This document shows, in pieces, positions 1-64,000 of a DNA stretch of 64,000 bases (position 1 is the stretch's first letter; every line of letters starts with the position of its first letter). The notes below the pieces were generated by a model. The model was not told the origin of the DNA. It saw nothing but the letters and a program-made list of their open reading frames with translations, and made no database searches. The stretch is from contig MKTY01000009.1 in assembly GCA_001898485.1 (NCBI GenBank), positions 62,001 to 126,000 on the forward strand, written 5' to 3'. The DNA comes from Sphingobacteriales bacterium 46-32 (lineage in GTDB: Bacteria; Bacteroidota; Bacteroidia; Chitinophagales; Chitinophagaceae). The position numbers and the translations under genes are program-made.

Positions 1-2
1 AT

Positions 3-533
3 GCTCCGTTTATGGTACTGGCCACTCAGAACCCAGTAGAGCAGGAAGGTACTTACCGGCTGCCCGAAGCGCAACTGGATCGCTTCCTTTTTAAAGTGGT
101 AGTGCCTTATCCCAGTGAAGCAGAAGAACTGGCCATATTGAGCCAGTTTCATAAAATGGGCAACCAGCAGGCACTCGATGTGGTAAAGCCAGTGCTGAGC
201 GGACAAATGATCAATGAAATACGCAAGCAGATACGTACCATTCTTATCGAAGAAAAACTGCTGCAGTTTATTGCCCGGCTCGTGCATCAGACACGCAATC
301 ATAAATCCATTTACCTGGGTGCATCTCCACGGGCCTCGCTGGCTATCATGAATGCTGCAAAAGCCATTGCCGCCATGCAGGGACGCGATTTTGTAACACC
401 CGACGATATCCGCGAAGTAGCCGTGCCGGTATTAAGACACCGCATCATGCTGTCGCCCGATAAAGAAATGGAAGGAGTAACCGAAGCGGAAGTCATCCGC
501 CAGATCATTCAGGGGCTTGATATACCCCGGTAA
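3..533 (+). CDS. MoxR-family AAA ATPase, C-terminal part
   Basis: This is the 3' part of a gene whose start lies before the window. The visible protein opens with the sensor-1 region ([24 protein letters not shown]), the hallmark of MoxR/RavA-type AAA_3 ATPases, and continues into the helical lid ([19 protein letters not shown], then RHRIMLS), which this family conserves. MoxR ATPases act as chaperone-like assembly factors, usually beside DUF58 and von Willebrand A-domain proteins. The gene 21 bases downstream encodes a DUF58 protein, so the two are probably co-transcribed. The Walker motifs are outside the window. Family assignment is firm; the specific client is unknown. Confidence 0.93.
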
Positions 534-554
534 AAGCGCTGTGCAGCCTTTAAT

Positions 555-1880
555 ATGTATAAATCACTTTTTTTAAATAATATAGTCTACTACCTGGCCG
601 GCGCTGCTGCAGTGCTGTTCACACTTGGCTATTTTTTCCCGGATATGTACCAGGCAGGCTGGTTGTTGTTACTGCTGCTGGGTATTGCCATTGTAATAGA
701 AGTGTTGCTGCTCTATACATTCAGGCAGGCTATCGGTGCTGTACGCGACACGACAGACCGGTTTAGCATTGGCGACGAAAATAAAGTGACACTGGAGTTG
801 CATAACCGCTACCCGTTTCCGGTGCGGCTTAGTATTATTGATGAATTGCCTGTACAGTTTCAGGAGCGCCACTGGTTAAAAAAAGTACAACTCAAAGGCG
901 GCGAAAGCAGCGAGCTGGTTTATATGCTGCGACCGGTTACCAGAGGAGAATATGTTTTTAACGATATCAATGTTTTTGCACATGGCCCTCTTGGACTCGT
1001 CAAGCGCCGCTATAGGATACCACAGGAGCGAACCATAAAGGTATATCCGTCTTACGTGCAGATGCGCCGGTACCAGTTGCTGGCTGTCAGCAATCGCCTG
1101 CAGGAAGTAGGGGTAAAACGCATTCGCCGCCTGGGACACAGCCTCGAGTTTGAACAGATCAGGGAATACGTACCTGGTGATGATTACCGTACGATCAACT
1201 GGAAAGCCACTGCCCGTAAAAACGGGCTTATGGTCAACAACTATACCGATGAACGCAGCCAGCAGGTATATTGTATTGTCAACAAGGGACGCGTCATGAA
1301 AATGCCTTTCGGTGGTATGACCCTGCTCGATCATGCCATCAATGCCTCACTGGTATTGTCGAATGTGGCGCTCGTAAAGCAGGACAAAGCCGGCCTCATC
1401 ACCTTTGCCGAAAACCTCGACAGCTTTGTGCCGGCTGACAAAAAGCCCACACAGATGAACCTGCTGCTGGAGGCGCTCTACCGTCAGCAAACGCGTTTTC
1501 TGGAACCTGATTTCGAAAAATTATATGCCGTGGTACGTACACGTATTACGCATCGCAGCCTGCTGGTTTTGTTTACCAATTTCGAATCGCTCGAAAGCCT
1601 TGAGCGGGAAATGCCCGCCTTAAAAAGACTGGCACGTTATCACCTGCTGCTCGTGGTATTTTTTGAAAACACAGAATTGAAAGCGCTTACCAATCAGGCA
1701 TCCTCTACAGTAGAAGATATCTATATTAAAACCATTGCCGAAAAATTTGCTTTCGAAAAAAGACAAATGGTTAAAGAACTGCATAATAATGGAATTCTTT
1801 CTATCCTCACCACACCCGAAAACCTCAACGTAAATACGGTCAATAAGTATCTGGAACTAAAGACACGGGTTTCGATTTAG
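555..1880 (+). CDS. DUF58 domain-containing membrane protein
   Basis: A 441-residue protein with two hydrophobic segments near the N-terminus (about residues 8-28 and 33-55), then a large soluble part. The DUF58 signature is visible around residues 195-225 (RRLGHSLEFEQIREYVPGDD followed by YRTINWKATAR). The C-terminal half resembles a von Willebrand A-like fold, as is usual in this family. It follows the MoxR gene, the standard MoxR-DUF58 pairing, where the ATPase is thought to act on or with the DUF58/VWA partner at the membrane. The molecular function is not established for the family. A block of 7-base repeats begins two bases after the stop codon. Confidence 0.92.
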   Translation: MYKSLFLNNIVYYLAGAAAVLFTLGYFFPDMYQAGWLLLLLLGIAIVIEVLLLYTFRQAIGAVRDTTDRFSIGDENKVTLELHNRYPFPVRLSIIDELPVQFQERHWLKKVQLKGGESSELVYMLRPVTRGEYVFNDINVFAHGPLGLVKRRYRIPQERTIKVYPSYVQMRRYQLLAVSNRLQEVGVKRIRRLGHSLEFEQIREYVPGDDYRTINWKATARKNGLMVNNYTDERSQQVYCIVNKGRVMKMPFGGMTLLDHAINASLVLSNVALVKQDKAGLITFAENLDSFVPADKKPTQMNLLLEALYRQQTRFLEPDFEKLYAVVRTRITHRSLLVLFTNFESLESLEREMPALKRLARYHLLLVVFFENTELKALTNQASSTVEDIYIKTIAEKFAFEKRQMVKELHNNGILSILTTPENLNVNTVNKYLELKTRVSI

Positions 1881-1882
1881 TC

Positions 1883-1951
1883 GACAGTTGACAGTGGACA
1901 GTTGACAGTTGACAGTGGGCAGTGGACAGTGGATAGTGAACAGTGGATAGT
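1883..1951. repeat. Degenerate 7-base tandem repeat (TTGACAG type)
   Basis: About nine or ten copies of a 7-base unit, TTGACAG alternating with TGGACAG and TGGATAG, start right after the DUF58 stop codon. The copies become more degenerate to the right. The same unit occurs in inverted orientation at 2027-2065, so the two arrays could pair as a long hairpin around a spacer of roughly 75 bases. Confidence 0.85.
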
Positions 1952-2026
1952 AAGAACAGAATGCCATCTAAACTTTTAATTCTTTTGACTCTTTATACCT
2001 CTTAAATCCTTTAAACTTTATCTCTT

Positions 2027-2065
2027 CACTGTCAACTGTCAACTGTCAACTGTCAACTGTCAACT
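2027..2065. repeat. 7-base tandem repeat (CTGTCAA), inverse of 1883-1951
   Basis: Five nearly perfect copies of CTGTCAA just upstream of truB, complementary to the array at 1883-1951. The array occupies the place where a -33 promoter element for truB would be expected. Confidence 0.88.
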
Positions 2066-2071
2066 AACTCA

Positions 2072-2079
2072 TACCTTTG
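2072..2079 (+). promoter_or_regulatory. Bacteroidota -7 box of truB
   Basis: TACCTTTG matches the TAnnTTTG consensus used by the Bacteroidota primary sigma factor. Transcription normally starts a few bases downstream, which falls on or next to the truB ATG at 2084. The transcript may therefore be leaderless or have a one- or two-base leader. No -33 TTTG is seen at the expected distance. Confidence 0.6.
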
Positions 2080-2083
2080 TCCG

Positions 2084-2779
2084 ATGAATACTTTCGAAGA
2101 AGGCCGCGTGATTTTGCTCGATAAGCCGCTGGAATGGACCTCTTTTGATGCCGTACGTAAAGTGCGCAACCTGATCCGTATTAAAAAGGTAGGACATGCC
2201 GGCACACTCGACCCCCTGGCTACCGGTCTGCTTATTATTTGCACCGGCAAGTTTACCAAGCGCATCAATGAATACATGGCGCGGGAAAAAGAATATACTG
2301 GTACCATCACAATCGGAGCCATTACACCTACCTATGACCTGGAAAGTGAGCCGCAGGATTTTAAACCCTTCGAGCATATCACTCTGCAGCAAATGCAGGA
2401 AGCTGCTGCACAGCTTACAGGGCCAATTATGCAGGTGCCACCTGCACATTCGGCAATAAAGGTGGGTGGCAAACGGGTATATGAACTGGCCCGGAAAGGT
2501 AAAGAAGTAAAGCTGGAGCCACGCCCTGTAACCATCAGCGTTTTTGAACTTACAAAAATCGAATTGCCTGTAATTTCTTTCCGCGTTGTATGTACTACCG
2601 GCACGTATATCCGCAGCCTTGCCAATGATTTTGGAGCTATCCTGGGATGCGGGGCCTATCTGAGCAGCCTGTGCAGAACCCGCATCGGTGAGTTTACACT
2701 GGAGCAATCTATCAGCATCAGCCAGTTTGAAGCAGATGTGCTGAAAGAACGCGAAATAAATCAGAATATAAAGGGGTAG
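2084..2779 (+). CDS. truB: tRNA pseudouridine(55) synthase TruB
   Basis: A 231-residue TruB that isomerises U55 to pseudouridine in the T-loop of tRNAs. Motif I is complete: VGHAGTLDPLATGLL with the catalytic aspartate at residue 43. The N-terminal ILLDKPLEWTSFDAV and the later GGKRVYELAR and TTGTYIRSLANDFG segments are also typical. The length matches short Bacteroidota TruB proteins that lack an extended PUA domain. The start is fixed by the -7 box four bases upstream. Its last 19 bases overlap the convergent TamL-like gene on the other strand. Confidence 0.97.
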   Translation: MNTFEEGRVILLDKPLEWTSFDAVRKVRNLIRIKKVGHAGTLDPLATGLLIICTGKFTKRINEYMAREKEYTGTITIGAITPTYDLESEPQDFKPFEHITLQQMQEAAAQLTGPIMQVPPAHSAIKVGGKRVYELARKGKEVKLEPRPVTISVFELTKIELPVISFRVVCTTGTYIRSLANDFGAILGCGAYLSSLCRTRIGEFTLEQSISISQFEADVLKEREINQNIKG

Positions 2780-5121
2780 TTGATACCTAACTGAAACTGG
2801 CTACCCTTGAAGAAGGGATAGCTGAACCAGCGGTTCTGGTATTGCGCATCTGTAACGGAAGGGCTGGGATCTTTTACTTTGTAACCATAATCGAAGCGGA
2901 TTACAAAGAAGTTGAAATCTACACGCAGGCCACCACCCATGCCAATGGCTATGTCCTGTCCCAGCCGGCTGAGTTTGAATACCTCTTCTGCAGGCCTGTT
3001 ATCTGCCTTTTTAAGGAACCAGACATTCCCGATATCGGTAAAGAAGGCGCCATTTACTTTTACGCCAAAGGGAGTGCCAATCGGAAACCGGTATTCGGCA
3101 TTGGCCTCAAGTTGCACATCGCCATACCGGTCAGGTGTGCCCAGTGACCCGTTAAACTCTTTGACGGTAGAGCCCGGACCCAGGCGGCGCAAGGCCCATG
3201 CCCGCATACTGTTTGGACCGCCGCTGAAATATTGTTTGAAAAAAGGCAGATTGTTACGTTTCAGCGGATCGCGTGTGGAATTGAACTCATAACCCAATCC
3301 GGCAAACAAACGGAGTGCTATAGACGATTTGGGACGTCGTATGAGATGGGCAAATTCCACATCCGCTTTAATAAAACGATACAGCTGCTTATCAAGGAAA
3401 CTGTTGCGGATTAAACCGGTAAGCGTGCCCGATTCTTCGACGTTGGCGCGAAATAAATTAAGCTTATTTCCCTTTCCGCCGCTGATGGTAAGATTGGTAA
3501 TGATGGATGCAATAAAACCATCGGTAAAAATGCTGCGCAGAGAAGGGTTATTGCTGATAAGTGTCTTCAGACTGTCGCGCTGAATAAGCCGGGAGTATTC
3601 GATATTAGGCAGCTTAACTGTTAAAAGCTTATTGGCACTTTGAGCCCGATTGCGCCATTGATATTCGTAACCCCATGATCCGTTGATGCTGGTTAGGTTA
3701 TACAACAGGCGTCTTTCCGTATTGGCTGCATTGAAGGCAAACTGGGTACGGAAATTATCGCGCCTGTTTTCGGGAATCCATTTGATGGCCGGAGTAAACC
3801 GGGGGAAAATGATAGTATGACTGAAACTGACCTGCTGGGTCTGTATGAACTGGCTGCTGCCGTTGGCGCCCAACTCCACACCATAGCGTACGTTGGTGCT
3901 GGCCGTATTGGCTGCCCGGGCAAAATTCCGGTTTTGCACACCTACGTTGATACCAATACCAAACAGGTTGCCCGATATAGCACTTTGGTTAATGCTGCTT
4001 TCGAGGTTTGTATTGAAGGAATATTTACTGGCAGGGCTTAAGCGAATAATATAATCAACCGTGTCTGAATTGGGCCGGGGCACCATATCGATGCTGGCCA
4101 TACGCCAGGTGCCAAGGTTGTTGAGGTTATTCAATGTGCGGGTATAACGACGCAACCGGTAGATACTGTCTTGCGGAATATTGACCAGCAGCGGAAAAAT
4201 GTTGGTCTTGTACTTTCGCTGGTATTGCACAATCCGCATATTTTTTACGCTGTCAATTTTTTTGACCAGACCGGCCGTATCTACACGGTAATCAGGATAG
4301 ATTGTAACATGACCGTTATAAAATTTGGTCAGACGCAGGCTGTCGTAAGACCGGAGGCGGATATCGAGATTGGCCTTTGGATTTTCGCGGCGCTCCTGCA
4401 GGCGTTCCAGCAACTCAAGCTGTTCAAAAGGATCAAGACCCGGTTGCAGCAGGGCTACATCAAGCGTATCCCAGAGCCCCATCATTTCATCGCGGCTGAA
4501 GCGCAGGTATCCGTTGTTGCGATAAAGCTCTGTAAGCCGGTCCAGTTCGGCGCTGATAGGAGCTTTGGCAAAAGGAGTGCCTTTGCGGATTAGTGCGTCT
4601 TTGCGCGACGAATCGGCCAGTTGCTGCAATTCCGGATGACGCATAGTGTAACTGATGGAGTCAAGCATGACCTGCTTGCCGGGGCGCACGTAAAAATCAA
4701 TAACCATCCGGTGATGGTGATATGCTTTCGGAAAAAGACTGCGCGGAGGTTTCAGGTGACTTTCATAATAAATGGAATCATGAAAATATCCCTTTGACTT
4801 GAGCAGGGCCCGCATATATACGATAGAGTTATCGGCATTGACACTGTCATAGACGGGTGGCTTTTTCATTACCTGCCAGGCCAGTTTTTCAATACTCCGT
4901 ACCTTCAGGCTATCGTCGAGCTGGCCTTCCAGGCCGCTCAGCAGATCCGCTTTTTCTTCTTTTGAAAAGTTGCCTATTAACTTGATATTTGTTTTATAAA
5001 CAAAATTTTTATCGGCAGGGCTTTGCTTGACGATGGTACAGGAGCCCAGGAGGGCAATCCAGATTCCGGCAACAATGGCTTTCAGGTAGACGGTATGGGA
5101 CGTAGATTTGCCGGCTGACAT
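2761..5121 (-). CDS. tamL: TamL-like BamA/Omp85-family outer-membrane lipoprotein
   Basis: A 786-residue protein with a lipoprotein signal (hydrophobic segment ending LLGSC, lipid-modified cysteine near residue 28), POTRA-like repeats in the first half, and an Omp85 beta-barrel in the C-terminal half ending in aromatic NYPFIF. The GGPNSMRAWALRRLGPG segment is the conserved surface-antigen/BamA barrel motif. In Bacteroidota such lipidated Omp85 proteins are TamL, paired with a TamB-like protein for envelope assembly. A BamA paralogue is possible, but the lipobox favours TamL. It ends in overlap with truB and starts 21 bases from the divergent methyltransferase gene. Confidence 0.87.
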   Translation of the reverse strand: MSAGKSTSHTVYLKAIVAGIWIALLGSCTIVKQSPADKNFVYKTNIKLIGNFSKEEKADLLSGLEGQLDDSLKVRSIEKLAWQVMKKPPVYDSVNADNSIVYMRALLKSKGYFHDSIYYESHLKPPRSLFPKAYHHHRMVIDFYVRPGKQVMLDSISYTMRHPELQQLADSSRKDALIRKGTPFAKAPISAELDRLTELYRNNGYLRFSRDEMMGLWDTLDVALLQPGLDPFEQLELLERLQERRENPKANLDIRLRSYDSLRLTKFYNGHVTIYPDYRVDTAGLVKKIDSVKNMRIVQYQRKYKTNIFPLLVNIPQDSIYRLRRYTRTLNNLNNLGTWRMASIDMVPRPNSDTVDYIIRLSPASKYSFNTNLESSINQSAISGNLFGIGINVGVQNRNFARAANTASTNVRYGVELGANGSSQFIQTQQVSFSHTIIFPRFTPAIKWIPENRRDNFRTQFAFNAANTERRLLYNLTSINGSWGYEYQWRNRAQSANKLLTVKLPNIEYSRLIQRDSLKTLISNNPSLRSIFTDGFIASIITNLTISGGKGNKLNLFRANVEESGTLTGLIRNSFLDKQLYRFIKADVEFAHLIRRPKSSIALRLFAGLGYEFNSTRDPLKRNNLPFFKQYFSGGPNSMRAWALRRLGPGSTVKEFNGSLGTPDRYGDVQLEANAEYRFPIGTPFGVKVNGAFFTDIGNVWFLKKADNRPAEEVFKLSRLGQDIAIGMGGGLRVDFNFFVIRFDYGYKVKDPSPSVTDAQYQNRWFSYPFFKGSQFQLGINYPFIF

Positions 5122-5142
5122 AGAAAATTTGAAACATCAACA

Positions 5143-5871
5143 ATGCTGACCAAATCGCAGATCAAATATATTCAAAGTTTAGGCCATAAAAAACACCGCG
5201 ATGCGGAAAAGCTCTTTCTGGCCGAAGGGCCAAAGATAGTGGGAGAATGGTTACAGGAGCATGGTTTGCGCCTGCAAACTATTTATGCCACGCAACAATG
5301 GATAGAGCAGCATGGGCAGATAGCGGTACCCGTGCAGAAAGTGACAGAAGATGAATTGGCAAAGATTTCACAGTTGCAGACACCCAACCAGGTGCTGGCT
5401 GTGGTACATCAGCAGGAGCCGCCTGCTGCATTAGAGGCCAGCTCCTCACTTGTACTGGCCCTCGACACCATCCAGGACCCGGGCAATCTGGGTACTATCA
5501 TCCGTATTGCCGACTGGTTTGGAATAAATGCGATTGTATGCAGCCGTGAATGTGCAGATATTTATAACCCCAAAGTGGTACAATCGACCATGGGAAGCCT
5601 TGCCAGGGTCAGAATATTATATGCAGACCTGGTAGAATGGATAGAAAGCCAGCCCGGTTGCCGGGTATATGCCGCTGCGCTCGAAGGCCAGGATGCAGGG
5701 AAAATGGGCGTACTCAAATCGGGCGTACTGGTAATTGGCAACGAATCAAAAGGGATCAGCGCACCGGTTATGGCAAAGGTGAATGTACGGATTACTATCC
5801 CCCGCAAAGGGAAAGCCGAATCGCTCAATGCTGCGGTGGCAACCGGCATCCTGCTCTCGAAACTGACCTGA
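5143..5871 (+). CDS. SpoU/TrmH-family RNA 2'-O-methyltransferase
   Basis: A 242-residue SPOUT methyltransferase. The three SpoU motifs are visible: motif 1 DPGNLGTIIRIADWFG (about residue 111), motif 2 VLVIGNESKGIS (about 197) and motif 3 IPRKGKAESLNAAVATGILL (near the C-terminus). These form the knotted SAM-binding site. The N-terminal part (HRDAEKLFLAEGPKIV) resembles the substrate-binding domain of RlmB/TsnR-like enzymes. The target nucleotide, rRNA or tRNA, cannot be told from sequence. It is divergent from tamL and convergent with the permease gene. Confidence 0.94.
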   Translation: MLTKSQIKYIQSLGHKKHRDAEKLFLAEGPKIVGEWLQEHGLRLQTIYATQQWIEQHGQIAVPVQKVTEDELAKISQLQTPNQVLAVVHQQEPPAALEASSSLVLALDTIQDPGNLGTIIRIADWFGINAIVCSRECADIYNPKVVQSTMGSLARVRILYADLVEWIESQPGCRVYAAALEGQDAGKMGVLKSGVLVIGNESKGISAPVMAKVNVRITIPRKGKAESLNAAVATGILLSKLT

Positions 5872-5884
5872 TATCCCGCTTATT

Positions 5885-7120
5885 TTATTGAAAACGGATG
5901 GCCCGTACCGGCTGAATCTTTCTGACCAGCAGGGTAGGAATCATTAATACCAGGGCACTGATCAGCAGCGTACAGCCGGCAATCGTACATATTTCCAGCG
6001 CACTGATCTGCACCGCAGCCTCCCTGATATAATAAGCTTCTTCCTGCAGCTTGATAAATCCTGTTTTTTTCTGCAGCCACAACAGTCCCAGAGCCAGTAG
6101 TGTACCAGCTATAATGCCGGTAAGTGTAATGATTATGGCATGCCGCAGAAATATATTTTGTATCGTCCAGTTATTGGCACCGAGGGCCTTCAGTACACCA
6201 ATCATACGTACCCGCTCAAGCACCAGGATGATCAGACAGCTGACCAGATTGATAAGGGCTACAAAGATCATAATACCGATGAGCACATTACGGGTCACAT
6301 CCTGCATATTGAGCCAGTCAAAGATGTTGGGCGAAACATCCCGCACATTCACTGCTTCCCAGCTGAGCGGAAATTTATCCATATCAAAGATGGCTTCGGC
6401 TACCTGGTCGGCCTGCTTATAGTCGCGCAGAAATACCTCGTAGCCGCCTGCCTGCATCGGGTCCCAGTCATTGAGACGTTGAATAAGGCGCAGGTCGCCG
6501 ATGGCAAATGTTTTATCGTATTCTTCAATACCTGTTTTGTAAATGCCAACAATAGTAAGCTTGTCGGGCCGGGGCTGACCATCGGGTCTGATAAAATAGA
6601 TCATTATCCGGTCGTTGAGCCGCAGGCCCAGCTGTTTGGCCGTATATTCAGAGATCATGATCTCGCGGCTATACGTACCGGGTACAAACTGAAGCGGGCG
6701 CCCCTGCCTGATAAAACGTTTAAAGAAATCGAATTGATAAGTACTGTCGTATCCTTTTACCAGCACACCTTCTATTTCATCCTTTGTTTTCAGGATGCCG
6801 TACTTGGTGGCATATGGGTGAATTTGCTGCACAGCCGGATTCTTGCGGATATCGGCTACCAGGGTATCATTTTCAATAAGCGGTGTTTCTTCAGCAATCA
6901 GCGCTTTCATAGGCTGGCGCTCCATTATGCGGATATGCCCCATGAAGCTGAAAACCTTTTTGCTGACCTCCGACTGAAAACCATTGGCGAAAGCCAGCGC
7001 AATGATCATTACGGCCACACTGATGATAGTGGCCACCGTACTGAGCCGGATGATAAACCGGGAAAATGACCGCTGCTGATTAAAAGCGATCCTGTTTGCT
7101 ATGAATGTTGCAACCTTCAA
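5885..7120 (-). CDS. FtsX/LolC-type ABC transporter permease
   Basis: A 411-residue inner-membrane protein with the MacB/FtsX permease layout: one N-terminal transmembrane helix (about 27-49), a large periplasmic domain, then three C-terminal helices (about 280-400) including the RVRMIGVLKALGANNWTI segment typical of LolC/LolE permeases. Such proteins work with a cytoplasmic ATPase to extract or move lipoproteins or other envelope substrates. No ATPase gene is adjacent. In Bacteroidota this protein commonly stands alone and is annotated as a FtsX-like or LolC/E-like permease; the substrate is unknown. Confidence 0.9.
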   Translation of the reverse strand: MKVATFIANRIAFNQQRSFSRFIIRLSTVATIISVAVMIIALAFANGFQSEVSKKVFSFMGHIRIMERQPMKALIAEETPLIENDTLVADIRKNPAVQQIHPYATKYGILKTKDEIEGVLVKGYDSTYQFDFFKRFIRQGRPLQFVPGTYSREIMISEYTAKQLGLRLNDRIMIYFIRPDGQPRPDKLTIVGIYKTGIEEYDKTFAIGDLRLIQRLNDWDPMQAGGYEVFLRDYKQADQVAEAIFDMDKFPLSWEAVNVRDVSPNIFDWLNMQDVTRNVLIGIMIFVALINLVSCLIILVLERVRMIGVLKALGANNWTIQNIFLRHAIIITLTGIIAGTLLALGLLWLQKKTGFIKLQEEAYYIREAAVQISALEICTIAGCTLLISALVLMIPTLLVRKIQPVRAIRFQ

Positions 7121-7255
7121 ACTGAAATCCGGGTCTGGTTTTTGCAGAGCCAGTATCCTGACTGGGCTGACCGGTCAACAAAAATAAGCGGATCAGCAGA
7201 TTAAAAGGATTATTTAACTGTTTTTCATAATATTGAGCACCACTAAACTACTGGA

Positions 7256-8527
7256 ATGAAGTTTTTATTTACCTCTTTGCTTGCCCTGGTCACGGTATTT
7301 ATTCATGCACAACAGCCCGATCAGGTATATAAAGATAATATCCGCTCGGTTCGCCTTTACAAAGCTGGTGATATATATAGCTATCCCATCCTAACACTCA
7401 ACAGCAATGAGCAGCTGGAATTGCATTTTGATGATATGGATGCAGATATTAAAAACTATTACTTCAGCTTCCAGCTTTGCAATGCCGACTGGACGGTATC
7501 CAACCTGCTCCCTTTCGACTATGTGCGGGGTTTTCAGAGTACGCGTATCACCAACTACCGTAATTCATCTATCTCGATCAATCGCTATACACATTACCAG
7601 GCCAGTTTTCCCGATCGTAATGGCACACCCACACGATCGGGTAACTATCTGCTGAAAGTATTCCGTAATAATGATACATCCGATCTGTACTTTACGCGCC
7701 GTTTTCTGGTAATTGAGAATAAAGTATCAGTAGGAGCACAGGTGCGTCAGCCGTTTGACAGTCGCCTGTTTCAGTCAGACCAGCGGGTACATGTAATACT
7801 GAATACAGCTAATGCCCGGATCAATATACTATCTCCCCAGGATATCAAACTGGTAGTACTCCAGAATTATTCCTGGCAGAATGCAGCCCGTGTAGATAAG
7901 CCGACCATTTTCAGAGGTAATTATTTTGAATACAACGATGATGCCACCACCTTTCAGGCGGGAAGAGAGTGGCGCTGGATCGACTTGCGGAGTTTGCGTC
8001 TTATGAGCGACCGCATGGCGCGTATGGCCGATAGTGCAAGACAGATGCAGGTATATGTAAAACCCGATGCCGAACGCCGCTCGCAAGTGTATATCTATTA
8101 TCGTGATCTGAATGGATTATATACGATTGAAAATACAGATGGGAATAATCCCTACTGGCAGAGCGATTATGCCTGGACTCATTTTACGTTTGTTCCGCCC
8201 AATAACCAGGCCTATCCCGGCAAAGACATTTACCTGTATGGCGATTTGACCAATTACCGGCCCGATGAAAATTCGAAGATGACGTTCAATGCAGATAAAG
8301 GTGTATACGAAAAGGCAATGTTTTTAAAACAGGGCTACTACAACTACTCCTATGTAACCCAGGATTATCGTGCCGATCCCAACAACCGGTTTTCATTTTC
8401 GAATACAGAGGGCAATTTTAATGCTACCGAAAATGCCTACATGGTGCTGATTTATTACCGGCCTTTTGGAGCCAGGGCCGATGAGCTGATTGGCTATGCA
8501 CAGGTCAACTCCCTGGCACTGCGTTAA
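7256..8527 (+). CDS. Type IX secretion system plug protein (DUF5103)
   Basis: A 423-residue secreted protein with a short signal peptide (hydrophobic core to about residue 17, cleavage near HAQQ). The whole length matches the DUF5103 family, now named the T9SS plug protein, with its N-terminal beta domain (QVYKDNIRSVRLYKAG; SFQLCNADW) and C-terminal immunoglobulin-like part. In the structurally characterised flavobacterial translocon this protein plugs the SprA channel. Its presence implies that the organism uses type IX secretion and supports Bacteroidota affiliation. It is monocistronic, followed by the SRP RNA gene. Confidence 0.88.
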   Translation: MKFLFTSLLALVTVFIHAQQPDQVYKDNIRSVRLYKAGDIYSYPILTLNSNEQLELHFDDMDADIKNYYFSFQLCNADWTVSNLLPFDYVRGFQSTRITNYRNSSISINRYTHYQASFPDRNGTPTRSGNYLLKVFRNNDTSDLYFTRRFLVIENKVSVGAQVRQPFDSRLFQSDQRVHVILNTANARINILSPQDIKLVVLQNYSWQNAARVDKPTIFRGNYFEYNDDATTFQAGREWRWIDLRSLRLMSDRMARMADSARQMQVYVKPDAERRSQVYIYYRDLNGLYTIENTDGNNPYWQSDYAWTHFTFVPPNNQAYPGKDIYLYGDLTNYRPDENSKMTFNADKGVYEKAMFLKQGYYNYSYVTQDYRADPNNRFSFSNTEGNFNATENAYMVLIYYRPFGARADELIGYAQVNSLALR

Positions 8528-8560
8528 CAGGCGGTTTTTCTTTTATTTATAAAGCCTTTT

Positions 8561-8594
8561 TTTGAGGAAAAATGCCCGTGGGCCTGTATCTTTG
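8561..8594 (+). promoter_or_regulatory. Bacteroidota promoter of the SRP RNA
   Basis: A -33 TTTG at 8561-8564 and a perfect -7 box TATCTTTG at 8587-8594 are separated by 22 bases. The RNA 5' end inferred from its closing stem is at about 8599, five bases after the -7 box, which fits the usual spacing. Confidence 0.8.
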
Positions 8595-8598
8595 CGCC

Positions 8599-8693
8599 GG
8601 CAGGTCTTACACGACCAGCTCCTGTCGAACCTCCCCAGGGCCGGAAGGCAGCAAGGATAGATGGTTGTAGCGGTGCGATGTGAGTAGCCTGCC
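8599..8693 (+). ncRNA. ffs: Small bacterial SRP RNA (4.5S, ffs)
   Basis: About 95 bases with the conserved SRP domain IV core: the internal-loop segments around CAGGGCCGGAAGGCAGCAAGG carry the GGAA tetraloop hairpin that binds Ffh. The ends pair as GGCAGG with CCTGCC, closing one long hairpin. With Ffh it targets membrane and secretory proteins to the translocon. The 5' end is supported by the promoter just upstream, and a terminator hairpin follows at 8710-8730. Confidence 0.96.
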
Positions 8694-8709
8694 ATTTTTT
8701 TTTCTTTTC

Positions 8710-8730
8710 AGCCGGTATCCGGCTTTTTTT
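8710..8730 (+). terminator. Intrinsic terminator after SRP RNA
   Basis: Stem AGCCGG/CCGGCT with a three-base loop followed by a T run, placed 17 bases after the RNA 3' end. Confidence 0.8.
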
Positions 8731-8761
8731 ATTCTCCTATCTTCCAAACAGGTCTTCTTAT

Positions 8762-8794
8762 TTTGTACTAACCCATCGGTTTTGCTTATTTTTG
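8762..8794 (+). promoter_or_regulatory. Bacteroidota promoter of the aldolase gene
   Basis: A -33 TTTG (8762-8765) and a -7 box TATTTTTG (8787-8794) are 21 bases apart. Transcription would start near 8799, leaving a leader of about 40 bases before the ATG at 8840. This argues against any upstream in-frame start. Confidence 0.75.
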
Positions 8795-8839
8795 AGATTG
8801 GCGATACCGATCGCCCTACTTTTAGAAAAAATAATTCGT

Positions 8840-9496
8840 ATGAAATTTTTTATTGATACAGCCAATCTGGCGCAGATCAAAGAAGCCCATGAGTTAGGAA
8901 TTCTGGATGGGGTAACTACCAATCCATCGCTGATGGCCAAAGAAGGTATTAAAGGAACAGATGCTGTGCAGAACCATTACAAGACCATTTGCGAGCTGGT
9001 AGATGGTGGTGATGTAAGTGCCGAAGTAATATCAACTGATTTTGATGGCATCGTTGAAGAAGGTAAAAAACTCGCAGCCATCCATCCCAATATCGTGGTA
9101 AAGGTACCAATGATCAAAGATGGTGTAAAAGCGCTGCGCTGGTTTACTGAAAATGGTATCCGTACCAATTGTACACTGGTATTTTCGGCAGGTCAGGCTA
9201 TTCTGGCAGCTAAAGCCGGCGCTACTTACGTTTCACCTTTTATCGGTCGTATTGATGACAGCAGCTGGGATGGTATTGAACTGATTGCCCAGATCTCGCA
9301 GATATATTCTATTCAGGGGTTCAAGACAGAAATCCTGGCCGCTTCAATCCGCAACGCACTGCATATCGTAAAATGCGCCGAAGCCGGTGCCGATGTATGT
9401 ACCTGTCCGCTTGATTCAATTCTTGGTTTGCTCAAACATCCTTTGACAGATATCGGTCTGGCCAAGTTCCTGGAAGATGCGAAGAAATTTGCGTGA
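8840..9496 (+). CDS. fsa: Fructose-6-phosphate aldolase / small transaldolase
   Basis: A 218-residue enzyme of the Fsa/TalC/MipB class of small transaldolases, class I Schiff-base enzymes of the non-oxidative pentose phosphate pathway or fructose-6-phosphate cleavage. The opening MKFFIDTANL, the GVTTNPSLMAKEG block and the Schiff-base lysine at residue 88 (VVKVP) are all present. An in-frame upstream ATG at 8792 would add 16 residues, but it lies inside the -7 box, so 8840 is chosen. Whether the main activity is aldolase or transaldolase cannot be settled from sequence. Confidence 0.95.
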   Translation: MKFFIDTANLAQIKEAHELGILDGVTTNPSLMAKEGIKGTDAVQNHYKTICELVDGGDVSAEVISTDFDGIVEEGKKLAAIHPNIVVKVPMIKDGVKALRWFTENGIRTNCTLVFSAGQAILAAKAGATYVSPFIGRIDDSSWDGIELIAQISQIYSIQGFKTEILAASIRNALHIVKCAEAGADVCTCPLDSILGLLKHPLTDIGLAKFLEDAKKFA

Positions 9497-9509
9497 TAAT
9501 TGATTCCCA

Positions 9510-9560
9510 TTTCTATAAAGCAAAAGGCATCTATGACAGATGCCTTTTGCTTTATAGAAA
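9510..9560. terminator. Bidirectional hairpin terminator with 22-base perfect arms
   Basis: Arms at 9510-9531 and 9539-9560 are perfectly complementary over 22 bases around a seven-base loop. They contain GCAAAAGGCATC and GATGCCTTTTGC and carry A/T tracts on both sides. The hairpin sits between the convergent aldolase gene and the NHL lipoprotein gene and can serve both strands. Confidence 0.85.
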
Positions 9561-9576
9561 CATTATAAGCGTTTTT

Positions 9577-10944
9577 CTAATCAATAATAATCTTTTTGAT
9601 TTTTGGAAGCGTTGAACCACTGCAAACAATTACCAAATCGCCGTTTTTGTCAAACTGTAGACTGACCGGATAATCTATTTTTGCATTTTGCAGATTCCCG
9701 TCGACGTCGCCTTCACCAGCCGTTCCAACCAGGGTAGACACAGTGCCATTGTCATAAACTCTTATTCGGTTATTCATCGCTTCTGCCATATAGATTTTCC
9801 CATCAGGTCCTACTTCTATATCCCATATCAGGTTAAACCTGGCCTGGGCGGCGGGCCCATCTACTGCAATTGATGTATTGCCTCCTGCCAGGGTACTCAT
9901 TATCCCGGTTGTGAGATCCAGTCTTCTAAGAAAAGATGCTTTTGTATTTCCTCCACGAGGGCCATAAATATTTCCGAAATAGAGATATTTTTCGTCTTTA
10001 TCAACGGTGATATTACCATACATATTAAATGATGCTACGCTGGTGTCACCATCAATATACCAGTTACTGTTGCTGTTCATAAAATCATATTTGGTAAAAA
10101 GGCTCCATATCAGTGAGCCATTGTAGTCAAGCTTGTATATATAATTATAATTGTTAGTTGCATATATCGCAGTAGGAGTAGCTGCGACAGCAAAAATCTG
10201 CTGATTTTCAAAAGTTGCAAGTGTAGTTACAACTCCTGCAGGAGTAACACGACGAATAGCGCCGGGAACACCGGCATCTGCAACATAGATATTACCATCT
10301 CTGCCCATAGACAGATATTCAGGATATCGGAATCCAGCTGCTGCACCCGTACCGTCCACGATCCCTCGTTGATCATTACCTGCTAAAAGAGATACCATAC
10401 CTGCAGCACTTACCTTACGTAATTTTGGTGCCGGGAAGTGCCCCAGATAATAATTGTTATCGGCATCAATGGCTATTCCCGCCAACTGATCAAATTTGGC
10501 GGTGTTAATTGGGCCGTCTTCCATCCCTTTTATGCCATTTGTAACTGATACCAACTCATAACTGTATTGGTAAGCAAATTCAGGTCCTTCAGTTGCTTTC
10601 CCATTGATAGTAACTTCTACTTTCCCGGATCCGCAACGGGCTGGAATCTTTGCGGTGACTCTGTTGGCACCTTGCTCAAGAATAGTACACTCCTTTCCGT
10701 TTACTTTAACAACAATGCTGCCTGCAGAAACCGGAAAATTCTGTCCGGAAATAATAATCTCAGTGTTTTTAGGGCCTGAAAGTGAGCCGGTTGAGCTGGT
10801 GAATTCCGAAATACTCGGAACTGGCGGTTCTTTATCATCTTTTTTGCTACAGCTACTGGGCAATATTACTAATGCAGCTGCAAACAGGCACAGAAAGGAG
10901 ATAGAAAACAAACGGGTGAGTGATCTTTGGGAAGTAACTTGCAT
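9577..10944 (-). CDS. IPT/TIG and NHL-repeat surface lipoprotein
   Basis: A 455-residue predicted lipoprotein. The signal peptide ends at LPSSC with the lipid-modified cysteine near residue 32. An IPT/TIG immunoglobulin-like domain follows (about 42-128), then six-bladed NHL-like beta-propeller repeats recognisable by AGIAIDADNNYYLG, MGRDGNIYVADAG and EVGPDGKIYMAEAMNNRIRVYD. Such proteins are common in Bacteroidota and are usually outer-membrane or surface exposed; specific ligands are unknown. No operon partner is evident. Function beyond domain content is not inferable. Confidence 0.88.
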   Translation of the reverse strand: MQVTSQRSLTRLFSISFLCLFAAALVILPSSCSKKDDKEPPVPSISEFTSSTGSLSGPKNTEIIISGQNFPVSAGSIVVKVNGKECTILEQGANRVTAKIPARCGSGKVEVTINGKATEGPEFAYQYSYELVSVTNGIKGMEDGPINTAKFDQLAGIAIDADNNYYLGHFPAPKLRKVSAAGMVSLLAGNDQRGIVDGTGAAAGFRYPEYLSMGRDGNIYVADAGVPGAIRRVTPAGVVTTLATFENQQIFAVAATPTAIYATNNYNYIYKLDYNGSLIWSLFTKYDFMNSNSNWYIDGDTSVASFNMYGNITVDKDEKYLYFGNIYGPRGGNTKASFLRRLDLTTGIMSTLAGGNTSIAVDGPAAQARFNLIWDIEVGPDGKIYMAEAMNNRIRVYDNGTVSTLVGTAGEGDVDGNLQNAKIDYPVSLQFDKNGDLVIVCSGSTLPKIKKIIID

Positions 10945-11082
10945 AGGGCTGAAAATTGATATGTAAAAGTTGCACTTATTGTTGAATAAAACAACATTTT
11001 ACCGACGATTTGATTTTTTTGCCATTAGGCATTGGGTAGAAAAATGTAGCTGGAGCACTATCTCATTTGAAATCAAGGGAGC

Positions 11083-11442
11083 CTATAAATCCGGGTCTGG
11101 CAATATTTTGATCCAGATTGTTCGTTCAATGTGCAGAGCCGTTTTGTTTCTGAGTATGGCAGTAATGGTTATCTTTTTTCCCTTGAAATCGGCAGGAATT
11201 ACCAGGTTGTTTCCCAAAAAATAGCAATCAGACGATCTGAATTCCAATTCTTTATCAGTGAGCGGCAGCCAGCGTCCATTGCTTTGCAGGCCATCTACAT
11301 TGATGTAATTGTGAGTGCCTTTTTTGAGGCTGTCGGTATATAAATGGAAAGCAATACTGTCAACCTGTTGGGCTTTCAGCGGCTGGCCGGGCATTAATCC
11401 GATAAATAAAGCGAGTAAAGCTATACGCATACGCCTGTACAT
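11083..11442 (-). CDS. Small secreted protein of unknown function
   Basis: About 119 residues from the start at 11442 (MYRRMRIALLALF), with a clear signal peptide cleaved near KAQQ. A longer frame reaches 11526, but its extra N-terminus is charged and precedes the signal peptide, so the shorter start is preferred; ATG at 11430 is also possible. The mature part looks all-beta (DSIAFHLYTDSLKKGTHNYINVDG, given here as an excerpt) and matches no family I recognise. It is flanked by a terminator on its upstream side. Confidence 0.65.
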   Translation of the reverse strand: MYRRMRIALLALFIGLMPGQPLKAQQVDSIAFHLYTDSLKKGTHNYINVDGLQSNGRWLPLTDKELEFRSSDCYFLGNNLVIPADFKGKKITITAILRNKTALHIERTIWIKILPDPDL

Positions 11443-11534
11443 TATATTATTCAGATGCAAATGAGAGGCAAAATGTACGATCCGTTTTATAGTTAACATT
11501 TCTTTTTGCCGGCGGGAGTATTCCAAAGCTAAGA

Positions 11535-11558
11535 AAAAGGGCCCGTATGGGCCCTTTT
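11535..11558. terminator. Bidirectional terminator between gdhA and small secreted gene
   Basis: Perfect stem AAAAGGGCCC/GGGCCCTTTT with loop GTAT. It is placed 25 bases after the glutamate dehydrogenase stop codon on the minus strand. Confidence 0.85.
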
Positions 11559-11582
11559 GACAATATAATGTGTGGAAACAGA

Positions 11583-13001
11583 TCAGGGGAAGATGCCGAG
11601 TTCGGCATAGCTGGTTGCTACTTTATTGATAGCAACTACATAAGCCGCTGTGCGCATATCCGGAATGTCGGGATTGTTTTTCCATTCATTCATGATCTCA
11701 TGTGTGGCAGCAATCATCGTTTCTTCGAGGCCGCTGTATACGAGGTCAACCTCATCGGCGCCGTGTACGATATACTCTTTTTCCTTGCCTCCCATTTTTT
11801 TGCCGGAAAGTGATTCAATCTGTGCCACGATATGTGAGTTCATGTTTTCGTTGAATCGTTTTTCCATACGGCCATAACGCACGTGGCTCAGGTTTTTCAG
11901 CCATTCAAAATATGATACCGTCACACCACCCGCATTGAGGTACATATCGGGTACCACCAGGGTTCCTTTTTTGGCAAATACCTCATCGGCTTCGGGTGTA
12001 AGCGGGCCATTGGCCGCTTCACCTATCAGGCGGGCCTTAATGCGGGGAGCATTTTCGCCATTGATTACGTTTTCGAGTGCCGCAGGTATCAGGATGTCGC
12101 AATCCATTTCGAGCGCTTCGGTATTTTTTGCAAAATTGCTGGCGCCGGGGAAGTTGAGGATAGAGCCGGTAGCTTTACGATGCTGGAATACCTGATCTAC
12201 ATCCAGACCTTCGCTACTCCAGATAGAGCCTTCATATTCGGCCAGTCCCACGATAATGGCGCCGGCATCCTGGAAGAACTTGGCACTGTGATAACCCACA
12301 TTACCCAATCCCTGTACCACTACGCGTTTTCCTTCTACTCCGGTAGTGAGACCGAGACGCTGCATTACATCAGGCATATTACAAACCTCACGCAGACCAA
12401 AGAATACACCCAGGCCGGTAGCTTCGCGGCGGCCACGTACACCGCCCTGCGATACCGGCTTACCGGTTACGCAGCCTGCGGCATCAATTTCGCCGGGGTG
12501 CATAGTGGTATAGGTATCAAGAATCCAGGCCATTTCGCGTTCACCGGTTCCATAGTCGGGTGCCGGTACATCGGTGCCGGGTCCGATAAATTTCTTTTTG
12601 ATCAGTTCGCTGGTATAGCGGCGTGTGATCTTTTCCAGCTCAAAAGGAGAATATTCGCGCGGGTTGATCTTGATGCCACCCTTACCACCACCAAAGGGAA
12701 CGTTTACGATGGCACATTTGTAGGTCATGAGGGCAGCCAGGGCCATCACTTCATCCTGATTTACCTCGGCAGCAAAACGGATACCGCCTTTACAGGGAGT
12801 TTTGTGCTGCGAATGCTGCACACGATAGGCCTCAATTACTTCAATGGTTCCATTATCACGTTTTACCGGAAACTTCATACTGTAGATGGCATTGCAGGCT
12901 TTGATCTGCTCCAGGATACCCGGATCCCATTTGGTGAATCGGGCGGCCTTATCAAAACTTTTTTCTACGGCATTAAAAAAACTGTAATGTTTGTCGGGCA
13001 T
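11583..13001 (-). CDS. gdhA: Glutamate dehydrogenase (Glu/Leu/Phe/Val family)
   Basis: A 472-residue enzyme that interconverts glutamate and 2-oxoglutarate plus ammonia. The substrate-binding PCKGGIRF (lysine 71) and the GLFV active-site motif PFGGGKGGI (lysine 107) are intact, and the Rossmann glycine motif GLGNVG appears in the second half (about residue 227). The length is slightly longer than the compact 410-450-residue bacterial enzymes. Cofactor choice (NAD or NADP) cannot be decided by eye. It lies downstream of the ccm genes on the same strand, with a 70-base gap, and ends at a strong terminator. Confidence 0.95.
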   Translation of the reverse strand: MPDKHYSFFNAVEKSFDKAARFTKWDPGILEQIKACNAIYSMKFPVKRDNGTIEVIEAYRVQHSQHKTPCKGGIRFAAEVNQDEVMALAALMTYKCAIVNVPFGGGKGGIKINPREYSPFELEKITRRYTSELIKKKFIGPGTDVPAPDYGTGEREMAWILDTYTTMHPGEIDAAGCVTGKPVSQGGVRGRREATGLGVFFGLREVCNMPDVMQRLGLTTGVEGKRVVVQGLGNVGYHSAKFFQDAGAIIVGLAEYEGSIWSSEGLDVDQVFQHRKATGSILNFPGASNFAKNTEALEMDCDILIPAALENVINGENAPRIKARLIGEAANGPLTPEADEVFAKKGTLVVPDMYLNAGGVTVSYFEWLKNLSHVRYGRMEKRFNENMNSHIVAQIESLSGKKMGGKEKEYIVHGADEVDLVYSGLEETMIAATHEIMNEWKNNPDIPDMRTAAYVVAINKVATSYAELGIFP

Positions 13002-13070
13002 GATTCAAAATTTAGTGTTCAAATAGCAAGCATATGATTCGTTAGAAATAAATACAATTAGGAGGCAGGT

Positions 13071-13289
13071 TTATTGTCCTTTCTCGAGCCGGGTCATTTT
13101 TCTATCCAGGCGTACCACATAGAGAATGAGACCGGCAAGTATGACCAGTATCACAGCTATAACTACATAGATGCGGCCATTGCTCCGCATGGTTTCACCT
13201 ATAGCTGACTGACCGGGTCCGCCCTGGGCAAAGCAGGCTGTACAGCAGAAAAGAAACAAAGCAGTAACGAGTGATCTCAATCTGTTCAT
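13071..13289 (-). CDS. CcmD-like small membrane protein
   Basis: A 72-residue protein with an N-terminal signal-like hydrophobic stretch and one strong transmembrane helix (IYVVIAVILVILAGLILYVV), ending in a basic, charged tail. Its size, topology and position, overlapping the end of ccmC by four bases, match the CcmD proteins of Bacteroidota ccm operons, which stabilise CcmC and the haem handover to CcmE. Sequence conservation in CcmD is low, so the call relies on context. Confidence 0.75.
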   Translation of the reverse strand: MNRLRSLVTALFLFCCTACFAQGGPGQSAIGETMRSNGRIYVVIAVILVILAGLILYVVRLDRKMTRLEKGQ

Positions 13290-13999
13290 GCGGATAATTT
13301 TTTTTCTTTAAACAAAGCAACTCTGATGTTGAGTGTGGTGATCCAGACGCCCAGCAGGGTCCAGCCAATGACAGCCGGATAAAATACCATACGCATGCGG
13401 CCATCGATATCCTTAAAGTTCATAGCCGGATTGCCTTCCTGACCCGGATGCAGGCTTGGCAAAAGGCGGGGAACGATCCAGATGGCCGGAAATAACATGG
13501 CGTAGGCGAAAATGTTGTAGACAGCACTGATACGCGCCCGTTTGTCCATATCCTGGATAGAGTCGCGCAGTACGAGATAGGCAAAATAGATGAGCAGGGC
13601 AATCGCAGCTCCGATCAGTTTGGGTTCACGTGCCAGTGCACCAAATGACTGAAAGGCCGGATTATTGGGATCGGCCCAGGTATAGCTCATCCAGATGGCA
13701 CCGGTAGCGTAACCCAGCAGACCAAAGACGATCCCACTGGTGGCAAACTGACGGGCATAGATATCATATTTCAGATCAAAACCGCGCAGATAATAAATGG
13801 AATAAATCACGGAAAGACTGAAAAGAATCATCATGGCAAACCACATGCATACATGAAAGTAGAGGTTGCGGATGGTTTCTTCCAGTGCCGGCAGGGAAGG
13901 TACCGGCAACAACAGCCCGCCTATGACCGTATATACCAGCAGCAACACACTGAGAATCTTCCACCAGGATTTGTACATATAATTTGCAGGACGGGTCAT
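13286..13999 (-). CDS. ccmC: Cytochrome c biogenesis protein CcmC/CcsA family (copy 1)
   Basis: A 237-residue integral membrane protein with six hydrophobic segments, of the CcmC/CcsA haem-handling family. Conserved histidines sit at the ends of helices (FHVCMWF near residue 48 and SLHPGQEGN near 178). The usual tryptophan-rich haem motif is altered: the region reads GAIWMSYTWADPNN and a longer linker leads to REPKLIG, where many relatives have a short WW.NDPK segment. It overlaps the CcmD-like gene by four bases, which suggests translational coupling. A second, very similar copy lies 186 bases upstream. Confidence 0.9.
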   Translation of the reverse strand: MTRPANYMYKSWWKILSVLLLVYTVIGGLLLPVPSLPALEETIRNLYFHVCMWFAMMILFSLSVIYSIYYLRGFDLKYDIYARQFATSGIVFGLLGYATGAIWMSYTWADPNNPAFQSFGALAREPKLIGAAIALLIYFAYLVLRDSIQDMDKRARISAVYNIFAYAMLFPAIWIVPRLLPSLHPGQEGNPAMNFKDIDGRMRMVFYPAVIGWTLLGVWITTLNIRVALFKEKKLSA

Positions 14000-14185
14000 G
14001 ATCAGATCATTAAGGAGCTAAAGTGCAGCAAAATTAAGGTGGGGCCGTTAATCCCCCGCAAAAATTAAAAAACGATAAAGGGGGGCAAAAGGTTACCTGA
14101 AATCTTCTGAAAAAGCATAATCTGTTAAATGCTGTTTAAGTTTCAGCTGCTTTTTTGAACAGGATAAAAAACAATATGTTCAAAA

Positions 14186-14926
14186 TCAGGAATCAGACAG
14201 AGGATTTTTTTGATTTTGAGATAATTTATTTTCCCGAAAAATTGCCAAACGGATTTTGAGCGTTGTTATCCATATTCCCAGTAAAGTCCAGCCGGCAATT
14301 GCAGGGTAAAATACCATAAGCATAGTACTGTCAATATCTTTTGGCTTCATGGCTGGATTACCTTCCTGTCCCGGATGAAGACTGGGCAAAAGGCGTGGTA
14401 TGATCCATATCGCCGGAAACAGCATAGCATAGGCAAAAACATTGTAGACAGCACTGACGCGTGCCCTCTTGTCCATATCCTGGATAGAGTCGCGCAGTAC
14501 CAGGTAGGCAAAATAGATCAACAGAGCAATGGCAGTACCAATGAGCTTGGGTTCCCGCGCCAGCGCCCCAAATGATTTAAAAACCGGGTTATTGGGGTCA
14601 GCCCAGGTATAGCTCATCCAGATAGCGCCAGTGGCATAACCCAATAGACCAAATAAGATGCCTGTGGTCGCAAATTGCCTTGCATAGATATCATACTTTA
14701 GGTCAAAACTCCGGAGATAGAATATAGAATAGACTATTGAAAAACTAAAAAGGGTCATCATAGCCATCCACATACATACGTGGAAGTAAAGATTCCGGAT
14801 AGTTTCTTCCAATGCCGGTAAATCAGGCACGGGAAATAATAATCCACCGACAATAGTGTAGATAAGCAAGACGACACATAATAGTTTCCACCATGTCCTG
14901 TACATATATTTTGGAGGCTGCTTCAT
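14186..14926 (-). CDS. ccmC: Cytochrome c biogenesis protein CcmC/CcsA family (copy 2)
   Basis: A 246-residue paralogue of the gene at 13286-13999, nearly identical in protein over residues 5-235 with a few extra C-terminal residues (ENKLSQNQ). The start at 14926 (MKQPPKYMY) aligns with copy 1; a longer in-frame start at 14998 adds 24 unrelated residues. At DNA level the copies differ mostly at third codon positions, and copy 2 is the more AT-rich. The same altered haem motif is present. Both copies look intact, so one may serve a distinct partner or simply be a retained duplicate. Confidence 0.9.
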   Translation of the reverse strand: MKQPPKYMYRTWWKLLCVVLLIYTIVGGLLFPVPDLPALEETIRNLYFHVCMWMAMMTLFSFSIVYSIFYLRSFDLKYDIYARQFATTGILFGLLGYATGAIWMSYTWADPNNPVFKSFGALAREPKLIGTAIALLIYFAYLVLRDSIQDMDKRARVSAVYNVFAYAMLFPAIWIIPRLLPSLHPGQEGNPAMKPKDIDSTMLMVFYPAIAGWTLLGIWITTLKIRLAIFRENKLSQNQKNPLSDS

Positions 14927-15044
14927 CCTGATGTAATTATAATAAGAGGGGGAAGGTGAATACTTTTTGAAAATTGCATACAACAAGTTCTGCTGCAATT
15001 GGTTTAACGGGAAATATCTTTTTTCAGGAAGACAAGAACAAGGC

Positions 15045-15707
15045 TTAGTCTTTCCACAAAAAAGGGAAAAGTATGACCGCCATGGTGCCTACCAGCACAT
15101 CCAGGGCACCCAGCAGCAGCAGGTCTGTTGCCTTGAAGGTAATAACCGGGTTAAAGGCTGCATTGGAGATTTTCATGAGCAGGATCAGTTGGGGGATGAT
15201 CAGCGGAAAACCCAGCACCGCCATGATCGCCGCATTTTGCTGTGCCCTTGCGGCAATGGCTGCCAGAAACGTAAAAACCATACTGAGGCTCCAGCCACCC
15301 AGCAATACCAGGCCCATAAAAGACCAGGGGCGGGCCAGTGGACTACCCATCAACAAGCTGAAAAGCAACAGACTTAAAAGGCTCATCAGCAACATGAGCA
15401 GGGAATTGAACAGCAGCTTGGCGAGTACGAAATGAGCAGGTGATACAATGGAATAAAAATAAAGCATCCGCCCGCGGCTCTCCTGCAGGAAGCTCTTGGC
15501 TACGGCATTGATACATATAAACAACTGGGTAACCCAAAACAGGCCATTCCATACCTTATGCTCCGGCTCATCGATGGCCAGGAATAATACGAAAATGGTA
15601 GCACCGATATATAACAATATGCCATAAAAGCTGTACTGCTGGCGGATTTCCAGGAGCAGGTCTTTTTTAAATAATGCGTATATGTGCCGGAATGTGTGGA
15701 TAAACAG
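15045..15707 (-). CDS. ccmB: Haem exporter subunit CcmB, non-canonical start
   Basis: A membrane protein with six hydrophobic helices matching CcmB, the transmembrane subunit of the CcmAB ABC transporter of cytochrome c maturation. Homology begins upstream of any ATG, GTG or TTG: the codons before position 15617 read YALFKKDLLLEIRQQYSFYGILL, a typical CcmB N-terminus. The in-frame stop is at 15777-15779, and the only plausible initiation codon is CTG at 15705-15707, giving 220 residues, the normal family length. TTG at 15615-15617 would delete the first helix region. The gene is therefore either CTG-initiated or has lost its start codon. Confidence 0.8.
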   Translation of the reverse strand: MFIHTFRHIYALFKKDLLLEIRQQYSFYGILLYIGATIFVLFLAIDEPEHKVWNGLFWVTQLFICINAVAKSFLQESRGRMLYFYSIVSPAHFVLAKLLFNSLLMLLMSLLSLLLFSLLMGSPLARPWSFMGLVLLGGWSLSMVFTFLAAIAARAQQNAAIMAVLGFPLIIPQLILLMKISNAAFNPVITFKATDLLLLGALDVLVGTMAVILFPFLWKD

Positions 15708-15930
15708 CGGGTTTTGTGAGCGCGAAAATAATACTAATGTATCCGGGAAATGTCTATTTTGTCGACTAAACTTTTTTTAATGAAAAAGATTAATATAGCC
15801 CAAACCAGCTAATAAAGAGTAGTTTACAAGAGAGGAAAACACTATCGGTAACGATTTAGTAATGGTGCTTACTGCACTTACTTTCATTTGATTACCTTGT
15901 AAATCATTACTGCAAATGTAATAAAATAAT
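15708..15930. other. AT-rich junction between ccmB and the IS element
   Basis: About 220 bases without a gene. It should hold the ccmB promoter on the minus strand, but I see no clear TAnnTTTG box. A weak inverted repeat (CATTTG/CAAATG, outer copies about 28 bases apart) lies near 15888-15918. Chromosome meets mobile DNA somewhere between here and 17.9 kb. Confidence 0.5.
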
Positions 15931-15932
15931 GA

Positions 15933-15965
15933 GGTCGTCTCAAAAGTACCTGAGGCGACCTTTTT
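15933..15965 (+). terminator. Terminator-like hairpin in IS left end
   Basis: Stem GGTCGTCTCA/TGAGGCGACC (one G-T pair), eight-base loop, then five T. It overlaps the left terminal inverted repeat and would stop transcription entering the IS from the left. Confidence 0.65.
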
Positions 15966-16039
15966 CGTATTTAGTGATGATCTTATTCACATATCTGTAT
16001 AAAAAGACTTGATGTTGTTAATGGTTTAGTATCGTTTTT

Positions 16040-17599
16040 GTGGCTTATTCTGTCATGGCCAGAGGTAAAACACTAAAAGTAGTCTTCAAGCAAAACTTTC
16101 AGAATCAGGGGATGCTGCTGCCTCCTGATCTGAACGATCTGATTGCTCAAAATCATCCTGTGCGTGTTGTTCATGCTGTATTGGATAAAGTGGATATCAG
16201 CCGGTTAGTACAGCAGTACAAGCCAGGCGGCACCAGCAGCTACCATCCCTGGATGCTGCTCAAAGTGTTGGTATATGCTTATATCAATAACATCTACAGC
16301 AGCCGCAAAATAGAAGAAGCTGTTTCCCAGAATATTAACTTCATGTGGCTTGCCGGCATGAGCAAGCCTGATCACAATACCATCAACCGTTTCCGTGGCC
16401 AGCGTTTGCAAAAGAGCCTGCAGCCGATCTTTACACAGGTCGTATTACTGCTGTGTGAAGAAGGTTTGTTAAGCATAAAAGACCTGTATACCGATGGAAC
16501 CAAAATAGAGGCAAACGCCAACCGCTATACTTTTGTGTGGGGCAACTCTATCAAAACCAACCGGGAGAAGATGAAGCAGCAGTTGAATGAGATGTGGCAA
16601 TACGCCCAGTCCGTAGCAGCCTCGGAACTGGACGATACCGATCCTGCAGGCTTTGATAAAATAGACAGTGAGAAGATGGCAGAGACCATTGATACTATTA
16701 ATGCGGCACTGAAGGATAAAGAAGTAGACAAAAAGATAAAGCAGAAACTCAATTACGCGAAGAATCACTGGCCTGCAGCGCTGGACAAATACGAGCAGCA
16801 GGAAAAGATCCTGGGAGAAAGCAGGAGCAGTTACAGCAAAACCGACACGGACGCGACTTTTATGCGGATGAAGGAAGACCACATGAGGAATGGTCAGTTA
16901 AAACCTGCTTATAATGTGCAGATCAGTACCAATAACCAATACATTGCCTCCTATAGTATCCATCAGAATGCCACCGACACCAATACCCTCATAGACCATG
17001 TTAGCCGGCATATCAGGCAGTTCGGACAGAAGCCAAACAATATCACCGCTGATGCTGGTTATGGCAGTGAACAGAACTACCAGTGGCTGGAGAAAAAAAG
17101 GATTACTGCTTATATTAAGTACAACCAGTTCGACCGGATGCAGCATGAGAACATCCGCAACAAGAAACCGTTTGCCGTTGACCGGCTGGAATATGATGCA
17201 GAAAAGAACCAGTACCTGTGCCCAATAGGCGAGTCAATGACACACAAGGGTTGGAAGATCGAAGAAACCAAAGGAGGATATCCGCAGATCATTGATAAGT
17301 TCCAGGCAAAGGACTGCAAAGGCTGTTTTTTGAATGGCATCTGTAATACTCAAAAGGGAGACCGGATAATAGAAGTCTCCCTGAATAATGCCCGGCTGAA
17401 AGAGGCGGCAGAAAAGCGATTAAAGAGCAAGCGGGGTATACAGAAGAGAAAGCAGCGCTGCTTCGATACCGAACCGGTGTTTGGTAATATTAAACACAAC
17501 CACCACTTCAAAAGGTTTATGCTGCGGGGCATTGAAAAAGTAACAGTTGAAACCGGCTTACTCGCCCTGGCGCACAACTTAAGAAAGAAAGCAGCCTGA
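16040..17599 (+). CDS. IS1182-family transposase
   Basis: A 519-residue DDE transposase. The N-terminal part (QGMLLPPDLNDLIAQNHPVRVV; YHPWMLLKVLVYAYINNIYSSR) is the DUF772 domain of IS1182/IS5-like transposases, and the DDE core includes DLYTDGTKIEANANRYTFVW (about residue 152), NITADAGYGSEQNY (about 337) and the late EPVFGNIKHNHHFKRF (about 485). A cysteine-rich stretch (CKGCFLNGIC, about 432) is typical of the group. An ATG at 16055 is an alternative start. The frame is undamaged, so the element may be active. Confidence 0.95.
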   Translation: MAYSVMARGKTLKVVFKQNFQNQGMLLPPDLNDLIAQNHPVRVVHAVLDKVDISRLVQQYKPGGTSSYHPWMLLKVLVYAYINNIYSSRKIEEAVSQNINFMWLAGMSKPDHNTINRFRGQRLQKSLQPIFTQVVLLLCEEGLLSIKDLYTDGTKIEANANRYTFVWGNSIKTNREKMKQQLNEMWQYAQSVAASELDDTDPAGFDKIDSEKMAETIDTINAALKDKEVDKKIKQKLNYAKNHWPAALDKYEQQEKILGESRSSYSKTDTDATFMRMKEDHMRNGQLKPAYNVQISTNNQYIASYSIHQNATDTNTLIDHVSRHIRQFGQKPNNITADAGYGSEQNYQWLEKKRITAYIKYNQFDRMQHENIRNKKPFAVDRLEYDAEKNQYLCPIGESMTHKGWKIEETKGGYPQIIDKFQAKDCKGCFLNGICNTQKGDRIIEVSLNNARLKEAAEKRLKSKRGIQKRKQRCFDTEPVFGNIKHNHHFKRFMLRGIEKVTVETGLLALAHNLRKKAA

Positions 17600-17710
17600 A
17601 AACAAGGCAGGCCCGCTTCAAAAAACTTCCATCCCTGGTCTCCGCACACAAAATTTTATTCTTCCCGGGGCTTTTGCTATTACACTCCATATACCGTCGT
17701 AAATGAAAAA

Positions 17711-17745
17711 AGACCGTCTCTTAATTTTGAGACGGCCTCTTTTTT
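17711..17745 (+). terminator. Terminator-like hairpin in IS right end
   Basis: Stem AGACCGTCTC/GAGACGGCCT with one mismatch, loop of eight bases, then six T. It coincides with the right terminal repeat and would end transposase transcription. Confidence 0.65.
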
Positions 17746-17894
17746 CGTCTTTCCCTTTCTACTTGCAATATCAATAAAATCTCCCCATAGGGGGAAAACT
17801 GTGATAATGGTTTCAACATTATTCCCAAATTTTGGCATATCAACAATAGATGCAACTCCGAAACAAATTGTGAGAACTTCTAAAAGATTATGCT

Positions 17895-18740
17895 ATGGAA
17901 ATCGTGTTGAGTAAAATATTATCACAAATTCATCATCAGGAAGACAAGCTGTCTTCTCAAATGATGCGAGCGGCAGACGAGGCTTACCAAATGACCTTGT
18001 TCCTAAATGAAATGCTGTGTACTATAAAAGTCAAAGTCTTACAAGCCGGATTTACAAATGAACAACAGGAGATTGACTTTTTCAAGAATATCAAACCACA
18101 AATTTTAGGGAAACTTATCTACTATAACAAAGTATTCCGCATCGAAACTACCTGCCCCGTCAGTAATGGCAAAATACATCAAAACTATTATGAGAACCTA
18201 TTAAAAAATCTCAAATCAGAATATAAAGAAAGTATTTGCAATGAGGATTTTTACAGATACTACCGTGCAGGCAGGACAGACCGTGACCATACTTATTTCA
18301 GGCTCGGACAAATCAATTACCACGATGGATTAAAGAGTGGTGTGTTTGAAATTGACCTTAGTTTCTCAACGTATTATGACAACAAGATAGCCTATATTAT
18401 AGCCAATGAACTACTTTATACTTATATGCTTACCAAAATCAACCCCGAAGAAAATCCCGATACAATTTTACTAAATGGAGATGCAAACAAAGATATTTCG
18501 TGGACAAATTCTCAAAATGCACTTATCGAACTGATATACGCTCTCTATGCTTCAAATTCCATTGCGTATGGAAAAATAGGCATCCGAAAATTAGCTTTGA
18601 TTTTTCAGGTGCTATTCCGAACACCATTAAACGACATACATCACTCTTTCCACCGAATGAAAACAAGAGCAGGTTCCCGAACGGCATTTTTAGACCAACT
18701 CAAAATATCCCTCGAAGAATATATGGATAAAGACCTTTAG
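17895..18740 (+). CDS. rteC: RteC-family ICE excision/transfer regulator
   Basis: A 281-residue RteC-like protein. In CTnDOT, RteC is a winged-helix DNA-binding activator that switches on the excision operon after induction through RteA/RteB. The central family segments are present (FFKNIKPQILGKLIYYNKVFRIET at about 58; FYRYYRAGRTDRDHTYFR at about 116), as is the C-terminal helical DNA-binding part (FHRMKTRAGSRTAFLDQLK). No rteA/rteB two-component genes are near. It stands upstream of the helix-turn-helix and topB genes, as in the excision module, and ends with a terminator. Confidence 0.87.
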   Translation: MEIVLSKILSQIHHQEDKLSSQMMRAADEAYQMTLFLNEMLCTIKVKVLQAGFTNEQQEIDFFKNIKPQILGKLIYYNKVFRIETTCPVSNGKIHQNYYENLLKNLKSEYKESICNEDFYRYYRAGRTDRDHTYFRLGQINYHDGLKSGVFEIDLSFSTYYDNKIAYIIANELLYTYMLTKINPEENPDTILLNGDANKDISWTNSQNALIELIYALYASNSIAYGKIGIRKLALIFQVLFRTPLNDIHHSFHRMKTRAGSRTAFLDQLKISLEEYMDKDL

Positions 18741-18761
18741 CTGTTTCAATACAGTAATTTC

Positions 18762-18792
18762 AAAGCAGTACACAAAATGTACTGCTTTTTTA
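18762..18792 (+). terminator. Intrinsic terminator after rteC
   Basis: Stem AAAGCAGTACA/TGTACTGCTTT, five-base loop, then T run, 22 bases after the rteC stop codon. Confidence 0.85.
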
Positions 18793-18847
18793 TTTGCCCA
18801 TATATGCCAATTGGCAAATCCTTATTACAAAATACCCACCCTCTCCT

Positions 18848-18874
18848 AAACCCTTATTAAACAAGGGTTTTTCT
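18848..18874 (+). terminator. Second terminator-like hairpin between rteC and the excision genes
   Basis: Stem AAACCCTT/AAGGGTTT with a seven-base loop and a short T tract. It lies about 110 bases before the next gene and could be a backup terminator or a leader attenuator. Confidence 0.5.
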
Positions 18875-18979
18875 AATTATAAAAATTTTCAAAAAACCGC
18901 CAAACCAATGGGTGAGGATTGGCAGACAAACACTGCCACCTTTAGGAGTTTTACATAGTGAACATTTAAAAGCTGTGCA

Positions 18980-19333
18980 ATGAAAATAATAACTATTGAG
19001 GAAGAAGCCTGGCAACAACTAAACAGCCGTATCAACGCCATTGCCGAGTACCTTAAAAGACAGGAAGATAAAAGTTTTGATGACCTGTGGCTCAATAACC
19101 ACGAGGTATGCCAATACCTGCACATCAGCGAAAAGACCTTATGGCGTATGCGAACCAAAGGCGAGATAGCTTATTCAAAAATCTACGGTCAGTATTTCTA
19201 CACCATTGGAGCCATTAAGGATATGCTCAACGCTAACGCTATACAAAGCAGCGATGAATTTGTGCAGGAGCTTATGGCAAAAGGCAAAAGCTATATCGAA
19301 AAAGGTAGAAAGTTAAAGACAGATAAAAAATAG
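18980..19333 (+). CDS. Helix-turn-helix (excisionase-like) protein 1
   Basis: A 117-residue protein with a MerR/Xis-type DNA-binding domain: LWLNNHEVCQYLHISEKTLWRMRTKGEIAYSKI is the recognisable winged helix-turn-helix (HTH_17-like), and the rest is charged helix. Paired small proteins of this kind lie next to topB in CTnDOT-like elements, where Xis2c/Xis2d-type proteins aid excision and regulate transfer genes. The upstream sequence GTGAACATTTAAAA at 18958 belongs to a motif shared with other ICE starts. Confidence 0.82.
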   Translation: MKIITIEEEAWQQLNSRINAIAEYLKRQEDKSFDDLWLNNHEVCQYLHISEKTLWRMRTKGEIAYSKIYGQYFYTIGAIKDMLNANAIQSSDEFVQELMAKGKSYIEKGRKLKTDKK

Positions 19334-19359
19334 GTATGAACCTTTAAAAGTATATCCCT

Positions 19360-19650
19360 ATGAATATTGATAGAATGGAATTTTTGGCGTGGATGGAACG
19401 CCTGATGGGTCGCCTTGATATGCTGGGCGATAATATAGATGAGTTGCAAAAGAAACGTAATAGCATAGATGGCGAGGAACTGCTCGACAATCAGGATTTA
19501 CTACAAATGCTGAAAATCAGCAACCGTTCCCTGCAACGGTATCGCTCCATCGGCAAGTTGCCTTATTATACGATAAGCGGAAAACTATATTACAAACTGT
19601 CCGATGTGCATCAGTTCATCAGGGAGAGCTTTAATCCACCCTCAAAATGA
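19360..19650 (+). CDS. Helix-turn-helix (excisionase-like) protein 2
   Basis: A 96-residue homologue of the preceding gene with the same Xis-like fold (LLDNQDLLQMLKISNRSLQRYRSIGKLPYYTISGKLYY). The N-terminal helix (MEFLAWMERLMGRLDMLGDNI) may mediate dimerisation. It starts 26 bases after the first helix-turn-helix gene and probably shares its operon, though it carries its own copy of the AAC-N-TTTAAAA leader motif. A tiny reading frame overlaps its stop codon. Confidence 0.82.
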   Translation: MNIDRMEFLAWMERLMGRLDMLGDNIDELQKKRNSIDGEELLDNQDLLQMLKISNRSLQRYRSIGKLPYYTISGKLYYKLSDVHQFIRESFNPPSK

Positions 19651-19736
19651 ACGCCAATGAAAGACAAAGACTGCCTTTGAGTGCCACTTCGGGCAATACA
19701 GCCAACGCTTACTTTACATTCGGCGGTAAACTTTAA
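19647..19736 (+). CDS. Possible 29-residue peptide gene
   Basis: ATG at 19647 overlaps the stop of the preceding gene as ATGA, the usual layout of a translationally coupled gene. The frame gives 29 residues (MNANERQRLPLSATSGNTAN, then AYFTFGGKL) and ends 12 bases before the next ATG. There is no homology I recognise. It may equally be non-coding leader sequence for the DUF3945 gene. Confidence 0.35.
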   Translation: MNANERQRLPLSATSGNTANAYFTFGGKL

Positions 19737-19748
19737 AATTTTCAGACT

Positions 19749-21209
19749 ATGAGTGAAGAAACAACAAATAAACAGGAAATGCCCGAACAGTTATCGGACA
19801 TCTTATTGGTGCTGAATAAAGAAAAAATGAAAATCCAAGCCGTAAAGAGCATTGACGAAAACGGGAAAATGGAAACCGTTGACCCCACGAAGAAAAACCA
19901 AAATCAATTTATGCGTGTGGACAAAAGCGGCGATTTCTTTTCCAACTTCTTCTCCAATTTTTTCAGCCAGTTAAAGAACCCTACCAATTTTTCATTCTTC
20001 AAAGTATCGGCTGATGAAGCCGTAAATAAAGCACAGGAAATGCAGAAGCAGGTAGATAAGCCAACTCCCGAAGGCGAAAAAATGATGAAAGAACACGAAG
20101 TAAAAACCGAACAGAAACAAGAAAATCAAAATAATATGGCAACAGCACAAACAACAACACCGGAAGCCAGCGAATACCGCTACAAGCCGGAGCAGATTGA
20201 TTGGGACACTATGACCAATCTCGGATTAAGCAAAGAGTACCTTGAAAAAAGAAACCTGCTTGAACCTTTATTGAAAGGTTATAAAACTAATGAACTCTTA
20301 CCGATTGGCGTTAACCTTGGCGGTACTATTCTCCGCACGGATGCCCGCCTATCTTTACAGCAAGCGGAAGACGGAAAAGTTGTGGTAGGAATACACGGTA
20401 TCAAGAAAGAGCCAAACCTGCATTTTGAGTTTTTCGGACACAAGTTTACTGATGAAGACAAGAAAAACCTGCTCGAAACAGGCAATATGGGACGGGTGGT
20501 TGATTTGAAAAATTCCAAAACAGGCGAACTGATGCCGTCCATTATCAGCATAGACAGGCTAACCAATGATGTAATTGCATTGCGAACGGAGTTTATAAAA
20601 ATTCCCGATGAAATTAAGGGTGTGAAACTGGACGATGCCCAAAAGCAAACTTTAATGGAGGGTAAACCGCTAAAGTTAGAGGGTATGATTTCTACGAAAG
20701 GAACGGAATTTTCGGCAACAGTACAGTTCAATGCTGACAAGCGTTATGTTGAGTTCCTTTTTGACAGAAGCAACTCTAACAGGCAAACGCAAAGCAACGG
20801 GCAGAATAATCAACAGACCAACCAGCAAAGCCAGCCGCAGGAAGCTCCAAAAACATTCAGGGGCAAAGAACTGACCGATGAGCAGCACAAAGATTTCAAA
20901 GCTGGGCAAACCATTTACATTGACGGGTTGAAAGATAAAAAAGGGCAACCGTATCAGGGTTATATCACTTTCAATGCAGAAACCGGAAAAACGAACTTCC
21001 AATTTCCAAGCCAGGTTAAGGCACAGGCAAAACCTACCGAAGCCCACAAAACGCAGACTGCCGTCAATTCGGAGGGTAAAACCAATGAAGCGACCAAAAA
21101 CATCAATGAGCCTTTGAAGAAAGGGCAACAAAGCCCGAAAAACAAACAACAGCAGGAACAACAGGAAAAACCCAAAGCTCCTGCAAAGTCAAAAGGCGTA
21201 AAAAGGTAA
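19749..21209 (+). CDS. DUF3945 domain-containing ICE protein
   Basis: A 486-residue protein typical of Bacteroidota conjugative elements, with an N-terminal segment (LSDILLVLNKEKMKIQAVKSIDENGKMETV), a DUF4099-like central domain (YRYKPEQIDWDTMTNLGLSKEYLE, about 135) and two DUF3945-type beta repeats (ISTKGTEFSATVQFNADKRYVEFLFD near 313 and LKDKKGQPYQGYITFNAETGKTNFQF near 397). The linker and tail are rich in Q, N and K. The function is unknown; it always travels with topB, which starts six bases downstream. Confidence 0.85.
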   Translation: MSEETTNKQEMPEQLSDILLVLNKEKMKIQAVKSIDENGKMETVDPTKKNQNQFMRVDKSGDFFSNFFSNFFSQLKNPTNFSFFKVSADEAVNKAQEMQKQVDKPTPEGEKMMKEHEVKTEQKQENQNNMATAQTTTPEASEYRYKPEQIDWDTMTNLGLSKEYLEKRNLLEPLLKGYKTNELLPIGVNLGGTILRTDARLSLQQAEDGKVVVGIHGIKKEPNLHFEFFGHKFTDEDKKNLLETGNMGRVVDLKNSKTGELMPSIISIDRLTNDVIALRTEFIKIPDEIKGVKLDDAQKQTLMEGKPLKLEGMISTKGTEFSATVQFNADKRYVEFLFDRSNSNRQTQSNGQNNQQTNQQSQPQEAPKTFRGKELTDEQHKDFKAGQTIYIDGLKDKKGQPYQGYITFNAETGKTNFQFPSQVKAQAKPTEAHKTQTAVNSEGKTNEATKNINEPLKKGQQSPKNKQQQEQQEKPKAPAKSKGVKR

Positions 21210-21215
21210 TCAAGT

Positions 21216-23300
21216 ATGAAAACAATTATTGCAGAAAAACCAAGCGTAGCAAGGGAAATAGCCGGACTTGTGGGAGCATCTGATAAAAAAGATGGCTACC
21301 TGACAGGGAACGGCTATTTTGTTACGTGGGCATTCGGTCATTTAATAGGATTGGGAATGCCCGAAGATTACGGGATTTCGGGGTTTGACAAATCAGCTTT
21401 GCCAATACTCCCTAATCCTTTTTTGCTGACCGTCCGCAAAGTCAAAAAAGACAAAGGCTATACTGCCGATACAGGCGCATTAAAGCAACTGAAAGTTATC
21501 GAGCAGCTTTTTAGCCGTAGCAACAGCATCATTGTTGCTACTGATGCAGGACGTGAGGGCGAACTTATTTTCAGGTACATTTATGAATACCTGAAATGTA
21601 CCAAGCCCTTTGAACGCCTCTGGATAAGCTCGCTTACCGAAAAAGCCATTAAACAAGGCTTTGACAATCTAAAAGACGGGGCAGCATTTGACGGATTGTA
21701 TCAGGCGGCACAAGGCAGAAGCCGTGCCGATTGGCTTGTGGGCATCAATGCTACACAGGCGTTGAGCATTGCCGCAGGCAATGGCATTTATTCGCTCGGA
21801 AGAGTGCAGACACCTACACTGGCTTTGATATGCAAACGCTATTTGGAAAACAAAAATTTCTCGGTAAAGAAATATTGGCAGATACAGTTATTACACCACA
21901 AAGAACTGATAGATTTTAAAAGCCTTTCCAAAACCAAATGGGAAGACCAAAAACTTGCCGATGATACGCTGAAAGCCATTCAGCGAAGCGAAACGGCAAC
22001 AGTTATATCAGTAGAAACCAAAAGCGTTACAGAACAACCTCCTTTATTGTTCGACCTTACCGGATTGCAAAAGGAAGCCAATAAAAAGCTGAACCTTTCT
22101 GCCGAAGAAACCCTCAACATTGCCCAAAGCCTCTACGAAAAGAAGTTTATCACTTACCCACGTACCGGAAGCAAATACATTCCTGAAGATATGTGGGCAG
22201 AAATTCCCAACCTCGTGAGGGCTTTGCAGGATAGGGAAACCTGCAAGCAAGCCGTATCAAAAATGAAATGGGGACGTTTCAATAAACGTATCGTGAACGA
22301 TTTGCGTGTTACCGACCACCACGGGCTATTGATTACAGACAAAATCCCGTCAGCACTGAACGCAAAGGAAAATGCCGTTTATGATATGATTGCCTTTCGA
22401 TTGCTCGAAGCCGTTTCACAAGCCTGTATCAAGGAGATAACCGATGTCGGTTTACAGGTATTGCATTACGATTTTACCGCAAAAGGCTGTAAGATTATAG
22501 AAGCTGGCTGGCGTTCCGTTAAGGGAAGTTTTACGGACGATGATACCGAACCTGTACAGGATTTACCGGAACTGAAAAAAGGCGATGAACTCAAAATAAA
22601 AGAAGCCTCCGTTCTCGAAAAGAAAACCAAACCGCCTGTGCTTTATACCGAAGCACGGCTTTTGTCGGCTATGGAAAGTGCCGGAAAGGAAATCGAAAAT
22701 GAAGACGAACGGAAAGCCCTGCAAAATATCGGTATCGGTACTCCGGCTACAAGAGCCGCAATAATCGAAACCCTGTTTACCCGTAACTATATCCAAAGGG
22801 AAAAGAAATCCTTAATCCCTACCGAAAAGGGATTGCAAGTGTATGAATTGGTCAAAGACCGCAAAATTGCAGATGTGGCAATGACTGTCGAATGGGAACT
22901 CGCATTGCAGAAAATCGAAAACAACGAAACGGATGCCGGAGCATTTCAAAAGGAAATGGAAACTTACGCTTCATCTATTACCAATGAATTGCTGCAAACT
23001 TCCATTGCCCAAAACAACCTGCCCAAATTGGTTTGCCCAAAATGCAAAAGCCAGCAACTCCTTATCCGTGACAAAATCGTGAAGTGTCCTGATGAGGCTT
23101 GTAATTGGGTACAGTTCCGTAATGTGTGTGGCGTACAAATCGGCATAGCCGATATTGAAAGCCTTATCAATAATAAGAAAACTTCACTCATCAAAGGAAT
23201 GAAAAGCAAGGCAGGTAAGAAATTCGATGCGTATATCGTATTGAAAGAGGATTGTACAACCTCTTTTGAGTTTGATAAAAATAAAAGCTACAAAAAGTAA
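21216..23300 (+). CDS. topB: ICE-type DNA topoisomerase III
   Basis: A 694-residue type IA topoisomerase. The TOPRIM motif appears at the N-terminus (MKTIIAEKPSVAREIAG) with ATDAGREGELIFRYIYEY at about residue 109; the catalytic tyrosine is residue 314 in FITYPRTGSKYI. A C-terminal zinc-finger-like segment (CPKCKSQQLLIRDKIVKCPDEAC) is retained. In CTnDOT the homologous Exc protein is needed for excision, although its topoisomerase activity is dispensable there. The stop codon overlaps the ATG of the ORF6N gene by one base. Confidence 0.95.
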   Translation: MKTIIAEKPSVAREIAGLVGASDKKDGYLTGNGYFVTWAFGHLIGLGMPEDYGISGFDKSALPILPNPFLLTVRKVKKDKGYTADTGALKQLKVIEQLFSRSNSIIVATDAGREGELIFRYIYEYLKCTKPFERLWISSLTEKAIKQGFDNLKDGAAFDGLYQAAQGRSRADWLVGINATQALSIAAGNGIYSLGRVQTPTLALICKRYLENKNFSVKKYWQIQLLHHKELIDFKSLSKTKWEDQKLADDTLKAIQRSETATVISVETKSVTEQPPLLFDLTGLQKEANKKLNLSAEETLNIAQSLYEKKFITYPRTGSKYIPEDMWAEIPNLVRALQDRETCKQAVSKMKWGRFNKRIVNDLRVTDHHGLLITDKIPSALNAKENAVYDMIAFRLLEAVSQACIKEITDVGLQVLHYDFTAKGCKIIEAGWRSVKGSFTDDDTEPVQDLPELKKGDELKIKEASVLEKKTKPPVLYTEARLLSAMESAGKEIENEDERKALQNIGIGTPATRAAIIETLFTRNYIQREKKSLIPTEKGLQVYELVKDRKIADVAMTVEWELALQKIENNETDAGAFQKEMETYASSITNELLQTSIAQNNLPKLVCPKCKSQQLLIRDKIVKCPDEACNWVQFRNVCGVQIGIADIESLINNKKTSLIKGMKSKAGKKFDAYIVLKEDCTTSFEFDKNKSYKK

Positions 23301-24181
23301 TGGAAAATAAACCCATCATTATCAGCAAGGAAATCAGAAACCTGATTTATACCATACGTGGCAAGCAAGTGATGTTGGATAGCGACCTCGCTACCTTATA
23401 TCAGGTGGAAACAAAAAACCTTAACAAAGCCGTAAAAAGGAATGTAGAAAGGTTTCCTGCTTCTTTCTGCTTTCAACTGACCGAAGAGGAAGTTGAAAAC
23501 TTGAGGTTCCAATTTGGAACCTCAAGTTTAAGCTATGGTGGAAGGCGTTATTTGCCCTATGTTTTTACCGAACAAGGGGTTGCAATGGCTTCTGCTATAC
23601 TCCGTTCAGATATAGCGGTTAAAGTCAGTGTTGAAATTATGGAAGCCTTTGTAGAAATGCGGCGAATGCTTATCAGTAATGCCTCTTTGTTTCATCGTTT
23701 GGATAATATTGAATTAAAGCAATTAGAAGCCGACCAAAAATTTGAAGAGATTTTTAAGGCTATGGAAAGTGACAAGCTCCACAGCGAAAAAGGTATCTTT
23801 TATGACGGGCAGGTTTTTGATGCCTATGCCTTTGTTTCCGATATTATCCGAAGTGCCAAAAGTTCCATTATCCTTTTGGATAATTATGTAGATGATACGG
23901 TACTGACCTTATTGGGTAAACGTGGCGATGCCGTAACTGCCACTATCTATACCAAAAATATCGGCAACCAGCTAAGGCTGGATGTACAACGGTACAACAG
24001 CCAATACCCTCCAATTGAAATTGAGATTTTTTCCGATGCTCACGACCGCTTTTTAATTATTGACGATACGGAACTCTACCATATCGGAGCATCACTGAAA
24101 GACCTGGGCAAAAAATGGTTTGCCTTTTCGAGAATGGATATTGAAGTCGGTAGGATGTTACAAATCTTGAACAAACAATGA
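23300..24181 (+). CDS. ORF6N DNA-binding protein with PLD-like C-terminal domain
   Basis: A 293-residue protein. The N-terminal half is the phage-type ORF6N domain (IRGKQVMLDSDLATLYQVETKNLNKAVKRN; RYLPYVFTEQGVAMASAILRS), thought to bind DNA. The C-terminal half carries a single phospholipase-D-like motif, HDRFLIIDD followed by IGASLKDLG: histidine 248 and aspartate 255 are kept, but the usual lysine is arginine 250. It overlaps the topB stop by one base, so it belongs to that operon here. Such proteins are frequent in phages and ICEs with unproven roles. A 31-base palindrome lies inside the gene at 23498-23528. Confidence 0.85.
   Translation: MENKPIIISKEIRNLIYTIRGKQVMLDSDLATLYQVETKNLNKAVKRNVERFPASFCFQLTEEEVENLRFQFGTSSLSYGGRRYLPYVFTEQGVAMASAILRSDIAVKVSVEIMEAFVEMRRMLISNASLFHRLDNIELKQLEADQKFEEIFKAMESDKLHSEKGIFYDGQVFDAYAFVSDIIRSAKSSIILLDNYVDDTVLTLLGKRGDAVTATIYTKNIGNQLRLDVQRYNSQYPPIEIEIFSDAHDRFLIIDDTELYHIGASLKDLGKKWFAFSRMDIEVGRMLQILNKQ
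23498..23528. repeat. 31-base near-perfect palindrome inside the ORF6N gene
   Basis: Arms AACTTGAGGTTCCAA (23498-23512) and TTGGAACCTCAAGTT (23514-23528) are perfectly complementary with one central base. The palindrome lies in the coding sequence for NLRFQFGTSS. Confidence 0.9.
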
Positions 24182-24229
24182 GTGTAGTATATTCATAATG
24201 TTAAGAAAAAAAACTGCAATTTCGTATAT

Positions 24230-25333
24230 CTATAGCTCCAAACCATTCTTATTTCTCCATCTCACTTCTTCTTCGGTTCGGGGAAGAAGTTTGTCTAACG
24301 TTTCTACTGCACCAGCCTGCACTTCATCTATGAATGGTCGCAGGTCTTTGTTGTATGCTTCAAAAGCTAATTCAAAATTTCCCTTCTGTTTTTCAAATGC
24401 GTCTGCCAATGCTGTTGCACCAACAATAGCCAATGAACCGCCCATTCCTGCGGCAGGCGAAGCACAATAACCAGCATCGCCTACCAATGCAACTCGTCCT
24501 TTTGTCCAGGAGGGCATTTTTATCTGACAGAATTTATCAAAGTAAAATGATTGGGAATTTATTAGTTCCTTCAATAATTCTTTGGTTCGCCAACCAACAT
24601 TTTCAAATTGTTCTAAAATTATTTGCTTATGCTGCCCTTGATTTCGGAAGTCATAAAGAATTTCTGCTTCGAGCCGGAAAGTAAAAATGATGTCGGTTTT
24701 GTGATTGTATGCATACAACGCAATACCTTTATTTGGTTCTGCAAACATCTGGTAAGTGCCTTCATCTACCAATAATTTATCTGTAATGGCGACGGAAAAA
24801 TACTGACCTAAAAAATGCGCATATTGCGTTTCGTTCCCAAACCATATTTTCCTTACCGTAGAATGTATACCGTCACAGCCAAATACCAAATAATAGGCCT
24901 GTCGTGTACCATCTTTAAACGTAGCTTCAATATTTTCGTTTGTTTCGTTTAAGGCAATAATGCTGTTGTTGAAAATAAATTCAACATCGTTTTTTATAAG
25001 GTCAAAAATCATATTGAGCAACAAATTCCGCTCTATTTCAAATTCGTTGTCAGGTAACTTTTGCAACAGAACAGAATGTTCGGTAACATCGTCAGCATTT
25101 TTAAATTCCCATTTTTCAGGTCCAATTCTATTGGCTTTTATTTGTTCATAAAGTCCCATTCTCTTAATGATGTCAACAGTTTGGTCTTTTATATCGACTG
25201 GCGTTCCTCCCATTTTGAGATGACTTCCGATTTCTATAACGGTTACTTTATAGCCCAATTTATTCAGCCAATAAGCTACTGTTAATCCTGCAAAACTTGC
25301 ACCCGACACAAGTACTTTTTTAGTTTGTTCCAT
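24230..25333 (-). CDS. FAD-dependent monooxygenase (PHBH fold)
   Basis: A 367-residue flavoprotein monooxygenase of the p-hydroxybenzoate hydroxylase class, the group that includes TetX. The FAD-binding Rossmann motif VLVSGASFAGLTVAYWL (about residue 8), the GCDGIHSTVRK motif (about 153) and the second FAD motif GDAGYCASPAAGMGGSLA (about 287) are intact. It differs clearly from TetX in these segments, so tetracycline inactivation should not be assumed; the substrate may be another aromatic drug or metabolite. An AraC regulator on the same strand lies upstream. The pair sits as an insert between backbone genes. Confidence 0.87.
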   Translation of the reverse strand: MEQTKKVLVSGASFAGLTVAYWLNKLGYKVTVIEIGSHLKMGGTPVDIKDQTVDIIKRMGLYEQIKANRIGPEKWEFKNADDVTEHSVLLQKLPDNEFEIERNLLLNMIFDLIKNDVEFIFNNSIIALNETNENIEATFKDGTRQAYYLVFGCDGIHSTVRKIWFGNETQYAHFLGQYFSVAITDKLLVDEGTYQMFAEPNKGIALYAYNHKTDIIFTFRLEAEILYDFRNQGQHKQIILEQFENVGWRTKELLKELINSQSFYFDKFCQIKMPSWTKGRVALVGDAGYCASPAAGMGGSLAIVGATALADAFEKQKGNFELAFEAYNKDLRPFIDEVQAGAVETLDKLLPRTEEEVRWRNKNGLEL

Positions 25334-25414
25334 TTTCTACTCGTTTAAATTTTATGTTGCAAAATTCGTGAGAATAAGAAAAATAGGAAATGACCAATCG
25401 GAGCAAGTATTGGA

Positions 25415-26287
25415 CTAATCGTGCCTTTTGTTGCGGAAAGCTAAAGCAGATATACCTGTGGATTTCTTAAAAAGCCTGGAAAAATAGGGATAATCATCGT
25501 AGCCCAATTTAAAAGCGATTTCTTTTACCGATTTGTCGGTGTGATAAAGCAATCGTTTTGCTTCCAATATAATTCGGTCTTGAATGTGTTGTGAAACAGA
25601 TAAACCTGTCGTGTTTTTTACACTTTCGTTTAAATAATGAGTAGAAATATTGAGTTTGTTTGCGAATGCTGTCGGCCGCTTAATTGTACAGTAATTTTTT
25701 TCTAACAATTGTTGGAAAGATTTTGTAATCAACTCAGCTCTCGAAAGTTTGTTTGAAGATTTATTCTGACTTAAAAATGCTGAAATAATTAACGCTACCA
25801 ACGTATTGCAACTGTCTTTTAAAAGCAAGTAATGCAGTTTGTTCTCGTTTTGCCTTGAAAATTTCAGGATAAGAGAAAAGGTTTCAAAAATATCTGTGTA
25901 AATATTTTTTGTCAATTTTAATGGCATTACTGGTGCAAGTTCTTCCAAAAATGTAAGATAATCCGAATTCAGATTTTCATTTTTGATAGCCAAAGAACAA
26001 ACAGTCATATTGGAGAAATCCAAAACGCGATGCACTTGATTAGGGTGCATATAAACAACTGTTGGTGCGTTGATTTTGTATTTTTGAAAATCAATTTCTA
26101 TAAGAACACTACCCTGCTCAAGGATATGAAATGTATGCCCCTCGTCCCGATGAGATTGACTTGCTTCTTCATATTGTTCTTGGGTTTTAAAGTCAGATTT
26201 TTTAATGCTGATTTTGTCAATAGCAATACCTCGACTTAAATTGTCGTCTATGGTGTTTACAGGTATATTCTTATTGCTTTGGAACAT
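25415..26287 (-). CDS. AraC-family transcriptional regulator
   Basis: A 290-residue regulator with an N-terminal cupin-type sensing domain (SHRDEGHTFHILEQGSVLIEI; VYMHPNQVHRVLDF) and a C-terminal AraC double helix-turn-helix (FANKLNISTHYLNESVKNTTGLSVSQHI, then VKEIAFKLGYDDYPYFSRLFKKSTGISALAF). It is 81 bases upstream of the monooxygenase gene on the same strand and is the likely regulator of that gene. Confidence 0.92.
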   Translation of the reverse strand: MFQSNKNIPVNTIDDNLSRGIAIDKISIKKSDFKTQEQYEEASQSHRDEGHTFHILEQGSVLIEIDFQKYKINAPTVVYMHPNQVHRVLDFSNMTVCSLAIKNENLNSDYLTFLEELAPVMPLKLTKNIYTDIFETFSLILKFSRQNENKLHYLLLKDSCNTLVALIISAFLSQNKSSNKLSRAELITKSFQQLLEKNYCTIKRPTAFANKLNISTHYLNESVKNTTGLSVSQHIQDRIILEAKRLLYHTDKSVKEIAFKLGYDDYPYFSRLFKKSTGISALAFRNKRHD

Positions 26288-26500
26288 TAAATAACGTACT
26301 ATGACTTTTTACTATAGCTAATTTTCTTAAGGATTTCTGAAAAAATTAGATACGGATACTAAGATACAAATTAAATCTTCGTGTGCGTTAGCTTACGCCA
26401 AATCCCGCCACTCAAAGCCAAACCCTGCAACATTTCCAAAGGCATTTGCTTCTGCTCCTAATTTTAGGCTTCAAGCAAAATTCTAAACAAAAATTATAGT

Positions 26501-26938
26501 ATGGATACACAGCAAAAAGACTTATCGTATTTCAGGTTACGACTGCAAGAATTATTAAACACAAGCTTCCCCGAAAAAGCAAACGACCAAAAATTTATTG
26601 AGCAACGTTCTTCGTGGGCTGCCAATGCCTACGAGGGTGCTTTCAGTTCGGGAAATGCAGTTGAACAATGCAACGAGATAGCCAACTACATTCTGTTTGA
26701 GGGCTTGCACTTCTCCAAATTCGACACCGTTTTTCAGGTGGTATGCAATGAGTTCGATACCATAATGGCAGATGAGGAACTGCGCCCGTTCGCCCTTAAA
26801 ATGTTCCTTGTTTGTGAGCCTGTTTTCTCCGGCTATCAACTAACCGATGATTTCGCTTATAACACAGAGTACGACCTGCTCTATACCGAAATAACCGGAA
26901 CCATCGCAATATGGATAGAGGAAAATGGGCTTCAGTAA
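26501..26938 (+). CDS. DUF1896 domain-containing ICE protein
   Basis: A 145-residue acidic protein of the DUF1896 family ([51 protein letters not shown]), found almost only beside the large methylase-helicase gene of Bacteroidota mobile elements. It overlaps the helicase start by 14 bases, so the two are translationally coupled and probably act together. The function is unknown. Confidence 0.88.
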
Positions 26939-29900
26939 ACGCCAACATCTCCAACAGAACATTGATGCCCTACGAATTGCTTTTAAACTTGAAAAGGAGA
27001 AACGACAAGCCACCGTAGGGGAAAGACTGCTAATGATGCAATACAGCGGATTTGGCGGTCTTAAATTCGTTCTGAACCCCATAGCGAATGAAATAGACAT
27101 CAATCATTGGAGAAAGACCGAACACGACTTTTTCCCGATTACGCAGGAACTCCACCAGCTACTCAAAGAAAATTCCGAAGACGAGAAGCAATATCGCAGG
27201 TATGTGGACAGTATGAAAAGCTCCGTACTGACAGCTTTTTATACACCGCCACAGGTAATAGATGCGATTTCCGCAACCTTGCGTGAAAGCGGTCTGAACA
27301 TTGATAAATTCCTCGAACCGTCCGCAGGTATCGGCTCATTCATACAATCCTTTTCAGAAAATCAAAAAGCCAGTGTTACCGCCTATGAAAAGGATTTGCT
27401 CACAGGCAAGATTTTAAAACAGCTTTATCCCGAAAGCAATATCCGTATAAGTGGTTTTGAGGAAATTCCTGAAAAGGAACAAAACAGCTATGATGTAATT
27501 GCCAGCAATATACCGTTTGGCGATACTTCCGTTTTCGACCTTTCCTATTCCCGAAACAGAGATAACGCAAAAGTACAGGCTGCCCGAAGCATACACAATT
27601 ACTTTTTCCTGAAAGGTGCTGATATGCTCCGTGAGGGCGGTTTGCTGGCTTATATTACTTCACAGGGCATTCTGAATAGTCCTAAGAACGAACCCATACG
27701 CAGGGCGTTGATGCAGGATAATAATTTGGTTTCGGTTGTTCGCTTACCCAACAACCTGTTTACGGAATATGCAGGTACGGAAGTCGGAAGCGACCTCATT
27801 ATACTGCAAAAAAATATTGCAAAACAAAATCTGACCGAAAGGGAAGATCTGTTTTGCCGAAGCAGGCAAACAGAATACAATACACCTGGTAATGCACTCT
27901 TTCAGGACAACACAAGGATTGTGCATACCGACCGTAAATTAGATACCGACCCATACGGACAACCTGCATTAATCTATACGCATAAAGGCGGCGTTGAGGG
28001 AATTGCCAAAGATTTAAAACAAATGCTTTCCGAAGATTTTGGCAAGCACCTGAATTTGAATTTATACAAAGGCGAACGGAACGATGAACTTGTTATACAA
28101 ACTCCGATAACGCCAACGGTTACACCTCCGGTTATCGAACCTGTAAGCATTCAGCAAAAACCGCAACCTGTACCCACGCCTGTAACCCATCGGGAAAGCC
28201 CACAGGAATTAAAGCAACTAAGCATCTTCGACTTGTTTGAAAATGCGAACGAGCCTGTAATGGTTGCTGCTCCGTCCAAAAGAACGACACAAGCCAAAAG
28301 GCAAAGCACTAAAACAAACCGCCGTGCAATAGGTCGCCAAACTGACCTGTTCAGTGCGATGCAGCAACCTTATACGCCTCCTGTTACCAATAGAGCCACC
28401 AATGGAAATACATCAGCCAACGGCAAAAAACAGGAAGCTATCGGCGACCTGTTTTCAGGTTTGGGTGGGAATGGCCAAGCTGATAAGCCAGCCATTCCCG
28501 ATAGCATTCCCAAACCTGCTCCGTACAGTGGCGAACTGCAATCGTTCCACCGCAACGATTGCCTTGTGGTGGATAATGGTTGGGTGGGTCATCTGCAAAA
28601 TGTAGATACATCAGACGGTACGGCAATATTCCATCCCTTGCAGTTACTGCCCTCACAGAAAGCAAGAGCCGAAGCGTATATCGGGGTGCGTGATGTTTAC
28701 CAAGAGCTTTACACCAAAGAGGCACAGCATCAGACTGAATACAAGGGAGAAAGGGAAAATCTTAACCGTTTATATGATGCCTTTGTCAAAAGATACGGCA
28801 ACCTCAACATTGCCGATAATATCAAGCTCATTAAAACGGATAGTTCCGGTAAGGAAATCCCTTATTTGGAGCGTGTGATTGGTGGTGTGGTACACAAAGC
28901 GGATATATTCAGCCGACCTGTAAGTTTTTCTACCATAACCATAGCAACGGACAATCCCGAAGAAGCATTAGCGGCTTCGCTGAACAAATACGGAAGCGTG
29001 GATTTGGGCTATATGTCCGAAATCAGCGGTATGACCGATGATACTTTGAAAGTAGCCTTACACGGTCGTATTTTCTACAATCCTTTACAAAGGGAATATG
29101 AAATATCCGAACGCTGGATTGCTGGCAACGTAGTGGAGAAAGCCGAAGAGGTACGAACCTACCTCGAACGCAATCCCGATGATATCGAAGCCAAAGCAAG
29201 CCTTACGGTTTTGGAAGAAGCCCGCCCAAGACGAATTGAGTTTGAGGAACTCGATTTTAATTTGGGCGAACGCTGGATACCAACAGGCATTTATGCCCGA
29301 TTTGCTTCGCATCTTTTTGATACAGATGTACTCGTTCATTACTCTGAAAGCTCCGATGACTTTTCCCTAAAGTGCGACCGTAAGAATTTGCATATATGGG
29401 AAAAATACGCTGTCAAAGCAGAAAGCCGGACGTTTGACGGGATTGCCCTGCTCAAACACGCTCTTGTCAATACCACGCCTGATATAACCAAAAAAGTGAT
29501 GGTTGGCGACCAAGAGGTCAAGGTACGGGATATGGAAGCCATACAAATGGCGAACACCAAGATTGACGAAATCCGTACCGCCTTTACCGATTGGCTTCAC
29601 GCCCAAAACGATGAATTTAAAAACAGGCTAACCGACCAATACAACGATACGTTTAACTGTTTCGTCCGACCGAACTATGACGGCAGCCATCAGGACTTTC
29701 CGGGATTAGACCGTAAGGCATTGGGCATTGAAGACCTGTATTCGAGCCAAAAGGACACGGTCTGGATGATTAAGTTAAATAACGGTGCTATCTGCGACCA
29801 TGAAGTAGGTGCAGGAAAAACGTTGGTAATGTGTACGGCTGCACAGGAGATGAAGCGTTTGGGGTTAGCCCATAAGCCGATGATTATCGGGCTGAAAAGC

Positions 29901-32360
29901 AATGTTCACGAAATTGCTGAAGCCTATCGTACCGCTTACCCTCACGCAAAAATATTGTTTCCGGGTAAGGAAGATTTTACGCCCCAAAAACGCCTGCGGA
30001 TTTTCGGAGATATTAAAAACAATGAATGGGATGCTGTCATCTTAACGCACGACCAATTCGGAATGATACCGCAATCGCCCGAAATACAAAAGGAAATACT
30101 CGAAATCGAATTAGACAGCGTAGAGCGTAACCTCGATGTACTGCAATCGAAAGGCAAGGAAGTTACCAGAGGGATGCTTGCCGGAGTAATCAAGCGGAAA
30201 GAAAACCTCGAAGTCAAGCTCAAAACCCTGCAACACGATATTGAAAACCGTAAAGATGATGTGGTGGATTTTAAGATGATGGGCATTGACCACTTGTTCG
30301 TTGATGAAAGCCACCAGTTCAAAAACCTGATGTTCAACACAAGGCATACAAGGGTAGCCGGATTGGGCAATGTGGACGGAAGCCAAAAAGCATTGAACCT
30401 GCTCTTTGCTATCCGTACCATTCAGGAACGAACAAATGCGGATATGGGAGCAACCTTTCTTTCGGGTACAACTATCAGTAATTCGCTTACCGAACTATAC
30501 CTATTGTTCAAATATCTGCGACCAAGAGCATTGGAAAAACAAGGCATTCATTCTTTTGATGCGTGGGCAGCTATCTATGCAAGGAAAACAACCGATTATG
30601 AATTTTCGGTTGCCAATAATATCGTTGCCAAAGAGCGTTTCCGCTACTTTATCAAAGTACCAGAGCTTGCACAGTTCTACTCCGAAATTACGGATTACCG
30701 AACGGCAAAGGATATAGGTATTGACCGCCCCAATAAAAACGAGGTATTGTATAATATACCGCCTACGCCCGACCAGGAAGAATTTATCCAAAGCCTGATG
30801 GAATTTGCAAAAACAGGAAAAGGAGAACTACTCGGAAGAGCACCTTTATCTCCATCGGAAGAAAAAGCAAAGATGCTTATCGCTACGGATTACGCCCGTA
30901 AGATGTCGCTCGATATGCGAATGGTAAGTGGTGCGTATGATGACCACCCCGATAACAAGGCTTCGCATTGTGCGGCAAACATTGCCAAGTATTACAACCA
31001 ATACAACGCACAGAAAGGAACGCAGTTCGTTTTCTCCGATTTGGGAACATACAAGCCGAGCGAATGGAATGTGTACTCCGAAATCAAACGCAAGCTCGTG
31101 GAAGACCACGGCATACCTGCAAACGAAATCCGTTTTATACAGGAGGGCAAAAATGATAAGCAACGTAAGGAACTTATCAAAGGAATGAACGAGGGTAAAA
31201 TCCGTGTGCTGTTCGGTTCTACAAGCATGTTGGGAACGGGCGTAAACGCACAGAAAAGAGCCGTTGCAATTCATCATTTAGATACGCCGTGGCGACCGAG
31301 CGACCTTGCCCAAAGGGACGGTCGTGCAATAAGAAAAGGCAATGAGATTGCCAAGTTCTTTGCCAACAACAAAGTAGATGTAATCATCTATGCCGTTGAA
31401 AAATCATTGGATAGTTATAAGTTCAACCTGTTGTACAATAAGCAACTTTTTATAGACCAATTAAAAAACAATAACCTCGGCAACCGTACCATTGATGAGG
31501 GCAGTATGGACGAAAAATCGGGAATGAATTTTTCGGAATACGTGGCTATCCTTTCGGGAAATACAGACCTGTTGGATAAAGCCAAGTTAGAAAAACAAAT
31601 TGCCGGATTGGAAAGCGAAAAACAGGCGTTCAACCGTTCTAAATTCAGTGCCAAATACAAACTGCAAGACTTTACGGAATTGCTGGAAAGTACTCAATCC
31701 CGTTTTAACCGAATGAGCCTTGATTGGGGAAATTTACAGCAACGCATACAAAAACAGTCGGACGGCTCAATTGCAAATCCTGTACAGTTGGACGGTTTAC
31801 CGCCCAATGCGGATATAAAACTAATCGGTGCAAAGCTCAACCAGCTTGCAGACAAAGCCCGAACCGGAGGTCAGTATGAAGAAATCGGTACGTTATACGG
31901 ATTTACACTTTTGGTAAAAACGGAAATGTCCGAAAAAAAGGGTGTGGATATAAGGGTAAACCGCTTTTTGGTACAAGGAGAAGGTAATATCAAATACACC
32001 TACAACAACGGTCTGATTGCTAAAGATGAAAAGCTGGCTGCTACGAACTTCCTTAATGCACTGGAGAAATTGCCCGGCTATATCGAACAGGAGCAAAAGA
32101 AAATTGTGGAAATACAAAAGGATTTACCTGTTCTTCAGGAAGTGTTAAATGGTACGTGGTCTAAGGAGAGCCGATTGAGCCAACTCAAAACGGAACTGGC
32201 TTCCGTTGAACGAAAGATACAATTGTCTATCACACCGGAACCTAAAGAACAACCATCAGAAGAGGTCGAAAAACAGAAAGAATCCACAAAGGTTTCGGAA
32301 ACCATTATACAGACAAAAGGTATTCATATACCATGTGGGTATTATAAGAAAGTTCATTAA
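26925..32360 (+). CDS. Giant N6-adenine methylase-helicase ICE protein
   Basis: An 1,811-residue protein. The N-terminal methyltransferase-like domain (about 100-300) has [15 protein letters not shown] and SNIPFGD at 194-200 in place of the NPPF catalytic motif. A proline/glutamine-rich linker follows (about 395-550). The C-terminal half is a SNF2-type superfamily 2 helicase: Walker A GAGKT at 962-966, DESH box at 1127-1130, and the motif VI region [14 protein letters not shown]. Similar proteins are standard in Bacteroidota ICEs, perhaps modifying or protecting transferred DNA. The last residues ([14 protein letters not shown]) look unlike the usual ending, and the stop overlaps the convergent rteC-like gene. 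Confidence 0.92.
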
Positions 32361-33184
32361 ATTTCATCCTCTTCATCCATTCTCTTAAGTAGACTTTCTT
32401 TAAGGCTGTCAAGGAATTTGGTACGGTTTATTTTCCGGGATTTAAGTTCCATAAACGTATGATAGAAATCGCCCAAACTAATATTAAAAGCAAGTTCAAA
32501 TGTTTTAGCAATAAGTTTGATGTCGGCATTTCCATTATCGAAAACACCTTGTGAATGAAGCGCATAAATTAATTCTGTTAATGCCGTTTTATTTCCTGTC
32601 CAATTTAAAGGATAGCTTTCATATACTTTTTTTTGTTTGTGACTACTTAGCTGGTCTTCAAGATAGACTTGTATCAGATCGTTCGCAATAATTTTAGCTA
32701 CCTTGAAATCGTGTGAAGTTGAGAAACTGTGGTCCGCTTCGAAGTAATAAGTATCTAAGCTCAACTTTATATTATGCCTTCCTCGGATAAAATATGCATC
32801 ATCCAGATAAGTACTGTTGGTTCTATAATATTTGTAAAAATCTAGGTTATTGTTAAAATACCTCTTTAATTTTTCAAGTTCTCTGTTGAGGTATTTTTTG
32901 ATTGTTTTTTCACCACCAAAAGGCTTTTTGGTTTCTATCTTGTAGATGGCATTGTAATAAATAAGTTTTGAGAGAATGACAGGCTTCAGGTATTTAAAAA
33001 AATAGATTTCCGCATCTACATTTTTAAATCCTCTTTTTTGAACATATTCTTTTACATCGCAAAGGCACTTGACCACAAGTTTAATAATAGCTTCTATACG
33101 TTCCATAGATCTGTCTGTTTCAATTTCCAATTCGCTGATTCTCATTTCTAGTTTGTGAAGCGTTTCATTGTAAAATTTATCCAT
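32357..33184 (-). CDS. Second RteC-family protein
   Basis: A 275-residue RteC-like regulator on the opposite strand, clearly homologous to the protein at 17895-18740 but divergent. Shared blocks are [27 protein letters not shown] (about 60), [20 protein letters not shown] (about 117) and a C-terminal [23 protein letters not shown]. Its gene end overlaps the helicase gene end by four bases. Having two rteC-like genes suggests a composite element or the remnant of a second ICE; it marks the start of the cargo region. Confidence 0.85.
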
Positions 33185-33544
33185 TCAATTATCCATTTAA
33201 TGCTCTAAAAAAGTCCTTTATTGTAATGTTTAACCTTGTTTTAAAAATATATACATTTAGCTCAAACATGATCAGTTGTCAGTCGGTAATATGGTAAGTG
33301 ATTGTCTTTCTTCGATGCTGTTTAACGTGTGCAAAAGGTAAAGTCTGGTATATAGTTGATCGCAAAAGATTTTATCAGATTAATAGCCTCTATTTATCCA
33401 CCAAAAATTCTCCCTATTTGTTTTATTTCCTCAAGGAGATCGATGAGACTGGTACTCCCCTTGGTTGCGATATTTGGTCTAAAATATGATTTCAATAAGC
33501 AATGTGTTTGTTATTGGTAAACATATTGCTTATTGAGATTATAT
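33185..33544. other. Intergenic region between rteC2 and the efflux operon
   Basis: About 360 AT-rich bases. It contains the rteC2 upstream region on the minus strand and, at 33493-33535, an inverted repeat downstream of the RND gene: arms of 17 bases (each containing CAATAAGCAAT or its complement) with one mismatch and a nine-base loop. No T run follows, so it is only a weak terminator candidate. No convincing gene is present. Confidence 0.55.
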
Positions 33545-36500
33545 TTAAATATCATTTTCAACCAGAACTATTTCTTTATGTTTGTTTAAACCCATTCGTA
33601 TCATGGTTCGCTCCAAGATGTAATATAGGAGGGGTACAACAATAAGAGTCAGAAACAAAGAACTGATTAACCCGCCTATTATTACCCAGCCCAACCCATT
33701 CTTCCATTCGGCAGCTGCACCAGTAGCTAAGGCGACTGGCAACATGCCGATTACCATAGCGAGCGTTGTCATTACAATAGGTCTGAAGCGTTGATGTGTG
33801 GCATTTATCAATGCTTCTTGTAATGGAATACCTTTCGATTTAAGATGATTTGTATAATCCACCAATAATATCGCATTCTTAGCAACAAGACCGATGAGAA
33901 CCACAAGACCCAACATTGTGAAGATGTTCAAGGTTTCCATTGTCAATGCTAATGCAAGAAGTGCTCCTATTACAGCCAGTGGTAAAGATGCCAGGATTAC
34001 TAAAGGATACACCAAGCTATCGTATAGCAATACCAAAATAACATATACCAACAAGATAGAAACCATAAGCGCAAGTCCCAATGACCCGGAACTCTCATCC
34101 TGCATTTCAAGTTCTCCTCCAGGTATTACCTCTATTTGATCGGATAGGTGCAGATCTTCGATGACTTTATTTATATCTGCTCCGATATCTCCCAGAGGTC
34201 TTCCTGCAATCTGAGAGCTGATCGTAACTGAAGGCATTCTATCCCTGCGTTCTAAAATGGTCGGGCCTTCGGTTTCTTGTATCTGTGCGAACTGTTTCAA
34301 TTGTATCAATTTTCCTTCGTTATTCAATAGAGAGAGATTTTCAACATGACCAATCTGTGTTCTATCTGATCTATCGAGTCTCATATTGATATCATACTCC
34401 ACATCCCCCCTTAGAAATTTACCATCAGTATTACCATTAAATGCCAAATTCAGGGTCTGACCGAGGTTTTCGAAGGATACTCCCAAATGTGCCATTTTCT
34501 CTCTGTCTGCCACGATGCTAATCTGGGGATCTCCATCTTTTGATGAAATTTGGGGTCCCATAACCCCATTGATGTTTTTAACTTCCTTCAATATTATATT
34601 GGCAGCAACTCGAACAGAATCTACGTCTCTGCCAACTATATAATATTGTACGGGGGCTTCATCGATATTCCCCATCATGTCGGTCATACCAAGGCTTACA
34701 ATCGTTCCGGGCAGTGTACGCTCTAGTTCCAGCTTCAAATATCCTGCAAGGTCCTTCGCCGATACGGAACGTTCGTTATGGGGTATAAGTTTTACTCGTA
34801 TTTCTGACAAACGAGCCTGCACTTGCCCGCTTTCCTCAGCCCCTACAGTGGTAAAAATATTCTCCACTAATGGATTGTTTATCACCGTATTTTCAGCTTT
34901 TAAAGTAATCTGATTTGTGTGCTGTAAAGTGACGTCACGGGGTAGCTCCAACTTAATTACAAACTGTCCCTGATCACCCTGCGGTGCAAAATCACTCCCG
35001 ATAAAACCCATGCCAACCAAGGCGAAACTACCTATAAACATACTGCCAACAGTTAGAAAGACAATCGTCTTGTGTTTGAAAGACCATTTCAATAGACCTC
35101 CGAACCACAACGCTATATCCGAGATGCCCTTTTCGAAAAGTAATTGAAACCTCCCTAAAACCGAGTCCTTTCGAATATGCTCATATTTACCAAACCGGGA
35201 ATAAAGCAATGGTACAACTGTAAAGGACACGATTAAACTGATTAGCACAGAAATGGCGATGGTGAGCGCAAACTGTCGGAATACGTCGGAAATAGTGCCT
35301 TCGGTCAGAGATATGGGTACAAACACCACCACGATTACTAATGTAATTGAAAGAACCGTAGACCCTATTTCCTTAACTCCATCATATGCTGCCTGGATTA
35401 CTGTTTTTCCTCTTTCAAGATGTTTATGAATGTTTTCGATTACAACGATGGCATCATCGACCAGTATACCAATCACCAATGTCAATGCAAGCAATGACAT
35501 GATATTCAGGCTAAATCCCAATAGCAACAAGGGAATGAATGTAATTATCAGAGAAAAAGGTATCGCAACGGCGGCGAAAATGGAATTTCTGAAACTCTGT
35601 AAAAACAGAAATACCGTAGCTGCGACCAAAATTATTGCTAACAAGAGATCGAATAGTACAGAATTTGCACTCCGCACCGTAAATTCAGCATTATCTACTG
35701 CGACAACAAAAGACATCTTCTCTTGATGGTATTTTGCTTCTATAGATTCTAATCTAGCAGTCACTGCTTTAGAAATCTCTACCGTGTTGGCATCCGAAGA
35801 ACGTTGGATCGTAATACCAACTGAAGGAATACCGTTTGTTCTATTAATGGTCTTGACTTCCTTATAGGTTTCTGCAACTTCTGCAATATCCCGTACTTTT
35901 ATTACCGTAGCATCAGGTAACGTTTTCACAACAACATCTCCAATATCCGAAGGTCTTTTGAACCTCCCTTCTAAACGGATCTGCAATTGTTTGTTCTCAT
36001 TGATGAGCTTTCCCACTGGAAAATCCATGTTCGTAACTCGTATTTTTCGGGTAATATCTCCTATTGATAAACCATAGGACTTTATCTTGTCCTCATCCAA
36101 GTTAACTTGCACTTCTTTTTCAAGCCCCCCGATAAGCGACACCCTTCCGACTCCCGGAATCCTTTCAAGCTGAGGTTTTATTTCACGGTCTACAATATCG
36201 AAAAGATCCATTTCTTCGATCGTAGATGTAACACCGATAGTCATTATAGGAATGTCAGTAATTTTAAAATCTGTAATGGCGGGATCTTTGGCATCATCCG
36301 GCAGATCAGAGCGTATGGCATTGACTTTTCTTTGTGCGTCCTGAATAGCTTTATTTAGGTTTGTTGATCCTTTCAAATTGATGGTGACAAGGGAAAAATT
36401 TTCCATGGATGTAGCTGAGATATCATCTATACCCTCCAAAGAAGACACAGCTTCTTCTATTTTTTTTGTCACTGCGTTTTCGACTTCCTGTGCGGCAGCT

Positions 36501-36658
36501 CCAGGATATATGGTGCTGATAGATATGGTACCTGTAGCTATTTCTGGCATTAATTCCTGATTGATGTTCATTAAGGCATATAAACCAAACAGCAATAGGG
36601 TGGCAGAGCAGATAATGATTGCAGAGGGACGTTTGATGGAGAATCTGGCTATTTTCAT
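33545..36658 (-). CDS. RND-family efflux transporter, inner-membrane pump
   Basis: A 1,037-residue HAE1/AcrB-like pump with twelve predicted helices and two large periplasmic loops. The N-terminal PSAIIICSATLLLFGLYAL helix, the porter-domain PGVGRVSLIGG and the proton-relay helix GILVDDAIVVIENI (about residue 400) are characteristic, and the second half repeats the architecture (ILLVDYTNHLKSKG). It expels drugs or lipophilic compounds by proton antiport. It forms an operon with the membrane-fusion and TolC-like genes that precede it, with gaps of only one and four bases. Confidence 0.96.
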   Translation of the reverse strand: MKIARFSIKRPSAIIICSATLLLFGLYALMNINQELMPEIATGTISISTIYPGAAAQEVENAVTKKIEEAVSSLEGIDDISATSMENFSLVTINLKGSTNLNKAIQDAQRKVNAIRSDLPDDAKDPAITDFKITDIPIMTIGVTSTIEEMDLFDIVDREIKPQLERIPGVGRVSLIGGLEKEVQVNLDEDKIKSYGLSIGDITRKIRVTNMDFPVGKLINENKQLQIRLEGRFKRPSDIGDVVVKTLPDATVIKVRDIAEVAETYKEVKTINRTNGIPSVGITIQRSSDANTVEISKAVTARLESIEAKYHQEKMSFVVAVDNAEFTVRSANSVLFDLLLAIILVAATVFLFLQSFRNSIFAAVAIPFSLIITFIPLLLLGFSLNIMSLLALTLVIGILVDDAIVVIENIHKHLERGKTVIQAAYDGVKEIGSTVLSITLVIVVVFVPISLTEGTISDVFRQFALTIAISVLISLIVSFTVVPLLYSRFGKYEHIRKDSVLGRFQLLFEKGISDIALWFGGLLKWSFKHKTIVFLTVGSMFIGSFALVGMGFIGSDFAPQGDQGQFVIKLELPRDVTLQHTNQITLKAENTVINNPLVENIFTTVGAEESGQVQARLSEIRVKLIPHNERSVSAKDLAGYLKLELERTLPGTIVSLGMTDMMGNIDEAPVQYYIVGRDVDSVRVAANIILKEVKNINGVMGPQISSKDGDPQISIVADREKMAHLGVSFENLGQTLNLAFNGNTDGKFLRGDVEYDINMRLDRSDRTQIGHVENLSLLNNEGKLIQLKQFAQIQETEGPTILERRDRMPSVTISSQIAGRPLGDIGADINKVIEDLHLSDQIEVIPGGELEMQDESSGSLGLALMVSILLVYVILVLLYDSLVYPLVILASLPLAVIGALLALALTMETLNIFTMLGLVVLIGLVAKNAILLVDYTNHLKSKGIPLQEALINATHQRFRPIVMTTLAMVIGMLPVALATGAAAEWKNGLGWVIIGGLISSLFLTLIVVPLLYYILERTMIRMGLNKHKEIVLVENDI

Positions 36659-36659
36659 A

Positions 36660-37727
36660 TTATAATCTATTTAATATGGAAACAGGTATTCCATCCGATA
36701 AATTAATTTGTCCGCTATTTATGACCGTATCGTTTAAAGCTAGGCCTGAAATAACTTCCAGTCTTTCATTATCGTAATATCCTATCCTTATACTTCTTTT
36801 GTAGGCTTTACCATCTTTTACAATGAAAACGGACGGGTTTTTCATTCCGCCTACGACAGATTTTCGATTTATCGTAATCGTTGGCATTGATGTTTTAGAA
36901 GATTCGATAAATGCTATAGCATACATTCCTGGTTTTAGGCGGATATCTTTACTTTTCAGCATGATTTCCACAGCGTAGGAATGTAGCTCATTTGCTGTGG
37001 GGGCAACCCTATACACAACACCCGAAAAGCTCTCGTTGTTTAAAGAGGGAAGATGTACTTTTACTTGCTCCCCTTTATTGATCTTGAGTATATCTGCTTC
37101 GGTAATACTTACCTGTAACTTTAGACCATTTCCAGAAAAAATATGAGCTATTTCACTTCCTATTGTTACCCATTGTCCATCTTCAACAAAATCTTTAGAA
37201 ATAATCCCTGAAGAAGGAGCGACGATAGTCGTATGAGCAATTTGATCCTCAAGTTCTGTAATACGTCTTTCTACTTCCCGTAAAGATAGCTGACCATTTT
37301 CGACCTCCTGCTGAGCCACCGCACCTTGCATTTGTAAGGATTCGTAACGTTGTACATCGTTAGCTTTTTTCTCGTAGTCTGCCCGGGTACTCACTAAAGC
37401 TTTTTTTAGAACCTCATTTTCAATCTGAACGATTAAATCACCTTTTTTAACGCTGTCACCCATTCTTTTGTATTTCCTTGTGATAGTACCCTGTGCTTTT
37501 GAGAGTATAAGTATCTCATTATCTGGAATGATACTTCCGTGTAGGGAAAGGTTATTTTGTAACCTCAGCAACTCGGGCTTTTCAACGATAACCGGGATTG
37601 TCATATTGACAACAGTCGACTGTTTTAATTTCTTCTCCATCTCTTCCTTGTTAGCAGACAATTTCCAGATCATGAATGCGGTAAGGATAATTGATACCGC
37701 TACCGGTATGATAATTCTTATTTTCAT
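36660..37727 (-). CDS. RND efflux periplasmic adaptor (membrane fusion protein)
   Basis: A 355-residue HlyD/AcrA-type adaptor with an N-terminal membrane anchor (IIIPVAVSIILTAFMIW), a lipoyl/barrel-sandwich domain (GSIIPDNEILILSKAQGTITRK and later APSSGIISKDFVEDGQWV), a coiled-coil hairpin (about 100-165) and a beta-barrel domain. It links the inner-membrane pump to the outer-membrane channel. It lies one base from the pump gene and four from the TolC-like gene. Confidence 0.94.
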   Translation of the reverse strand: MKIRIIIPVAVSIILTAFMIWKLSANKEEMEKKLKQSTVVNMTIPVIVEKPELLRLQNNLSLHGSIIPDNEILILSKAQGTITRKYKRMGDSVKKGDLIVQIENEVLKKALVSTRADYEKKANDVQRYESLQMQGAVAQQEVENGQLSLREVERRITELEDQIAHTTIVAPSSGIISKDFVEDGQWVTIGSEIAHIFSGNGLKLQVSITEADILKINKGEQVKVHLPSLNNESFSGVVYRVAPTANELHSYAVEIMLKSKDIRLKPGMYAIAFIESSKTSMPTITINRKSVVGGMKNPSVFIVKDGKAYKRSIRIGYYDNERLEVISGLALNDTVINSGQINLSDGIPVSILNRL

Positions 37728-37731
37728 TTCA

Positions 37732-39084
37732 TTAATATTTTGATAAGGCCTTTAATTTTCCTAATGCTTTCAATAAATCCACTTCCGCTTTCTTATGATT
37801 GATAAGCTCTCTGGTGAATGCTATTTTTGTATCCAAAAGAGTTGTCTCTGTTTCAAAAACATCGATTATGTCAATTAAACCTTCATTATACAGCAGGTTT
37901 GTTTTATTGTAATTATCCTCAGCCAGTAGCAGATTCTGTTTTTGATCTTCAATGGAAGAAAGAGAAACATTGAGTTGGCTGATCGCATTGAGTTTGTTAG
38001 AGACAATATTTTGCTGCATTTCCCTCATCTGAAAATCAAGGTTTTGCTTTTGGAAATGATACTGCTGAATCTTGTTACGTTTAGCAAATCCATCAAAAAT
38101 TGGAATATTTAATCTTAACCCTACAGCAACAGAGTTATACCACGGGTCTTTTGTGAGCCGCAATTGGTCTGATTGAAACTGATATCCACCAGAAACCAGA
38201 CCGGACAAAGTGGGTAAATATTTATTCTTTTCCTGTCTGATGAGGTAATCTATCATTTCCTTTTTCTTTTCAAGAATATCAAGTTCGACATGACTGCTGT
38301 CCAAAGTTGAGATCAAGGAATTAGGTGTAGTTTCAGATGTGGAAAGATGATAATCAACCCTCAATACTTCTTCAACAGGCATTCCGATTAGCGTCTTTAG
38401 ATAATTGTTTTGTTGGAATACAGTATTTTCTATTTTTTTTCTTTTTAACTTAAGATTATTGATATTTACCTGGATACGATTTAGATCCACTTGTCTAGAA
38501 ACTCCCTTTATCACCTTTTCGTGGACTATTTCGGCCAGTGATTGCTGCTTGGAAAGCATGGTGTCTATATCTTTGAGCTCCTCGGATGAGCCCATTAATC
38601 CATAGAATACATGGCTGACATTATAAATCATTTCGTCTTCAGTAAGTAATCCTCTAAGTTGATACAGTTCCTGGTCAGTTCGGGCAATTTTTAGCCCAAC
38701 GAATAAACTCGGGTCATAGATCACTTGTTCCAACTGTATAGAGAAATCCAATACATTCTTGGCTCCCATCTGCACGGGTATTTTCGTGCCAGGTGTTCCC
38801 ACCAGTTCACCCGGGAGAATCATAGTGGGGATGACCAGATTTCGGTCTGCCAAACCACTACCTGATACCTGTGGTAACATTTTTGATTTGACTTCGCTGA
38901 TTCGGTATTGCGATTCTTTTTGTTCTAGATCAACTTGTCGTATTTTTAGATTATTCCGTAGTGCATAATCTATGCATCCTTCCAAAGTCAGACGGGACAA
39001 AGTCTGCTGGGCATTTATCTTTCCAATTATCAGAGTGAAAAATAGTAATAGATAAAACCTTAAGGGCTGATGTTTTAATTTCAT
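37732..39084 (-). CDS. TolC-family outer-membrane efflux channel
   Basis: A 450-residue protein with a signal peptide (cleavage near KINAQQ) and the two outer-membrane efflux domains of TolC: long helical stretches with the repeated heptad pattern (LEGCIDYALRNNLKIRQVDLE; YNEGLIDIIDVFETETTLLDTKIAFTRELI). It forms the exit duct of the tripartite pump encoded just downstream in the same operon. The acyltransferase gene precedes it by 74 bases. Confidence 0.94.
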   Translation of the reverse strand: MKLKHQPLRFYLLLFFTLIIGKINAQQTLSRLTLEGCIDYALRNNLKIRQVDLEQKESQYRISEVKSKMLPQVSGSGLADRNLVIPTMILPGELVGTPGTKIPVQMGAKNVLDFSIQLEQVIYDPSLFVGLKIARTDQELYQLRGLLTEDEMIYNVSHVFYGLMGSSEELKDIDTMLSKQQSLAEIVHEKVIKGVSRQVDLNRIQVNINNLKLKRKKIENTVFQQNNYLKTLIGMPVEEVLRVDYHLSTSETTPNSLISTLDSSHVELDILEKKKEMIDYLIRQEKNKYLPTLSGLVSGGYQFQSDQLRLTKDPWYNSVAVGLRLNIPIFDGFAKRNKIQQYHFQKQNLDFQMREMQQNIVSNKLNAISQLNVSLSSIEDQKQNLLLAEDNYNKTNLLYNEGLIDIIDVFETETTLLDTKIAFTRELINHKKAEVDLLKALGKLKALSKY

Positions 39085-39158
39085 GTTTATTTACTTTTAA
39101 TTCGGCATATCTAGATTGTACGGTTACTATATAGTCTGGCCTTGGATAAACCAAAGAA

Positions 39159-40040
39159 TTATCTTTTCCACCGCTTATGTGTCCATAGCCAGCCATATGG
39201 TTCTTCTTTGATATTTTCTGTAAGCAACTCAACATACTTTTGAGTAATTTCACCCACTTTTGTAGATTCTGCTTTTGCATTTATGGGTATGCAGCTTACC
39301 TTGTAATTTCCTTTTGTAAGTTGCGTAATATGTAGGTATATGACTGCCGCCTCACTTCTACGGGCCAGTTTTTCCATTCCTGAAAAAAAATATGTTTCCT
39401 GATTCAATAAAGTGAACCTGTATTCTTCATCTTTTATCTTTGGACATTGGTCTGCAATAAAAAGATACACAGCTGGAGACGAGTTCTTGGATAGTATATA
39501 TCGTGTTACCGCTTTGTCACGAATTAACTTCATACCGAAACGAGAGCGGAGTTTGACCATAAGACTATTCGCTAGCTTGGAACTCAATGGCTTGTATACT
39601 GCATGAACGTCGTAATGAACCTTATGAGGTAAAAAATTTAATACTTCCCAATTACCACAGTGTCCAACAGAAGCGATAACATTGCGCCCCGATTTTATAT
39701 ATAGATCCACTAACTCGAGGTTCTCAAATATTACTTTTTTGTCAAGTGTTTTTGTTGGAATAGAAACACCTTTTATCATTTCGGCAAAATAGGCCACAAA
39801 GCATTCATAGAATTTTTTTACGATGGCATGAATCTCTCCGTATTGCTTGTCGGGGAATGAACGGGCAACATTTTGAATAACAACTTCTTTTCTGTATCCA
39901 ACTAAATAATAAGCAATGAAAAAAGTAAAAGAAGCCATCCCATACAAGAAAGTCATTGGCAGCAGACTTATCAGGTAAATAGCTACATAGACAAATCTAT
40001 ATACAAAAAGTCGCAGGGTTTGCTTCAGATTGTCCACCAT
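39159..40040 (-). CDS. LpxL/HtrB-type lipid A (lysophospholipid) acyltransferase
   Basis: A 293-residue membrane-anchored acyltransferase. One N-terminal hydrophobic region (about 15-48) is followed by the HxxxxE catalytic motif in SVGHCGNWEVL (about residue 126), and the conserved ADQCPK and GMEKLARRS segments are typical of LpxL/LpxM enzymes, which add secondary acyl chains to lipid A. It overlaps the upstream barrel gene by one base and sits in the efflux operon, which suggests a joint envelope-remodelling or resistance function. It could also acylate an exported lipid. Confidence 0.88.
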   Translation of the reverse strand: MVDNLKQTLRLFVYRFVYVAIYLISLLPMTFLYGMASFTFFIAYYLVGYRKEVVIQNVARSFPDKQYGEIHAIVKKFYECFVAYFAEMIKGVSIPTKTLDKKVIFENLELVDLYIKSGRNVIASVGHCGNWEVLNFLPHKVHYDVHAVYKPLSSKLANSLMVKLRSRFGMKLIRDKAVTRYILSKNSSPAVYLFIADQCPKIKDEEYRFTLLNQETYFFSGMEKLARRSEAAVIYLHITQLTKGNYKVSCIPINAKAESTKVGEITQKYVELLTENIKEEPYGWLWTHKRWKR

Positions 40041-40957
40041 TAAAATTTCATCTTTAACCCGGCTGACGCATAGGGTGAAACAGAAAAATAGTAATCGTTA
40101 TCAGATGCAAAAACACCTTTTAGGGTTCTATCGATATAAGATGCGGGACGGTAGAGATTGAGCCCTGCCATACCAGTCACAGATAGCTTTTCGCTAATTT
40201 TATACTCGGGACGAAACCCAGTAACAATATACTGATGAGCAAAAATCACATCCTTGCCGTCTTTTTTCAACAATGCAAGCTGACCATTCATTTCAAGCGC
40301 ATACGAGAGTTTAAATTTGTCACTGAAATCATAACCTGCTGACACTTCCAGTCCGTCGACAAGCTCTACATTCAGGTCAAATTTGCCTTCGGTTTTCCAT
40401 TTTACATACACGGCCGGAAACACCATCGGATAGCCTAATGAACTATTTATTGCAACCCCGCCACCTATAGAAAGATTAGGATTCAAATGACGGATAAAAA
40501 TAGCACTTCCACTTGCAAGCACATTTTTGAAGCCGATTTTTGAAAAATCGGTAGAAGGGGTAAATACACCCATGCCAAGACTAGCCCTCATCGACCACTT
40601 GTCATTCAATGGTCGCAAATGGTAAATTCCTACTTGAAAATTCATGATTTCGGACACCATTTGCTCCGAGAAGTTTTGGTTTTTCAACGAAACATAAGAC
40701 CCTCCAAAACCAATACCCCATGCCGTAGGACGTTTCTTTTCATTCAATTCCATGAATAAGGGAATATTAGCGGATGCTTGGTAGACCATTGCTGATCCTT
40801 TTGCATTTCCAATTTTTTCTTTTGGTTTCTCGCCAGGAGGCAGATAGTAGTATCCGGATTTTCCGAGGTACTCTGTTTTGAAAGTTACTTCCTGTGCTTT
40901 TCCTTGTAGATATAGCAACGTCACTAACGTTGTTAATAATAATGACTTTAATTTCAT
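40040..40957 (-). CDS. Predicted outer-membrane beta-barrel protein (DUF6268-like)
   Basis: A 305-residue protein with a signal peptide (cleavage near GKAQE) and alternating amphipathic beta strands to a C-terminal phenylalanine (SPYASAGLKMKF), the pattern of outer-membrane barrels. It resembles the DUF6268 family, but I am not certain. It overlaps the acyltransferase gene by one base, so it belongs to the same operon and may be an accessory channel or an envelope sensor. The function is unknown. Confidence 0.7.
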   Translation of the reverse strand: MKLKSLLLTTLVTLLYLQGKAQEVTFKTEYLGKSGYYYLPPGEKPKEKIGNAKGSAMVYQASANIPLFMELNEKKRPTAWGIGFGGSYVSLKNQNFSEQMVSEIMNFQVGIYHLRPLNDKWSMRASLGMGVFTPSTDFSKIGFKNVLASGSAIFIRHLNPNLSIGGGVAINSSLGYPMVFPAVYVKWKTEGKFDLNVELVDGLEVSAGYDFSDKFKLSYALEMNGQLALLKKDGKDVIFAHQYIVTGFRPEYKISEKLSVTGMAGLNLYRPASYIDRTLKGVFASDNDYYFSVSPYASAGLKMKF

Positions 40958-40969
40958 TTGATTTTTAAA

Positions 40970-41021
40970 TTTATGTTTGAGATAATTTCAATTTATGTTT
41001 GAGATAATTTCAATTTATGTT
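40970..41021. repeat. 22-base direct tandem repeat upstream of the efflux operon
   Basis: A 22-base unit beginning TTTATGTTTGAGATAA occurs at 40970-40991 and again at 40992-41013 with no mismatch, and eight bases of a third copy follow. It sits 13 bases upstream of the barrel gene start on the minus strand, where an operator or promoter would lie. Confidence 0.85.
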
Positions 41022-41150
41022 AAGCAAAGCAACGATGAATGAAGCAGGGCAGAAAGCGATAAATTGTGGACTTCAGAATCAAAGGGATGAATTGCAGAAT
41101 ATAATGGGTAGAATGTAATTTAAAATTTACCTATCGGGTGAAAGAGGTTA

Positions 41151-41207
41151 TTGCGTACCGAATTTCAGGCATCTTGTTACTGACAGGGGTTAAAATTCGG
41201 TACGCAA
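41151..41207. repeat. 15-base perfect inverted repeat with 27-base loop
   Basis: TTGCGTACCGAATTT (41151-41165) and AAATTCGGTACGCAA (41193-41207) lie between the two barrel genes. It could form a hairpin downstream of the gene at 41235 on the minus strand, or act as a regulator-binding dyad. Confidence 0.85.
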
Positions 41208-41234
41208 AGCATTAATTAATCGTAGTGATGAATA

Positions 41235-41852
41235 TTAGAATTTATAGGCTATACCGATGGATGCACCTTGGTTTTTCATAGAGCCTCCTTTGCCTTTGTG
41301 CAGATCGGCTAGTCCAAATTTGTAACTTGCATTTATCTGCCAGTTCTTATCAAAGTCGTAGCCAACGACTCCCCCTACACCATAGTCAAAACGGTTCATC
41401 GTGGTTCCTGTTCCATTGTTCTTTTTATATAAGTTCACACCATCCAATTTCGTACTGATACCATAGCCGGCATAGGGACCCGCACCTATAAAAGCCTTTC
41501 CACTTCCAAGCTCTCCCTGAACAATTCCGTAAAGAGGTATCTCTACTCCAAAAGATTTGAGTTTATCAGATGATTTATCAGTTAAAGATTCAAGTTTCGA
41601 GGTGGTGTAGTACACATCAATACCAGATTGCACTGCGAAATTTGGGCTTAGGTCATATTTTATAAAACCACCCGCGGAACCGCCAAAGCTCATTTTACTT
41701 TTTAAGCTTTTCATATCACCTCCCAAGCGATAATTTGATAGACCTGCGCCGGCTTTGAAACCAACAGATAACGGGGTCTCCTGTGCGGATAATTGAGTAG
41801 AAAAAATTAGTGTGCCTACTGCGAAAACAAATGTTAACATGTTCTTTTTCAT
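41235..41852 (-). CDS. Small outer-membrane beta-barrel protein (PorT/OmpX-like)
   Basis: A 205-residue protein with a signal peptide (cleavage near QLSAQE) and eight short amphipathic strands rich in glycine and aromatics (FKAGAGLSNYRLGG; VGGVVGYDFDKNWQINASYK; final ASIGIAYKF). It matches the outer-membrane protein beta-barrel domain of PorT-like Bacteroidota proteins. The divergent spacing and its own upstream region suggest a separate transcript from the efflux operon. The role is unknown. Confidence 0.75.
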   Translation of the reverse strand: MKKNMLTFVFAVGTLIFSTQLSAQETPLSVGFKAGAGLSNYRLGGDMKSLKSKMSFGGSAGGFIKYDLSPNFAVQSGIDVYYTTSKLESLTDKSSDKLKSFGVEIPLYGIVQGELGSGKAFIGAGPYAGYGISTKLDGVNLYKKNNGTGTTMNRFDYGVGGVVGYDFDKNWQINASYKFGLADLHKGKGGSMKNQGASIGIAYKF

Positions 41853-42000
41853 TGTTCTGAAGTTTTAAAATTTTGAATGTTATTTTTAAATTCTGAACAA
41901 AAGAACGATGCCCTGAGCGATTACGAAATCAGGAAACTATAGGCTTTAGAATCTAATATATGAAATGCGTTATTAAAGGGATGAAATTTTCGGTCTTAGG

Positions 42001-42756
42001 TTATTCCACGATACCATCCATCCACTTTAGAAAGTCTGGTACGCGTACACGGCTTACCAAAACCTCATGTGGGCATATTGGCAAAAAGGAAAGTTTTAGA
42101 CGGCTGTTGAAGTATTTAGCAACATTCTTAATAGCCTTTACATTCCCAATACAATTACGTGAGACACGAAAAAATAACCGGCTATCAAGGAGGTGCTCTA
42201 ACTGGTCTAAAGTATAATTAATGATATATCGCTTATCGTTGGATGTATGGAGGAAGACAACTCCGCCTTCGCTATAGAAATGAGCGATATCCTTAGTCTC
42301 TATATAATGATAGTTTTCCCCTTTGGATATCAGAAACCTGTTTTTGGTTCTGACAGATAATAGCTGTTCATAGTTCTTAGGGTTGGCTTTATAGGAAACA
42401 CTATGAAAGATATTCTCAAATTTAATTAACGCCACTTCCAGCTCATTTTCATTAAATGGTTTTAACAGATAATCAATACTGTTTAATTTAAACGCTTTAA
42501 TCGCATGCTCATCATATGCAGTTGTAAAGATTACCGGGGTGGTGACCTCTATGTGATTAAATATCTCGAAGCAGTTACCATCTGCAAGACGTATGTCCAT
42601 AAGAATTAAATCTACGGCAGAAGTTTTCAAAAACTCGATGGTATCTATCACTGTTTTAGTTTGCTTCTCCAAAAAATAATCAGGACGTAATTTCGTTATC
42701 ATACGTTTCACTTCTTCGTAAGCGAAGCGTTCATCTTCAACTATCAAGTACTTCAT
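42001..42756 (-). CDS. LytTR-family response regulator
   Basis: A 251-residue response regulator. The receiver domain has the acidic pocket (EDE at 7-9), the phosphoacceptor aspartate 54 (LILMDIRLADG) and KPF at about 99. The C-terminal LytTR DNA-binding domain is visible in RNCIGNVKAIKNVAKYFNSRLKLSF. Its start overlaps the end of the histidine kinase gene by four bases, making a classic AlgR/LytR-type pair. It is likely to control the neighbouring envelope and efflux genes. Confidence 0.93.
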   Translation of the reverse strand: MKYLIVEDERFAYEEVKRMITKLRPDYFLEKQTKTVIDTIEFLKTSAVDLILMDIRLADGNCFEIFNHIEVTTPVIFTTAYDEHAIKAFKLNSIDYLLKPFNENELEVALIKFENIFHSVSYKANPKNYEQLLSVRTKNRFLISKGENYHYIETKDIAHFYSEGGVVFLHTSNDKRYIINYTLDQLEHLLDSRLFFRVSRNCIGNVKAIKNVAKYFNSRLKLSFLPICPHEVLVSRVRVPDFLKWMDGIVE

Positions 42757-43778
42757 GACTTTATAAAGGGGATTTTTACCATAAACAATTGTGTGGTATG
42801 ATCCACAACAACATCTTTACCGTATAATTTATACTGCTGCGTAATATATTTCAGCCCGATTCCGCCCTTCTCAACATCGTGGGACGGTTGGATGTTGTTT
42901 TCGACTGTAATATACTCGCTATCCACATTAATCTTAATATTCAATAATGATTCTTCTGTTGCCTTATTATGCTTGAAAGCATTTTCTATCAATAATTGTA
43001 GGGTAAGGGGAATAATCTTATACTGTTCTGAGGAAGATATTTTATTTACCGTAAAAGTAAAAGCATTTTCAAATCGCATTCTCATCAGGAATATATATGA
43101 ATCCAAAGCATCCAATTCTTCGGTCACCGATACCACTGGCTGTTGGGTGAGTGAGAGTACATACCGATAGGTTTTTGAGAGGGCTTTCGTAAACTTGTTG
43201 GCATTTTCCTGATTTATATATATTAGAGAAGATAACACATTTAATGAATTGAATAAGAAATGTGGATTTATCTGTGCCCTCAATGTTTCATGCTGGAATA
43301 GCAATACTCTACGTTTCGCTATTTCAGAATCGGTTATGGCTTTTTGTTCGGACTGGAAATAATAAATTAATTCAAATGACAGCAGAATTGGGATGTTATT
43401 TGTCATTGCAAATGCAAATTTGACAAGGAAAGAAGGTAATCCTTCTTCGGAAATCAACAGGACGTCATAAATCACGTAATTGAACAGACATAATATAATC
43501 AGACATATTACGACCAACCCTGTAATATCAGCCATGATTCGATATAGAATATTTTTGGAATAAGGCAAATGCTTATTAAGGAATCTTAATAAAAGAAAAT
43601 CTGCTATACACATGGTAACAATTACCAAATAATGCGAAAACAACTGGATATGAAAATTGTTCCACAAATCTTCCTTCATCAGAATAATGCTGAAAAGCAT
43701 CTGGCACAAAGCATAAATCAGTGTGGAGGAGAAAAAAACGAGTAGATTTCTTATACCTATTTTTTTAAATTGAATCAT
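42753..43778 (-). CDS. LytS/YehU-type sensor histidine kinase
   Basis: A 341-residue membrane kinase with four hydrophobic segments in the first 140 residues and the His_kinase (PF06580) domain: phospho-acceptor histidine in RAQINPHFLFNSLNVLSSL (about residue 177) and a short ATPase domain with NAFKHNKATEESLL and GIGLKYI. This is the standard sensor partner of LytTR regulators. The sensed signal is unknown; there is no large periplasmic domain, so a membrane or lipid signal is plausible. Confidence 0.92.
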   Translation of the reverse strand: MIQFKKIGIRNLLVFFSSTLIYALCQMLFSIILMKEDLWNNFHIQLFSHYLVIVTMCIADFLLLRFLNKHLPYSKNILYRIMADITGLVVICLIILCLFNYVIYDVLLISEEGLPSFLVKFAFAMTNNIPILLSFELIYYFQSEQKAITDSEIAKRRVLLFQHETLRAQINPHFLFNSLNVLSSLIYINQENANKFTKALSKTYRYVLSLTQQPVVSVTEELDALDSYIFLMRMRFENAFTFTVNKISSSEQYKIIPLTLQLLIENAFKHNKATEESLLNIKINVDSEYITVENNIQPSHDVEKGGIGLKYITQQYKLYGKDVVVDHTTQLFMVKIPFIKS

Positions 43779-43892
43779 TTTTCAAAAATAAAATTTTCAT
43801 TTGAGGTGTATGACAAATCACTAATATTTCTGATGAATTTCATTATTTGAGGGATGAATTTAATAGTTGGTATCTTTAAAGCGAGTTATTAT

Positions 43893-44960
43893 TCAATTAA
43901 ATTCAATTACTACGTCATCAGATTTTGGATATCCTACACAAGTAAGGACATATCCGTCTTTTATTTGTTTCTCTGTAAGCCCTTCGGTTGTTAGCATTTC
44001 TACATTTCCTGATATGCACTTCCCTGCACAGCTTATACAATTTCCACTTTGACAGGAATAGGGCAAATCAATTCCCGATTCAAGCCCGGCAAATAAAATA
44101 GACTTACCCGAGGATACGTTTACTTCGTGTTCTTTTCCTTTAAAAAGTATTTTTATCTGATGTTCTTCTGATGCAGGCTTTCCTTTTGTGACGGTATAGA
44201 AACTTTCTTTAAGAATCACCTCTTTAGAAAATCCTGTTTCTATTATCGTTTTGGTTGCCATGTCCATCAGTCCTTGTGGACCACATAGGTAAAACAAAGA
44301 GCTTGTCTCTTTCGTAATTTGCAACTCGTTAAAAATAGTTTTTAGGTATGTAGTATTAATTCTGTGGGCATTTTTCTTTTTAAATAGTCTTGCAAAAAAT
44401 CCTGCTTTTGATTGGTTGCTCTTCATTTCATCTCCCCAATAATGAACGATACGGAAACGTGATGAATATTCGGAAGACCATTGTTCTAATTGGTCATAAA
44501 ATATCGTAGCAGCCTGGTTAGCGTTCACGTAGACTAAGGATACCCTAGAGGTTGAGTTCGCTATAAGTACTGACTTAACCATAGAAAATAAAGGTGTAAT
44601 CCCGCTTCCACAGGCAATTAGCACGATATGGTTTGGAATGTTTTCTGGTTTTAAATTAAAATTTCCCATAGGTGGCAATACAATCATCGTATCTCCAGCT
44701 TTGAGATTATCATTAAGGTGGTTAGACATTTTTCCCCCTTTTACCCTTTTTACTGTTACAGATAAGTCTTTATCTATATAAGGTGAAGAGCAAAGCGAAT
44801 AAGCTCGTCGTTCTTCCTTTCCGTCAATTTCGCCCATCAGAGTTAGGAATTGACCTGACAGATAATCAAATTGTTGCTCGGGCTGGGAGAAGTGTATTGT
44901 TATAGAATCCGCAGTTTCCTGTACAATCTCGTTAATATATAATATGGTTTTTTCGCTCAT
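43893..44960 (-). CDS. Ferredoxin-NAD(P)H reductase with 2Fe-2S domain (PaaE/Hcr-like)
   Basis: A 355-residue flavin/iron-sulfur reductase. The FAD domain carries RRAYSLCSSP (about 51), the NAD(P) domain has VLIACGSGITPLFSMVKS (about 112), and the C-terminal plant-type ferredoxin domain has the cysteine pattern CQSGNCISC with the distant fourth cysteine in VLTCVGYP. Such proteins pass electrons from NAD(P)H to oxygenases or other acceptors. Here it neighbours other redox genes in the cargo; no partner oxygenase is obvious. Confidence 0.9.
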   Translation of the reverse strand: MSEKTILYINEIVQETADSITIHFSQPEQQFDYLSGQFLTLMGEIDGKEERRAYSLCSSPYIDKDLSVTVKRVKGGKMSNHLNDNLKAGDTMIVLPPMGNFNLKPENIPNHIVLIACGSGITPLFSMVKSVLIANSTSRVSLVYVNANQAATIFYDQLEQWSSEYSSRFRIVHYWGDEMKSNQSKAGFFARLFKKKNAHRINTTYLKTIFNELQITKETSSLFYLCGPQGLMDMATKTIIETGFSKEVILKESFYTVTKGKPASEEHQIKILFKGKEHEVNVSSGKSILFAGLESGIDLPYSCQSGNCISCAGKCISGNVEMLTTEGLTEKQIKDGYVLTCVGYPKSDDVVIEFN

Positions 44961-45016
44961 AGTTATTTTACTATTAAATCAATTATTTTTTAGAGATCAG
45001 TACCTATCTTTGTTTA

Positions 45017-45415
45017 TCAAACAAGATTTAACCTCTTGCACCAACTAAAGAAGTGTTTTAATTCATTTTGGTCTAACCTATCAAAATGGAAAATTTTATG
45101 AGGGAATGGAATAGCATTTGAATAAACGCCATTTATTGAGAAAACAAGCATTAATTTCTTGCTGTTACTTTTCTCTAAGTTAAACTCTCTTTGAAGCTTG
45201 TGCTGTTCATTTTCAAAAAATGATACTAGTGAACAATCCCCATATATCAATAAAACTACCCAATCACAATGTTTTACAAAATCCCGATAGTCATTTTCAT
45301 CATTATAATTGTTGCTGATATATACTTCGTTTCCATTGTTCCAGAAGAAGTCTGCAATGTCGTAAAGACATTCATCTACTTCCCGTTCTTTATTTTCTAT
45401 TACTAAATATTTCAT
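45017..45415 (-). CDS. Unknown 132-residue protein
   Basis: A compact alpha/beta protein opening MKYLVIENKEREVDECLYDIADFF, with a buried hydrophobic strand (WVVLLIYGDCSLVSFF) and a second one (KKLMLVFSINGVYSNAIPF). The layout resembles a receiver-like or Rossmann-like fold, but no diagnostic motif is visible and I do not recognise the family. It lies between the flavin reductase and the DUF4405 gene on the same strand. Confidence 0.6.
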   Translation of the reverse strand: MKYLVIENKEREVDECLYDIADFFWNNGNEVYISNNYNDENDYRDFVKHCDWVVLLIYGDCSLVSFFENEQHKLQREFNLEKSNSKKLMLVFSINGVYSNAIPFPHKIFHFDRLDQNELKHFFSWCKRLNLV

Positions 45416-45515
45416 TATTAAAATGCTCAGTTATGGTACCGTTCTTAGTCGTTTAATAAATATTATCTGTTTTTGTTGTGTGGGTATTTGGAAAGTAAAA
45501 CGACAACAAATCCAT

Positions 45516-45992
45516 TCACTCCATAATCAAATCAATTACTTTTTCTGGGTTAGAATCGTTGTTAATCCAAATGTCTTCTATTGTGGTAGCTTCTTCAATT
45601 GATAATCCATTTTCTTTCAGTTTTTCAGATGCTTTTTCATAGTTGATATCTAACGCCCTAAAAGCATCATTGATAGGTGCTTTTACCATTTTATTGAAAA
45701 TGATTAAGTCCACGGGAGGGGACATCCTTTCTGAGATAATTAGTATAACAGATAGGACTAATACACCTAATAAAGCAGGAATAAAGACACCTTTTTTGAA
45801 ATGTATTCTTAATGCTTTCCAATTGAGTATAATGTGGAAAATGGCACATATAATGAAAAACACACCTAAAATTTCGTGTACAACTTCTGTATAGCCGTCA
45901 AACAAATGGAAAAGCATCAATAAGCCCGATAGTCCCACGACAAGAAAAACCAAGGAAATAAAGGGTGTAATATAGTTTCTGTTCAATTTCAT
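45516..45992 (-). CDS. DUF4405-like membrane protein
   Basis: A 158-residue protein with three transmembrane helices in its first 95 residues. Histidines sit within the helices (LLMLFHLFDG; VVHEILGVFFIICAIFHIILNW), the pattern of small cytochrome-b561-like DUF4405 proteins that may bind haem. The C-terminal tail is soluble and acidic. It is 15 bases downstream of the quinone-reductase-like gene, so a shared redox function is plausible. Confidence 0.78.
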   Translation of the reverse strand: MKLNRNYITPFISLVFLVVGLSGLLMLFHLFDGYTEVVHEILGVFFIICAIFHIILNWKALRIHFKKGVFIPALLGVLVLSVILIISERMSPPVDLIIFNKMVKAPINDAFRALDINYEKASEKLKENGLSIEEATTIEDIWINNDSNPEKVIDLIME

Positions 45993-46007
45993 AATACCAA
46001 GTTTTGT

Positions 46008-46598
46008 TTAGTTAAATTTTGAAAACCTCTTTTCAATATCAGTTAACCATTTTACCCTTTTTTCCTGACTGACTGACTTTACCATATTATAGCTAATCCA
46101 CTTAAGATTTTTGTAACCCATAGTTTTGAAAACACTTTTTATCATTGCTCTCTTGATTAAGTTGCCAATAAGCAGGGAATACATTATCTTGGGTTTATTC
46201 ATGGTTGTGATTACTGTCACACCTTTTAAGTTTTTTAAAAGTGGTACTAAACCAAAACCTCTTGGATGGTGGTCGTACACAACTCCTGGAGTAAGAACTC
46301 TATCAACAAATCCTTTGGTCATTGCAGGCATTAAATCCCACCAAATAGGAAAAATAAAAATCAGGTGGTCTGCTTTTTCCAGACGTTCATTATAGTCTAT
46401 TACTTGTGGATCTACAGGTTTGTGATCCACAAATGCTTTCAAATCTGCCTTTGACATTACGGGATTAAATTCATCATTATCAAGATGCATAAGGTCTATC
46501 TCGTGATTTGCATCTTTAAGCCCTTTGGTTACAGCATTTAAAATTGCGTTTCCAAAGCTTCCTTCATAGGGATGATTAAATACTATTACTACTTTCAT
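46008..46598 (-). CDS. NAD(P)H-dependent quinone reductase (flavodoxin-like)
   Basis: A 196-residue flavodoxin-fold protein of the NQO1/KefF/MdaB family: MKVVIVFNHPYEGSFGNAIL carries the FMN-binding start, and FIFPIWWDLMPAMTKGFVDRVL is the second flavin motif. These enzymes reduce quinones or azo/nitro compounds by two electrons. The start at 46598 is used because the 36 residues added by an upstream in-frame codon are not conserved in type and include the promoter region. A broken Crp/Fnr regulator lies just upstream. Confidence 0.88.
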   Translation of the reverse strand: MKVVIVFNHPYEGSFGNAILNAVTKGLKDANHEIDLMHLDNDEFNPVMSKADLKAFVDHKPVDPQVIDYNERLEKADHLIFIFPIWWDLMPAMTKGFVDRVLTPGVVYDHHPRGFGLVPLLKNLKGVTVITTMNKPKIMYSLLIGNLIKRAMIKSVFKTMGYKNLKWISYNMVKSVSQEKRVKWLTDIEKRFSKFN

Positions 46599-46730
46599 TT
46601 TTACTTTGCTTAATTTTATACTGCAAAGTTGAGAAGTAGCAAATAGTTGGACGATAACAATTGTTAAGAAATCGCAAAGCGATTCACGAACACAGAAAAT
46701 AATCAAAAAACCTGTGAGTAAATGAACAAC

Positions 46731-47020
46731 TTATCGCCTGTTTCGTATTCTGCTTAATGAAACAGATGTAATGCCTAAATAGGAAGCGATATAATGTTGC
46801 TGTACACGCAATAATATCTCATGATTTTCCTGAAGAATTTTTTGTATCGGACTTCTGGTTTGTCCTGAATTCGTTGAATCAATAAATGTTGGTATGAGGC
46901 TACACGGCTAATGAGATACTTATTGAACAGGTTTTGAAAGGCTTTATCATTTTGTAACAAATCCATTTCCTTTTTACCAATAAACAAAAGAACCGAATGT
47001 ATTGATTTTGTCTCTGTTCA
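46731..47020 (-). pseudogene. Crp/Fnr-family regulator, truncated and frameshifted
   Basis: Only the C-terminal half of a Crp/Fnr-like regulator remains. One frame reads SVLLFIGKKEMDLLQ through RIQDKPEVRYKK; then the frame shifts at a run of A bases near 46846, and the other frame continues VQQHYIASYLGITSVSLS to the end RIRNRR. Adding one A to the run restores a continuous frame. An in-frame stop lies upstream, and the cyclic-nucleotide-binding half is missing. The helix-turn-helix is closely related to the intact gene at 49943-50464, also at DNA level. Confidence 0.8.
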
Positions 47021-47048
47021 GTCATTTACTGTTTATGGTTCTATTAGC

Positions 47049-47567
47049 TTAAAAATCTATTTTAGATAACTTAATTTCAAAGTAGCACACATCTGCATTG
47101 TGGTAATGTGAAGGAAGATTCACAAAATTTTTCAACTTTTTGATTCCCAAAAAACTAAATCCACAATTTTTGTAGTGTTGAATCAGCTTTACATTTTCAC
47201 CACAAGTATCCATGCGGATATATTTTTTATCTTTCGCAAAATCCTTTGCCCAATCTACAATTATTTTTACAAAATTGTGGCCCCGGAAACTCGGGTTTGT
47301 TGCTATTCTATGAATATAAAGAGCAGATACCCCATCGTCATCTTTCCAAATTTCTGGGTCGCTGTATGTAATTGCCCAAACGCAGGCAATCTCATTATCA
47401 ATCAGTAATTTGAATTGTCTATTTTCAGCAATTTCTTCTTCTATCAATGTTTTATCAAATTCCGGCCATTGGTTTTCGGGAAACTTTTTTTTCTGAAATG
47501 CGGTGGCTAATTTATAAAGTCTAAATATTTCAGATATATCTATTTCGGTGCTATTTACTATTTTCAT
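47049..47567 (-). CDS. GNAT-family N-acetyltransferase
   Basis: A 172-residue acetyltransferase. The acetyl-CoA-binding region is visible as SALYIHRIATNPSFRGHNFVKIIVDWAKDFAKDKK, with the beta-bulge motif RFRG-like NPSFRGHN, and HYKNCGFSFLG near the C-terminus. The acceptor is unknown; in this setting it could be a drug or toxin. It stands alone between the broken Crp gene and a long non-coding stretch. Confidence 0.85.
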   Translation of the reverse strand: MKIVNSTEIDISEIFRLYKLATAFQKKKFPENQWPEFDKTLIEEEIAENRQFKLLIDNEIACVWAITYSDPEIWKDDDGVSALYIHRIATNPSFRGHNFVKIIVDWAKDFAKDKKYIRMDTCGENVKLIQHYKNCGFSFLGIKKLKNFVNLPSHYHNADVCYFEIKLSKIDF

Positions 47568-48065
47568 TATCTATTGTTATTATATTACTGATTCTAACTT
47601 GTTTTCGTCTTTGTTAACTCCTATTAGTAAGATCAATTCATCACATTGGGTCACTTTAGTATTTTCAATCTGAATTCTGTAAAAACTTTATGCTTTACTA
47701 TTTCTCCATTATTGAGAATACTTTTAATATATTCTTTTTTACAAAGTTACAATGAACTGAATAAGCAAAACGATCACAATTGTAAAAAAAATATCCTCAG
47801 ATTCACCAACGATGGATAAACGAATACTGAAGGCTTCTAGTGATATCTTGGAACCTACTTTGGAAATGAGGGCTGTGAATCTATTGATAATATACTCAGT
47901 TTAAAAATCATCTTATTAATAGTGAAAATACTTTCAGCTCGAAATCTTTTATTTAATGATATTTCTTGATTGAATTGGGGATTTAACCACAAGCGCAGCG
48001 GATTGGGATACTTCGGCTGCCATTGTTTTAAAGACCTTTGTAGGGTAATTAAAATAAAAATCATA
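47568..48065. other. Non-coding stretch between GNAT and SDR genes
   Basis: About 500 AT-rich bases separating divergent genes. A frame of 30 codons at 47812-47904 begins MDKRILKASSDILE, faintly like a TetR N-terminus, but stops early. The sequence GACCTTTG at 48033-48040 is one base off the -7 consensus and could serve the SDR gene. No convincing gene, RNA or terminator is seen. Confidence 0.5.
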
Positions 48066-48830
48066 ATGAACAAACAGAAAATTGCCTTAGTAACCGGCGG
48101 AAGCCGTGGAATAGGTCGGGATATAGCGCTTAACCTGGCAAAAAAGGGCTTAGATGTAATTATCACCTACCTATCCAATGAAAGAGCAGCCAATGAGGTT
48201 GTCGAACAAATAAAATCCTATGGGAATAAAGCAGCGGCTTTACAATTGGACGTTGCTGCCTATGAAGCTTATGCCCCTTTTTTTTCGGAGAAATTATCAC
48301 CACTGTTAAAAAACAATTTCAACAACTCACAATTAGACTATCTGATAAACAACGCAGGAGCTATTGCTTTTTCAACTTTTGACGATGCTACCATCGATCA
48401 ATTTAAGGAGATGATACACATCCATCTGATGGCACCCTTCTTTATCACCCAGCATGCTTTACGTATGATGAACGACGGAGGAGGAATCGTGAATATTTCA
48501 ACCGGGTTAACGCGTTTTTCCACACCGGGGTTTGCGGCATATGCCTCCATGAAAGGCGGACTTGAAGTACTTACCAGATATCAGGCTAAAGAATTGGGAA
48601 CACGAAAAATCCGTGCAAATTCAGTAGCTCCGGGCGCTATCGAGACCGATATTTTAGGAGGTGCAGTGAGGGACAACAAAGACATGAATGCTGCACTGGC
48701 TGCTGAAACAACCTTGGGGCGAGTTGGTCTGCCTAAAGATATCGGCGCTGTAGTTGCTTTTCTCTGTACTGAAGAAGCCTATTGGATCAATGCTCAACGA
48801 ATTGAGGTGTCAGGTGGTAGTAACTTGTAA
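48066..48830 (+). CDS. Short-chain dehydrogenase/reductase
   Basis: A 254-residue classical SDR. The cofactor motif TGGSRGIG (residues 9-16), NNAGAIAF (about 96), the catalytic serine region VNISTGLTRFS, the YxxxK active site in YASMKGG (about 159) and the PGAIETDI loop are all present. It would reduce or oxidise a small alcohol or ketone with NAD(P)H. The start at 48066 follows the SDR pattern; an upstream in-frame ATG at 47970 adds unrelated residues. An AraC regulator follows 20 bases downstream, the same pairing as at 50.6-53.4 kb. Confidence 0.94.
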   Translation: MNKQKIALVTGGSRGIGRDIALNLAKKGLDVIITYLSNERAANEVVEQIKSYGNKAAALQLDVAAYEAYAPFFSEKLSPLLKNNFNNSQLDYLINNAGAIAFSTFDDATIDQFKEMIHIHLMAPFFITQHALRMMNDGGGIVNISTGLTRFSTPGFAAYASMKGGLEVLTRYQAKELGTRKIRANSVAPGAIETDILGGAVRDNKDMNAALAAETTLGRVGLPKDIGAVVAFLCTEEAYWINAQRIEVSGGSNL

Positions 48831-48850
48831 TTATTTGGTAAATTTAACCC

Positions 48851-49771
48851 ATGGAGGAAATCATTCAAGTCAAAACCATTAGCGAATTTCACCGTTTGTA
48901 TAATTTACCTAAGCCTTTACATCCGTTGATCAGCTTGGTAGATTATGCGGAAATGTATAATGGGGTAACGGTTAAGTGCTGGTCACAGTCATTCTATTCC
49001 ATTGCATTAAAGAAGAATGTACTGGGAAAGTTTAATTATGGACAGTTGCCCTATGACTTCGATGAGGGTCTGATGTCATTTTTTTCACCAGGACAGATCC
49101 TAAATATTAAATTCAACGATGAATTACCCAGGCAGGAGCCATCTGGATGGATACTGCTTATCCATCCAGATTTTTTATGGAATACCACGCTGGCCAAAAC
49201 GATAAAGGGATATGAATATTTCGGATATGCCATCAATGAGGCGCTTTTTCTTTCCGAGAGAGAAGAGTACAATATGGGTATCCTTTTGGACAGCATCCGC
49301 GAAGAATACAGCAGGAATATGGATGATTTCAGTAAAAAGATTATCATCTCCCAGATCGAACTCTTGCTGAATTATGCAAATCGCTACTACAAAAGACAAT
49401 TCATTACGCGAGAACGTAGTAATCACGAATTACTCACAAGATTTGAAGAATTACTGGAGCTATATTTCAACGAAACAAACGATAGGCAACGGGTGCTTCC
49501 AACAGTACAGTATTTCAGCGAAAAATTGAACAAAACTCCCGATTATCTGAGTAGCGTGTTGAAGAATACAACAGGAAATAATGCCAGCCAACATATCCAG
49601 TTCAAACTTATAGAGGTGGCCAAACTCAAACTCTCTACTACGACACTTACCGTAAGCGAGATCGCCTATAACTTAGGATTTGAACAACCACAATCATTGA
49701 GCAAGCTATTCAAAAAGGTTACACGCCAGACGCCGCTTGAATTCAGGAGTTTATATCAGCGGCATATGTAA
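48851..49771 (+). CDS. AraC-family transcriptional regulator
   Basis: A 306-residue regulator: N-terminal sensing domain (KTISEFHRLYNLPKPLHPLISL) and C-terminal AraC double helix-turn-helix (VQYFSEKLNKTPDYLSSVLKNTTG, then VSEIAYNLGFEQPQSLSKLFKKVT). It is a paralogue of the regulator at 51631-52557. It is co-oriented with the SDR gene and probably regulates it. Confidence 0.92.
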   Translation: MEEIIQVKTISEFHRLYNLPKPLHPLISLVDYAEMYNGVTVKCWSQSFYSIALKKNVLGKFNYGQLPYDFDEGLMSFFSPGQILNIKFNDELPRQEPSGWILLIHPDFLWNTTLAKTIKGYEYFGYAINEALFLSEREEYNMGILLDSIREEYSRNMDDFSKKIIISQIELLLNYANRYYKRQFITRERSNHELLTRFEELLELYFNETNDRQRVLPTVQYFSEKLNKTPDYLSSVLKNTTGNNASQHIQFKLIEVAKLKLSTTTLTVSEIAYNLGFEQPQSLSKLFKKVTRQTPLEFRSLYQRHM

Positions 49772-49942
49772 ATGGTTTTTCAAAATTGCCACTAACCGTT
49801 TAAAGTTGCACGTTAGCTTATTTGAATGGTCTCATATCATACCCACTTTTTTTTGGGGTTACAAACAATTTAAGACCCGGTTACCCTAGTGCACTAGTAT
49901 CACATTAAAATTGGAACGCTATTAAATTCATTCACACCGCCA

Positions 49943-50464
49943 TTATAGCCTGTTTCGAATTCTGCTTAACGAAACAGGAGTAATGCCTAAATAAGAAGCG
50001 ATATAATGTTGTGGAATACGCTGGATAATATGTGGATGTTCGTCAATAAGCTCTTCATAGCGTTTTTGAGGATTATTTTTAAGATAGGAATAGAATGCTT
50101 TTTGAGAATTTAAAAATCGTCTGAACAGATGTTTCTGCATTTCCTCTTTGATTTCAGGCAAATGCGCTAAAACATTTTGAAAATCCTTTTGAGGAATAGT
50201 TTGTAAAATACAAGGTTCTAAACTTTCGATGCTATATAAGCTCGGTTGGTTTGTCATGAAACTTTCAATGGAAGACACTTTATCCCCTTCAAAGAAAAAT
50301 TGGGTAGTAATTTCTTTACCGTCATTATTAACCAAAGTCCGCAAACACCCTTTCTCAATAAAGAACATTGTTCTCGAAATTTCTCCCTCCTGTAAAAGGA
50401 TTGTTTTGGCAGGAACTTCCCGCCGTTTAAAAAGATGTTTGAAAGTGTCCCATTCGTTTATCAT
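49943..50464 (-). CDS. Crp/Fnr-family transcriptional regulator
   Basis: A 173-residue cyclic-nucleotide-binding-type regulator: N-terminal beta-roll (LLQEGEISRTMFFIEKGCLRTL) and C-terminal winged helix (PQHYIASYLGITPVSLSRIRNRL). No cysteine cluster of oxygen-sensing Fnr is visible. The protein is short but not truncated in its core; it is the intact relative of the pseudogene at 46731-47020. It is divergent from nothing close, with about 130 AT-rich bases upstream. Confidence 0.9.
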   Translation of the reverse strand: MINEWDTFKHLFKRREVPAKTILLQEGEISRTMFFIEKGCLRTLVNNDGKEITTQFFFEGDKVSSIESFMTNQPSLYSIESLEPCILQTIPQKDFQNVLAHLPEIKEEMQKHLFRRFLNSQKAFYSYLKNNPQKRYEELIDEHPHIIQRIPQHYIASYLGITPVSLSRIRNRL

Positions 50465-50596
50465 TGTTTACAGTCGATTTATGATTGTTGCTAATTTATT
50501 TATGAGTATATAAAATTACAAAAATACTCCACCTGTTTGTCGTGGATTTTTGGTGTTGGTGTTGCTGGGTACTTTGCCGTTGTTCCACAAACAAAT

Positions 50597-51487
50597 TTAA
50601 AAATAATTTTGTTGCATATCTTCCAACAGACCGATGTGTGTAGGTTGCCAATCTAATTGCTCTTGTGTTTTGAAATTTGAAGCCATCCCTTCCATAGTAA
50701 TGAAATTACTCATCCATTCAAAGTGTTTCGCTAATTCATCGCCTGACACAGATTTTACAGGCAAGTTCAACGTTTCGCCAATTAGGGTTGCGATTGTTTT
50801 CAGTTCAATGCCTGTGTCGCCAACAACATTGTACAAAGCACCTTTATAGCCTTTTTCTATCGCTAAACGAAAGGCTTTTGCAGCGTCCAAACGATGCACA
50901 GCACACCAATGATTTTCACCTTCGTTGGGATAAGCAGAAATACCATTTTTACGTGCAAGTGAAATGATAAATGGAATAAAGCCATAGTCTCCTTTATCGT
51001 GAACGGACGGTGCTAAACGAATGACGGAAGCATTAATGCCTTTTTCTGCCAGTGACAAAGCTGTTGCTTCCGAAGTTCTTGGCGAATGTTGCGTGGTGCT
51101 TTCTTCCGTTACAAATCCATTGATGAGTGGCAAGCCCAACATCCCCGAAGTGACTACGATTGCTTTATTTGTGCCAATTAGTGTTCCGCCCATTGTTTCG
51201 ATAGCGTTTTTGTCTGTTGCCGCTGCATCTATAAATGTGGATTGTCCACCTTTCATAAAATCGTGGTTAAATCCGCAGTGAATAACACTGTCAGCATTTT
51301 GAACACCTTGCTTTAAGATTTCCAGATCGTCAAGGCTGCCGTTTAAAACTTCCGCACCTAAATCACGGACAATTTTTGCAGATTTTTCCGATCGTGCCAA
51401 ACCAATTACTTGGTGCCCTGCACCGATTAGTTCGCTGACTACCGCAGAGCCGATGAAGCCCGAGGCTCCTGTTACAAATACTTTCAT
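50597..51487 (-). CDS. Extended SDR / NAD-dependent epimerase-like protein
   Basis: A 296-residue NAD(P)-binding protein with the extended SDR motif TGASGFIGSAVVSELI at the N-terminus. It resembles the atypical and extended SDR3-type proteins that act on small carbonyl substrates. The usual YxxxK site is not obvious, so it belongs to the atypical branch. The start at 51487 (MKVFVTGASG) is preferred to an in-frame one eight codons upstream. It is in a module with an AraC gene and another SDR-like gene. Confidence 0.88.
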   Translation of the reverse strand: MKVFVTGASGFIGSAVVSELIGAGHQVIGLARSEKSAKIVRDLGAEVLNGSLDDLEILKQGVQNADSVIHCGFNHDFMKGGQSTFIDAAATDKNAIETMGGTLIGTNKAIVVTSGMLGLPLINGFVTEESTTQHSPRTSEATALSLAEKGINASVIRLAPSVHDKGDYGFIPFIISLARKNGISAYPNEGENHWCAVHRLDAAKAFRLAIEKGYKGALYNVVGDTGIELKTIATLIGETLNLPVKSVSGDELAKHFEWMSNFITMEGMASNFKTQEQLDWQPTHIGLLEDMQQNYF

Positions 51488-51630
51488 TTTTATACTTTTT
51501 TGTTTATACAAAGGTGCGGCATCCCTAAAAAACAGATGTATCCAAATTAGCTGTTATTGTAGTCTAAATGAAATTTCTTTTGAACAGTTAAATTGTTTGG
51601 GGTGTGGATTGGCTTTACCAGTTCTCTTTT

Positions 51631-52557
51631 TCAGTTAAACGATTGCCGAAACCTCAAAGGCGAAACGTTTGTCTTTGTCTTGAATAGTTTGCTGAACGAT
51701 TGTGAATGTTCAAAACCCAATTCGTAGGCAATTTCGCTTACGGAAAGGTTTGTGGTGGATAGTTTTTCTTTCGCTTTTTCTATCAGTTTGTCGTGGATGT
51801 GTTGTTGGGTGCTTTGACCGGTTACCGTTCGCAACAAACTACCTAAATAACTTGGCGACACATTTAGTTCTTGCGAAACATATTGAACAGATGGTAAGCC
51901 TCTTATTGCCAGATCGTCACTGTTAAAGTAATCCGCCAACAATTTTTCCAAACGTTCTAAAATTTGATGATTGGCCTTTTCCCTTGTGATAAACTGGCGG
52001 TTGTAAAACCGTTCGGAATAGCTCAATAAATTTTCAAGGTGTGTGATAATAATTTGTTTGCTAAATTTATCAATGTTTGAATGATATTCTTGACGTATGT
52101 TTTCAATAATGCCGTTGAGTGTTCTTTCTTCTTTTTCTGATAACAGTAATGCTTCATTTACCGAATAATCAAAAAATTCATACTGCTTAATTGTTTTTGC
52201 CAATGGCGTGTTCCAAATAAAGTCGGGGTGAATGAGTAATATCCAACCTGATTGCTTTTCAGCATTTTCTTCTTCAATAATTTCAAGTTCGAGCACCTGA
52301 TTGGGCGACATAAAGAACAGCACGCCGTCGTCATCAAAATCGTAATGCAGTTGTCCGTATTTATACTTCACACCTTTCATACGTTTCAAAGCAATAAAAT
52401 AAAAATCAAATACCACATTCATAGTGATTTGGTCGGTAAGCTTGGTAAAATCTTCCGTTGTCAATACGCTAATCAAAGGATGCTCGGGCTTAGATAAACC
52501 TCTTAGCCGATGAAACTCACTAATTGATTTTATCCTATTTGGTTTTGTATTTGCCAT
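51631..52557 (-). CDS. AraC-family transcriptional regulator
   Basis: A 308-residue paralogue of the AraC protein at 48851-49771; both open with ISEFHRL and a KPxHPLIS segment, and both keep the double helix-turn-helix (YVSQELNVSPSYLGSLLRTVTG; VSEIAYELGFEHSQSFSKLFKTKT). The ATG at 52557 is used rather than a TTG two codons upstream. It is flanked by two SDR-like genes on the same strand, its likely targets. Confidence 0.92.
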   Translation of the reverse strand: MANTKPNRIKSISEFHRLRGLSKPEHPLISVLTTEDFTKLTDQITMNVVFDFYFIALKRMKGVKYKYGQLHYDFDDDGVLFFMSPNQVLELEIIEEENAEKQSGWILLIHPDFIWNTPLAKTIKQYEFFDYSVNEALLLSEKEERTLNGIIENIRQEYHSNIDKFSKQIIITHLENLLSYSERFYNRQFITREKANHQILERLEKLLADYFNSDDLAIRGLPSVQYVSQELNVSPSYLGSLLRTVTGQSTQQHIHDKLIEKAKEKLSTTNLSVSEIAYELGFEHSQSFSKLFKTKTNVSPLRFRQSFN

Positions 52558-52569
52558 ATTCAAAGATAA

Positions 52570-53421
52570 CTATTCTTGATGGTATGCTTTTGCAAATTCC
52601 TTTGCAAAATCTCTTAATTTTGTTTTACCTAAGACGGGTCTGTTTTTAAGATAATTTTCAAATGTTTCCCCACGATGTGTCTTCATCTGCATTCTTACGA
52701 ATTGATGTGCAAGCTGTTGTGGAAAGCCTGATTGGATTAAGCCGTTGAGTAACTGCTCTTCCGGTAGCGCTATCCACTTCAGGTCAGGCTTGCCAATGGC
52801 TTCGCCTAAAATTGCTGCAGCTTCATCGCAGGTTAATTCTTCGCTTGCCACATAGCGGGCTTTTTTTCCTTGAAATGGGGTCGTCAGTTCTTCAAAAACC
52901 ACATCCGCAATATCATTTGGTGAAACAAAAGCAATTTTATCATTCCCACCATAGCCTGCCAATAATGCGCCATTTTCTTTTATGGTTTGAATATCATTGT
53001 AAAAGTTGGTGTAAAAAGAACCGGGGCGTAGTTCGATGACCGTTCTGTCTGATAGCTGATTAAGCAGGTAAGAGTCTTCTGTATCAGCCGCCCAACCGGT
53101 TAGAAATATAACTTTCTCAATTTCGTTTTGTTTGATTGCCTGTACATAATTGGTTTCAATATTTTTGAAATAAGCTGTTTGGTCTTCTTCCATAAAATTG
53201 AAAGGTATCATACAGTACACCGCGTCGGCACCTGCAAAAGCTGTTGTTAGAAAATTAATGTCTTCTACTGAGCCGATTAATGCTTTTGCACCAAGGGACT
53301 CAATGTCTTTCTGTTTGTCGGCTTTGCTACTGATAACGGATACCGAATGGCCTTTTGCAATCAATTCTATTACAAGAGGTTTGCTGATGTTGCCCAATGA
53401 GCCTGTAATTACGATCTTCAT
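52570..53421 (-). CDS. NmrA-like NAD(P)-binding atypical SDR
   Basis: A 283-residue NmrA/atypical-SDR protein with the Rossmann motif ITGSLGNISKPLVIELIAKGHSV at the N-terminus and no classical catalytic tetrad. Members act as redox sensors or quinone/flavin reductases. It sits 12 bases upstream of the AraC gene on the same strand, in a module that resembles SDR-AraC at 48-49.8 kb. Confidence 0.85.
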   Translation of the reverse strand: MKIVITGSLGNISKPLVIELIAKGHSVSVISSKADKQKDIESLGAKALIGSVEDINFLTTAFAGADAVYCMIPFNFMEEDQTAYFKNIETNYVQAIKQNEIEKVIFLTGWAADTEDSYLLNQLSDRTVIELRPGSFYTNFYNDIQTIKENGALLAGYGGNDKIAFVSPNDIADVVFEELTTPFQGKKARYVASEELTCDEAAAILGEAIGKPDLKWIALPEEQLLNGLIQSGFPQQLAHQFVRMQMKTHRGETFENYLKNRPVLGKTKLRDFAKEFAKAYHQE

Positions 53422-53704
53422 ATTTTTTCTTTTTTGTTATTGCAAAAGTGCAACGCTTTCAAAAAACAGATGTATCCAAAACGACTGTTTTTGAAGTCGA
53501 AATGACATTCGCTAAAACTCTAAAAGGTCGTAGTTCTTTATTGTACTCTTGAAAGGTTAATACATAATTTACATCGTGTTTAAACAGGTTGATATGGGAA
53601 GTCAAGCTACAACATTCCATCACTATGGACGTACTTGTGCTGTATCATTCTTTCGGTTATTCCACTGAAATGAATGAGCTTATCAAAAAGACCTGTGTTC
53701 TTGA

Positions 53705-55705
53705 TTATCCTTCTTTTACCAAATGCCGTAAATCGGGGTCGTTCTTGATACGCTCCATTTCACTTTCAACAATATGCAGAATGTCTGACTTTATCTGACG
53801 ATAATTGCTTTCAATTTCCTGCTTCATTTTATCTTCTCCGTGTTCATTAACAAAGGATAGGATTTTCGGTATCTTCTGATATACTTTAGTTTCTGCGGCA
53901 ACTTTTTCATTGTCCACCACAATTTCAGCGTGGAAAATCTTTTGCTCGATGCGTTCGTCAAAGTTATCCGATACAGAACCCACGAACATACCTTGTGTTA
54001 GTGTTGAAATTTTGGAAGCCGGAATAAGGCTGTCTAACTGTGTTGAAATAGAAGTAGATTTATCGTTGCGGTTAATCGTCATACTTTGACGTTTCTGCAA
54101 TACTTTACCGAAGCGTTCCGAAAGGCTTTTTGCCGTTTCGCCAACTACCTGACCACTGAATATATTACCTACGGTATTCTGAATTACCTTGCTCTCTTTG
54201 TCGCCGTAATCCCTTGTTAATTGCGAAAAATCCTGAAAGCCTAAACAAACCGCTACCTTATTACTTCTCGCAGTAGCGATAAGATTATCCAGCCCTCTGA
54301 AGTAAATTGTAGGCAGCTCATCTATGATAACCGAACTCTTTAACTGACCTTTTTTATTGATGAGTTTTACAATTCTTGAATTGTATAAACCCAAAGCTGC
54401 GGAGTAGATATTTTGACGGTCGGGATTATTACCCACGCACAAAATTTTTGGTTCTTCGGGATTGTTGATGTCGAGCGTAAAATCATCCCCAGTCATAACC
54501 CAATACAACTGTGGGCTAATCATTCTTGACAAAGGAATTTTAGCCGATGCAATCTGTCCCTGTAATTGGTCTTGCGCTCCTGATTGCCACGCATCCATAA
54601 ACGGAGAAAGATAGTTTTCCAAATCGGGGTATGATGTCAGAATGGTAAATACGTCCGAATACTTTTTGTTCAGCAACTCAATGGCGTGTGGAAATGTACA
54701 ATAATTGCCGTCCTCATAGATTTTCAGATACCAAATAATTGCCGCCAATAGGATAATTGGGCTTTCCACGAAAAAATCCCCTTGCTTCTGTATCCAGCTT
54801 CGATTGAGGTTCAGCATTATGGTATATGCTGCTTCGTAAGCATCAGAAATGTCCGTCATAAAGTCGGGATTGAGTGGATTGCAACGGTGGCTCTTGCGGG
54901 GATCATCGAAATTTATCACGTAAAATTTCGGCTGAACTTTGTACTTATCCCGATGCTTCAATAAATGATTGTAAGCAATTGTAGAAAGGTCGTCAAATTT
55001 AAAATCGTAAATGTACATACTAAAGCCTTTCTCAATCTGCTGTTTGATGTAATTGTTTACGATGGCATACGATTTTCCTGAACCCGGCGTACCCAACACA
55101 ATCGAGGCTCGAAAAGGATTGACTATGTTAATCCAGCCGTTGTTCCATTTGCCTTTGTAATAAAACTTTGTGGGAAGATTGACAGAATATTTGTTTTCCA
55201 TCAATTTAGTTTCCTGCTGAAAACTTTCATTCTCGTTATTGAAAACATCGTCCATTAAATTAGTACGGAGCAATCGGCTCATCCATACGCCCGCCATCAG
55301 CAAGGCGATATAACCTAATGAGATAGTAAGCATATACAGGAATGTGCCTGTTTCCGGGGATAGCTTTAGCAACGGTGTGTTCAGGAAGAACAGCACAAAG
55401 CCAACGCCCAACGCCACGTAAATTTTAGTCCACGTTATCTTCTCATTCTTTACGCCCTTTGTCCCTAAGCAACTCAACGCCAATAAAACCAAAGCGAATG
55501 CTTTGGTGTAAAGGGTGTGTGAAAACAAGCCCGCCGTCCGGTCGAAATTGCCTAATATCTTGTTGATTACTTCCAACGTCCAACCACGTTCTAAAAAGAA
55601 ACCGTAGCAGAACCAATAAAAGTGCATCAGCACCAAAAGAATACTGACTGCCCGCATAAAAGCCATTATCTTGGCAAGCCCTCTTAAATCGTCTTCTCCC
55701 TGCAT
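53705..55705 (-). CDS. mobC: Conjugative coupling protein (VirD4/TraG-like, MobC)
   Basis: A 666-residue type IV coupling protein. Several hydrophobic helices occupy the first 145 residues, then comes the ATPase domain with Walker A GTPGSGKS (205-212) and Walker B in SSVIIDELPTIYFRG (about 465). It recruits the relaxase-DNA complex to the transfer channel. Its gene follows the relaxase gene mobB on the same strand, as in Bacteroides mobABC modules. The sequence GAACATTAAAA about 20 bases before its start belongs to the shared ICE leader motif. Confidence 0.94.
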   Translation of the reverse strand: MQGEDDLRGLAKIMAFMRAVSILLVLMHFYWFCYGFFLERGWTLEVINKILGNFDRTAGLFSHTLYTKAFALVLLALSCLGTKGVKNEKITWTKIYVALGVGFVLFFLNTPLLKLSPETGTFLYMLTISLGYIALLMAGVWMSRLLRTNLMDDVFNNENESFQQETKLMENKYSVNLPTKFYYKGKWNNGWINIVNPFRASIVLGTPGSGKSYAIVNNYIKQQIEKGFSMYIYDFKFDDLSTIAYNHLLKHRDKYKVQPKFYVINFDDPRKSHRCNPLNPDFMTDISDAYEAAYTIMLNLNRSWIQKQGDFFVESPIILLAAIIWYLKIYEDGNYCTFPHAIELLNKKYSDVFTILTSYPDLENYLSPFMDAWQSGAQDQLQGQIASAKIPLSRMISPQLYWVMTGDDFTLDINNPEEPKILCVGNNPDRQNIYSAALGLYNSRIVKLINKKGQLKSSVIIDELPTIYFRGLDNLIATARSNKVAVCLGFQDFSQLTRDYGDKESKVIQNTVGNIFSGQVVGETAKSLSERFGKVLQKRQSMTINRNDKSTSISTQLDSLIPASKISTLTQGMFVGSVSDNFDERIEQKIFHAEIVVDNEKVAAETKVYQKIPKILSFVNEHGEDKMKQEIESNYRQIKSDILHIVESEMERIKNDPDLRHLVKEG

Positions 55706-55806
55706 TATTTTGAGTTTTAATGTTCGGGCGTGAATTTAAAGGCTCTATGCGGTGGCTCTAAGAATGTGGCAGCCAGTGGCGTTATGTGGCAGTGTTTGGC
55801 TAAATA

Positions 55807-57093
55807 TTATTTCTGACCTCGTTGGCGTTTGCGCTTTTTCTTCATCTTATTGACAAAGTCCTGTTCTTCGTAATCTTCGCCCTGGGCTTCGGGCAATAAG
55901 CCGCCCAGTGCTTCAATCAAACCGTCTTCGTGTTTGTCCGTAGTTAAGAAGTCGAACAAATGGTGTGGTTCTTCCGCAGGAAGATCCGCATCATTTGATG
56001 TGGATAGTTTGGGTTGTAAAGCGGCAGGTTCTTTAATATCGGGTTTGATGTTATTGTTCCAATAATCATTAAAGGTGTTGGCAGAAAGTTCTTTTGCCAA
56101 ACGTGAACCGTTCCAAACCGCTTTGGAATTGTGGTCAATAAATGTGATACCATAAATACGCCCTGTATCATTCCGGCGTACTACTACGTTAATGCCTTGT
56201 TCCGCTAACTGCTTTTTAAAAGCCTGTTCATCGCTCGTAGCTTTCAGGGCAATGGTAACGGCAGATTTTAGGGTCTGTTTGGTTGGGCTGTCTTTCAAAG
56301 CGGTTTTGCATTTCGCAAAATGCGATTCCAAAGCCGGAAGCCCCGCACTCTTTCCGAACAGCGAAGCCTTGAACGGATGCCCAGCTCTTTCGCCTTTTTC
56401 ATTCAATGGAATGTACAATAAACCCTGCTGCATCTTTCCCTGTAATTCGCCCTCGATTTTCTCGGAGGTAATATTGAACAGGCAAAGCAAGGCATTGTAT
56501 TCGCCCAAAGTTTGGTACTGGTAGTAATTCGGCAGGTGGCGAACGACCGAAGCGATTTGGCTCTTCACATCGCCTGCCCGATAATCGACCGGACGGAAAA
56601 CCTTATCAATTTGGTTGCGCTCCTTATCTGTTGCGGGTATCAACCCGTGTTTTCTTTCCAGTTCACGGCATACATTCATAGACCGCATTTTCTCGAATTT
56701 GTCCGAAATCTTTTTGCCCTGCTCGTCCACACAAACCGATACAATATGTATATGGCTGCGGTCTATATCGGTATGTTTGAACATCACAAAAGGTTGTTCG
56801 CCGTAACCCATTTCCCGCATATACTGTTCTGCCATTTCCCTAAACTTATCATCGCTTACCTTGTCGTTCGGGTCAGGATTAAGCGAAATATGCAACGTAT
56901 GTTTCTCGGTATTGCGGTTCGCTATCAGGTAAGGGGCAAAAGACTGGGCTAATTGTGCCACGGAATAATGACCGCTTGCGGTTTCAATCATCTTATTGGC
57001 AAACAAAATCTGCCCGTTTTCATTCTCTACTTTAAGCTGATTGTATGCCAATGCTCCGTATAAATTTCCGCTTCTACCGATTTTTGCTATCAT
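55807..57093 (-). CDS. mobB: Relaxase / mobilisation nuclease MobB
   Basis: A 428-residue MOB_P-type relaxase. The histidine motif that coordinates the metal is visible as KHTDIDRSHIHIVSV (about residues 106-120), and tyrosines near the N-terminus (LYGALAYNQ) are candidates for nicking. It cuts and covalently holds one strand at oriT. It starts two bases after the mobA stop, implying co-transcription and a joint relaxosome. Confidence 0.94.
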   Translation of the reverse strand: MIAKIGRSGNLYGALAYNQLKVENENGQILFANKMIETASGHYSVAQLAQSFAPYLIANRNTEKHTLHISLNPDPNDKVSDDKFREMAEQYMREMGYGEQPFVMFKHTDIDRSHIHIVSVCVDEQGKKISDKFEKMRSMNVCRELERKHGLIPATDKERNQIDKVFRPVDYRAGDVKSQIASVVRHLPNYYQYQTLGEYNALLCLFNITSEKIEGELQGKMQQGLLYIPLNEKGERAGHPFKASLFGKSAGLPALESHFAKCKTALKDSPTKQTLKSAVTIALKATSDEQAFKKQLAEQGINVVVRRNDTGRIYGITFIDHNSKAVWNGSRLAKELSANTFNDYWNNNIKPDIKEPAALQPKLSTSNDADLPAEEPHHLFDFLTTDKHEDGLIEALGGLLPEAQGEDYEEQDFVNKMKKKRKRQRGQK

Positions 57094-57095
57094 CT

Positions 57096-57536
57096 CTAAG
57101 GCTGTTTTTTCAGGTATTTTGTTTCAAATTCCTCGGTTAGTTGGATGATTTTTTGGCATAGCATCGCCATTTCAGCCGTTTGTTTTTCCAATTTGTAGAG
57201 GAACGCTGCCGCTTTTTTCTCGGAAAAATGTTTGTACAGCAGCTTTACAACCTGATTATAATTCACGCCTACGGAACGGAACTGGCTATGAAACGAGGTC
57301 AACCGCATATAAAAATCAACTGTTCCTTTGTCAATCTTAACCGATTTCATTTCCTTACTGAACAGCAGGGAAATGATAAACTTGGCTTTATTAGGCATTC
57401 CCGATGCTTCAAAAAGCGATAAGAGTTTGGCGTTTTCTTCGTCCGTAAGACGGAAAACGTGGCGGTGGATGCTTGGGTCGGTTTTTGGTGTCCGTCCGCC
57501 CTTATTCTGTTTGCTGTTTCTGTTCACGTTCATCAC
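57096..57536 (-). CDS. mobA: Relaxosome accessory protein MobA
   Basis: A 146-residue basic protein with a ribbon-helix-helix-like N-terminal part (HRHVFRLTDEENAKLLSLFEASG) and a helical C-terminal domain of the MobC/BfmA relaxosome type (NYNQVVKLLYKHFSEKKAA). It presumably binds oriT and recruits the relaxase encoded immediately downstream. It is the first gene of the mob operon, and the region upstream holds the candidate oriT. Confidence 0.87.
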   Translation of the reverse strand: MMNVNRNSKQNKGGRTPKTDPSIHRHVFRLTDEENAKLLSLFEASGMPNKAKFIISLLFSKEMKSVKIDKGTVDFYMRLTSFHSQFRSVGVNYNQVVKLLYKHFSEKKAAAFLYKLEKQTAEMAMLCQKIIQLTEEFETKYLKKQP

Positions 57537-58292
57537 AAATCCATTTTAATCCACACAAAAACGCTGACTTCGGAAGACGTTTTTTAAGCTCCCGGCGGGG
57601 CAAGTTGTTTTGAGGCACTAACTCGGTTTCGAGTGCCTCAAAACACAACTTGCCGTGTTCCGGTGAACACAAAAATCCGCCCTGCGGGACGGATTGGATG
57701 TAACAGGGAAAAACGGCTTGTTGCCGTTCCCGTTACCTACCAATATGTCAAAAGTCATTTGCATAAATCCGTTAATAAAAATCACAATACAAAGTAAAGC
57801 CCTGTTCTCGATAGCGTTGCACTGTACCATAATGCCAAACAGTGCCTCTGATCGCCAAACACTGCCACCGCTATACAACCGAATGAAATTGATTGGTTCT
57901 TTGCCCTTGAATGATGGCAGGAAGACAGGCAGCCCGTACTTCAGGAAGAGCAGACGGCACACATTCAGGAATGCAGGCAATCCTGCCTGCGGGATTGCAG
58001 GAATGCAAGAAAGCAAGATTGCACGACTGACGGAAAGCGTGAACGCTTGCTATCCAACTATCCGGCTCACCTGATTGATTGGTTGATTGACGGAATGAAA
58101 GAATGACGGCAAGCCTGCCTGATAAGCTACCCGAATGATTGCAAAGCTACTGTACTGCAAGGAAGCAGGCAATCAGGTAAGAACGCAGGCAACCTTGATA
58201 GCTATCCTGAAAGAAAGCAGAAAATCAGAACGGCTTTCCAGAACGCCTGCAAGACTGAAAACAGGTAGATGTAAACTTTAAATTTTAAAAAT
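57537..58292. other. Candidate oriT and structured non-coding region
   Basis: About 755 bases between divergent mobA and traA. At 57600-57653 a large hairpin is formed by GCAAGTTGTTTTGAGGCACT and its complement with a two-base bulge, containing an inner ACTCG/CGAGT dyad; its position beside mobA makes it the likely oriT or relaxosome-binding site. From about 57950 to 58260 the DNA is richer in G and C and contains many copies of GCAGGCAA-like words and short dyads such as GCAATCC/GGATTGC. Two long overlapping frames there look spurious. Confidence 0.65.
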
Positions 58293-59060
58293 ATGGACAC
58301 AAAAAAGAAACCTCTGTTTGTCGCCTTTTCTTCTCAAAAAGGCGGCGTTGGCAAAAGCACATTCACTACGCTTGTCGCCAGTACGATGCACTATCGCTTG
58401 GGCTACAACGTAGCCGTATTTGATGCGGATTTTCCGCAGCACAGCCTGATGAAAATGAAAACCCGTGATTTGGCCATGGTAATGGAAAATGAGGCTTTGA
58501 AAAAATTGGCGTACAAACAATTTACCACTATCAACAAGAAAGCCTATCCCATTACACAGCATAAAGCAGATAGCGTATTGGATGCTGCACACGAATTTGT
58601 AACGGCTTCTGCCGTTCCGATCGATGTGGTGTTTTTTGACCTGCCCGGAACTGTGAACACGCCCGGCATTCTCAAAGCACTCGCAGGAATGCACCATATT
58701 TTTACACCCATCACAGCAGACCGTGTGGTAATGGAAAGTACGCTCATCTTCACCCAGCTTTTACAGGATGTAATTATGAAAAAGGGCGAAACTTCCATAC
58801 AGACCATTAACCTGTTTTGGAACCAGGTGGACGGCAGGGAAAGCACTCCCTTATATGACGTTTACAATCAGCTTATTGAGCAGCTGGGATTAAGCCTGAT
58901 GCAGAGCCAAGTGAAGAACAGTACCCGCTTTCGCAAGGAAAGCGAAGCCGACAGTAAAACGGTTTTCCGTTCTACGGTAATGCCTCCCGATGAGCGTTTG
59001 ATGAAAGCCTGTCAGTTAGACCTGTTCATCAGCGAATTTTTAAACATCATTCAATTGTAG
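58293..59060 (+). CDS. traA: ParA-family ATPase TraA
   Basis: A 255-residue ParA/MinD-type ATPase with the deviant Walker A motif SSQKGGVGKST (residues 13-23) and FDADFPQHS. It is the first gene of the tra operon in CTnDOT-like elements, where the ParA-like protein is thought to position or stabilise the transfer complex. GTAAACTTTAAATTTT lies 22 bases before its ATG, matching the leader motif at the DUF3945 gene. Confidence 0.93.
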   Translation: MDTKKKPLFVAFSSQKGGVGKSTFTTLVASTMHYRLGYNVAVFDADFPQHSLMKMKTRDLAMVMENEALKKLAYKQFTTINKKAYPITQHKADSVLDAAHEFVTASAVPIDVVFFDLPGTVNTPGILKALAGMHHIFTPITADRVVMESTLIFTQLLQDVIMKKGETSIQTINLFWNQVDGRESTPLYDVYNQLIEQLGLSLMQSQVKNSTRFRKESEADSKTVFRSTVMPPDERLMKACQLDLFISEFLNIIQL

Positions 59061-59064
59061 TGCT

Positions 59065-59505
59065 ATGGAAAAAGACAATAAAAGAAAAGTCACGCCGGAC
59101 ATCAACGAAGAGTTGATGATGAACCTGATGGTGGACGGCGTTAAAAAAGACGGTTTGCAATTACCTACCGAAGAGCCGGAAAAGGAGGCGACTAAAGAGG
59201 AGGTAAAGCAGGATGATTTATCAAAAAGCAAACCTGTACAAAAGGAACGTAACCGCACCAAGAAAAATCTTGACGGAAGTTATGGTGAACATTTTTTGAA
59301 AACGCACTCGATGACCAAGCGGGGCGATAAAAGCATTTATATCCGGCAGGAATATCACGAACGCTTATCCCGTATTGTACAGGTAATCGGTAAAGATGTG
59401 ATACCCCTTTATGCGTACCTCGACAATATCTTGGAGCATCATTTTGAGCAATTTGAAAAAGCCATTACCGATGATTTCAACGAAAAATATAAACCAATTT
59501 TTTAA
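59065..59505 (+). CDS. traB: DUF3408 conjugal transfer protein TraB
   Basis: A 146-residue protein of the DUF3408 family: a charged, disordered N-terminal half and a compact C-terminal domain (DKSIYIRQEYHERLSRIVQVIG; PLYAYLDNILEHHFEQFEKAI) resembling a ribbon-helix-helix DNA-binding fold. It follows traA by four bases, as a ParB-like partner might. Confidence 0.88.
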   Translation: MEKDNKRKVTPDINEELMMNLMVDGVKKDGLQLPTEEPEKEATKEEVKQDDLSKSKPVQKERNRTKKNLDGSYGEHFLKTHSMTKRGDKSIYIRQEYHERLSRIVQVIGKDVIPLYAYLDNILEHHFEQFEKAITDDFNEKYKPIF

Positions 59506-59510
59506 AGCGT

Positions 59511-60152
59511 TTGATTATGGAAATAGTAATTGTGATTTGCCTGCTCATCGTCATTGTCCTGCTTTTGCAGGATAAGATTGTCATTTATAAAAGGCCGGGA
59601 CAAAAGCCGAGGCCGGAGAAAGTTAACCCGAACCTGCCCGATATTATGGGGCAGCCCAAGCCAGTAAGAAGCCTTTCAGTGCCAAACATTGCCAATGAAC
59701 GCCAAATAATGGAACCAGAGATAAACCCCGATAATTTAGATATAGAATACGACGAGAATGAAGCCGTCGGCATTCAAATTCCGCAGGAAGAGCTGGACGA
59801 AGTTTTTAGTAATATGCCTGATTTGGACGAAGAGGAAGAAGAATGGAACAGGTACGGAATATCCGGTGACGATAACGGTTTTGCCCAAGGGGTTACCTAC
59901 GACGAACTGAGCTCCGTAGGGACATTGCTCCAAAAAGAAAATTTGGAACAATCCCAAAAGGAAACAGCGATAGCGATAGTTCAAAAAATACAAGGAACCG
60001 AATTATTCAGCCTATTGGAAAATTCTATGGAGGGTGCCTCCCGAAAAATTGCCGAGCTTTTGGATAGCACACTTTCGGCTGTAACGGACAACAGTTCTTC
60101 CACTTTGCGGAAAAGTAATTTGAGTGATTTTGACATTGGGGAGTTTGTGTAA
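59511..60152 (+). CDS. traD: Conjugal transfer protein TraD-like
   Basis: A 213-residue membrane protein with one N-terminal helix (IVIVICLLIVIVLLL) and an acidic soluble region ending in a predicted helical segment (SLLENSMEGASRKIAELLDSTLSAV). Position after traA and traB and the general layout match TraD of Bacteroidota conjugative elements. ATG at 59517 is an equally good start. The stop codon lies inside the loop of the following terminator hairpin. Confidence 0.78.
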   Translation: MIMEIVIVICLLIVIVLLLQDKIVIYKRPGQKPRPEKVNPNLPDIMGQPKPVRSLSVPNIANERQIMEPEINPDNLDIEYDENEAVGIQIPQEELDEVFSNMPDLDEEEEEWNRYGISGDDNGFAQGVTYDELSSVGTLLQKENLEQSQKETAIAIVQKIQGTELFSLLENSMEGASRKIAELLDSTLSAVTDNSSSTLRKSNLSDFDIGEFV

Positions 60153-60167
60153 GCAAACTCCCTTTTT
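60139..60167 (+). terminator. Intrinsic terminator at the end of traD
   Basis: Stem GGGAGTTTG/CAAACTCCC, six-base loop containing the traD stop, then five T. It should end transcription of the tra operon before the inserted defence-like genes. Confidence 0.85.
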
Positions 60168-60250
60168 CTATTTGAAAATGATTTACATTTTTAATGTTTC
60201 CTTAAACATCCTCATTTTCACGCTATTAAACATGATATAAAGAAAAAAAA

Positions 60251-60320
60251 GGAAACTAAAGTCTGTTTTTGGAAATTTATATCAAAAAATGGAAATTAAA
60301 ATCTTGTTTTGGAAATTTAT
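60251..60320 (+). repeat. Four direct repeats spaced exactly 20 bases (iterons)
   Basis: GGAAACTAAA at 60251, GGAAATTTAT at 60271, GGAAATTAAA at 60291 and GGAAATTTAT at 60311 have identical 20-base spacing, close to two helical turns, so all face the same side of the DNA. Inter-repeat spacers are T-rich before the second and fourth. The last copy lies between the -33 and -7 promoter elements of the ATPase gene. Such an array is typical of a cooperative operator. Confidence 0.85.
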
Positions 60321-60331
60321 TACTATATTTG
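60304..60331 (+). promoter_or_regulatory. Promoter of the ietAS-like operon
   Basis: A -33 TTG at 60304-60306 and a perfect -7 box TATATTTG at 60324-60331, 17 bases apart. Transcription would begin near 60336, giving a leader of about 24 bases before the ATG at 60360. The elements flank the fourth repeat of the array. Confidence 0.75.
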
Positions 60332-60359
60332 CATTTATAAATTAAGAAACAATAAGCAA

Positions 60360-61547
60360 ATGCTCAAATATTTCAGTATAGTACAAGCTTTAAGCAGGTC
60401 CGCATTGGCAATGCCGAATGAAGCTGTCACTCATCAAATTAGAAGACTAAAAGAGAGCTTGGAAAAAGATGGATTTACTAAAGAGGCTAAGTCATTGGAG
60501 GCTTTACTGACTGCCTCTGAATCTTCGCTTGAGATGTCCCCAAGTAAAATCCAAAGATCTTTCGTGGTTTTAAAAGGTGAAGAGATAACTCCTAAGACAT
60601 CAATTCCTGTAGATAAGGAGACATCAACACCATTAGCAGAGATTTTTTTTCCTGATGATCTACCAGAGAAAGCTCCAATGTTTGATGATAACATCCAGCT
60701 TGCTATTCACTCAATTGTAAATGAATGGAGCAAATTCGATCAACTTTTAGAAATTAATGCTACTCCAGCTAGCTCCTGCTTAATTTACGGTGCGCCAGGA
60801 ACTGGTAAGACACATTTAGCAAAATGGATTGCAAAACAAATTGGATTACCTGTAGTACTGGCAAGGTTGGAAGGGCTTATGTCTTCGTATCTAGGAACTA
60901 CATCTCGAAATATTGGCAATCTATTCACTTTTGCTAATAGGTATAAATGCATCCTACTTCTCGATGAGTTTGATGCAATTGCTAAACTCCGTAACGATCC
61001 GCAGGAGGTTGGTGAAGTAAAAAGAGTGGTGAATACCTTGTTGCAAAGTTTGGATTCACGTCATGAAAAAGGTTTTACCATTGGTGTAACTAACCATGAA
61101 AGTCTTCTTGATCCTGCTATTTGGAGAAGGTTTGATATACAGGTTGAAATTCCCAAACCTTCCCCTGAGGTAATGATTCAATTACTTAAGACTTTTATTA
61201 CGCCTTTAGAATTTAACGAAAGTGAAATTAAGTTTTTAGCATGGTGCTTAGATGGCTCATCAGGTGCTGATGCAGAAATGCTTTCTAAATGGCTAAAAAG
61301 AGCTTTTGTTTTAGAAAGGGAAAGCAATATAGTGGAAGTAATGAAGCAATTTGCTGTACTTAACTCTGGAAGGGTGGACGCAAAAAAGAGAAATGTTATG
61401 GTTCACAGTGATGAAGATTTTATCAATATGTTATTAAACGATAAGGTTTACTCTTTTAAACAGAAAGATCTAGCATCATTGTTCGGAATGACTCCGTCAA
61501 CTTTGAGTAAACAGTTATCAAAATTTAAAGATTCTGAAAAAATATAA
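60360..61547 (+). CDS. ietA: AAA ATPase, IetA-like
   Basis: A 395-residue AAA+ ATPase: Walker A GAPGTGKT (144-151), Walker B ILLLDEFD (198-205), sensor 1 TN (244-245) and arginine pair RR (256-257). The N-terminal 130 residues are helical and unassigned. The last 30 residues (KQKDLASLFGMTPSTLSKQL) look like a helix-turn-helix. The start at 60360 fits the promoter; an in-frame upstream start at 60309 lies before the transcription start. It is followed after three bases by a subtilase gene. An ATPase/subtilase pair of this order is the ietAS system, known from Agrobacterium plasmid exclusion and from anti-phage screens. Confidence 0.85.
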   Translation: MLKYFSIVQALSRSALAMPNEAVTHQIRRLKESLEKDGFTKEAKSLEALLTASESSLEMSPSKIQRSFVVLKGEEITPKTSIPVDKETSTPLAEIFFPDDLPEKAPMFDDNIQLAIHSIVNEWSKFDQLLEINATPASSCLIYGAPGTGKTHLAKWIAKQIGLPVVLARLEGLMSSYLGTTSRNIGNLFTFANRYKCILLLDEFDAIAKLRNDPQEVGEVKRVVNTLLQSLDSRHEKGFTIGVTNHESLLDPAIWRRFDIQVEIPKPSPEVMIQLLKTFITPLEFNESEIKFLAWCLDGSSGADAEMLSKWLKRAFVLERESNIVEVMKQFAVLNSGRVDAKKRNVMVHSDEDFINMLLNDKVYSFKQKDLASLFGMTPSTLSKQLSKFKDSEKI

Positions 61548-61550
61548 GTT

Positions 61551-64000
61551 ATGGCAAATAGTCCTGTTCAAATAGTATTAAATAGCGATGCTTTTATTGA
61601 AGCATTAGAAAATAATGGTGGCGGTGGTTCTAAAGACTTTTTTGCTGGAAATGATAATGAATTCATTGAGCATAGGGATAACATTCAAAATCAGCTTAGT
61701 GAGATAAAGAGTATGCAGTTGGTAAATAGTTTCGCCAAGGTTTCTTATGCGAAAGTTACATTAAAGCAAACTGCATTAGCAAAAAGCCATCGTCCAACTT
61801 CCCAAGTTTTCAAAAGGGATGTTGCTCCTATAATTGGAGCTGGGGATTTGGGAGAATTATTTGTCGAACTGACTCCTGAAAGTATTGATAAAATAAATAC
61901 TAAAGTTGGACAGGCCGAGCCTGAAACAAGATATAAAGAAAAGAATGGAAAAAATGAACCTAATCCTTCAAGATTAAGAAGTGAAGTTGGTGCAATTGAA
62001 GAAATTAGTCCATACACCGCAAGTGACAAAAGGAATTTTTCTGTCAAAGAAGCCGTAAAATGGCTATCTAATCCTCAAACTGGCGGTTCGTATATGGTAG
62101 AATTATTTGAAGCTCCTCCAGCGAGACAAGATTGGGATCTACTAAGCAAATACAAATTCGATTTGTTTGATAGCTTTTTTGGCGGGTTAACCGTTTTGGG
62201 CACAGGCTTATTTGTATCAAGAATTACTACCGGTCAGGGTTCATCTGTTGTGTTTGGTATAAAATTAGAGAAAACAGATTCGTCTCCGGTAATACAACTT
62301 TACTCATCGTCAACAGCAGGCAAATCAGGAGAGAAAAAATCTATCGACCTCGATTTGGAGAGACATAACCAATTGTTAGAATATTTAGGAAATCATCCAT
62401 TGGTAAAAAAAGTTACTCTTCCTCCCATCATTACACAAAGCTCAACTGTCAAATCTCAGGTCAAAGGTAAAAACTTTACTGTTCTTGCTCCTGATCACAA
62501 AGGCTCATATCCGAAAATATGCGTTGTAGACGGTGGTGTTTCGGACGTTTATGGTGACTGGATAGAAGATCGTTGGGGATTAATTAGCAGCACGGATAAA
62601 GACGAAAATCACGGTACTTTTATAGCTGGATTAGCAATCTTTGGTCAACAATTAAACGGAAAGGCTATTTGCAGGGAGGTTGATGGTTGTAAAATTGTAG
62701 ATCTTGATATATTGCCTCGTGTTGACAGATATAGTTCCTACTATTCAAAACCTTTAGAATTTTTTAATGAACTTGAAACTGCTGTTCAGGAATTAAAAGC
62801 TAGAACTGGAGTTCGAATATTTAATTTCAGCTTGAATATAGAAGAACATGCATCAACTACAGGTTATAGCATTCCTGCACAAATTTTGGACAAGATTGCG
62901 GAAGAAAATGATGTCGTTTTTGTTATTTCGGCGGGTAATACCCATCCGAGAGATATTAGAAAAGAATGGCCTTCGGATCATTTTGATGCATTAAAAATAT
63001 TAGCTTCTTCGAGAAATGATGCTATTAAAAAACCAGCTGAAAGCTGTCGTAATATCAGTGTTTCAGCTTTAAATCCTCCACATCTTGACGGTGTTGTTCC
63101 TTACGCTCTAAGTAATTACAGCTGTCGAGGACCTGGACTACGAGTAGGCCTTAAACCTGATTTTGCTCATATCGGTGGATCCGGGACTAGTCATCCAATT
63201 TTAGGACATGGTCTTCTATCTCTAGACCCTACGAGTAACATTGTCGATGGTTGCGGAACTAGCTATGCTGCTCCTAATGTAGCAAAGACTTTAGCAAGTC
63301 TTGATCATTCAATTGAAGGTATTGTTTCAAGAGAAACACTAATCGCTCTGGGAATCCATCATGCTGTATTACCAGAGTCCCTTAACGACAAAAATTTGAG
63401 AAACGTCTCCAAACACTTGGTTGGATTTGGTATGCCGGACGGTTCTGAAGATATTTTGAACGGAAGTTCATCTGCAATAACATTAGTATTTGCAAACCGA
63501 GCTATAAGTGGACATAAGATGAGTTTTAAATTTACGTGGCCTTCAAGTTTAGTAAGGGATGGTAAATGCTTTGGGCATGCAAAACTTACCATTGTAAGTA
63601 CGCCAAGGTTTGATTACAGATTTGGTTCTGAGTTTGTCAGAATAAATATCGACGCAGCTTTAAGGCAACTGCAAAATAATGGTAACTATAAAGGAAGGTT
63701 GAATGCAATTTACACGCCTGAAGATGGTGATGGAAGTTTATACGAGAAAGATCAGATTGAACATTCTTTCAAATGGAGTCCAGTGAAAGTTTATGAAAAA
63801 ACTTTCCCCCGAGGAGTTGGACCATCGACAGAATGGAAACTAGATGTAGAGTACTTATCAAGAGATGGTGTAACTCTACCAGCTGCAGGTGTACCGTTTA
63901 CAGCAATACTAACAATTTCTGATCCTGATAGTGAGAAACCAGTATTTAATGATATGCGACAAATGCTACAGTCGCTTGGAGTCCAAGCCGTTGATATCAA
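61551..64000 (+). CDS. ietS: Subtilisin-like serine protease, IetS-like (partial, continues past window)
   Basis: At least 816 residues, open to the window end. The S8 catalytic triad is complete: aspartate 327 in VVDGGVSD, histidine 354 in NHGTFIAG, serine 571 in GCGTSYAAPN, with oxyanion asparagine 463 in SAGNTH. About 320 residues precede the protease domain and contain a GGGG stretch near residue 22 but no signal peptide, so it should be cytoplasmic. The segment after the triad (about 600-816) is beta-rich. It starts three bases after the ATPase stop, so the two are coupled. In the ietAS pair the ATPase and protease are both required; the protease target is unknown. Confidence 0.87.
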   Translation, partial: MANSPVQIVLNSDAFIEALENNGGGGSKDFFAGNDNEFIEHRDNIQNQLSEIKSMQLVNSFAKVSYAKVTLKQTALAKSHRPTSQVFKRDVAPIIGAGDLGELFVELTPESIDKINTKVGQAEPETRYKEKNGKNEPNPSRLRSEVGAIEEISPYTASDKRNFSVKEAVKWLSNPQTGGSYMVELFEAPPARQDWDLLSKYKFDLFDSFFGGLTVLGTGLFVSRITTGQGSSVVFGIKLEKTDSSPVIQLYSSSTAGKSGEKKSIDLDLERHNQLLEYLGNHPLVKKVTLPPIITQSSTVKSQVKGKNFTVLAPDHKGSYPKICVVDGGVSDVYGDWIEDRWGLISSTDKDENHGTFIAGLAIFGQQLNGKAICREVDGCKIVDLDILPRVDRYSSYYSKPLEFFNELETAVQELKARTGVRIFNFSLNIEEHASTTGYSIPAQILDKIAEENDVVFVISAGNTHPRDIRKEWPSDHFDALKILASSRNDAIKKPAESCRNISVSALNPPHLDGVVPYALSNYSCRGPGLRVGLKPDFAHIGGSGTSHPILGHGLLSLDPTSNIVDGCGTSYAAPNVAKTLASLDHSIEGIVSRETLIALGIHHAVLPESLNDKNLRNVSKHLVGFGMPDGSEDILNGSSSAITLVFANRAISGHKMSFKFTWPSSLVRDGKCFGHAKLTIVSTPRFDYRFGSEFVRINIDAALRQLQNNGNYKGRLNAIYTPEDGDGSLYEKDQIEHSFKWSPVKVYEKTFPRGVGPSTEWKLDVEYLSRDGVTLPAAGVPFTAILTISDPDSEKPVFNDMRQMLQSLGVQAVDI

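What the first reader, a model, noticed from the sequence alone, without database searches (positions are those of the whole stretch)
60251..64000. ietAS-like ATPase/protease module carried inside a conjugative element's tra operon
Two coupled genes encode an AAA+ ATPase and a large cytoplasmic subtilase with an intact triad. This pairing is known as ietAS, reported as a plasmid-exclusion locus of Agrobacterium Ti plasmids and recovered in anti-phage defence screens. Here it sits directly after traD, where traE and later transfer genes normally follow. A defence or exclusion cassette at this point could protect the element against phage or rival ICEs. Its placement in the transfer region of a CTnDOT-type element is, to my knowledge, not well described.
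Basis: partly seen in the sequence, partly recalled or inferred. Interest (0 to 1): 0.8.

Follow-up and report, generated by a model that had tools for sequence, protein, structure and literature searches.

The report
Defence cargo inside an ICE transfer operon
A mobile DNA element of a Bacteroidota bacterium carries, wedged between two of its DNA-transfer genes, a protease-based immunity or stability system joined to a bacterial ubiquitin-like tagging cassette and an uncatalogued structured RNA, in a slot where related elements carry many other anti-phage systems.

Summary
Both proteins match PADLOC IetA/IetS full-length (1.9e-162; 0). The contig continues 5.2 kb past the window: ietS ends at 64031, then DUF2188, multi-ubiquitin, E1-like (DUF6791-ThiF), DUF6527, DUF3800 (minus), then traE-traF-traG. 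So the cargo sits between traD and traE and the element does not end there. Two readings need correcting or enlarging. IetAS is published as a toxin-antitoxin (stability/incompatibility) locus, not an exclusion locus. And the interesting unit is larger than ietAS. (1) The traD-traE gap is a cargo hotspot: relatives carry SIR2-HerA, Avs3, two Gabija types, a pAgo system, Mza-like genes or metal genes there, and one is empty (282 bp). (2) In Bacteroidota, ietAS is next to a ubiquitin-like conjugation module in 8 of 10 independent settings, also outside tra, but at none of 54 loci of other phyla in the same scan. (3) Between ietS and the Ubl genes lies a ~140-nt RNA with strong covariation and a minus-strand terminator, absent from Rfam; it tracks the Ubl module. 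Function of the composite is inferred, not shown.

The parts
53705..57536 (-). mobC, mobB, mobA of the ICE
   Evidence: NCBIfam Bacteroid_MobC (1128 bits), MobB, MobA, all over cut-off
58293..60152 (+). traA (ParA-like), traB (DUF3408), third tra gene ('traD', name by position)
   Evidence: Pfam ParA and DUF3408; synteny in relatives
60250..60332 (+). ietA promoter region with iterated [TA]GGAAA[CT]T boxes at -110, -90, -70, -50 from the ietA ATG and a TATATTTG box
   Evidence: sequence; box series at about 20-bp spacing also upstream of ietA in L049, L051, L091
60360..61547 (+). ietA, AAA+ ATPase, 395 aa
   Evidence: PADLOC PDLC02195 1.9e-162, 2-392 of 395 profile positions; AAA PF00004; weak C-terminal HTH below the Pfam cut-off
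61551..64000 (+). ietS, cytoplasmic subtilase, 826 aa; its stop lies 31 bases past the window (64031 in window frame). Beyond the window on the same contig, not listable here (L005 coordinates, window frame = L005 + 56000): DUF2188 8048-8293 +; structured RNA 8316-8476, probably minus; multi-ubiquitin 8611-9312 +; E1-like DUF6791-ThiF 9287-10444 +; DUF6527 about 10431-10841 +; DUF3800 10923-12065 -; traE 12248-12553 +; traF 12565-12897 +; traG from 12894 +, cut by the contig end
   Evidence: PADLOC PDLC02199 E=0 over 1-816 of 826; triad D327/H354/S571 invariant; downstream genes; RNA

Best explanation
The finding is an intact IetAS pair forming the left part of an 8-kb block of defence/stability cargo that occupies a recurrent insertion slot between traD and traE of a CTnDOT-family ICE. 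Shown here: identity, position, slot variability, and a lineage-specific linkage of ietAS with a ubiquitin-like (Ubl) conjugation cassette and a structured RNA. Inferred mechanism: IetS is a latent cytoplasmic protease whose toxicity is held by the AAA+ partner IetA; disturbance (phage attack, an incompatible element, or loss of the ICE) releases it, arresting or killing the cell and so protecting the element's lineage. The Ubl cassette most likely acts with it or beside it by tagging proteins. Placement inside tra means the cargo travels with the conjugation genes; a conserved leader of roughly 110-145 bp before traE may let cargo be swapped without disturbing traE.
For: PADLOC/Pfam matches; traE-G after the block; ietAS in the same slot in eight named genomes at 97-100% IetS identity; other defence systems in the same slot of relatives; empty slot of 282 bp in G212; conserved right edge before traE; experimental TA behaviour of the homologous pair in SGI1, and pTiC58 as cited.
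Against: No experiment on this branch. The published TA members are distant from this one (Rhizobium rhizogenes plasmid hits reach only about 23% over 58% of IetS), so transfer of function is by family. NCBIfam's IteA/IteS equivalog cut-offs are not reached (274 of 510 bits; 334 of 900), so this is a divergent branch.
Confidence: 0.72

Rival explanations
1. Coupled system: IetAS and the multi-Ubl/E1/DUF6527 cassette (with the RNA) are one functional unit in which Ubl-tagged or Ubl-sensed proteins are handled by the AAA+/subtilase pair, a ubiquitin-proteasome-like logic.
For: Order ietA-ietS-(DUF2188)-RNA-mUbl-E1-DUF6527 kept in unrelated contexts outside tra (L048, L050, L051, L091, L100), in L048 and L050 without other recognised defence genes beside it; partner divergence is discordant (IetS about 80% but E1 44-79%; in L135 IetS 26% but E1 58%), so pairing arose or was renewed more than once; an 80%-identical IetAS in L049 is next to a different, Bil-like Ubl/E2/JAB/E1 set with a weak match to the same RNA in between; a Cupriavidus plasmid has the same kind of pairing; IetA's best solved matches are Cdc48/VCP-type unfoldases.
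Against: No IetS-E1 distance correlation within the clade (r 0.11, while mUbl-E1 is 0.93); no Ubl module at any of 54 ietAS loci outside Bacteroidota; two Bacteroidota ietAS loci lack it (L055, L056); most mUbl cassettes pair with ImmA/IrrE-type or sigma-like genes instead (PMC4963859). IetA similarity to Cdc48 is shared by many AAA proteins.
Confidence: 0.4
2. Independent neighbours: two stability/defence modules that merely travel together; Ubl cassettes tend to sit by TA loci (usually ImmA/IrrE) and here the TA locus is ietAS.
For: PMC4963859 reports 70% of PF14452 genes next to COG2856/DUF955 TA loci; mUbl loci here show the same tendency; ietAS and the cassette are separated by about 320 bp with a terminator-like element.
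Against: The pairing recurs with different Ubl families, and the intergenic RNA was found only where a Ubl module is present; background co-presence is about 3.5% of genomes (14 of 395) against 8 of 10 adjacent settings.
Confidence: 0.45
3. Entry-exclusion locus acting at the cell surface against rival ICEs.
For: Location in the transfer region; ietAS also lies near coupling-protein or T4SS genes in some alphaproteobacterial ICE-like regions and in Dongshaea.
Against: Both proteins look cytoplasmic by sequence; published role is post-establishment stability/incompatibility, not entry exclusion; other contents of the slot are mostly anti-phage systems.
Confidence: 0.08

Closest known systems
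IetAS of Ti plasmids (pTiC58) and SgiAT of SGI1
   Same: AAA+ ATPase gene followed directly by a subtilase gene on a mobile element; PADLOC IetA/IetS families
   Different: Divergent branch (NCBIfam equivalog cut-offs not met); lies in an ICE tra operon; followed by DUF2188, an RNA and a Ubl cassette
Bacterial multi-ubiquitin cassettes (Iyer 2006; Synechocystis pSYSX in PMC4963859) and Bub systems (PDB Citrobacter BubCD)
   Same: multi-Ubl, E2/E1-type protein, metal-binding-like DUF6527 in that order
   Different: Partner is ietAS rather than an ImmA/IrrE-HTH or sigma pair; carries a structured RNA not known from Rfam
BilABCD-type Ubl operons
   Same: L049 and the Cupriavidus plasmid pair ietAS with a Ubl/E2-like/JAB/E1-like set in that order
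   Different: The window's own cassette has no JAB and no separate E2; Bil membership of L049 was not formally tested
Defence hotspots in ICEs and other mobile elements
   Same: Fixed slot with swapped defence modules between conserved genes
   Different: Slot is inside the transfer operon of Bacteroidota ICEs; I found no description in the held library (two searches)

Membership tests
IetAS (PADLOC) | IetA AAA+ protein matching the family model full-length | tested here: met
   PDLC02195 1.9e-162, 2-392 of 395 profile positions
IetAS (PADLOC) | IetS subtilase adjacent, same strand, catalytic triad intact | tested here: met
   PDLC02199 E=0; 3-bp gap; D327/H354/S571 invariant
IetAS (NCBIfam IteA/IteS equivalogs) | score above curated cut-off | tested here: not met
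   273.6 of 510 and 333.8 of 900 bits: relative, not equivalog
IetAS as toxin-antitoxin | IetS toxic, neutralised by IetA | not testable with these tools
   shown only for homologues (PMC5006074)
CTnDOT-type ICE | mobABC plus traA-traG in order | tested here: met
   integrase and att sites not located, contig ends in traG
Multi-ubiquitin/Bub-like cassette | multi-Ubl, ThiF-type E1, DUF6527 contiguous | tested here: met
   all E1 places in the phylum survey show the triad
Multi-ubiquitin/Bub-like cassette | E2-like fold of DUF6791 | tested here: inconclusive
   AlphaFold model of the N-terminal domain mostly below pLDDT 50; in L147/L148 it is a separate gene
Multi-ubiquitin/Bub-like cassette | Ubl conjugation activity | not testable with these tools
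   needs biochemistry
Known RNA family (Rfam 15) | match above gathering score | tested here: not met
   only two matches, both far below gathering scores

The most novel reading that the evidence does not exclude
A composite immune system of Bacteroidota mobile elements in which an AAA+/subtilase pair, a ubiquitin-like conjugation cassette and a dedicated structured RNA work together: to my knowledge the first bacterial system joining a ubiquitin-like tag, an ATP-dependent protease and an RNA component.
Probability: 0.25. Interest if true: 0.93.

Novelty: new variant of a known kind. Interest (0 to 1): 0.72.

Why it matters
It makes three things directly testable. First, that the traD-traE interval is a place to look for unknown defence genes in Bacteroidota ICEs (the L029/L030 five-gene set and the L028 content are mostly unassigned). 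Second, whether bacterial ubiquitin-like tagging feeds a dedicated ATP-dependent protease, a long-standing question about the origin of ubiquitin-proteasome logic. Third, what a covarying RNA found almost only beside such cassettes does.

Tried and rejected
AlphaFold of the E1-like protein and of DUF6527 with 9-10 sequences gave mean pLDDT 55 and 61, too poor for fold searches, so none was made. A minus-strand small ORF at L005 8290-8514 was considered as the reason for intergenic conservation and rejected: frames differ between loci while RNA pairs covary. DUF2188 as obligatory third gene rejected: absent in L051 and L100 and in alphaproteobacteria, where a DUF3223-like gene follows ietS in 12 loci. 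RNA in phage contigs: no match to the exact pattern in IMG/VR. IetS has no solved homologue by sequence. An own-genome search with the wrong family accession told nothing. Covariation does not settle the RNA's strand: by my count from the pair table about as many cells favour either strand.

Full report
Identity. The window is bases 62001-126000 of contig C9 (131202 bases) in a 5.49-Mb genome; five further kilobases were read as L005 (window position = L005 position + 56000). ietA and ietS match PADLOC models over their whole length. Pfam finds AAA and Peptidase_S8. Six homologues, the others 37-80% identical to the window's IetS, keep D327, H354 and S571. NCBIfam's equivalog cut-offs are not reached, so this is a divergent branch. 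Most Bacteroidota loci found with it are 64-100% identical and the nearest proteobacterial relatives about 50%.

Position. mobC, mobB and mobA are on the minus strand, then traA, traB (DUF3408) and a third tra gene. After ietS come DUF2188, multi-ubiquitin, E1-like, DUF6527, DUF3800 (minus), traE, traF and traG, where the contig ends. The traD-traE interval is 8098 bp.

The slot is a hotspot. In a survey of 149 genomes of the family, 10 carry the third tra gene. Wherever traE could be read, the interval was 3-10 kb and differently filled. PADLOC assigns SIR2 plus HerA (L022, with L023 alike), Avs3a/b (L024), Gabija (L027; another type in L032, with L149 alike), class II pAgo with its partner (L033), MzaC/MzaE with a cytosine methylase (L031), and a PD-Lambda-3_B gene (L029, with L030 alike). 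L150 (and L025, whose contig ends before traE) hold metal and TonB genes by eye; L028 has no recognised system. G212 has only 282 bp there. The sequence starting roughly 110-145 bp before traE is conserved across elements and variable to its left, while variation starts directly after the traD stop. No recombinase, inverted repeat or target duplication was seen in what I read; exchange by homologous recombination between flanking tra genes is my inference.

Spread. A scan of 84,980 species genomes with an IetS alignment gave 73 loci. Eight named genomes carry ietAS in the same slot at 97-100% IetS identity: Pedobacter puniceum, P. chinensis, Pedobacter sp. Hv1, Pelobium, Flavobacterium akiainvivens, F. 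erciyesense, Chryseobacterium ureilyticum and Paenimyroides; seven of them also have the Ubl cassette. In F. erciyesense, transposase-like genes interrupt ietS and the cassette is missing. In alphaproteobacteria, ietAS lies near a TraG-like protein in seven loci, and T4SS-like genes follow in some (named by eye); in a Dongshaea plasmid it follows virB5 and a T4SS gene.

Linkage with ubiquitin-like modules. Outside tra, the order ietA-ietS-(DUF2188)-mUbl-E1-DUF6527 recurs in Arsenicibacter, a Bacteroidales MAG, Chryseobacterium vrystaatense, Chitinophaga and an Algoriphagus MAG, in the first two between ordinary genes. G653 (L135) has a different ietAS branch before the cassette, again between traD and traE. 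A Flavipsychrobacter MAG (L049 = G063) has ietAS followed by a Ubl, a DUF7665 (E2-like by position), a JAB-like and an E1-like gene; a Cupriavidus plasmid has the related set before ietAS. Counting the ICE copies once, 8 of 10 Bacteroidota settings with enough sequence have a Ubl module beside ietAS (exceptions L055, L056); HMMs built here found none at the 54 non-Bacteroidota loci. The E1 occurs in 14 of 395 phylum genomes. Distances between IetS and E1 do not correlate (r 0.11) while those of mUbl and E1 do (0.93), and the E1 tree needs at least two, by parsimony three, changes of the ietAS label. I read this as repeated re-pairing rather than one frozen unit. It favours a functional tie but does not prove it; the published tendency of multi-ubiquitin genes to sit by TA loci (PMC4963859) is the main alternative.

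The RNA. Between ietS/DUF2188 and mUbl a ~140-nt block is conserved in the cassettes of this clade. Minus-strand reading frames are not kept. A five-helix structure has 93% of cells paired, ten pairs with changes on both sides against 3.4 by shuffling, and covariation 0.267 against 0.159 (0 of 500 shuffles); slid versions fall to 0.133 or less. These counts come from nine sequences, some closely related, and from a structure chosen on them. nhmmer and a covariance model find it also upstream of mUbl on plasmids of Runella and Spirosoma, where no ietAS is annotated nearby; those two went into the model, so only the nhmmer match is independent. A weak match (32.5 bits, 6e-4) lies between ietS and the Bil-like set of L049, which was not in the model. 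It is not found at the ietAS loci without a Ubl module that were searched (L055, L056, L057) or in the other mUbl loci. In 395 phylum genomes the model, and in 395 class genomes an exact pattern, ring only here. The copies inspected carry a hairpin followed on the minus strand by a T-run, which points to a minus-strand transcript ending there; L135 has a dissimilar hairpin of that kind at the same spot. Rfam has no match. Its function is unknown; a regulatory sRNA or a component of the cassette are both open.

Mechanism. Homologous pairs act as a toxin (subtilase) and antitoxin (AAA+) that stabilise SGI1 and, as cited, pTiC58. That ietAS was recovered in anti-phage screens rests on PADLOC and NCBIfam naming and my own knowledge. 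I therefore expect an abortive or stability function here. Iterated [TA]GGAAA[CT]T boxes about 20 bp apart before ietA and a weak C-terminal HTH suggest autoregulation by IetA; this is untested.

Limits. The contig ends in traG; integrase and att sites were not found. Database names are annotations.

Noticed in passing
L005:8316-8476 (window frame 64316-64476, just past the window): Covarying structured RNA with a minus-strand terminator, absent from Rfam, found almost only beside Ubl cassettes.
   Followed up: yes
window 60250-60332: Three to four [TA]GGAAA[CT]T boxes spaced about 20 bp upstream of ietA, also at diverged ietA loci; IetA has a weak C-terminal HTH.
   Followed up: partly
L152:165-5012 (Runella pRUNSL03): Next to a multi-ubiquitin cassette with the RNA lie a PD-(D/E)XK nuclease and an 801-aa protein with a weak Piwi match; Spirosoma L153 has a nuclease and an 829-aa protein.
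   Followed up: partly
L029:2165-6423 and L030: Five-gene set in the traD-traE slot; of the four genes scanned only one is known to PADLOC (PD-Lambda-3_B); may be an undescribed defence system.
   Followed up: partly
L075:11360-11848 and 11 other alphaproteobacterial loci: A small DUF3223-like gene (below Pfam cut-off) follows ietS in 12 loci, a possible third gene of that branch.
   Followed up: partly
L059:10456-11816: Transposase-like genes (judged by eye from sequence) interrupt ietS in the F. erciyesense ICE copy.
   Followed up: partly
window 24230-25333: FAD-dependent monooxygenase-like gene, possibly TetX-like by eye, among ICE core genes near a topoisomerase-like and an N6-methylase-like gene; not scanned.
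   Followed up: no
L061, L068, L074, L078, L096, L098, L101, L115: ietAS near coupling-protein-like or T4SS-like genes of alphaproteobacterial regions, so carriage in transfer regions is probably not confined to Bacteroidota.
   Followed up: partly

Follow-up and report, generated by a model that had tools for sequence, protein, structure and literature searches.

A conserved operator-like repeat array in front of the toxin-antitoxin operon ietAS and its association with a helix-turn-helix tail on IetA

Four direct repeats at an exact step of 20 bases precede the ietAS operon in the window, by which we mean the whole stretch of 64,000 nucleotides analyzed here. This operator-like array is real and conserved, belongs to a toxin-antitoxin/defence operon that is already known, and is most likely read by the ATPase IetA itself. 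Across IetA relatives, the array is conserved in its register and its position at the promoter, the repeat sequence is specific to the IetA clade, and the array is associated with a C-terminal helix-turn-helix (HTH) tail of the ATPase. This family-wide association between array and tail looks new. We consider it probable that the repeats form the ietAS operator and that IetA binds them via its HTH tail, thereby repressing its own operon.

Assignment of the gene pair to IetAS

According to profile matches, the two genes downstream of the array are ietA and ietS, which form a known toxin-antitoxin/defence pair. The first (60360..61547, + strand) encodes a 395-aa AAA+ ATPase, the putative antitoxin, that matches PADLOC profile PDLC02195 over residues 3-390 (539 bits, E 1.9e-162) and PF00004 (E 9e-29). 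Its helical N-terminal domain is followed by an AAA+ domain and the C-terminal HTH tail, and its AlphaFold model has a mean pLDDT of 84. In an alignment of 65 sequences (A1), the GxPGxGK and LDEFDAIAK stretches show little or no variation; this alignment, like a second one of 36 sequences (A2), was drawn from 100 tailed loci. The AAA domain, which made up most of the coverage in the VIA-align comparison of IetA, matches the Vps4/p97/FtsH/TRIP13 group. The probable start of ietA is the ATG at 60360, which is kept in relatives, and not the mechanically listed TTG at 60309. The second gene (61551..64000, + strand, continuing past the window end) follows on the same strand after a gap of 3 bases. 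It encodes an S8 subtilisin-like protease, the putative toxin (PADLOC PDLC02199, 1042 bits; PF00082, E 5.4e-19), whose complete ORF in locus L200 corresponds to 826 aa.

The initial annotation had missed the identity of the pair, by which the presumed repressor doubles as the putative antitoxin. Its statement that a separate regulator gene is absent held among the ORFs of at least 120 aa from ietA to the contig end. IetAS is said to have been first described by Yamamoto in 2009, in connection with plasmid incompatibility. Its mode of action was described as unknown in 2023, according to an excerpt of the corresponding paper (PMC9958689).

The tail comprises residues 338-395 of IetA (61371..61544, + strand), as delimited by Pfam, alignment, and AlphaFold, with helices at residues 341-349, 351-359, 368-374, and 379-393. 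The HTH-like character that had been suspected for this end of the ATPase is supported by a match to PF13545 (E 2.7e-5, which is under the curated cut-off) and by the AlphaFold model. When the tail was folded alone, the Foldseek matches were mostly DNA-binding HTH proteins, none of them significant (best E 0.74). Taken with the alignment, the sub-threshold Pfam match and the model point to a predicted DNA-binding domain on the antitoxin. The length of the IetA tail is bimodal, with up to 59 or with 72 or more residues; the tail-less class was first set by eye, and a tail-length rule reproduces the split of the first set of loci described below.

The repeat array and its promoter

The array lies on the + strand and consists of copy 1 (GGAAACTAAAGTCTGTTTTT, 60251..60270), which begins with GGAAACT and is the weakest, and of copies 2 (GGAAATTTATATCAAAAAAT, 60271..60290), 3 (GGAAATTAAAATCTTGTTTT, 60291..60310), and 4 (GGAAATTTATTACTATATTT, 60311..60330), which all begin with GGAAATT. 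Direct reading confirmed these starts and the step of exactly 20, as had been claimed for this array. Seven of nine columns are invariant across the four copies. When the 207-base intergenic region was shuffled 2000 times with its dinucleotides preserved, no shuffle reached seven invariant columns at a step of 20 (largest value 5), nor did any of 300 shuffles at any step of 10-45. Tandem Repeats Finder gave the array the top score in the window (119) and parsed it as two 40-base units, copies 1 and 3 and copies 2 and 4 being the more alike pairs. The score of the array in the column comparison was equalled elsewhere in the 64 kb only by an unrelated 7-base repeat near 1.9 kb. A zero-mismatch two-copy pattern occurs three times in the 5.49-Mb genome, each time at the array; with up to two mismatches, the genome-wide total of the two-copy pattern is at the control level (7+2 vs 6+2). 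In most near relatives, the position of copy 1 is occupied by AGAAACT or a similar sequence. Rfam and tRNA scans gave no match at the array locus.

It is scarcely credible that the array has no function and merely reflects AT-rich DNA of low complexity or a common tandem duplication. The region is AT-rich and a division of the array into two 40-base units is possible, but none of the 2000 shuffles matched it, and the repeat cores are conserved across loci while the spacers between them have diverged. Furthermore, proteobacterial loci carry a GC-containing motif at equal spacing, and the spacing peak is family-wide and was found again in a held-out set. A chance or low-complexity repeat was ruled out by the shuffles together with the genome-wide uniqueness of the zero-mismatch pair. 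A unit of 40 instead of 20 bases, which is possible from the window alone, was rejected since relatives step by 20-21 bases.

Promoters of Bacteroidota follow the consensus TTG/TAnnTTTG (-33/-7). A putative -33 element, TTG (60304..60306, + strand), and a putative -7 element, TATATTTG (TAnnTTTG; 60324..60331, + strand), were assigned to this consensus by eye. Copy 4 sits in the putative spacer between them, in agreement with the initial annotation, and the operator-like sites overlap the operon promoter that is predicted in the window from this consensus. Among the 21 GGAAA-type loci, a TAnnTTTG box is found 11-15 bases past the start of the last repeat in 16, is absent in 4, and lies upstream of the repeats in 1. 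At a distance of 11-15 bases between the start of the last repeat and the -7 box, a bound protein should block RNA polymerase. IetA could instead bind the array as an activator, or act in both ways, with the upstream copies activating and the last one repressing, which would create a threshold switch. In some loci, the distance of upstream copies from the start codon is as large as about 167 bases, which is beyond the need of simple blocking (L062 has 8 copies), and positive activation was proposed as necessary for the tail-less relative sgiAT, as stated in an extract of the respective report (PMC5006074). However, a promoter spacer, in which the last repeat is located in 16 of the 21 GGAAA-type loci, is a classical site of repression, and the sgiAT promoter was strongly active uninduced according to an extract of a later study (PMC9927553). 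We therefore regard activation by IetA as unlikely.

Conservation across IetA loci

Upstream DNA of IetA relatives was collected from genomes in GTDB, from contigs in IMG/VR, and from the order to which the window belongs. A first set of 128 of 173 loci was retained (IetA identity below 90%, upstream sequence of 150 bases or more), of which 101 encode an HTH-tailed and 27 a tail-less IetA. A motif-blind scan determined the spacing between 10 and 45 bases that gave the best three-copy match; taken locus by locus, strict triple-match P values were too weak in many cases, and a pooled spacing scan was therefore used. In relatives with unrelated flanks, GGAAA-type repeats are spaced by 20-21 bases. 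The conservation of the repeats upstream of homologues, which had been suggested as a check, was thus found: the array is kept in register and in its promoter position despite the unrelated flanks.

Across the 101 HTH-tailed loci, the scan gave peaks at 20-21 and at the double spacing of 41 (mean at 20, 6.56 vs 4.18 in shuffles; mean at 41, 5.40 vs 4.03), whereas the 27 tail-less homologues had no spacing peak (at 20, 4.19 vs 4.06 in shuffles). The best spacing was 19-21 in 50.2 of the 101 tailed loci, as compared to 8.4 +/- 2.1 in shuffles, and either 19-21 or 40-42 in 69.6 of them, as compared to 14.4 +/- 2.8. As controls, a spacing of 19-21 was obtained in 24.0 of 248 regions upstream of ORFs other than ietA from these loci and in 11.6 of 101 ietA coding stretches. 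The signal fades with distance from the window's IetA: in three groups of falling score against this protein, spacings of 19-21 or 40-42 were found in 22.0 of 23, 29.1 of 35, and 18.5 of 43 loci. A separate chain score exceeded the 99% shuffle level in 64 of the 101 tailed and 2 of the 27 tail-less loci. Where IetS is present, the spacing was detected in 61 of 84 tailed as compared to 3 of 23 tail-less loci (Fisher 2.9e-7, a significance that is inflated by kinship). The unchanged scan was also applied to a held-out set, for which 55 of 113 newly fetched loci were retained. Here, the spacing was present in 22 of 34 tailed and 2 of 21 tail-less loci (Fisher 6.2e-5, likewise inflated by kinship) and, when only loci with IetS were considered, in 20 of 27 and 1 of 10, respectively. 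By the scan, the spacing is absent from 23 of the 84 HTH-tailed loci with IetS and from 12 of the 34 held-out tailed loci. Upstream of five HTH-tailed IetA proteins (L126, L131, L138, L148, and L166), no 20-21 base array is visible, and their operator, if any, may be differently built.

The pTiC58 pair of IetAS, a system that PADLOC also counts among the anti-phage defences, shares with the window the two gene families and their order. However, its IetA ends at the AAA lid and has neither an HTH tail nor a 20-base array upstream, whereas the window's IetA belongs to the HTH-tailed branch. In 17 loci with pTiC58-type IetA, which were not de-duplicated, no array was found (1.8 of 17 by scan), and IetS adjoins ietA in 13 of them. 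The idea that the array is common to all AAA/subtilase loci was excluded by this tail-less branch. Since the tail-less pTiC58 pair is reported to act as a toxin-antitoxin system, the array is unnecessary for this function. The operator-like array splits IetA proteins into an HTH branch, which is presumably self-regulating, and a tail-less branch.

The tail-less branch also bears on a mainly non-transcriptional role of the IetA-bound array, either as a DNA scaffold on which the IetAS complex is stored or gated, or as a self mark in plasmid or element exclusion. Such a role would account for a copy number, up to 8 in register, that is above the need of a simple operator, and IetAS was originally described for plasmid incompatibility, as rendered in extracts of citing papers (Yamamoto 2009). 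However, the array is tight to the ietA promoter with a fixed geometry, and the very pTiC58 pair of the incompatibility finding has neither the tail nor the array, which makes this role quite improbable.

Repeat sequence and IetA clade

The spacing is constant, while the repeat sequence shifts with the IetA clade. The Bacteroidota repeat type is TGGAAATT, and (T/C)GCA(A/T)C repeats are found in Geothrix and in the majority of proteobacterial loci. The repeat is ATGCAT in L108, CGTTC in L118-L120, and ACGTTT, GATTCG, or ATAACAAA in L132, L134, L201, L252, and L260, the tails of which are mutually similar. Neighboring repeats of the GGAAA type are 20 bases apart in 26 pairs and 21 bases apart in 19; the 28 GCAWC-type loci possess 2 to 8 motif copies, with 78 neighbor pairs at 21 and 16 at 20. 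Geothrix locus L061 (Acidobacteriota) has a repeat of the GCAAC type that predominates in proteobacterial loci, and an unrelated repeat is present in L003, which is from the same family as the window. Both cases indicate that the repeat tracks the protein and not the host. Another candidate for this comparison of protein and host, L052 (labelled Alphaproteobacteria, with a GGAAA-type repeat), was set aside because its binning is uncertain. In a partial Mantel test on 54 of the 101 loci (chain score of 19 or more), the partial r was 0.33 for repeat against HTH similarity given AAA and 0.21 for the reverse, AAA given HTH; that repeat similarity tracks HTH similarity beyond AAA is suggestive only, as phylogeny is incompletely removed by this test. 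The IetA clades can be regarded as natural specificity variants, with one ATPase fold, several repeat sequences, and one spacing.

These data also concern the possibility that the array is bound by another regulator, either of the host or of the conjugative element described below. IetA is the putative ligand, and the repeats lie on a mobile element that may encode other regulators. Nevertheless, the repeats accompany ietA even where the flanks of the locus are unrelated, their sequence follows the IetA clade as exemplified by L061 and L003, the zero-mismatch pair is absent elsewhere in the genome, and the array is associated with the IetA tail. A foreign regulator is hence very improbable.

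Proposed mechanism

In the autorepression by IetA that we favor, each IetA protomer contributes its single C-terminal HTH, and several protomers would together occupy the sites of the array, which are short and asymmetric (core TGGAAATT in the window). Occupation of the last site, between -33 and -7, would block RNA polymerase, and the blocked promoter would keep IetA and the protease toxin IetS low, corresponding to a negative autoregulation by the antitoxin. The initial annotation had likewise suggested autorepression by the ATPase, possibly as an oligomer, with a putative release on stress or invasion, and this reading is supported in part by the conserved array and its association with the tail. 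The spacing of 20-21 bases is constant across clades, as if it were set by a protein assembly. Sites two helical turns apart would be on one face of the DNA, and short asymmetric sites are in line with a head-to-tail assembly in which each site takes up one HTH.

A further-reaching version, which we put forward as a speculation and consider doubtful, is that the array represents the footprint of AAA+ protomers assembled head to tail, with their number set by the copy number and with transcription governed by the nucleotide- or toxin-bound state of the ATPase. In this case, the promoter would act as a sensor: whatever engages IetA elsewhere, such as a phage protein, foreign DNA, or excess IetS, would strip the array and fire the operon. 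If true, an antitoxin assembly templated by DNA would couple a defence ATPase to its own expression in a new way. The conserved operator-like array also offers an entry to IetAS, namely, as a clade-specific DNA probe for purified IetA, for the prediction of IetA-repeat pairing, and as a reporter for the activation signal.

Relation to known systems

The proposed logic is shared with type II toxin-antitoxin operons, in which a DNA-binding antitoxin represses its own promoter. Their operators are usually palindromes, whereas the proposed operator here is a direct-repeat array of about 3-8 short asymmetric sites, and the proposed repressor is an AAA+ ATPase. Autoregulation via repeated sites is also a feature of DnaA and of iteron-binding Rep initiators. 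DnaA, another AAA+ protein, reads short asymmetric repeats in its own promoter with a C-terminal HTH. IetA resembles DnaA in combining an AAA+ domain and a predicted C-terminal HTH with repeats on its own promoter; its AAA domain, however, falls into the Vps4-containing group mentioned above. Iteron-binding Rep initiators recognize direct repeats that are about two helical turns apart. This spacing is shared by the window array, but no replication initiator was found among the eight neighboring proteins scanned.

Like the window pair, SgiAT of SGI1 and TA132/3 of Mycoplasma are AAA-ATPase/subtilase pairs, and extracts of the respective papers report both as toxin-antitoxin systems (PMC5006074, PMC8562856). 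SgiA is reported, also in extract, to be 50% identical to the tail-less IetA of pTiC58. An operator array is not mentioned for either pair in these extracts, and the comparison is one by description. More generally, such repeats are unmentioned in the extracts of the literature searched on IetAS, SgiAT, and Mycoplasma TA132/3, a search that covered papers other than the founding one on IetAS.

Genomic surroundings

The IetAS pair is cargo of a conjugative transposon, with TraG, relaxase, and MobC genes on one side and a DUF4133 gene beyond the window on the other. We take the latter gene to be TraF-like. Just past the window end on the same contig, downstream of ietS (L200:4049-6842), there are genes for a DUF2188 protein, a three-repeat multiubiquitin protein, a DUF6791-ThiF (E1-like) protein, and a DUF6527 protein. 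These genes correspond to a ubiquitin-like conjugation operon beside IetAS, and the region is likely to be a defence island in the conjugative transposon. The gene upstream of the pTiC58 ietA (L174:316-942) encodes a DUF6088/AbiEi-like antitoxin.

Other repeats in the window are a 7-base tandem array of AGTGGAC at 1879-1951 (about 10 copies, 83% matches), a 7-base tandem array of ACTGTCA at 2028-2065 (5.4 copies, 100% matches), and a 22-base tandem repeat at 40964-41021 (2.6 copies, 97% matches). A Bacteroidales small SRP RNA is present at 8591-8698 (RF04183, 93.5 bits).
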